Shown piece by piece: positions 1-23,575 of a DNA stretch of 23,575 nt. Position 1 is the stretch's first letter, and every line of letters starts with the position of its first letter. This DNA is from a virus: the IMG/VR virus record IMGVR_UViG_3300036985_007065, positions 1-23,575 of that record, one strand, 5' to 3'. The notes under the pieces are model-generated. The model had not been told where the DNA came from, searched no databases, and was given only the letters and a program-made list of their open reading frames with translations. A program made the position numbers and the translations under genes.

Positions 1-166
1 CCCACTCGGCCGGCACAGGGTCGTCGGCACCAACCGGTTCGGTCGTGAACTCGCAAATCGCGTCCAGCACATCGTCGTCGGAGAAGAACCCGTCACGCTT
101 GTCGGCAACCATGCCCAGCCGAGTGAGGGCAAGCAACGTGCGATCAGCAAGTGGCGGGGTGAACAT
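1..166 (-). CDS. Hypothetical protein, 3' end beyond the window
   Basis: An open frame starts at an ATG one base after the stop of the upstream minus-strand gene and runs without a stop to the window edge, giving at least 55 residues (begins MFTPPLADRTLLALTRLG). The tight spacing and typical codon use support a real gene in the minus-strand operon. The N-terminal half looks helical, followed by an acidic stretch (FFSDDDVLDAICEF). I do not recognise a family, and the missing C-terminus prevents a better call. Confidence 0.55.
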   Translation of the reverse strand, partial: MFTPPLADRTLLALTRLGMVADKRDGFFSDDDVLDAICEFTTEPVGADDPVPAEW

Positions 167-167
167 G

Positions 168-416
168 TCAAGCACTGGTCTTGTCCTTCTCCCGCTCGAG
201 CCAACGGGTGTAGTCGGACACCAGCTTGGCGAAGTCCGGCAGCAGCCACGCGGCGGTGGCGGCGGTGAGGGTCACGGTATCCAACCCTCCGTTCGCGGAC
301 AAGACCAGCACCGGTTCCCACTCGTCGAAGGCGTAGGCCGGAGCGATGGACAGGTAACGGTCCTCGGTGGCGTTGTAGAACATCGGGCGCAGCCCGTCGA
401 TCTTCGGGGTGTTCAT
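168..416 (-). CDS. Hypothetical protein, 82 aa
   Basis: The ATG overlaps the stop of the upstream gene in an ATGA arrangement, which fixes the start and implies translational coupling. The product begins MNTPKIDGLRPMFYN and ends in a charged helix (YTRWLEREKDKTSA). The middle alternates short hydrophobic strands (EPVLVLSA, DTVTLTAAT) with a likely helix (AAWLLPDFAKLVSDY), suggesting a small soluble alpha/beta protein. No family is recognised. It is the fourth gene of a minus-strand operon of small phage proteins. Confidence 0.7.
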   Translation of the reverse strand: MNTPKIDGLRPMFYNATEDRYLSIAPAYAFDEWEPVLVLSANGGLDTVTLTAATAAWLLPDFAKLVSDYTRWLEREKDKTSA

Positions 417-850
417 GCGTCGTCGTCCTCGTCCTCGGCGTAGATCGCGCCGCACGGCTCGCAGTAGCCGTTCTCCAGCGTGCCCATCTCGGCTTCGGTG
501 CCGCACCGCTCGCACTCGTCCATGACCTCGGTGTCGTCGGCAATGCCCTGATCCTCAAAGTCAATGGTGAGGCTGGTGACGCGTCCGTCCTTGTCGAACT
601 CGGCGTACACCGGGTAGGTGCCGTCACCCCATCGGGTGCCGCACGCGAACGCGACACCCGAGTGGCCCATCGCGAAGTTGAGCTCGCCGTAGCCCTTGTC
701 GGACAGGGTGGCGGTGCAAGCGCCGGCGTACGAGAACTCGCCGGGCCGGTTGTCGGCAAACTCGTTGCCCTTCCAGTCGTCGAGGTAGCACGGGTCAAGC
801 AGCATGACCTGTCCGCTGTCTACTCCGATGTGTCCTACTAGCTGTGTCAT
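413..850 (-). CDS. DUF4241-like protein with C-terminal zinc ribbon
   Basis: The start is the ATG at 850, preceded on the minus strand by a strong AAGGAGG ribosome binding site; a longer upstream frame is less likely. The 145-residue product has an N-terminal beta-rich domain with DSGQVMLLDPCYLDDW near residues 10-25 and GDGTYPVYAEFD near residues 74-85. These recall the DUF4241-type proteins common in phages, whose function is unknown. The C-terminus carries two CxxC pairs (CERC near 112, CEPC near 129) forming a likely zinc ribbon, then an acidic tail (EDEDDDA). The CGTEA part of the ribbon is shared with the small protein encoded at 1083-1268. The family call rests on motif memory only. 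Confidence 0.65.
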   Translation of the reverse strand: MTQLVGHIGVDSGQVMLLDPCYLDDWKGNEFADNRPGEFSYAGACTATLSDKGYGELNFAMGHSGVAFACGTRWGDGTYPVYAEFDKDGRVTSLTIDFEDQGIADDTEVMDECERCGTEAEMGTLENGYCEPCGAIYAEDEDDDA

Positions 851-1185
851 GTGGGTCCTCCTTGTTGGTCCCTGTGTTGTGGTCACTCTAACTACGTTGC
901 CGGACAAGAAATCAGTACGCGACCTTGCCGCGGCACTTGCCCTTGGACGCAGCCTTCTTGCGGTCGGTGAACTTCACCGCTCGCTGGTTGACGCGCCACA
1001 TGCGGGGCTCGGCCCGGCCGGTGGTGGGGATGGTTCGCTTGTTCTTCGCCATGACTGGTTCCTCCTTGTCGTGTGCGGGCCGTCAGACCCGCACCTCCTC
1101 GCACACGCCCGTCTCCGGGAGACCGAGCAGACCGCCGAACTCGACGATCGCGAACTCGGGAGCCATGCCGGCTTCGGTGCCGCAC
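490..1185 (-). repeat. Shared 17-base segment encoding CGTEA in two small genes
   Basis: The 17 bases at 490-506 and 1169-1185 are identical on the plus strand. On the minus strand both encode Cys-Gly-Thr-Glu-Ala, inside the zinc-ribbon parts of the proteins at 413-850 and 1083-1268. It could reflect recent recombination between neighbours or shared ancestry. Confidence 0.5.
912..1052 (-). CDS. Small basic protein, 46 aa
   Basis: This gene begins at an ATG preceded on the minus strand by AAGGAGGA at good spacing and ends at the TGA at 912. The 46-residue product starts MAKNKRTIPTTGRAEPRMWR and ends KKAASKGKCRGKVAY. About a third of its residues are Lys or Arg, which suggests nucleic-acid binding, but there is no recognised fold. 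It sits between two other minus-strand genes with their own strong ribosome binding sites. Confidence 0.65.
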   Translation of the reverse strand: MAKNKRTIPTTGRAEPRMWRVNQRAVKFTDRKKAASKGKCRGKVAY

Positions 1186-1268
1186 GGGGCGCAGTACTCG
1201 ATGAACGTGCCGCGCCGGCCGGTGGCCCTGTCGGTCACCATGTCTCCGTAGTTGAGCTGCTGCTCCAT
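1083..1268 (-). CDS. Small hypothetical protein with CxxC motif, 61 aa
   Basis: The start is the ATG at 1268, with GAGGAGG just upstream on the minus strand. The product begins MEQQLNYGDMVTDRATGRRG, a pattern typical of small SH3/KOW-like beta barrels, then has a CAPCGTEAGM segment and a hydrophobic strand (FAIVEFGGLLGL). The CxxCGTEA stretch matches the ribbon of the protein encoded at 413-850, and the DNA shares a 17-base identity there. It is the first gene after the minus-strand promoter at 1319-1349. Confidence 0.65.
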   Translation of the reverse strand: MEQQLNYGDMVTDRATGRRGTFIEYCAPCGTEAGMAPEFAIVEFGGLLGLPETGVCEEVRV

Positions 1269-1318
1269 GTTTGCCTCCTCAGGCTTTGTGTTGGGGTTCC
1301 TCTCCCAACCACCCCCGT

Positions 1319-1349
1319 ACCGTAGCACACATCACGACACAAGTGTCAA
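1319..1349 (-). promoter_or_regulatory. Promoter for the minus-strand small-gene operon
   Basis: On the minus strand a TACGGT -10 box (1319-1324) lies about 50 bases before the ATG at 1268. Upstream are TTGACA (1344-1349, spacing 19) and an overlapping TTGTGT (1337-1342, spacing 12). The TTGTGT-N12-TANNNT layout recurs at 9004-9027. Which hexamer is used cannot be decided from sequence. Confidence 0.5.
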
Positions 1350-1385
1350 ATTCGGCTACAAGTGTGTGGGGCTGGGAACGGCAAA

Positions 1386-1407
1386 GGCCGGACCCGAAGG
1401 CCCGGCC
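1386..1407 (-). terminator. Hairpin terminator with UUCG loop after the DUF932 gene
   Basis: This is a perfect 9-base-pair inverted repeat (one G-U pair) around a four-base loop that reads TTCG on the minus strand, closed by C-G, a very stable tetraloop. It lies 20 bases after the stop of the minus-strand DUF932 gene. The T tract is short (TTTGCCGTT), so termination may be partial. It also separates that gene from the next minus-strand promoter. Confidence 0.6.
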
Positions 1408-1427
1408 CCGCTCGAGCACCCCGTCGG

Positions 1428-2414
1428 TCAAGCCGACTTCACGGCACCCACCATCGCCAACACCTTGCGGTCCGTCTTGTCCACCGTCCCCGACAGGAAC
1501 GACGACATGACCCGCCCCTCACGGGACACCGACTTCATGTCACGGTACGACCGCTCATGCTGGTTGTAGGTGGAGAACGTCTGCACCGCACCCCACGCCG
1601 TGCCACGGAACCCGACACGCTCGTCGGAGGTCCACATCTCCCACAGCCGGTCACGACGGTTCTCCCACCGGGTGATGGCACCGTCGTTCGTGACGAGGCC
1701 GTCGGTGACCTTCGGGTCGGGCTTCGGGTTCATCCGGTCCACGATGGCGAGGAACTCACGGTCCGTCACGCTGGTGTCCATCAGCTTGGACGCTTCGGCC
1801 ACCATCGTGTTGGTGTTCTCGAACATGATGCCGAGAGCGTCACGGGCGTCACCGAGGTGCATGATGCTGTTGCGGGTGTGCTTCAGCTTGTAGACGTTCG
1901 TGCCCTGTCGGGTGTGGATGCTGCCGATCTGGTTGGAGCAACGCCACCGGAACAGACCCGTCTTGTACGACGTGGCGAACTTGCCGTTGTGCGACGACAC
2001 GACGGTGAGCGTCGGCGTGAGGGTGTCGCCGTTCACGACGATGCCGTCGGCCGGCGCAACCTGCACCCAGCCGACGCCGCCGTTGTCCAGCAGTCCGGCA
2101 CCGACGATGCCGAGGTCGGTGCTGCCGGTGTCCAGCAGGTCACCGACGTTGGCGAGCAGCACGTCACGGAACTGGTGGATGGCGTAGCGGGTGGACACGA
2201 CGTTGAGGACATGGCCGGTGTCGCCGTGGACGATGGCGCTACGGCCGGGCACCTCGGTGACTCCGTCGGCGGACGGGACGTACACCTTGGTGAAGCGTGC
2301 GTCGAAGTCGAACAGGTTTGCCACGTCGGAGAGCGGGACGAACCCGTCGTACCGGTGGGTGGCGTGGGGGCTGTTGCTGTTGCCGAGCAGCGTGGTGTCG
2401 GTGGTGGTGGTCAT
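1428..2414 (-). CDS. DUF932 domain protein (phage/plasmid-like)
   Basis: The 328-residue protein matches the phage/plasmid-like DUF932 family in length and layout. An N-terminal part (LFDFDARFTKVYVP, near 30-50) is followed by segments typical of the family: LNVVSTRYAIHQFRDVL (near 90-105), LTVVSSHNGKFATSYKTGLF (near 160-180) and WRCSNQIG (near 181-189). The C-terminal half is helical. The start ATG at 2414 has AAGGAGGG upstream. DUF932 proteins are common on phages and plasmids near replication or recombination genes, but their biochemical role is unsettled. It is transcribed divergently from an XRE regulator across a 91-base shared control region. Confidence 0.85.
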   Translation of the reverse strand: MTTTTDTTLLGNSNSPHATHRYDGFVPLSDVANLFDFDARFTKVYVPSADGVTEVPGRSAIVHGDTGHVLNVVSTRYAIHQFRDVLLANVGDLLDTGSTDLGIVGAGLLDNGGVGWVQVAPADGIVVNGDTLTPTLTVVSSHNGKFATSYKTGLFRWRCSNQIGSIHTRQGTNVYKLKHTRNSIMHLGDARDALGIMFENTNTMVAEASKLMDTSVTDREFLAIVDRMNPKPDPKVTDGLVTNDGAITRWENRRDRLWEMWTSDERVGFRGTAWGAVQTFSTYNQHERSYRDMKSVSREGRVMSSFLSGTVDKTDRKVLAMVGAVKSA

Positions 2415-2455
2415 TCGGTGGCCCTCCTTGTGGGCGTCTGTTTCTCTTGGTTGTC

Positions 2456-2478
2456 ACCGTAATGTCAGCACCGGACAG
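2456..2478 (-). promoter_or_regulatory. Promoter of the DUF932 gene (CTGTCC-N11-TACGGT)
   Basis: On the minus strand, CTGTCC (2473-2478) is followed after exactly 11 bases by TACGGT (2456-2461), about 41 bases before the ATG. It shares the stretch TGTCCGGTGC with the plus-strand motif at 3629-3651 and belongs to the same recurring family. Confidence 0.5.
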
Positions 2479-2493
2479 AAAACGTGGTCTTAG

Positions 2494-2499
2494 TAGAAT
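2494..2499 (+). promoter_or_regulatory. -10 box of the XRE regulator, probably leaderless
   Basis: TAGAAT lies six bases before the ATG at 2506, so the transcript would begin at or next to the start codon. No ribosome binding site is present. No clear -35 is seen, which is compatible with an activated or autoregulated promoter. It is divergent from the promoter at 2456-2478, with 32 bases between the two -10 boxes. Confidence 0.5.
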
Positions 2500-2505
2500 C
2501 GGGTA

Positions 2506-2796
2506 ATGAACTTGCCGGTGGCGGCTGACGGTCGGGTGACCCGGTTGGCGGTGGCTCGAGCGGCGCGTGCGGTGTCGTGCGCCGAGCTCGGTGACGCGGT
2601 TGGTGTGCCGGGTTCGGTGGTCGCGGCTTGGGAACGTGGTTCGTCCTGTCCGTCGCCGGCTCAGGTGTGTGCGGTGGCGTTGCGTCTTGGTTGGCCGGTC
2701 GAGGACTTGGTGGCGGGTGGGTTGTCGGAAGGGGAGGCTTGGTCGTTGGCGGTGTCGTTGCGGAATCGCATGGTGTTGGGGCTTCGTCCACGCTAA
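2506..2796 (+). CDS. XRE-family HTH transcriptional regulator
   Basis: The 96-residue protein consists mainly of one helix-turn-helix domain, residues about 13-68 (RLAVARAARAVSCAELGDAV, then GSVVAAWERG as the turn and recognition helix, then PSPAQVCAVALRLG). This is the Cro/CI-type XRE arrangement. The short C-terminal tail (EGEAWSLAVSLRNRM) could allow dimerisation. It has no peptidase domain, so it is not a LexA-like repressor. Its position divergent to the DUF932 gene, with facing promoters, suggests it controls this intergenic region and perhaps itself. The role as phage repressor or Cro-like protein is inferred from position. Confidence 0.8.
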   Translation: MNLPVAADGRVTRLAVARAARAVSCAELGDAVGVPGSVVAAWERGSSCPSPAQVCAVALRLGWPVEDLVAGGLSEGEAWSLAVSLRNRMVLGLRPR

Positions 2797-2799
2797 GAG

Positions 2800-2829
2800 T
2801 TGCATCGGTGTGGACGACCATGCTACGGT
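2800..2829 (+). promoter_or_regulatory. Promoter TTGCAT-N18-TACGGT
   Basis: A sigma-70-like TTGCAT (2800-2805) and TACGGT (2824-2829) pair, spaced 18 bases, precedes the gene at 2918. It gives a leader of about 80 bases that includes GTGTCACACCC (2856-2866) and a strong AAGGAGG. Confidence 0.45.
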
Positions 2830-2917
2830 TCTCTTGTGGCCGGGAGAGACAACCCGTGTCACACCCCCCCATAACAATGAGGGGCAACGAAGCAAGGGAC
2901 CACAAGGAGGACCCGAA

Positions 2918-3226
2918 ATGACCAACCTGACCGACAACATCGCAGTCGCACTGCTGGCCGAGCGTGACGGCATCCACCCGGCGCACGCCGCCAACCGGCT
3001 GGCTCTCGCCATCCGTGTCGTGGAGGTCGTGACCGCCATCCATGAGCGGACCCACACCGACATGGCGTGGATCATCGGTCGCATGATCTCGGCGGACGGT
3101 TTCTTCACCGCCCACCGCGACTTCCACTTCGAGGTCAGCCACAACCTGTGGCCCGGCCAGTTCGGTCGTGAGGTGTCCAACGACACCCTTCGGCTGGCGC
3201 TCCAGATCGTGGAGGCGTCCCGATGA
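2918..3226 (+). CDS. Hypothetical helical protein, first of a duplicated pair
   Basis: The 102-residue product starts at an ATG with AAGGAGG eight bases upstream. Its N-terminal 35 residues (IAVALLAERDGIHPAHAANR, then LALAIRVVEVV) match the protein encoded at 6687-6974 (IATALVADNDNIHPAHAENR), so the two are paralogues. The C-terminal halves differ: this copy has a hydrophobic and aromatic segment (MAWIIGRMISADGFFTAH). The stop overlaps the next start (ATGA), linking it to the HTH gene at 3223. No known family is recognised. The leaders of the two paralogues are also alike, which points to duplication of a whole gene unit. Confidence 0.7.
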   Translation: MTNLTDNIAVALLAERDGIHPAHAANRLALAIRVVEVVTAIHERTHTDMAWIIGRMISADGFFTAHRDFHFEVSHNLWPGQFGREVSNDTLRLALQIVEASR

Positions 3227-3573
3227 GCGGCCACGCCACCCTCCCCGTCGAGCCGCTGTACCGGCTGGCCGAGGTTCGTGCCGACATGACCACCGGTTCG
3301 GCCACCGCCGAAGGCACCTTCACACAGGTCGTGTTTGCCGACCTGCTCGGCATGTCGGAACGGTCGGTGGCCCGATGGCTGACGACCGGCCGCATCCCGT
3401 GGGTGTCCGCCGACGAAGCCGCCGTGGCTCTCGGACTGCACCCGTCGCTGGTGTGGGGCGACGCATGGTGGAACGTCAAGGGTGACTTCGACGCCATCGC
3501 CGCCGGCCAGACGAACGACCTCACCGACGAGCTGGTCGGTGCGTTGGCCGACGAAGCGTTGGACGACTTCTAG
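3223..3573 (+). CDS. Small HTH DNA-binding protein
   Basis: The 116-residue protein carries a helix-turn-helix near residues 33-80: FADLLGMSERSVARWLTTGR is a typical second-helix, turn and recognition-helix pattern, followed by VSADEAAVALGLHPSLVWG. The C-terminal tail is acidic (DDLTDEL-type residues). Translation is coupled to the preceding gene by an ATGA overlap. A strong terminator follows directly, so this ends the first plus-strand unit. It could be an excisionase-like or second regulatory protein; the target is unknown. Confidence 0.65.
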   Translation: MSGHATLPVEPLYRLAEVRADMTTGSATAEGTFTQVVFADLLGMSERSVARWLTTGRIPWVSADEAAVALGLHPSLVWGDAWWNVKGDFDAIAAGQTNDLTDELVGALADEALDDF

Positions 3574-3585
3574 TCGGCTCGAGCG

Positions 3586-3630
3586 GCGGCCGGTTCTTTC
3601 TTCGGAAGGGGCCGGCCGCTACGCGTTTTT
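3586..3630 (+). terminator. Rho-independent terminator with UUCG tetraloop
   Basis: A 15-base-pair stem (3586-3600 with 3605-3619, including a few G-U pairs) encloses the loop TTCG closed by C-G. A five-T run ends at 3630. This is the strongest terminator seen in the window and it ends the regulator operon. The T run is also the first half of the TTGTCC element of the next promoter, so terminator and promoter are merged. Confidence 0.85.
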
Positions 3631-3651
3631 GTCCGGTGCCGTCCTTACGAT
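3629..3651 (+). promoter_or_regulatory. Promoter motif TTGTCC-N11-TACGAT
   Basis: TTGTCC (3629-3634) and TACGAT (3646-3651) are separated by exactly 11 bases. They lie about 40 bases before the start at 3692, which has a GGAGG site. This should drive the recombination/SSB unit. Confidence 0.5.
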
Positions 3652-3691
3652 GCGTTCGCTGACGAAGCACTACTAGCCGTGGAGGTACATG

Positions 3692-4369
3692 ATGGGAACG
3701 ATCAGCGAGTCCTACGCTTCGCCGGGTCTACGACTTGGGTTGCTGTTGGAGGATCACCCCGATGCGACGTACACGTTCGACCTTGTGTCGGGTGACGCCA
3801 TCGGTGTTCCGGAGTCGTTCGGAGGTGGCAAGCAGTTCTGTCTTTGCACCATCCGGTTCGGTTCGGGGCGTGCGACGGTGACCGCGTGGAAGGCGGTGCC
3901 CGACCGTGGCAGCCCCGACGAGTGGAACATCCTTTGCACCAAGACGCTCGGTCGGGCGTTGAAGCGTGCGGGGTACCCCGACGACCTTCACGATCTGAAG
4001 GCGTTGGTCCTGTGGCGTCAGCGTGAGGCCGAGATTGCCGCCATCAAGGCGGGCACTCAGACCCTCGCGCTTCCGACGGCGAACGCGATTGCGGCGCTGC
4101 CGTCCGCCGATCCGGTGCAAGCCGCGTTGGACGCCGTCGCCGTGACGGACGCCGAAGCGGTCGGTGCCGACGACTACGACACCGAGGTTGTGGACGCCGA
4201 CCCCGAGGAGGTTGCGATGCTCCGTGACCTGATCGACGGGCTGGACGCCAAGGAGACGAAGGCGTTCGCCGCGTTCCTCAAAACGATCAACGCGCCGTCC
4301 GACCCCGACGCCATGTCGGAGCAGGACCGTTCGGACGTTCTTGCTTGGCTTGATCCGGCGGATGCGTGA
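3692..4369 (+). CDS. Conserved phage protein of unknown function, upstream of HIRAN and SSB genes
   Basis: Two adjacent ATGs exist (3689 and 3692); the second is six bases after GGAGG and is preferred. The product of about 225 residues has an N-terminal globular part (residues 1-110) with a glycine turn (ESFGGGKQFCLCTIRFG) and a basic helix (CTKTLGRALKRAGYP) followed by LKALVLWRQREAEIAAIK. The central part is acidic and Ala-rich (near 135-175). A C-terminal helical acidic segment (ETKAFAAFLKTIN) ends the protein. The basic helix and the neighbourhood of SSB make a DNA-metabolism role plausible, for example recombination mediator or annealing factor, but no catalytic motif supports this. Confidence 0.65.
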   Translation: MGTISESYASPGLRLGLLLEDHPDATYTFDLVSGDAIGVPESFGGGKQFCLCTIRFGSGRATVTAWKAVPDRGSPDEWNILCTKTLGRALKRAGYPDDLHDLKALVLWRQREAEIAAIKAGTQTLALPTANAIAALPSADPVQAALDAVAVTDAEAVGADDYDTEVVDADPEEVAMLRDLIDGLDAKETKAFAAFLKTINAPSDPDAMSEQDRSDVLAWLDPADA

Positions 4370-4770
4370 TGGGCAACAAGACCGTGGAGTTCAAGGTGGT
4401 CGGCATGACGTTCGTGTCTGGCTATCCGTCTAACCTTCATGCGTTGGATGCGTTGTTGGCGGATCGTGAGTCATCGGTCGGTTGGGACGGGCTTGGTTCC
4501 CGTACCGGCCTTCCGGTGGCTCTCATCCGGAACCCCGACAACGAGTACGACTCGAACGCGGTGGAGGTTCATGTCCCCGCTTTGGGCCGTCGTCACGGGA
4601 TGGTCGGCCATGTGCCGGCCGACCTTGCGGCGAAGTTGTCCCCGTCGTTGGACAGGGGCGACGTGTGGGAGGCGTGGTTGGAGCGGGTGCTGGTCAATCC
4701 CGAGCATCCGGATCGGCCGGGAATCCTTGTAGTGATGGAGTGCGTCGCGCGTGTCGCGGTCGCCGTCTGA
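4369..4770 (+). CDS. HIRAN domain protein
   Basis: The start overlaps the previous stop (TGATG). The 133-residue protein fits a stand-alone HIRAN domain: an opening strand (FKVVGMTFVSGYP, near 8-20), the hallmark RNPDNEYDSNAVEVHV (54-69) and GMVGHVPADLAAKL with SPSLDRG (77-97). HIRAN domains in HLTF-type and phage proteins bind DNA ends, notably single-stranded 3' ends at stalled forks. Lying between the unknown protein at 3692 and SSB, it probably acts in phage replication or recombination. The domain call is based on the visible motif; the substrate is inferred. Confidence 0.8.
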   Translation: MGNKTVEFKVVGMTFVSGYPSNLHALDALLADRESSVGWDGLGSRTGLPVALIRNPDNEYDSNAVEVHVPALGRRHGMVGHVPADLAAKLSPSLDRGDVWEAWLERVLVNPEHPDRPGILVVMECVARVAVAV

Positions 4771-4787
4771 GAGAACAGGTAACTGAC

Positions 4788-5279
4788 ATGGCAGCAGGTA
4801 ACGAGCTCACGCTCATCGGTAACGTCACTAGTGACGTGGAGCTGAAGATCACGAAGTCGGGTGACGCCGTGGCGTCGTTCGGTCTGGCGTGGAACAAGCG
4901 GGTCCAGCGTGACGGCGAGTGGGTCGAGGAGGCCCACTTCTTCGACGTGACGGTGTGGAAGGAACAGGCCGAGAACGTCACGGAGTCCGTGAAGAAGGGC
5001 GACCGTGTGATCGTGGTCGGTCGTCTGGACCAGAACCGGTGGGAGGACAAGGCGTCGGGCCAGAACCGGTCGAAGGTTGTGGTGATGGCCGACGAGGTCG
5101 GTGTGTCGCTGCGTTGGGCCGAGGCGAAGCCGGTGAAGAACCAGAAGGGTGACGGGCGTTCCGCCGGCCGTGACTCGGGTCGTGGTGGTCGTGACGACTA
5201 CGGTGATCGTGGCCGCTCGAGCGGTGGCCGTGACTCCGACGCTGGTCGGGGCCGTTACGACGACGAGGTTCCGTTCTGA
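4788..5279 (+). CDS. ssb: Single-stranded DNA-binding protein
   Basis: The 163-residue protein starts MAAGNELTLIGNVTSDVELK, the typical first strands of a bacterial-type SSB OB fold, and continues with VASFGLAWNKRV, FFDVTVWKEQAENV and KKGDRVIVVGRL (up to about residue 110). A flexible tail rich in Gly, Arg and Asp follows, ending in the acidic tip DDEVPF, the conserved SSB peptide that docks replication and repair partners. It coats single-stranded DNA during phage replication. The start codon is only weakly preceded by AGGT. The gene overlaps the lipoprotein gene by one codon position (TGATG). Confidence 0.95.
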   Translation: MAAGNELTLIGNVTSDVELKITKSGDAVASFGLAWNKRVQRDGEWVEEAHFFDVTVWKEQAENVTESVKKGDRVIVVGRLDQNRWEDKASGQNRSKVVVMADEVGVSLRWAEAKPVKNQKGDGRSAGRDSGRGGRDDYGDRGRSSGGRDSDAGRGRYDDEVPF

Positions 5280-5644
5280 TGCGTTCCGTGAAGATGGTGC
5301 TGGTGGTGGGTGCGGCTGCGGTCGCGCTCACCACGGCGGCTTGTGTGCCGTTGGACGAGACGACCGGTTCGACGACCACGGTGAACGAGTTCTTGCCGCC
5401 ACCGACGACGGTGCCGGCGACCACGACCACCCTGTACGTCCCGCCGCCGACCATCAACGATGACGCGATTGCGGCGTTGTCGATGGACATGGCGTGGGAC
5501 GACATGGACTACGAAACCCGCAGTCAGGTGTGTGACGGCGTGGAGCTGTTCGGTCTGTCTACCGCGGCGCAGATGGTGAACAAGGGCGCAGGCTACGAGT
5601 TCGACCAAGATCAGGTTGAGGCGTTCCTACTTCGGAAGTGCTGA
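5279..5644 (+). CDS. Small secreted lipoprotein
   Basis: The 121-residue protein begins with a lysine, a hydrophobic segment (MVLVVGAAAVALTTAAC) and a lipobox-like TAAC with Cys22 as the likely lipidated residue. A Thr/Pro-rich spacer (near 29-60) follows, then a small helical domain (ALSMDMAWDDMDYETRSQVC) ending in FLLRKC. The layout indicates anchoring on the outside of the cytoplasmic membrane. Phage lipoproteins of this size can exclude superinfecting phages, a possible role here. Similar helical tails occur in other small actinophage proteins as I recall. The two Cys residues of the C-terminal domain may form a disulfide. Confidence 0.7.
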   Translation: MRSVKMVLVVGAAAVALTTAACVPLDETTGSTTTVNEFLPPPTTVPATTTTLYVPPPTINDDAIAALSMDMAWDDMDYETRSQVCDGVELFGLSTAAQMVNKGAGYEFDQDQVEAFLLRKC

Positions 5645-5650
5645 GCGTTC

Positions 5651-5673
5651 TTGTCGCACCCCACCGCTAGTTT
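5651..5673 (+). promoter_or_regulatory. Promoter motif TTGTCG-N11-TAGTTT, leaderless start
   Basis: TTGTCG (5651-5656) and TAGTTT (5668-5673) have the standard 11-base spacing. The ATG at 5680 lies six bases after the -10, so the transcript should start at the ATG. The element includes TGTCGCACCC, also found at 6325-6334. Confidence 0.5.
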
Positions 5674-5679
5674 GTGGGT

Positions 5680-5832
5680 ATGGACAACAACGTGAACTTC
5701 AAGAACCCCGAAGCCCGGGACGACGACGAGTGGCTGGACCGGTGCGACCGGCTGGGTGTTGACCCGGCCGTTGCGATGGAGCGGTCGCTCGAGCCGGTCG
5801 GTGGTGACGTGCTGCCGGCTTGGGCCGAGTGA
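5680..5832 (+). CDS. Small acidic hypothetical protein, 50 aa
   Basis: The frame opens at an ATG six bases after a clear -10 box and closes one base before the HNH gene start. The product (MDNNVNFKNPEARDDDEWLD, then RCDRLGVDPAVAMERSLEP) is acidic and mostly helical, with no recognised family. Its leaderless position after a recurring promoter motif and the tight junction with the next gene support it. Confidence 0.55.
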   Translation: MDNNVNFKNPEARDDDEWLDRCDRLGVDPAVAMERSLEPVGGDVLPAWAE

Positions 5833-5833
5833 C

Positions 5834-6280
5834 GTGAAGCGTTCGGGAGGTCCCGAACGGAGAACACCGTTGCGGTCGAACAAGCCGTTGAAGCGGACTC
5901 CGTTGGAGCGTGGTGGTTCGGAGCTGAAGCGTTCACCGTTGCGGCAGCGGTCGGTGAAGCGTGCCGGGTTCATGCGTGAGGTGCGTGCGCCGGCGGTTGC
6001 CGAGCTGGTTGCGGCGGGTGAGCGTTGCCGTATCGGTCCTGTCCTTGCGGATGAGCGGCTTGGCCCTGTGTGCCGGATCGTGGTCGAGGGGCTCCATGAG
6101 CGGCGTAAGCGGTCGGCTGGTGGAAGCCTGACGAATCCGGACAACCTGATTCCGGCGTGTAATGCGTGTAACGGTTGGGTGGAGGACTTTCCGGCGTTGG
6201 CGCGTGAGGTGTTCGGGTCGGTGCTTGTGGTGCGTGAGGGTGATGTGGAGTGGGAGTCGTTGGGTCGTCGGGCTGACTAG
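5834..6280 (+). CDS. HNH-type endonuclease
   Basis: The GTG start one base after the previous stop gives 148 residues; a longer upstream frame would overlap the 50-residue gene. The first 45 residues are very basic (SNKPLKRTPL, LKRSPLRQRSVKR) and probably bind DNA. The nuclease core is GLHERRKRS (His88), NPDNLIP (Asn101 and Asn104) and ACNACNGW (Cys109, Cys112). Cys65 and Cys80 may also hold zinc. The usual last HNH histidine after CxxC is Asn113 or absent, so activity is not certain. Phage HNH proteins act as homing-like nucleases or in packaging; the location far from a terminase does not settle which. Confidence 0.75.
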   Translation: MKRSGGPERRTPLRSNKPLKRTPLERGGSELKRSPLRQRSVKRAGFMREVRAPAVAELVAAGERCRIGPVLADERLGPVCRIVVEGLHERRKRSAGGSLTNPDNLIPACNACNGWVEDFPALAREVFGSVLVVREGDVEWESLGRRAD

Positions 6281-6317
6281 CCCCGTGTGGCGTGTGTCAC
6301 ATCTGACTACAAATACC

Positions 6318-6345
6318 TTGCAAGTGTCGCACCCATGACTACAAT
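6318..6345 (+). promoter_or_regulatory. Promoter TTGCAA-N16-TACAAT with repeated upstream element
   Basis: TTGCAA (6318-6323) and TACAAT (6340-6345) form a near-canonical promoter, seven bases before the ATG at 6353. A similar block, TGTCAC-N7-TACAAA, lies just upstream at 6295-6313, against TGTCGC-N9-TACAAT here. The pair could be an operator or a second start. Confidence 0.55.
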
Positions 6346-6352
6346 GGGGGAC

Positions 6353-6595
6353 ATGACAGAGAGCAACAACAACAACCCCGTGATCGGTGAGCGCATCGTC
6401 ACCATCACCCCCCACGTCCAGACCGTCGAGTGGGACGGCACCGTCTGGCGGTTCGTCTGCGACTGCGGCGAGGTCGTCCACGACGACCAGCCCCGTCGCC
6501 GGGCGATCTTCGCTCAGACCATCGTCCACGTCGGTTGCGAGGACGTTCGTGGGGCGCAGATCCGTTCGACCTGCCGCACCGAGCGCGGCGGCTGA
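6353..6595 (+). CDS. Small Cys-containing hypothetical protein, 80 aa
   Basis: The ATG at 6353 is preferred over an in-frame GTG at 6287, because the TACAAT box sits between them, seven bases before the ATG. The product starts MTESNNNNPVIGERIVTITP and contains VWRFVCDCGEVVH (CxC, near 36-44), VHVGCEDVRG and STC. These cysteines and histidines may bind zinc. The first half is beta-rich. No family is recognised. It is probably translated from a leaderless message. Confidence 0.6.
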   Translation: MTESNNNNPVIGERIVTITPHVQTVEWDGTVWRFVCDCGEVVHDDQPRRRAIFAQTIVHVGCEDVRGAQIRSTCRTERGG

Positions 6596-6608
6596 CCACC
6601 GTTCTGAT

Positions 6609-6637
6609 CCGGCTACCGATTTCTTGTCGGTGGCCGG
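6609..6637 (+). terminator. Hairpin overlapping the next promoter
   Basis: An 11-base-pair stem (6609-6619 with 6627-6637, one G-T pair) encloses a seven-base loop. It follows the stop at 6595 by 13 bases, but no T run follows, so it may be a weak terminator. Its right arm contains the last bases of the TTGTCG element at 6624-6629, so it may instead be an operator-like inverted repeat. Confidence 0.4.
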
Positions 6638-6646
6638 GTGTAGAGT
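6624..6646 (+). promoter_or_regulatory. Promoter motif TTGTCG-N11-TAGAGT
   Basis: TTGTCG (6624-6629) and TAGAGT (6641-6646) are separated by exactly 11 bases. The leader of about 35 bases ends in CCACAAGGAGGAACCCGA before the ATG at 6687, close to the leader of the gene at 2918. Confidence 0.5.
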
Positions 6647-6686
6647 GACCTACAACACCAAGAGGGAACCACAAGGAGGAACCCGA

Positions 6687-6974
6687 ATGAACATCCACGA
6701 CGAGAACACCCACCTTCGACACATCGCCACCGCGCTGGTCGCCGATAACGACAACATCCATCCGGCCCACGCCGAGAACCGGGTCATGGCCGCGATGCGG
6801 CTGGCCGAGGCGTTCGCCCGTAACTCCGGTGTCGCTCCGGTGGCGTGGACGATGGCCGAGATGACCGAGGCCGGTTGGGTCGCCCTGTCCGAGCGTGCCG
6901 GTCTGACCCGCACCGCTTCGTCCGCCACCCGTCGGCTGGCGGCGCTGCTCGTCACCGCCGAGGGTCTGTCGTGA
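6687..6974 (+). CDS. Hypothetical helical protein, second of a duplicated pair
   Basis: The ATG has AAGGAGGA eight bases upstream. The 95-residue product shares its N-terminal third with the protein at 2918-3226 (both with NIHPAH or GIHPAH, then a helix ending AxxRxxEA). The C-terminal part is different (EMTEAGWVALSERAGLTRT, then a helix SSATRRLAALLVTAEG) and looks like a small helical bundle. It begins a run of very small coupled genes (6687-8368). Function unknown. Confidence 0.7.
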   Translation: MNIHDENTHLRHIATALVADNDNIHPAHAENRVMAAMRLAEAFARNSGVAPVAWTMAEMTEAGWVALSERAGLTRTASSATRRLAALLVTAEGLS

Positions 6975-7204
6975 CCCCCGCCGCTCTCGCCGTGGTGGCG
7001 ACCCGTGCCGCGTTGCTCGGTGGCCCCGACGGTTCCATGCGTGCCGGACAGGCGGCGTACACGGCGCTGTACGAAGCAAACCCCGACCTTGCCGAGTCGT
7101 TGGCCGGCGGTCCGAACGACCCGTACCACGACGACACCAACCTTCCGTTGTTTTGGGCGTTCGTCGTCGAAGCGGCGCTCGAGGTTCCGGAGGACGAGCT
7201 GTGA
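6971..7204 (+). CDS. Hypothetical protein, 77 aa
   Basis: The GTG start overlaps the previous stop (GTGA), implying coupling. The product (MTPAALAVVATRAALLGGPD at the start, FWAFVVEAALEVPEDEL at the end) is helical with an acidic C-terminus. Residues near 45-60 (GGPNDPYHDDTNLP) form an Asp/His-rich loop. No family is recognised. Confidence 0.6.
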   Translation: MTPAALAVVATRAALLGGPDGSMRAGQAAYTALYEANPDLAESLAGGPNDPYHDDTNLPLFWAFVVEAALEVPEDEL

Positions 7205-7440
7205 CCGTGAACCCGCACTCCGTCCGGTACGTCAAGATGCCGACCCGTGTTGGTTCCATCTACGCCGTGTACGCGTTCAGCGGTGAAGTCATGGACGACG
7301 TGTGCATCGGTGTCGTGTCGAAGGACCCGCGCGGCTGGGTGTTCCAGATGCCCGATGCCGACAAGTGGTTCGGTATCTATCCGACCCGTGGCGAAGCGGC
7401 AGACTCTCTTGTCTGGCACGCCAACCGGGTGCCGGCGTGA
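7201..7440 (+). CDS. Hypothetical beta-rich protein, 79 aa
   Basis: The GTG start overlaps the previous stop (GTGA). The product alternates short strands (RVGSIYAVYAFSGEV, DVCIGVVSK, GWVFQMP) and ends with a helix (RGEAADSLVWHANRV). This is a small two-layer alpha/beta layout seen in many phage accessory proteins. It resembles the small protein at 7619-7807 in using strand-Trp/Phe-strand-helix, but no clear homology can be claimed. Confidence 0.6.
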   Translation: MTVNPHSVRYVKMPTRVGSIYAVYAFSGEVMDDVCIGVVSKDPRGWVFQMPDADKWFGIYPTRGEAADSLVWHANRVPA

Positions 7441-7622
7441 ACGACGCCGACGTTCTCCGGTGCCGTTTGGCCGACGCCAAAGCGCGTTGGATGGACGCCT
7501 ACCGTGCCGTTGGTGTAGCCGGTTCGCGCGCATCGGTCGCCGCTCGAGCCGCGGAACGCGCCGAGAAGGAACGACTGGCCGAAGTCCGACGGCTTCGCGC
7601 CTTGCTGGCCGAGGTCGAATGA
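7437..7622 (+). CDS. Small coiled-coil protein, 61 aa
   Basis: The GTG start overlaps the previous stop. Almost the whole product is one predicted helix, rich in Ala, Arg and Glu, with heptad-like spacing (LADAKARWMDAYRAVG, then AARAAERAEKERLAEVRRLR). It may oligomerise or bind a partner. No function can be assigned. Confidence 0.55.
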   Translation: MNDADVLRCRLADAKARWMDAYRAVGVAGSRASVAARAAERAEKERLAEVRRLRALLAEVE

Positions 7623-7807
7623 TGGACCCCAACGGGTTCTACTCGGTGACCTACCCAACCGGTCGAGGTTGGGTGTGGAAAGTGTTCTACGGAAACCGTC
7701 CGGTGTGTTCCGGCGTGTCACGGTTCCATGTGGTCGCCAAGTTCGCCGGCCGCTACCGGGCGCAACGGCTGGCTGCCGACGCGTTCCACGCCAGTATCGG
7801 TAGATGA
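7619..7807 (+). CDS. Small hypothetical protein, 62 aa
   Basis: Two tandem ATGs (7619 and 7622) overlap the previous stop; either gives a coupled start. The product begins MMDPNGFYSVTYPTGRGWVW, with strands ending KVFYGNRPV, then a helix near the C-terminus (YRAQRLAADAFHASIGR). Aromatic and basic residues dominate. No family is recognised. Confidence 0.55.
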   Translation: MMDPNGFYSVTYPTGRGWVWKVFYGNRPVCSGVSRFHVVAKFAGRYRAQRLAADAFHASIGR

Positions 7808-8028
7808 TGCCGCTTCGTCAGGCGACGACGTTGGAGAACGAGCTCGCGCTTGCCGCCCGGTTCGGGTACGGCATCCTTCTTGTCCTGCCAGACGTGACGT
7901 ACATCGGGGAAACCGGTGCCGCTGTCGGCCCTGTCGGCAACAACCTGAACGTCTTGTTCTCCTACGAGCAGGCTGGGCGTATGCTCGACCGGCTGAAGGA
8001 GTTCCATGCCGAAGCGGTTGACCGATGA
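7804..8028 (+). CDS. Small hypothetical protein, 74 aa
   Basis: Start and previous stop overlap, with tandem ATGs at 7804 and 7807. A helix (TTLENELALAARFGYG) is followed by hydrophobic strands (ILLVLPDVTYIG, NNLNVLFSY) and a C-terminal helix (EQAGRMLDRLKEFHAEA). The stop lies 23 bases inside the VRR-NUC gene, whose ribosome binding site is within this reading frame. Confidence 0.6.
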   Translation: MMPLRQATTLENELALAARFGYGILLVLPDVTYIGETGAAVGPVGNNLNVLFSYEQAGRMLDRLKEFHAEAVDR

Positions 8029-8368
8029 AGAACGTGCGTGGCGTGCGTTGTCCGAGAAGGACTTCCAGCGGCAGGTGCTGGACTTTGCCCGGTTGTACGG
8101 GTGGCGGGTGGCGCACTTCCACGACAGCCGTAGACAGGTGAAGCCGGGGGTGTTTGTCGGTGACAAGGACGCCGCCGGCTTCCCTGACCTTGTGCTGGTC
8201 CGTCCTCCGGAGCTGGTGGTTCTGGAGCTGAAACGAGAACTAGGTAAGACGACCGTCGAGCAGGACCGGTGGTTGGCGGACCTTGTGGCGTGTGGGGTTG
8301 AGGCGTCGGTGGTTCGTCCTTCGGGTTGGGACGGTTTGAGGCGCAGGTTGTCGGCTGGTCGGCCATAG
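8006..8368 (+). CDS. VRR-NUC domain nuclease
   Basis: The 120-residue protein is a minimal VRR-NUC, PD-(D/E)xK-type nuclease. An entry helix SEKDFQRQVLDFARLYGWRV (Glu17, near residues 16-35) is followed by the metal site GFPDLVLV (Asp61), LELK (Glu74 and Lys76), then Gln86 in VEQDRWL. Families of this kind cut branched or flapped DNA; phage copies act in recombination or repair of replication intermediates. The ATG follows GAAGGAG at a spacing of four. The frame overlaps the preceding gene by 23 bases, a strong sign of coupled translation. Confidence 0.85.
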   Translation: MPKRLTDEERAWRALSEKDFQRQVLDFARLYGWRVAHFHDSRRQVKPGVFVGDKDAAGFPDLVLVRPPELVVLELKRELGKTTVEQDRWLADLVACGVEASVVRPSGWDGLRRRLSAGRP

Positions 8369-8371
8369 TTC

Positions 8372-8394
8372 TTGTCCGTCACCGCCGGTAGTGT
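8372..8394 (+). promoter_or_regulatory. Promoter motif TTGTCC-N11-TAGTGT, leaderless start
   Basis: TTGTCC (8372-8377) and TAGTGT (8389-8394) show the standard 11-base spacing. The ATG at 8401 lies six bases after the -10, with no ribosome binding site, so the message is probably leaderless. Confidence 0.5.
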
Positions 8395-8400
8395 CGTGGC

Positions 8401-8622
8401 ATGGACAACACGACGTACCCCGACGACCTTGCCGCCTTGCGTGACGAGGTTGCCAACCCGCCGCACGACCCGGTCGTTGCCGACCTCGAGGCTCAGGCGA
8501 CCGACGCGTTCCTTGCGACCGTTGCCGCCATCGTGGCCGGCGACCCGTGTGCCGCCGCCCGGCACGCCAACCAGTCTGCGACGCTGCAGGCTGCGGTGAA
8601 CGTGCTGCGGGGTGAGGTCTGA
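8401..8622 (+). CDS. Small helical protein, 73 aa
   Basis: The product starts MDNTTYPDDLAALRDEVANP and continues with two long helices (ATDAFLATVAAIVAGD, AARHANQSATLQAAVNVLRG). A helix-loop-helix bundle is likely. No family is recognised. The stop overlaps the next start (TGATG). Confidence 0.6.
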   Translation: MDNTTYPDDLAALRDEVANPPHDPVVADLEAQATDAFLATVAAIVAGDPCAAARHANQSATLQAAVNVLRGEV

Positions 8623-8966
8623 TGGGTGTCGAGTTCTCGGTGCAGTGCGCCACTTTTGTTGAGCGGGAAGCGTTGGAGTCGGAGGGTGTGCCGTCGGCGC
8701 ACATGGCTTGGGGCAACTTTCGGGCCGTGATGGTCGCCGGGTTCGGTGTTGGTGAGGGAGCGGTCGGGATGGACTGTGCGATTGGTCTTGCCGATCCGGA
8801 GTGGATGCTCGAGCGTCGGGGTGTGGCGTTGGCGTGGGCGGCTGACCAGCCGGTGGAGTGGGTTGCCGGCGGTGGGTGGATGAATGTGATGGAGCATCGG
8901 GTGGTTGAGGTGTTGGCGGTGTGTGAGGTGGCGCAGCGGCTTGGTCGGGCGGTGTCGTGGGCGTAA
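8622..8966 (+). CDS. Hypothetical protein, 114 aa
   Basis: The ATG overlaps the preceding stop. The product is hydrophobic and Trp/Met-rich (AVMVAGFGVGEGAVGMDCAI, then GVALAWAADQPVEWVAGG) without a clear transmembrane helix. The C-terminal half is one helix (HRVVEVLAVCEVAQRLGRAV). No family is recognised. Confidence 0.6.
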   Translation: MGVEFSVQCATFVEREALESEGVPSAHMAWGNFRAVMVAGFGVGEGAVGMDCAIGLADPEWMLERRGVALAWAADQPVEWVAGGGWMNVMEHRVVEVLAVCEVAQRLGRAVSWA

Positions 8967-9003
8967 GTCTGAACGTGGTTCAGTCTTTGCCGAGGATTAC
9001 ACA

Positions 9004-9027
9004 TTGTGTTGCCGCATCGGCTACAAT
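9004..9027 (+). promoter_or_regulatory. Promoter TTGTGT-N12-TACAAT, leaderless start
   Basis: TACAAT (9022-9027) ends seven bases before the ATG at 9035. TTGTGT (9004-9009) lies 12 bases upstream, as in the minus-strand promoter at 1319-1342. CGGCTACA is shared with 1354-1360 and 9251-9257. Confidence 0.45.
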
Positions 9028-9034
9028 CTGACGT

Positions 9035-9223
9035 ATGGAAATCAACGACATCACCGGCCGGACCATCGAGGTCAACGAGCCCAACTTCACCGCCACCGGC
9101 ACCGTCATCGCCACCGAGGTCGTGGACGGCATCACGTTCGTCCTGTGCGACTTCGGTGGCCCGACCATCGGTCGCATCCCGCTGACCGACGGCCAGCTCC
9201 CCCCGACGTTCACCGTCGTCTGA
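9035..9223 (+). CDS. Small beta-rich hypothetical protein, 62 aa
   Basis: This is a monocistronic small gene with its own promoter immediately before the head module. The product alternates strands (ITGRTIEVNEPNFTATGTVI, then TFVLCDFGGPTIGRIPL) and may form a small barrel of the SH3/KOW type. There is no helix-turn-helix or catalytic motif. Placement just before the portal could suit a regulator of the structural operon, but nothing in the sequence shows it. Confidence 0.6.
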   Translation: MEINDITGRTIEVNEPNFTATGTVIATEVVDGITFVLCDFGGPTIGRIPLTDGQLPPTFTVV

Positions 9224-9253
9224 CCGTTCTGCCAGCTCCGCAGCGGGTTCGGC

Positions 9254-9267
9254 TACATTGGAGAACA
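9254..9267 (+). promoter_or_regulatory. -10 box and GGAG site of the portal gene
   Basis: TACATT (9254-9259) ends eight bases before the ATG at 9268. GGAG lies in between, so the transcript start and the ribosome site would overlap. No -35 or YTGTCS element is seen. Read-through from the promoter at 9004 is equally possible. Confidence 0.35.
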
Positions 9268-11382
9268 ATGCCTCGCGAAGCCGGTTCCCGCATCGACATG
9301 ACCGTCCAAGCATCGTCGTCGTACGCGATGTTGCTGCCACAACGGTATTTGGCGAAGGTGTCGTCGGCGGGTCTGCGGAAGATCGCGGACTTCGACCCGG
9401 CTGGACGTAAGGGCCATGAGTGGCAGCGCGACGCGTTCACCTACAACGAGCTCATCGGTGAGGTCGGCTACCTCCACAATTTGACGGCCAACCTTGTGTC
9501 GTCGTGCGAACTGCGTGTCGTGGAGATTGAAGCGAACCCCGAGGGTGGCGGTACGACGATGTCGGAATCGTCGGACGAACGGGTGTTGCGTGTCATGGAC
9601 GCGTTCGTCGGTCCGCAGGGCGGGCAGAAAGAACTGAAGCGTCGCGCGGCGATGCACTACCAGATCGCCGGCGAGTCGTACTTGCTGGGTACTCCGCTGA
9701 AGGACGACTACGACATAGCACAGGGTGTGTCGTGGGAGTTCTTGTCCACGGAGGAAATCAGGGTCACGAAGGACGGTAAGCGTCAGGTTGTGAAACGAAA
9801 CTCGGCGGGCTTGTCCGATTCCGGCCCGTCGGGTGGCGGCGACGGGTTCGTTGACGTGGATGCGTACATCGCCCGGTTCTGGCGTCCCGATCCCCGTTAC
9901 TCGTTGCGTGCAGATTCCCCTATGAAGCGGGTGCTGCCGATCTGCCGCGAGCTGGTGGTGCTGTCCGAGGTCGTGGATTCGGTGGCGAAGTCACGGCTTT
10001 CGTCCGGCTTGTTGTTCGTACCTGAAGAACTTTCGTTCGGTCCGTTGGACGAGTCGGAAGAAGAAGGCAACGACACCGACGACATTGACCGGTTCATCGA
10101 AGCGTTGATCGACCACATGAGGGCACCGGTCGAGGACCGGACTTCGGCGGCTGGGCTTGTGCCGTTGGTCGTGAAGGGCGCAGCCGAGTTCGGCAGCCAG
10201 ATCAAGCTGATTCCTTTGGCTCAGGATTTGGACGGCACCTACCAGTCGTTGCGTGAGGAGCTGTTGAAGCGGCTGGCTCAGGGTTTGGACGCGCCGCCGG
10301 AAATCATCGGTGGCAAGGGCGGTCTGAACCACTGGACTTCGTACAACGTTGATGCGGACTTCATCAACAAGCACGTCAACCCGGTGGGTGAAGCCATTGC
10401 CGAGTTCGTGACGGTCGCCTATCTGCGTCCGATGCTGCTCGAGTATGAAGGAATCACCGAAACGGACGTTGATCGGTTCCGGCTGGTGTTCGACTCTCGG
10501 GCGATTACGTCCCGGTCGGACGAGGGTCCGGCTGCTGCGGGTGCGTGGGATCGGCTTACCCTGTCGGACCTTGCGTATCTGCGGGCGAACGGTTTCACGG
10601 ACAACGACCAGCCCGACGAGGAAGAACGCGGTCGGCGGCTGGTGGAGAAGTTGATTCTGGCCGATCCGGTGAACCTTGGGCCGATGTTGTTGCCGAAGTT
10701 GTTCCCTGACCTTGCACCGTTCTTTGAGTCGGCTGCTGCGCCGCCGGCCGAGGAAGCACCGGCTCCGGTTGATCCGTTGGACGAAATGTTGGCGGGTATC
10801 CCGGGAGCGGAACGTCGTAGCGTCCAGCCTGAGCCTGCTGGTGGTGTTTCACCGGTCGGGGCACCTGTGGCGCAGCCTGCGGCGCAGCCGACGGGAGAAG
10901 CGCCCGTAGGGGCGTCTATTGACAATCTGTTGGACCGGTTGGCGACCGCTGCCGACGCGGCGTTGGAGCGGGCGTTGGAACGTGCCGGCAACCGGGCAAT
11001 CAGCCGGGCGGCGAAGATGCCGGTGTTGCGTGACCAATTCAAGGCTGCGCCCCGTAACGGTGTGTTGGCCGTGATGAAGGACAACGACTTCACCTCGTTG
11101 GGTATGTCCCGTGAGGAGCTGGTTGTGGATGCGTGGGACAACTTTGTTCTTCGGAGCAAAGCGTGGGTCGCGGACTGGTTGGTCGGTGAGGGCGAGTCGA
11201 CGTTTGTTGCGGACGAGATTGCGACGCTTGCGATGAAGGACGTTGCCCGTCATCTGGACGAGTGGCTGGTGTTGGGTATCGGTAAGGAAATTCCGGTTGG
11301 GAAGAACGGGCTTCGTGTGCCGTACGAGCTGATTTCTGAGCCGTTGGCCGAAGCGATGTTTCGGTACTCAAAGCTGATCTGA
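9268..11382 (+). CDS. Phage portal protein
   Basis: The ATG at 9268 is chosen over a much longer upstream frame because the small gene at 9035 and a -10 box occupy that region. The 704-residue protein has portal hallmarks of actinophage type: DADSPMKR-like RADSPMKRVLPICRELVVLS (near 215-235), SRLSSGLLFVPEEL (near 245-260), and RLAQGLDAPPEIIGGKGG followed by NHWTSYNVDADFINKHVNP (near 335-375), the wing/stem part. After about residue 490 a Pro/Ala-rich linker leads to a helical C-terminal domain (ALERALERAGNRAISRAAK). The portal dodecamer forms the DNA gate at one head vertex. Its stop overlaps the MuF gene start (TGATG). No terminase gene precedes it. Confidence 0.9.
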   Translation: MPREAGSRIDMTVQASSSYAMLLPQRYLAKVSSAGLRKIADFDPAGRKGHEWQRDAFTYNELIGEVGYLHNLTANLVSSCELRVVEIEANPEGGGTTMSESSDERVLRVMDAFVGPQGGQKELKRRAAMHYQIAGESYLLGTPLKDDYDIAQGVSWEFLSTEEIRVTKDGKRQVVKRNSAGLSDSGPSGGGDGFVDVDAYIARFWRPDPRYSLRADSPMKRVLPICRELVVLSEVVDSVAKSRLSSGLLFVPEELSFGPLDESEEEGNDTDDIDRFIEALIDHMRAPVEDRTSAAGLVPLVVKGAAEFGSQIKLIPLAQDLDGTYQSLREELLKRLAQGLDAPPEIIGGKGGLNHWTSYNVDADFINKHVNPVGEAIAEFVTVAYLRPMLLEYEGITETDVDRFRLVFDSRAITSRSDEGPAAAGAWDRLTLSDLAYLRANGFTDNDQPDEEERGRRLVEKLILADPVNLGPMLLPKLFPDLAPFFESAAAPPAEEAPAPVDPLDEMLAGIPGAERRSVQPEPAGGVSPVGAPVAQPAAQPTGEAPVGASIDNLLDRLATAADAALERALERAGNRAISRAAKMPVLRDQFKAAPRNGVLAVMKDNDFTSLGMSREELVVDAWDNFVLRSKAWVADWLVGEGESTFVADEIATLAMKDVARHLDEWLVLGIGKEIPVGKNGLRVPYELISEPLAEAMFRYSKLI

Positions 11383-12995
11383 TGGCTGTGCGGCGTTTCC
11401 GGCCGAGTACGCGGCAGCGTGACTTGAACCGTTACCGGCTGCGGCGTGGAGTGACGGAAGCATTTGCAACGACCCGCAAACAGCTGCGAGCGGCGGTGCA
11501 GATGCAACCTTCCGGGGCTTACGACCCGTTGAGCCTGTGGGACACAGACTGGTGGACCGCCGCGGTGGACCGTCATATCGCTCCGGTGTTGTGGGAAATC
11601 TATTGGGAGTCTGCCGTTGAGGCTGCGTCGGTGGCGCGTCGTGACCCGTTGGCGGCGTATCCGGACATTGAGCGACGCTGGTTGACGCAGGTTCACCGGC
11701 TGTACGGGTTCGGTGACACGGTGGCGCGTCGTGTGGATGTCGTGTCGGACCAAGGAACCGGCGAGTCCAAAGGTTGGATGCTCGACAAGTTGGGGCTTGT
11801 TGCCGCTGCCGGCCCGTTGTCGGACGGTATTGCGGAAGGCATGGTTGCGACCGAGGAGCTGGAAGCGTCGGAGGGTGGTGCTTCGTCGGCGTTGGGTGGT
11901 CAGGGAACTAAGACTTGGGTTGCGTCGGGGCCGAATCCTCGCTTGTCGCACGCCGAGGCTGATGGTCAGACTGTCAGCTTTGACGAGCTGTTTACGGTCG
12001 GAGGGTTTGACTGTCTCTATCCCGGCGACGGTGATCTGCCGCCGGAGGAACGCATCAACTGCTACTGCTCGGTCGAGTATGCGTTTGAGCCGACACCCAA
12101 CCCGCAAGAAGTGGCGGACGACTGGTTGGCGGGTGTTCCGGAGGAACGACTTGCCGAGGTCGGTGAAGCGTTGCCGCAGCCCGAGGAGTGGGTTGCCGCC
12201 GAAGTTGTTGACGCGTCAAGTTCTATTGACACAACGTTGCGGAAACACCCGACCCAGTACCAGCAAGGTGACGAATGGGCCGAAATGGACCCGTTCTCCC
12301 AGCGGGGCAACGTCAAGGTCGTTCAGGCCGGCATCGACGAGGTGACCGCTGCGATTGACTCGGTCCACGGTATGCCCGACGGTTTGCCACCAATTACTTG
12401 GCACCAGCTCCCGAACTCGGTGACGGAGGAAGGCGCGTTCATCCGGACGGTCCGTGAAGGCCCTGACGGTGTCGCCTATCGGCGTTTGGCGGTACGAGGC
12501 AACTCCGAGTTTTTGCATGAAACCATCGCTCACGAATCAGGTCACTACTTTGACTGGGCGGACTTTGACACGCCACCGGGGACGTTCGGGTCTGGTCGTT
12601 CGGTGATGGAAGGCGGGTTTTTTTCCGGCGGGCAGTGGCAGTCGGTGACCGGCTTGTCGTACGAAGGGGTGTCGCCGGCGTTGCGTCCGTTGATGGACAC
12701 GTTCATGGATACTCCCGAGTACCGGTTCTTGTCTCGGACGTTGAGGAACGCCGAACCCGGTGTGAACATGAGCATGAGACAGTTTGAGTACCTGCAATAT
12801 TTGCTGGACCCGAAAGAGGTGTTCGCTCGAGGGTATGCCCAGTTCATTGCGTTGGAGACCGGCAATCCGGCGATGATTTCGCAGCTTGCTCGAGGGTTGG
12901 CGGCTGACTGGCCGTCGCAGTGGACGGGCAACACGTTTGTTCCGGTGCAGCAAGAGTTTCGGAAGTTGTTGGCGAGGACGGGATTGGCGCGATGA
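11382..12995 (+). CDS. MuF-type head protein with C-terminal zinc peptidase domain
   Basis: The N-terminal half (residues about 1-235) is a MuF-like minor head domain: GTKTWVASGPNPRLSHAEAD, a PGDGDLPPEERI loop and INCYC near residue 226, the usual end of the fold. It binds the portal and stays in the head. The C-terminal half (about 290-520) is a zinc peptidase: IAHESGHYFDW with His384, Glu385 and His388 as HExxH, then a probable third ligand Glu479 in DPKEVFARGYAQF, a gluzincin arrangement. MuF proteins with variable effector C-termini are known as phage-encoded polymorphic toxins. The same peptidase is duplicated in the next gene. The substrate is unknown. Confidence 0.8.
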   Translation: MAVRRFRPSTRQRDLNRYRLRRGVTEAFATTRKQLRAAVQMQPSGAYDPLSLWDTDWWTAAVDRHIAPVLWEIYWESAVEAASVARRDPLAAYPDIERRWLTQVHRLYGFGDTVARRVDVVSDQGTGESKGWMLDKLGLVAAAGPLSDGIAEGMVATEELEASEGGASSALGGQGTKTWVASGPNPRLSHAEADGQTVSFDELFTVGGFDCLYPGDGDLPPEERINCYCSVEYAFEPTPNPQEVADDWLAGVPEERLAEVGEALPQPEEWVAAEVVDASSSIDTTLRKHPTQYQQGDEWAEMDPFSQRGNVKVVQAGIDEVTAAIDSVHGMPDGLPPITWHQLPNSVTEEGAFIRTVREGPDGVAYRRLAVRGNSEFLHETIAHESGHYFDWADFDTPPGTFGSGRSVMEGGFFSGGQWQSVTGLSYEGVSPALRPLMDTFMDTPEYRFLSRTLRNAEPGVNMSMRQFEYLQYLLDPKEVFARGYAQFIALETGNPAMISQLARGLAADWPSQWTGNTFVPVQQEFRKLLARTGLAR

Positions 12996-14080
12996 AGTTT
13001 GACTTTCCTCGTATGCCTGATCCTCGACGGGACGAACCGACACCGTTTGAGCGTTTGCCGAAAGCGGTTCAGGACGCGATTGTCACCCAGTGGGCTGGTG
13101 GTGGTGTTTCGGGTTCGGTGGCTCGAGCGTTTTTGCTGAATGGTGAGGGTGCGGACATTGACCCGCCGGACTTGTATGGCGAATCGTTTGCTGGTCGTGG
13201 AACGGTGACGTTTGAGCGGGGCGCTCCTATCCGTGGGGAAGGGGGACGGTTTGGTGGGTCGGAACCCGGAACGGTTGAGGATTCGGGTGGTGGCAACGTT
13301 GCGAAGGTGTCCGACGTTGTGGACTCGGGATTGCGGAAGGGGTTGGGGAAGCAGTCGTTGATGTCAGCTCCCGATCAGCCGACGCTTGGTGCAACTCCTC
13401 GCAACAAGGCGTTGCAAGAAGGCATTGACAACGCGTTGGGTTCGATTGACGCGATTCATGGGATGCCGGCCGAAACGGGAGTCAGTCTCACTTTTCATGC
13501 GTTGTCGGGCAACGCGTCTGCCGAGGGAACGTTCGTGTTTCCTCGGTCGGGTAACCCTGAGGTGCCGACGATGATTACCGTGAAGAACGGTGATTCGTTG
13601 GAAACATCGGTGATGCATGAGGTTGGTCACTATCTGGACTATTCGGACCTTGGTACGGACGAAGGACAGTTTGGTTCGGGTTCGTTGGTGTTTGGTGCGG
13701 ATGGCGCACAAGTCATCGGTGCGTCGGAGTTCATGGCTCCGGTGATGGATTCGGTGCTGGCAAGTCCGGAGGGTCAGATGCTGACGCAAGCGTTGAACGA
13801 TCTTGAACGGACCGGTATGACAACCCTTCCTAACGGAATGACGATTGCCGGTTCTCGGGCTCGTGACGCGTTGAGTTATGTGACCGATCCGAAGGAGCTG
13901 TTCGCTCGAGCGTACGCCCAGTTTGTTGCTACGGAAGCGGGTAGCGATGGGGCGCGTGCCGAACTGGCTCGTAGTTCCGCAGAGGACATCATTCCGTATC
14001 AGTGGGCTCCGGAGAACTTCGGGCCTATTGGTGACGCGATTCGTAGTTCGTTGGATGCGACAGGGTTGCTCAATGGGTGA
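12992..14080 (+). CDS. Second zinc peptidase protein with the cassette linker
   Basis: The ATG overlaps the previous stop (ATGA), giving 362 residues. Residues 1-73 are a short N-terminal region; 74-93 carry the shared linker GAPIRGEGGRFGGSEPG; an acidic/Gly spacer follows. The remainder is a paralogue of the MuF protein's C-terminus: IDAIHGMP near 155, VMHEVGHYLDYSDLG (His209, Glu210, His213) and DPKELFARAYAQF (Glu302). The MuF domain is missing, so this is peptidase plus linker only. It probably travels with the head, either as an internal protein or as an injected enzyme; this is inferred from position and linker. Confidence 0.75.
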   Translation: MKFDFPRMPDPRRDEPTPFERLPKAVQDAIVTQWAGGGVSGSVARAFLLNGEGADIDPPDLYGESFAGRGTVTFERGAPIRGEGGRFGGSEPGTVEDSGGGNVAKVSDVVDSGLRKGLGKQSLMSAPDQPTLGATPRNKALQEGIDNALGSIDAIHGMPAETGVSLTFHALSGNASAEGTFVFPRSGNPEVPTMITVKNGDSLETSVMHEVGHYLDYSDLGTDEGQFGSGSLVFGADGAQVIGASEFMAPVMDSVLASPEGQMLTQALNDLERTGMTTLPNGMTIAGSRARDALSYVTDPKELFARAYAQFVATEAGSDGARAELARSSAEDIIPYQWAPENFGPIGDAIRSSLDATGLLNG

Positions 14081-14306
14081 GGTCATCAACTTTGACGACA
14101 TGCCGGACGATGAGCGACGTGTGGCGTTGACCGAAATCTTCGGCAGCACCGGATGGGGTGCGGAAGCGGTTGCGGTTGGTATGGGTGAGTCGGCTGGCGA
14201 TCTTGTGCCGGTTGATCCAGATGAGCCGATTCCGTTGCCGTTTGAGCAGGCTTCCAGCCGGAGTCGAACGGAGTTCAAGTTCATTCAAGACCCGGCGACC
14301 GCCTAG
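14073..14306 (+). CDS. Small acidic hypothetical protein, 77 aa
   Basis: The ATG lies inside the last codons of the peptidase gene (eight-base overlap). The product (MGEVINFDDMPDDERRVALT at the start) is acidic with a central Gly/Ala-rich part and ends with FEQASSRSRTEFKF. It is probably translationally coupled to the peptidase gene. No family is recognised; a chaperone or immunity-like partner of the peptidase is conceivable but unsupported. Confidence 0.6.
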   Translation: MGEVINFDDMPDDERRVALTEIFGSTGWGAEAVAVGMGESAGDLVPVDPDEPIPLPFEQASSRSRTEFKFIQDPATA

Positions 14307-14360
14307 TTCCACAAGACGTTTGTGGTCGTCGGGTAGTGTGGTGTCGTCCGACCGTCTTTC

Positions 14361-16817
14361 GTGAGTGGGTCAATGCCGAACGCCGAGTTTCAGATCGAGC
14401 CTGTGGGCAGCGTCGTCATCACCTTGGAGCCAACCGACGCCGACCGGCAGGCGTTGAGCGTTCAGGGTGGTGTCCAGCTGGACGACATGCATCTGACGTT
14501 GGTGTTGTTGCAGACCGAGACCGAAATGTCGGACTTGACGAAGATTCTCGGTGTGATGTTGTCGGTGGCGAACGAGGTGTCGCCGTTGGTCGGTGACGTG
14601 TCGGGCATGGGGTTCTTCGGCACCGAAGGGTTTGACGGCAACACGGTCGCGTTGATTGGTGTGGATGGGTTGCCGGAGCTGCGTCAGAAGTTGGTGACGG
14701 CGCTCAAAAAGAAGAAGATTGTTGTGGACGAGTCGTACGACTTTGTGCCGCATATCAAGTTGTCGGACAATCCGGTGGCTGATCCGCAGATGATGGTGGG
14801 TCGGGCGTTGTTGTTCCAGCGGTTGGGTTTGCGGTTTGGTCCGCAGGCGATTTTGATTCCGTTTGCGAAGCCGATGATGGAGGCGTCGGGTGAGGTGGTG
14901 GAGATTGTGGATGCTCCTGCCGCGCCCGCCGCGCCCGCTGCGCCCGCTGCGCCGGTTAGGCCGGGTCGTCCGGGGGTTGCTCCGGCTGGTGGTCCTGTTC
15001 GGCCTACTCGACGGTTTGAGCGTCCTGTGCGTTCTGCTCCGGTTCAGGCTCCTGCTCCGGCGCCGGCCGCTCCGAACGCTGCTGCGGTGAAACGGTTGTT
15101 GGCCGAGTTCGCTCGAGGCGCACCGATTCGCGGTGAGGGTGGGCGTTTCGGCGGTTCAGAACCCGGTGACGGTGCGGACGATGGCGAATCGGGCGATGAA
15201 GGTGGGAACCCGCCGGAACTTGCCGACATGGTCTACAACGGCGTGATTCCGTACGGTTCGTCGTTTGACGGTGTTGATTTGCGTGGTGCCGAGCTGGCGG
15301 GGTCAAGCATCGTTGAGGCGAAGGTGACTAACTCCGACTTCCGTGAGGCCGACCTTCGTAACGCCGACATCAAGAACTCCGACTTCACGTCAAGTGACTT
15401 TGATGGCGCGTCTATGACGAATGTGGATGCCTACGGTGCGACTTTTGAGTATGCGTCGTTCCGTGATGTGAACGCGTCGGGTTCTAACTTGGACGCTGTC
15501 AACTTCGCTTCCACAACTGCTCTCAACTCGGACTTTTCTAGTTCGGACATGAATGGGTCGGGATTCGTAGTGGCCGACGTGACTGGCTCCAACTTTTCGG
15601 GCTCGAGCCTTCAGGGTGCGACGTTCTATGGAGCAACCGTTGATGGGGCGAACTTTGCTGGCGCAGATTTGCGTGGTGCGGAGTTCACCGAAGCCGGCGG
15701 GCTTGATAACGCCAACCTGAGTGGTTCGGTGCATGACGACACGACTGCGTGGCCGGATGGGTTTACGCCACCCGAGTCGGCTGAGTTCTCGGTCAATCGT
15801 TCGGCGGTTGAGGAGTTGATGACCCGGTTCCTTGCCGAGTTCACCCCGCTGGTCCAAAGCCCTGACGGCACGATTGTTGAGGTGCCCGAACCCGTCGAGC
15901 CTGAGGTTGCGGGTGTTGTTGTCGGTGAAATGGTGAAGTGGACCGACGACATGGGTGACAACGTCGGCAGGCTTACGGAGCTCGTTGCTGGTGACGCCGG
16001 TGAAGTTGGGCTTGTGGCGTTGAATGACGGGCCGGAGATTGTGGAGGTTCCGTCGGAGCTGCTCGAGCCTGTGGTTGAGGAACCTGTGGTTGAGCCGATG
16101 GTGGAGACCGAGGTTGAGGTTGATGACCTTGCCGGCTTGGAAATGATGTCGGAGCGGCGGCGTCGGTCGTTCGCCCGAAAGCGTCAAGAGTTTGGTGAAC
16201 CCATTCGGGTTGAGGGCGGCAAGTTCGCTGGTTCCGAACCCGGTCCCGGTTCCAACATTGACCGTGCCGAGTCGTTGGGTCCACGAACCGAGCTGAGTCC
16301 AGAATCGGCGGCTCAGGTCGAACGGTATCTGGAAGGCAACACGTTTGTTCCGGAGTTCACCGAAGGACGCACCGAGGGATACTTGGTTGCCGAGGACTTC
16401 AATGCTGCGTTTGAACCGGCGGCCGGCGAAGCGGTCGTCAGCGTTCCCGAAGTTCCGGGCTTTGGTGATCTAGTCACCCAGTTTGGTGACTTGTCCGGCC
16501 AAGACATTTCGTGGCGCACCGAGGGTGCTGGTGGTATCGCCCGAATGGGTTGTGGTTCCGGTGCCGAAGCGTTGTCGGAAACGGGTATGGGTTCGTCTGC
16601 GGCGATGATGCAGGTCACCGTTCCGGAAGGTCACCCGGTTATCAACCTTGGTAATGCCGCCGATAGGGAAGCCGACCCGATGGCTCCGTCGGCGGGGTTT
16701 GATTCCACGGGTGTAATTTTGCATCCGCAAACTGTTTACTCGATCACTGGTTCTGGCATGACTAGTGATGGGCGTGCAGTTGTGTCCGCGGTTGCGTCAA
16801 TGCCGGAAGGTGCATGA
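14361..16817 (+). CDS. Mosaic head-operon protein: 2H phosphoesterase, pentapeptide repeats, ADP-ribosyltransferase-like domain
   Basis: Start is the GTG at 14361 or the ATG at 14373 (GAGTGGG precedes the latter). Domains by GTG numbering: 1-175, a 2H phosphoesterase-like fold with MHLTLVL (His44, Thr46) and FVPHIKL (His131, Lys133; the second Thr is replaced by Lys). 185-245, Ala/Pro-rich. 250-269, linker copy. 290-460, pentapeptide repeats (DLRGAELAGSSIVEAKVTNS). 482-494, helix VEELMTRFLAEF. 515-570, SH3-like strands (VGEMVKW). 611-628, second linker copy. 640-818, a C-terminal domain with VTVPEGHPVINLG and GVILHPQTVYSITG, shared with the next three genes. The 2H fold relates to LigT/CPDase enzymes and to the anti-CBASS protein Acb1; pentapeptide helices can mimic DNA. 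Combination in one protein is unusual. Confidence 0.75.
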   Translation: MSGSMPNAEFQIEPVGSVVITLEPTDADRQALSVQGGVQLDDMHLTLVLLQTETEMSDLTKILGVMLSVANEVSPLVGDVSGMGFFGTEGFDGNTVALIGVDGLPELRQKLVTALKKKKIVVDESYDFVPHIKLSDNPVADPQMMVGRALLFQRLGLRFGPQAILIPFAKPMMEASGEVVEIVDAPAAPAAPAAPAAPVRPGRPGVAPAGGPVRPTRRFERPVRSAPVQAPAPAPAAPNAAAVKRLLAEFARGAPIRGEGGRFGGSEPGDGADDGESGDEGGNPPELADMVYNGVIPYGSSFDGVDLRGAELAGSSIVEAKVTNSDFREADLRNADIKNSDFTSSDFDGASMTNVDAYGATFEYASFRDVNASGSNLDAVNFASTTALNSDFSSSDMNGSGFVVADVTGSNFSGSSLQGATFYGATVDGANFAGADLRGAEFTEAGGLDNANLSGSVHDDTTAWPDGFTPPESAEFSVNRSAVEELMTRFLAEFTPLVQSPDGTIVEVPEPVEPEVAGVVVGEMVKWTDDMGDNVGRLTELVAGDAGEVGLVALNDGPEIVEVPSELLEPVVEEPVVEPMVETEVEVDDLAGLEMMSERRRRSFARKRQEFGEPIRVEGGKFAGSEPGPGSNIDRAESLGPRTELSPESAAQVERYLEGNTFVPEFTEGRTEGYLVAEDFNAAFEPAAGEAVVSVPEVPGFGDLVTQFGDLSGQDISWRTEGAGGIARMGCGSGAEALSETGMGSSAAMMQVTVPEGHPVINLGNAADREADPMAPSAGFDSTGVILHPQTVYSITGSGMTSDGRAVVSAVASMPEGA
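14919..14954 (+). repeat. Four tandem 9-base units encoding Ala-Ala-Pro
   Basis: The unit is GCSGCGCCC, repeated four times in the linker between the 2H domain and the rest of the protein. It is likely to vary in copy number by slippage. Confidence 0.8.
15240..15732 (+). repeat. Pentapeptide-repeat block within the mosaic protein
   Basis: About 160 residues follow the A(D/N)LxX pattern, for example SDFREADLRNADIKNSDFTS and later GANFAGADLRGAEF. This predicts a right-handed quadrilateral beta helix of about eight turns. Confidence 0.8.
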
Positions 16818-17992
16818 TGGCCGACGAAGTCGTTTTTGAGGATGTTCCGGTAGTTGTCGGGTCGTCGGACGTTGCGCCGAAGTCTGTGGGTCGGGGCACG
16901 GTTTCGGTCGGTGACTATGTGTCGTTCGTTGGTGACGACACCCTCGAGCAGTTTGGTGAGGTTGTCGGGCTTGTGCCGGGCGCTGTGGGCTGGTTGCTTC
17001 AGGTGTTGCCTGATGGTGCCGATGTGCCTGTTGATTTGGAGCGGGCTGCGGTGACGAAGGTGAAGCGGCCGGTTTCTGCGCCGGCCGAGATGCCGGTTGG
17101 GCCGAACACCGACGTTGTCGAGCAGCTGATGACCCGTTTCATCACCGAGTTTGGTCGGTTCATTCAGGGTCCGGACGGGCGTTTGATGGGGTCGGAGTCC
17201 GAGTCGGGTGGTCCGGTGGACGGTCCGGAGGACCCGATTGGTGGTGGTCCGGCCGACCCGTTGGGTCCTCTTGGTGGTAAAAAGATCAGCGCTGCCGTGC
17301 AGAACCGCACTCGCGAGTATCCGTTTGCCGACCGTGACAAGGCCGGCACGTTGGACGCTGCCGGTGATTGGGACAAGTTCGATCAGGGCGCTGGTGGCTT
17401 CAAGGACTTTGAGACTGCTGAAGCCAGCACCGTGGAGTCCGTGTTCCTAAACGGTGGCGAGATTGTCGCTGCTTACACTCAGGTAACAGAAGATGGTGGC
17501 ATGGGGATGGCTTCCCTTGACGAGATGACCGAACAGGGTGCGGAACAAGCCTACGAAATGGTAGCCGACATGATGGACGATTTGGCTACTCCGCTGCCAG
17601 CGGGTGAAGAAATCGCGATCACTACGACTGTCAGCTTGGGCCAGTACGAATTCAACCCGGAGACGGGGATGTTGTCCGGCAAGTACGGCGAGCAGGACAC
17701 TTTGCCTATCGGTTCCACTCCTCCGGTGATCGTGGGTTACGGCAACCCAACCGCCGCTGTTACTGAAGCGGCAGCGACCGGCGATATGCCTGTTCAGATT
17801 GTCGTGACGGAGGGAACGCCGATCATCAACGGTGGTGTCGGTCAGGTTGCCGACAAAAGCGCCGGAACGGCTGTGGCACTTCCGAGTAGTGCCAAGGTGA
17901 CGATTACGGGACAGACGATCGACCCGTTTGGTCAGCCGATGTTGTTGGCTGTTGCGACGCCGTACGAACCCGGCGAAGCAAGGTGGAGGTAA
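16814..17992 (+). CDS. Cassette protein with SH3-like domain and degenerate linker
   Basis: Tandem ATGs (16814 and 16817) overlap the previous stop. Of 392 residues, about 28-85 form an SH3-like domain (SVGDYVSFVGDD, GWLLQVLPDGADVPV). Residues about 100-113 repeat the helix VEQLMTRFITEF. The linker copy at 116-128 is reduced to IQGPDGRLMGSE, followed by a Gly/Pro/Asp-rich spacer. The C-terminal part (about 160-392) shares strand patterns with its neighbours: PPVIVGYGNPTAAVTEA, IVVTEGTPIINGG and AVALPSSAKVTITGQ. The order of these strands resembles the core of ADP-ribosyltransferases, but no Arg-STS-ExE signature is present. Role inferred as internal head protein; no enzymatic function can be assigned. 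Confidence 0.7.
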   Translation: MMADEVVFEDVPVVVGSSDVAPKSVGRGTVSVGDYVSFVGDDTLEQFGEVVGLVPGAVGWLLQVLPDGADVPVDLERAAVTKVKRPVSAPAEMPVGPNTDVVEQLMTRFITEFGRFIQGPDGRLMGSESESGGPVDGPEDPIGGGPADPLGPLGGKKISAAVQNRTREYPFADRDKAGTLDAAGDWDKFDQGAGGFKDFETAEASTVESVFLNGGEIVAAYTQVTEDGGMGMASLDEMTEQGAEQAYEMVADMMDDLATPLPAGEEIAITTTVSLGQYEFNPETGMLSGKYGEQDTLPIGSTPPVIVGYGNPTAAVTEAAATGDMPVQIVVTEGTPIINGGVGQVADKSAGTAVALPSSAKVTITGQTIDPFGQPMLLAVATPYEPGEARWR

Positions 17993-17994
17993 TC

Positions 17995-19128
17995 ATGCCT
18001 ACGTCAATTGCACCTCCGGTGTTTGTGCCTAACGAGATTCCGACTGCTGGCGTTGCTCCGGAGCAGGTGCCGGGGTTTGTGTGTCTTGGCAGCATGGTGT
18101 CGTACACCGACATTGACGGTGGTACCGGTCAGGGTGTCGTGCTGAAGATGGTGGCCGACGATCCGACGCGTGAGGGTGGTGTGTCGGGCTGGTTGTTGGA
18201 GGTTCAGCCGGACGGTGGAACCGGCACGGTGATGGTCATGCCGTCGGAAGCGGTGTTGATCGGGGAAGATGTTGCTGTTGTTCCTATGGAGGTTTCGGTG
18301 AAGAAGCGAACGGTTGCTCGAGGTCGAGGTACGGCGACGTTCCCTCGAGGGGCACCTATCCGTGGTGAGGGTGGACGCTTTGGTGGGTCCGAGCCGGGTG
18401 AAGTTTCGGACGACGCCGGCGGTGGAGAGTCCGGCGGCGGCGGTGATTCCGGTGGTGGTGACAACCCGTTTACCGGTGGTGACCGGATGGCCGACGTTCT
18501 TCCGGCTAGTGGTGACCAGTTCGTGGATGAAATTGAAGCCGCTGCGGTAGCGGAAGTCATTGCGGCTGGTGGTGACATCTTCAACGCTGCTGGCGGCGAC
18601 GCCGACATGACTTCCGAAGATCGTGAATCAATCATTCGGACGAACGACGAGGTTGAGGCAGCCATGCAGCCAGCACCGGCTGGTGTTGAGATTTACACAA
18701 CGGCGTTCGTGACGGATAGATACACCCTTGACCCTGAAACCGGTTCAGTAACGCGAGATTCGAGGGGAACTACTGTGGATGCCCTCCAGTCCGCCGGTTC
18801 CAGCGTCGAAGGTGCGCCGCAGTTCACGGTCGGTAGTGGTGACCCTGCTTCGGCCCTAAAGTTTGCTGGCGAAGGAACATACGTCTATGGCCGACCCGAC
18901 GGCAGTCTCGGTCGGATGGAAGGTCAGCGTGTTCCGATCAAGGTGACGGTCCCTGAGGGGCACCCGATGGTCAACGCTGGGCGAGACAACGATGTGAACC
19001 CCGACAGCGACACGAATGTTGTTCTAAGCCGTGATACGTCTCTGACCGTCACCGGCTTTGGTGTGGACGCCGAGACTGGTGCGGCAATGTTTACGGCAGA
19101 AGCCACGTTGAGGCCGAGCAGGGCGTAG
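17995..19128 (+). CDS. Cassette protein with SH3-like domain, linker and C-terminal domain
   Basis: The ATG at 17995 has GGAGGT five bases upstream and is preferred over an in-frame GTG at 17983. In the 377 residues, about 30-90 form the SH3-like domain (CLGSMVSYTDIDGGTGQG, GWLLEVQPDGG). Residues 116-135 carry a perfect linker; a Gly/Ser/Asp-rich spacer follows. The C-terminal part (about 165-377) contains APQFTVGSGDPASALKF, VPIKVTVPEGHPMVNAG and NVVLSRDTSLTVTGFG, aligned in order with the neighbours. DTSLTVTG aligns with the position where ADP-ribosyltransferases carry their catalytic loop strand. The function is unknown. Confidence 0.7.
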   Translation: MPTSIAPPVFVPNEIPTAGVAPEQVPGFVCLGSMVSYTDIDGGTGQGVVLKMVADDPTREGGVSGWLLEVQPDGGTGTVMVMPSEAVLIGEDVAVVPMEVSVKKRTVARGRGTATFPRGAPIRGEGGRFGGSEPGEVSDDAGGGESGGGGDSGGGDNPFTGGDRMADVLPASGDQFVDEIEAAAVAEVIAAGGDIFNAAGGDADMTSEDRESIIRTNDEVEAAMQPAPAGVEIYTTAFVTDRYTLDPETGSVTRDSRGTTVDALQSAGSSVEGAPQFTVGSGDPASALKFAGEGTYVYGRPDGSLGRMEGQRVPIKVTVPEGHPMVNAGRDNDVNPDSDTNVVLSRDTSLTVTGFGVDAETGAAMFTAEATLRPSRA

Positions 19129-19136
19129 GAGAACTA

Positions 19137-22100
19137 ATGGCTGAAATGAACCCCACCCCGTTGACAGATGACTTCGCCGACCCGGTTTCTATCGGTGCGG
19201 GCACCATCTCGCTGGGCGACACCGTGACGTACACCGACCTCAACGCTGGAACCGGCGAGGGGCTTGTGGTGAGCATCGTTCCCGACGACCCGACTCGTGA
19301 AGGTGCTGTGGCGAACGGTTGGTTGTTGGAGGTGCTGCCAACCGGTGCCGAAACGTCGGTGATGGTTGTTCCGACCGATGCCGTGTTGGTTGTTGCCGAT
19401 GAGGGCAACATGGATGTACCCGATTCGCCTATGGACGGCGACGCCGAAATGACGACACGTTCTGTTGCCGGTTTGGCCGAGCTCGAGCGGGCTGCGGCGT
19501 TGGCGGACAAGGTGCGTGACGTTCTTGGTTTGTTGGGGGTTGACACGTTTGGGCGTGGCGCTCCGATTCGGGCTGAGGGTGGCCGGTTTGGTGGTTCGGA
19601 ACCGGGCGATGGTGAGTCTGGCGAGTCTGGCGGTGGCGGTGACGCTCCGTATGTGGGTTACGACCTTGGGGCGTTGTCGGCTCAGGTGGTGACTTCGGAG
19701 CAGCTTGATGCCGTTGCCGCAACTCTTGGCGAGATTGACATTGAGAACCAGTCGGGTGCCGAGCCTGTTGACGGCATCATGGGTGCGTTCCAGCCGGCGA
19801 GTGCTTCGTTCGAGGGCGAAATGCTGGTGTCGGGCGAAATGATTTCGCAGCTGACCGGTGTGCCGATTGCTGCCGCGCCGAATGACTACGACTCAATGGC
19901 GGCGCAGGATGCGGCTGGTCAGGCTATGGCTGACGGCATCATGTCGGGTGGCCCGATTGAGGCTGGCGGCGTGTTTGAGCTGAGTAACAGCAAGGATTTG
20001 AGTGGTTTGTCGGGTGACAACCAGACAGTCATTGCGAATGTGGAAGTTCCGGCTGGGCATCCGGTCGTGAACTTGGGTTCAAGCGTGGCTGGTACGAACA
20101 TCACCGATGAGTCCGGAAACACCTTGACCAAGTCCATTGACGGTTCGGGTGGTCCTTTGAACACGGGTCGTGGCAGCGTGATGCTGCATCCGAACACGGT
20201 GTTCACACCGAAGTCTGCGTCGTACGCTGACGGCGAGCCCGGTGATCGGGCTTATGACCTTGCGGCGATTGAAACTACTTGGGTTGCTTCAATGCCCGAA
20301 GGGTTCGGTACCGCCGAGACTTCGACTCGTCGTCGTGTGTCGGCTGCCGGCAAGCGCCGCACCTACAAGTCTCAGCCTCGAGCAAAGGTTGAGACTTTCA
20401 TCGCCGCCGAGCTGGTGGAAGATTCTTCGCTAAACGGTTTGTCTGACGACGAGCTGATTTCCGAACTGGCCCGCCGTTGGGCCGGTGACCTCGTCAATCG
20501 TTTGAATGGAAGCGAGACCGCTGTGAGTGACAACACCACCACCGAGTTCGGTGGAGACCTCGAGATTGAGATCGAGATTGGCAAGGAGGGCGGCGAGGAG
20601 GAGTCCAAGGGCGAGTACCCCGAGGGCTGTGACTGCTGCCCGATGTGCGAAGGCGTCATGGAGGTGTCGGTCAACGGCATCAGCGCCATGTGCCCGATGT
20701 GTGGAGGCAACGGCTACGTCCCCGTCGAGGACATGATGATGGACGAGCCCATGCTGGACGCTCCCGTCATGGAGCCCATGATGGACATGTTGTACGCCGA
20801 CGGTGACGGTGAGACCGCCGAGGCCCAGCCGGTGAAGGTTCCCGGTGGCGCAACCTACGACTGGGAAGGTGTCCTGATCGTTGAGGGTGTGGCGTCCGGT
20901 GACGGCCGGCAGATTGCCGAGGGTGCGTTGTCGTGGCGTGAGCTGCCCATTCCGCTCATGTTGCAGACCGTGAACGCACCGGGCCATGAGGGTGCGATCA
21001 TCGCCGGTTCAATCCATGAGATTGTCCGTGAGGGCCAGAACGTGATTGGTCGGGGCTACTTCGATTCGGGTGACGCCGGCACGGAGGCCCGTCGCCTTCT
21101 GTCGGAGGGCACGATGCGGGGTGTGTCTGCTGACATTGACTCGGTGACGATGGAGTTTGTCGGCCCCGACGGACAGGCTGTCGGTATGGAGGACTTCTTG
21201 TTCTCCGGCGTTGAGGCGATCGAGGTGCTGATCGAGGGACGCATCATGGGTGCGACTCTTACTCCGTTCCCGGCGTTTCAGGAGGCCCACGTCAAGGTCA
21301 TCACTTCGGACGTTTCGGCGGACGACGCGGTGCTGGTTGCTTCCGGTGCCGAGGTCAACGGCGACGTGTGGCGTGTTCCTTCCCCGTTGGGTGTGTGGTT
21401 CCCGGGTGAGGAAAGCCCCGAGGAGGCGCTTGCCGCTCTTGTGGCTTCGGCTGCGACGACGGTGGATGTGCCGGCGAACCCGCCGCAGAGCTGGTTCTTG
21501 CCCGGCGACATGGACAAGCCCGAGCCGTTCACCGTCCACGCCGACGGTCGGGTCTACGGTCTTGTTGCCCGTTGGGGTACTTGCCACATCGGGTTCACCG
21601 ACCGGTGCGTGAACGTTCCGAAGTCTGGTTCTGCGTACAAGCATTTCCGCAACAAGAACGTGTTGACCGCCGAGGGTGAGCTGGTGGCAACCGGTCCGGT
21701 GTTCATGGACACCGTGCATCCGGACCTGCGGTTGAAGGCGTCTGACACTCAGGCGTTCTACGCCGACACGGGCTGTGCCGTAGCCGACGTTGCTCTCTAC
21801 GAGAATGAGCATGGCATCGTTGCGGCCGGCGCTCTCCGTCCCGGTTTGACGCCGGAGCAGGTGCGACGGTTCCGTGGCAGCGACGTGTCGCCCGACTGGC
21901 GGCAGATCAAGGGCCGTCTAGAGGTCGTGGGTCTGTTGTCGGTGAACGTGTCCGGCTTCATCGTCGAGGGTCTTGTGGCGTCGGGTGCGACCGTGTCGAA
22001 CCCCCGTGGCGTGTGGGACTCCACCGAGGGCGAGCTGACGACCCTTGTTGCTGCCGGAATGATTCGTCACGCCGAGACCGAGATGTCGGAGCTGCGTGAG

Positions 22101-22289
22101 GAGCTGGCGGCGATGCGGTCCGAGATGGCCGACTTCCGTGAGGCGGTTCGTCCGATTCGTGCCCAGCGGGCGTCGGAGCGGTTCGCTTTGTTGGCTCAGG
22201 CGTTCGGTGACAAGCATCCGGAGACCGTGGAGCATGGCTGTGGTGGTGCTTGTGGTGGTTCCGACGGGGTGTGCGCCTGCGGTTCGTGA
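19137..22289 (+). CDS. Cassette protein fused to prohead protease (HK97-type)
   Basis: The 1050-residue protein starts with an ATG after GGAG. Residues about 23-88 form the SH3-like domain; 138-157 the linker; about 170-400 the related C-terminal domain (VEVPAGHPVVNLG, GSVMLHPNTVFTP). From about 463 it is a capsid maturation protease: a Cys-rich zinc motif (CPMC and CPMCGGNG, near 505-525), then WEGVLIVEGVASGDGR, TVNAPGHEGAIIAGSI with probable catalytic His617, and RGVSADI with Ser664. The later part (about 700-960) is an extra domain, followed by a coiled coil (ETEMSELREELAAMRSEMAD) and a Cys-rich tail. S78-type proteases cleave scaffold and capsid proteins. An in-frame GTG at 20523 could start a separate protease. 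Very unusual for a maturation protease to carry a 460-residue N-terminal cassette. Confidence 0.8.
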   Translation: MAEMNPTPLTDDFADPVSIGAGTISLGDTVTYTDLNAGTGEGLVVSIVPDDPTREGAVANGWLLEVLPTGAETSVMVVPTDAVLVVADEGNMDVPDSPMDGDAEMTTRSVAGLAELERAAALADKVRDVLGLLGVDTFGRGAPIRAEGGRFGGSEPGDGESGESGGGGDAPYVGYDLGALSAQVVTSEQLDAVAATLGEIDIENQSGAEPVDGIMGAFQPASASFEGEMLVSGEMISQLTGVPIAAAPNDYDSMAAQDAAGQAMADGIMSGGPIEAGGVFELSNSKDLSGLSGDNQTVIANVEVPAGHPVVNLGSSVAGTNITDESGNTLTKSIDGSGGPLNTGRGSVMLHPNTVFTPKSASYADGEPGDRAYDLAAIETTWVASMPEGFGTAETSTRRRVSAAGKRRTYKSQPRAKVETFIAAELVEDSSLNGLSDDELISELARRWAGDLVNRLNGSETAVSDNTTTEFGGDLEIEIEIGKEGGEEESKGEYPEGCDCCPMCEGVMEVSVNGISAMCPMCGGNGYVPVEDMMMDEPMLDAPVMEPMMDMLYADGDGETAEAQPVKVPGGATYDWEGVLIVEGVASGDGRQIAEGALSWRELPIPLMLQTVNAPGHEGAIIAGSIHEIVREGQNVIGRGYFDSGDAGTEARRLLSEGTMRGVSADIDSVTMEFVGPDGQAVGMEDFLFSGVEAIEVLIEGRIMGATLTPFPAFQEAHVKVITSDVSADDAVLVASGAEVNGDVWRVPSPLGVWFPGEESPEEALAALVASAATTVDVPANPPQSWFLPGDMDKPEPFTVHADGRVYGLVARWGTCHIGFTDRCVNVPKSGSAYKHFRNKNVLTAEGELVATGPVFMDTVHPDLRLKASDTQAFYADTGCAVADVALYENEHGIVAAGALRPGLTPEQVRRFRGSDVSPDWRQIKGRLEVVGLLSVNVSGFIVEGLVASGATVSNPRGVWDSTEGELTTLVAAGMIRHAETEMSELREELAAMRSEMADFREAVRPIRAQRASERFALLAQAFGDKHPETVEHGCGGACGGSDGVCACGS

Positions 22290-22320
22290 CCGTAGGTGCC
22301 GCCCGTGACCGGAGGGTCTG

Positions 22321-22614
22321 ATGGGCGGGCTTGCCGACAACTTTGATGAGCTGCGTGAAAACTTTCGTCCTCGGATGAAAGGACCGCCGTGCGCGGTCGG
22401 TGAGCTCCGTAAAAAGATGAGTCCGACCGACCGTGAAGCGTTTGAGGTGTTGTTGGACGACACGCGGGTTCATTCGACGGCGATTGCGCGTCGGCTCGAG
22501 GAGCTGGCCGAGTCGGAGAAGAACGCGACGTTGGCTACGGCTATGAGAAACACTTCGTATCAAGCGATTCAGCGGCATCGCCGTCAGGGTTGTCGGTGCG
22601 ACAAGCGTGGTTGA
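22321..22614 (+). CDS. Small HTH-like phage protein
   Basis: The ATG has GGAGGG four bases upstream. The 97-residue product has a helical core (LRKKMSPTDREAFEVLLDDT, then VHSTAIARRLEELAESE) and ends in TSYQAIQRHRRQGCRC, a recognition-helix-like pattern with CRC at the tail. Similar small proteins beside metallophosphoesterases are common in actinophages as I recall. A small terminase subunit is possible, but no large subunit lies next to it in the window. DNA binding is the safest inference. Confidence 0.7.
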   Translation: MGGLADNFDELRENFRPRMKGPPCAVGELRKKMSPTDREAFEVLLDDTRVHSTAIARRLEELAESEKNATLATAMRNTSYQAIQRHRRQGCRCDKRG

Positions 22615-23575
22615 CAAAGGGTTGCGTGACGAGTTCGACCAGCTGCGTGCCGTTGAGGACCGGCGTCGGGAGGCGAAGGAAGCCGAACGGTTGGACGCTT
22701 TGCATCCGAAAGGGTGGGAGCCGGGTGTCCAGTGGTCGGGCGAGTCGGGGGTTTTGTCTACCGGTCCGGTGACGAAAGCCCCAACGCCGACAGACTGGTT
22801 GGACCTTCTAAGTATTTGGGAGCTCGACCCTGAGGTGTACGAGGTCGATCCTGACTATTCGCCGGAGTTCAGGGCGTGGGACGCGAACGTCGGTGAAGGC
22901 AACATCCAGCGGTTCTACTACTACAAGGCGCGTATCCGGCTGCGGGCCAAGTGGTACGGGCTGGACACGGACGACTTGTTGCGTGGGTTGGACCGGTGGC
23001 GGCGTCCGAAGGGGTGGTCTGCCGCCGAGGCTGTTACCGACCCTGTGTCGGTGTTGGTGCCGGCGTCGGACTGGCAGATCGGCAAGGGTGACGGCGACGG
23101 GGTGCGTGGCACGATTGCCCGACTGATGGAGTCGGCGGAACGGTTGGACGACTATCTGCGGGAGCTGCGTCGCGAGAAAGTTCCGGTCGAGGCCGTCTAT
23201 CTGGTTGGTATGGGTGACCTGATTGAGAACTGTCGGGGTCATTATGCGTCGCAGACGGCGACGGTGGAGCTGAACCGGCGTGAGCAGGTGCGGTTGACGC
23301 GTCGGGTGTTCAGGGATTGGGTGTTGTCGTTGGCGAAGCGTACGCCACGGCTTGTTGTCGGTGGGGTTGGTGGGAACCACGGTGAGAACCGTGATGGTGC
23401 CGGCAAGCAGTTCATGGGGCCGGGCGACAACGACGACGTTGCTGTGGTGGAGATGGTGGCCGACGTTTTGGACGGTCGTCCAGAACTTGACCATGTGTCG
23501 TGGGTGATACCGGAGGACCGGCTCTCACTCGTTCTCAATTGTTCGGGTGTGAATGTTGGTTTCACGCACGGGCAT
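22607..23575 (+). CDS. Calcineurin-like metallophosphoesterase, 3' end beyond the window
   Basis: The frame is open to the window edge, giving at least 323 residues. The preferred start is the GTG at 22607, overlapping the previous stop by eight bases; a TTG at 22622 is an alternative. The N-terminal 140 residues are helical, with an aromatic segment (IQRFYYYKARIRLRAKWYG). The phosphoesterase core follows: ASDWQIGKGD (Asp155), GMGDLIEN (Asp204), GGNHGENRD (Asn257, His258) and THGH (His321, His323) at the edge, all expected metal ligands in the right order. Such phage enzymes act on DNA ends or nucleotides; the substrate is unknown. Confidence 0.85.
   Translation, partial: MVDKGLRDEFDQLRAVEDRRREAKEAERLDALHPKGWEPGVQWSGESGVLSTGPVTKAPTPTDWLDLLSIWELDPEVYEVDPDYSPEFRAWDANVGEGNIQRFYYYKARIRLRAKWYGLDTDDLLRGLDRWRRPKGWSAAEAVTDPVSVLVPASDWQIGKGDGDGVRGTIARLMESAERLDDYLRELRREKVPVEAVYLVGMGDLIENCRGHYASQTATVELNRREQVRLTRRVFRDWVLSLAKRTPRLVVGGVGGNHGENRDGAGKQFMGPGDNDDVAVVEMVADVLDGRPELDHVSWVIPEDRLSLVLNCSGVNVGFTHGH

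Follow-up and report, generated by a model that had tools for sequence, protein, structure and literature searches.

The sequence YTGTCS-N11-TANNNT recurs ahead of genes in a 23,575-nt stretch of viral DNA (positions 1 to 23,575 of IMG/VR record IMGVR_UViG_3300036985_007065, analyzed as a whole and referred to here as the window), raising the question of which factor reads it and whether that factor belongs to the phage or to its host. The pattern has six matches in the window, compared to a mean of 0.21 and a maximum of 2 in 100 shuffled sequences, and none when it is read backwards. An earlier note on this DNA had listed five of these sites, all of which were recovered, and had missed the sixth, on the minus strand at 907-885. 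The fixed N11 spacing proposed there holds as well. TTGTC occurs 86 times in the window, of which five precede TANNNT at a spacing of 12, with 0 or 1 at each of the other spacings from 5 to 25. In addition, a motif-free scan upstream of TANNNT returned TTGTC at distance 12 as the most enriched pair of 5-mer and distance (5 versus 0.11 expected).

The sites had also been described as always preceding genes, and all six are indeed intergenic, though intergenic DNA makes up only 1,214 of the 23,575 bases (5%). Chance recurrence in GC-rich intergenic DNA, to which the small number of short sites might point, is hardly credible given these counts and the conservation of the spacing in relatives of the phage and across IMG/VR. 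At 5651 and 8372, where the genes are leaderless, only 6 bases separate the end of the -10 from the start codon; at the other YTGTCS sites this gap is 34 to 41 bases. The earlier view that the spacing is too short for a -35/-10 pair is correct. None of the TANNNT boxes of the window has a TTGAC 16 to 19 bases ahead of it. Of the two sites once grouped as a TTGTGT-N12-TANNNT version, both exist, but the one at 1319-1340 is better read as GTGTC-N11-TACGGT (Table 1).

Table 1. Predicted promoters and associated genes in the window (sites named in the text by their upstream end)
Position	Strand	Feature	Sequence or evidence	Context
413-850		Gene behind the 885-907 promoter	DUF4241-like	
885-907	-	Predicted PafBC-type promoter	TTGTCC-N11-TAGAGT, TTGTCCGGCAACGTAGTTAGAGT	Intergenic; 34 nt to ATG of gene 413-850
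1319-1340	-	Variant promoter	GTGTC-N11-TACGGT	Before gene 1083-1268; spacing one base short
1428-2414		DUF932 gene	DUF932, E 2.8e-31	
2456-2478	-	Predicted PafBC-type promoter	CTGTCC-N11-TACGGT	41 nt to ATG of DUF932 gene 1428-2414
2856-2878	+	Candidate -26 element, poor -10, looser member of the class	GTGTCACACCCCCCCATAACAAT / GTGTCACACCCC	Before gene 2918-3226
3629-3651	+	Predicted PafBC-type promoter	TTGTCC-N11-TACGAT	Before operon 3689-5279
3689-4369	+	Possible single-strand annealing protein	Weak fold match	Gene behind the 3629 promoter
4369-4770	+	HIRAN-domain protein	Pfam PF08797, E 2.6e-11	
4788-5279	+	Single-stranded DNA-binding protein	PHROG 44, E 4.2e-35	
5651-5673	+	Most host-like predicted site	TTGTCGCACCCCACCGCTAGTTT	Leaderless gene 5680-5832; 6 nt to ATG
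6324-6345	+	Variant, looser member of the class	GTGTCGCACCC, GTGTC-N11-TACAAT	Leaderless gene 6353-6595
6624-6646	+	Predicted site matching the published PafBC consensus in full	TTGTCGGTG-N8-TAGAGT	Before gene 6687-6974
8372-8394	+	Predicted PafBC-type promoter	TTGTCCGTC-N8-TAGTGT	Leaderless gene 8401-8622
9004-9027	+	Variant	TTGTGT-N12-TACAAT	Leaderless gene 9035-9223

The published consensus of actinobacterial PafBC (RecA-NDp) promoters is tTGTCRgtg-8nt-TAnnnT (PMC5656591), with a "-26 element", and the forms found in Mycobacterium tuberculosis are TGTCGG, TGTCAG, and TGTCAC followed by N10-TANNNT (PMC8151990). In this published system, PafBC is switched on by ssDNA, with PafB bound to the -26 element and PafC to region 4 of sigma-A in place of the -35 contact ("sigma adaptation"). 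Since the motif matches this promoter in sequence and in exact spacing, the early genes of the phage probably run off the DNA damage alarm of the host. Judged from sequence, the motif is likely to be the RecA-NDp/PafBC -26 element plus -10, at which host PafBC would reprogram host sigma-A RNA polymerase to transcribe the early and DNA metabolism genes of the phage. Its host would then be an actinobacterium, perhaps one of the Acidimicrobiia, and ssDNA arising from infection, replication, or damage would turn the promoters on.

Bacterial recA promoters are consistent with this assignment. NTGTC-N12-TANNNT stands upstream of recA in 45 of 51 actinobacterial loci. A portal-based search for prophages in bacterial genomes found none. 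The same element precedes recA in 23 of the 29 usable Acidimicrobiia loci (consensus NTGTCACACCCC). A matrix built from bacterial recA promoters only gives its three highest scores in the window to 5651 (20.1 bits), 6624 (18.9 bits), and 8372 (14.9 bits), in that order; the other three of the six sites (907, 2478, and 3629) are not prominent. With an Acidimicrobiia matrix, rank 3 falls to the candidate at 2856-2878, whose -26 element is the exact Acidimicrobiia recA form. The TGTG of the 9004 variant is present in two Acidimicrobiia recA promoters too, there with N12 counted from TGTG. Of 60 Acidimicrobiia genomes, 58 encode WYL proteins, and a tandem pair of them is frequent. When counted genome-wide in 24 bacterial genomes, TTGTC-N12-TANNNT was mostly not above its reversed control, and the pattern is thus too loose to inform at that scale.

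Several points stand against the PafBC assignment: position 6 of the motif is C at four of the six sites, with A or G at 5651 and 6624 only; three of the six are not prominent with the recA matrix; the window's own form of the motif is not enriched in IMG/VR; and the window is a 23.6-kb fragment. C is rare at this position in host recA sites, most of which have A or G. The Acidimicrobiia genome G060 carries TTGTCCGAG, with C at position 6, at recA and at other sites, and A and C are exchanged here in one orthologous phage promoter. Among the six sites, GTG follows the motif core at 6624 only.

The unusual C also favors the earlier proposal of an activator or sigma appropriation factor made by the phage, by which a MotA-like protein (for example, an HTH protein from 2506 or 3223, or a product encoded beyond the fragment) would recognize YTGTCS just upstream of the -10. 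The geometry is that of T4 middle promoters, the window does contain HTH genes, and the contig is incomplete. However, the element precedes host recA and has the published PafBC geometry, and a matrix based on recA alone recovers three of the sites. In addition, no WYL (PafBC-type) gene was found in 16 phage records, each either a relative of the window or a bearer of promoters of this kind, which argues against a phage-encoded WYL activator. Pfam scans of 20 window proteins revealed no MotA-type activator in this partial contig. By profile, the 2506 gene encodes a CI/Cro-like repressor; it adjoins the divergent 2478 site, and the YTGTCS motif is absent before the gene itself. The two HTH proteins are not needed to explain the motif, a phage-encoded factor is unlikely, and the activating factor is most likely that of the host.

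The position of the repressor gene beside the 2478 site would also suit a different arrangement, in which the TGTC element is an operator and a repressor such as the 2506 protein acts over ordinary sigma-A promoters. Class B sites of some relatives lie in inverted repeats, such as GGGTGGGAC/GTCCCACCC in G007. Nevertheless, the strict distance to the -10 suits an activator, host recA has the same element, and the window lacks TTGAC at -35 spacing, which makes an operator very improbable. LexA control was rejected, as the LexA box GAACNNNNGTTC is not enriched in the window (11 versus 14.5 expected). WhiA, whose motif is GACAC/GTGTC, was set aside as the reader, as the window sites are mostly TTGTC. 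Finally, another host activator could occupy the same site, either ClgR, reported to recognize the recA P1 motif (PMC5656591), or another WYL regulator, more than two WYL genes being present in some genomes. This is quite unlikely, as later work gives the motif to PafBC on the grounds of binding in vivo, a mutant in which P1 is no longer induced, and structure.

Under control by host PafBC, the operon encoding the single-stranded DNA-binding, HIRAN-domain, and putative annealing proteins would be one output of the promoters. The best viral fold match of the 3689 product is the SAK3 annealing protein (E 5e-3, TM 0.26, from a low-confidence model with pLDDT 66). Elsewhere in the window, gene 2918-3226 is a paralogue of gene 6687-6974.

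Relatives of the window phage use STGTC[A/C]CACCC-N-TANNNT, and the orthologous promoters of gene 3689 keep N12 in three relatives. A DUF932-based search of IMG/VR found none. Across IMG/VR, TGTCACACCCC-Nk-TANNNT has 55 matches at the predicted spacing versus a mean of 8.9 at other spacings, with a flat scrambled control, and TTGTCAGTGG has 23 versus 10.0. The window's own form, TTCTTGTCCG, is not enriched there at the predicted spacing (8 versus 11.5), and TTCTTGTCCG-N10-TAGNNT shows no peak. Candidate PafBC-like promoters are common among phages other than this one. Certain phages have 10 to 16 each, and nearly all near-consensus sites in such arrays lie 25 to 55 nt before an ATG with a ribosome-binding site. 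The cultured Mycobacterium smegmatis phages Estes and Patience have candidate sites, in Estes at 48953-48974 ahead of the Holliday junction resolvase gene and in Patience at 42516 and 55263, and a pafBC deletion strain of this host species has been published (PMC5656591). In the Microbacterium phage Metamorphoo, candidate sites precede the RecE and Erf genes. The cultured GC-rich actinophages Giles, phiC31, R4, and Dewdrop have 0 or 1 loose site, so the feature is not universal.

PafBC promoters are so far known as a host repair regulon, and our literature search found no paper linking them to phage promoters. A broader reading, which we hold tentatively and with slightly more doubt than conviction, is that several unrelated groups of actinophages place most early genes behind host PafBC promoters, up to about 15 per region, with ssDNA produced in the infected cell starting or amplifying early and recombination gene expression. 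If true, this would amount to a program resembling T4 middle transcription, driven by the DNA damage sensor of the host. The presence of PafBC promoters in many phages would account for how those with no evident activator gene time their early transcription. It would also link phage gene expression to ssDNA and provide a second route from damage to phage alongside LexA.

The candidate promoters resemble actinobacterial PafBC promoters such as recA P1 in their TGTC core, the N12 distance to TANNNT, the lack of a -35, and their position before DNA metabolism genes. They differ in residing in a phage and in the prevalence of C at position 6. In T4 middle promoters (MotA/AsiA), an activator element near -30 to -26 lies at a short fixed distance from a sigma -10 and no -35 is used. 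The likeness drawn earlier to this system stands for the promoter-like character of the motif and an activator positioned just upstream of the -10, but YTGTCS is not a MotA box and the factor is most likely not encoded by the phage. In LexA/SOS-controlled phage promoters, phage expression is likewise tied to the host DNA damage response, whereas the mechanism proposed here would involve an ssDNA-sensing activator rather than release from a repressor.

The window covers the whole of a 23,575-base IMG/VR contig, which is a partial phage genome. The motif YTGTCS-N11-TANNNT matches the window six times, against 0.21 matches expected from shuffles, and read backwards it has none in the whole window. 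All five sites reported in the earlier note are among the matches, and a sixth lies at 907-885 on the minus strand. The strongest feature of the motif is its spacing. Among 86 copies of TTGTC in the window, five lie exactly 12 bases before a TANNNT box and at most one at every other distance from 5 to 25, which bears out the exact 11-base gap noted before. In a scan blind to the motif, TTGTC at distance 12 ranked first among all pairs of 5-mer and distance relative to TANNNT (5 versus 0.11 expected). Rather than occurring equally often inside genes, the outcome that the earlier note had set against its reading, all six sites fall in intergenic DNA, which makes up 5% of the window. At sites 5651 and 8372, six bases separate the end of the motif from an ATG, the arrangement expected of leaderless genes; the other four lie 34 to 41 bases ahead of a start codon.

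The motif resembles the LexA-independent recA promoter of mycobacteria. This likeness is confirmed by the literature consensus, tTGTCRgtg - 8 nt - TannnT, i.e., TTGTCR, 11 bases, and TANNNT (PMC5656591). Working forms in M. tuberculosis carry TGTCGG, TGTCAG, or TGTCAC, followed by N10-TANNNT (PMC8151990). Site 6624-6646, TTGTCGGTG-GCCGGGTG-TAGAGT, fits the published consensus completely.

Bacterial recA loci were fetched and searched up to 700 bases upstream. NTGTC-N12-TANNNT was found at 45 of the 51 loci examined, almost all of them from Actinobacteria, ranging from Mycobacterium and Streptomyces to Acidimicrobiia. Within Acidimicrobiia, it was present at 23 of 29 usable loci (of 30), with the consensus NTGTCACACCCC. 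This is the form used by relatives of the window phage, as illustrated by CTGTCACACCCCACCGATATAAT and GTGTCACACCCCTCCGATACAAT in relative G003 versus CTGTCACACCCCCTCCGTATGGT before Aquihabitans recA. Of 60 Acidimicrobiia genomes, 58 encode WYL domains, and these frequently come as a pair of copies approximately 1 kb apart, the layout expected of pafB and pafC. A weight matrix built from bacterial recA promoters provides an independent test, since it contained no phage sequence. Its best three positions in the window are 5651 (20.1), 6624 (18.9), and 8372 (14.9), followed by 9.8; the remaining three of the six sites do not stand out.

Position 6, the last base of YTGTCS, is C in four of the six window sites; host recA sites almost always carry A or G there. 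In Acidimicrobiia genome G060, the site at recA is TTGTCCGAGG and eight of nine TGTCCGA-N9-TANNNT sites read TGTCCGAG; orthologous promoters in phages (G003 15440, G007 9243) exchange A and C there. The C is therefore not fatal to the PafBC reading. The window's own form showed no enrichment at the predicted spacing in IMG/VR among the matches listed.

The gap preceding each of the plus-strand left-arm genes 2918, 3689, 5680, 6353, 6687, 8401, and 9035 has TGTC or TGTG near the motif distance from a -10-like box. Upstream of repressor gene 2506 and portal gene 9268, a -10-like box is present and the motif is absent. On the minus strand, the DUF932 gene and gene 413-850 are each preceded by a site. 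Site 3629 heads an operon encoding a HIRAN protein and SSB. Its first product (gene 3689) shows a fold match to the single-strand annealing proteins SAK3 and Erf; because this match is weak and comes from a model of modest confidence, the annealing-protein name is tentative. Twelve relatives were identified through the portal protein, and TGTC at the same distance is enriched in most of the larger ones. Ahead of the 3689 orthologue, the element drifts from TTGTC (window) to GCGTC (G003 and G001) and TTGTG (G008), with the 12-base distance unchanged in all four. Relatives G003 to G007 (e.g., loci L019 and L024) also carry a second, leaderless promoter class, a long conserved stretch of roughly TTGACTTGATNCTGTAGTNNNNNGTGCTAYAGTAARTACATG, several per genome.

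Among the IMG/VR matches listed, TGTCACACCCC-N{1,11}-TANNNT gave at least 55 at the predicted N5 and 3 to 13 at each other spacing; a scrambled-element control was flat over spacings, with 5 at N5 among the matches listed. For TTGTCAGTGG-N-TAGNNT, the matches listed numbered at least 23 at the predicted N7 versus a mean of 10.0 elsewhere. A second peak, of 18, lies at N2 among these. Some AT-rich phage contigs have arrays of candidate promoters, including G096 (13.5 kb; 16 forward sites versus 1 reversed control), G098 (19 in all versus 9), and G099 (14 versus 5). Nearly all near-consensus array sites are followed 25 to 55 bases downstream by an ATG that has a ribosome-binding site. In G096 (record L390, 4301-13449), some fifteen small early genes stand in tandem, and most of them each have a near-consensus PafBC-type promoter. 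DUF932 genes of two unrelated phage groups (L390 10491-11501; window 1428-2414) both lie downstream of PafBC-type promoters. A WYL protein was found in none of the 16 phage records examined, among them the 105-kb G098.

A strict pattern matched 16 cultured actinophages 10 times versus 0 in the reversed control. In Microbacterium phage Metamorphoo, sites stand ahead of the genes for the RecE exonuclease and the Erf annealing protein, and in Mycobacterium phage Estes one stands ahead of a Holliday junction resolvase gene. Not all of these matches are promoters, since at least one (Forza 74195) lies within an opposite-strand gene.

In the virion region of the window, five proteins contain near-identical copies of one peptide (GAPIRGEGGRFGGSEPG and variants), which seems to link different domains. 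Two products share an HExGH-type motif, which suggests metalloprotease domains.

Virion-region features of the window
Feature	Position	Observation
GAPIRGEGGRFGGSEPG-type peptide	~13218-13275	
GAPIRGEGGRFGGSEPG-type peptide	~15115-15170	
GAPIRGEGGRFGGSEPG-type peptide	~16195-16245	
GAPIRGEGGRFGGSEPG-type peptide	~18348-18400	
GAPIRGEGGRFGGSEPG-type peptide	~19555-19610	
HExGH-type product	11382-12995	HESGHYFDW; motif part fused to head-morphogenesis protein
HExGH-type product	12992-14080	HEVGHYLDY
Large virion-region protein	14373-16817	Internal pentapeptide-repeat domain (PF00805)

Our analysis shows that predicted host-type -26/-10 promoters precede early and DNA-metabolism genes of the phage. 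The promoter class itself is already known; no description of its use by phages was found in the open-access literature searched. Promoters of the RecA-NDp type require PafBC, which is turned on by single-stranded DNA at its WYL domains (PMC11804915). Single-stranded DNA in an infected or damaged cell would activate host PafBC, which would bring sigma-A RNA polymerase to the phage promoters; their products, e.g., SSB, would then act on that DNA. In this activator, PafB binds the -26 element and PafC binds sigma-A domain 4 (PMC11804915). The likeness to T4 middle promoters drawn in the earlier note would hold for the mechanism, as this "sigma adaptation" is mechanically close to them, but the element itself is of the actinobacterial recA type, with a published consensus (PMC5656591).
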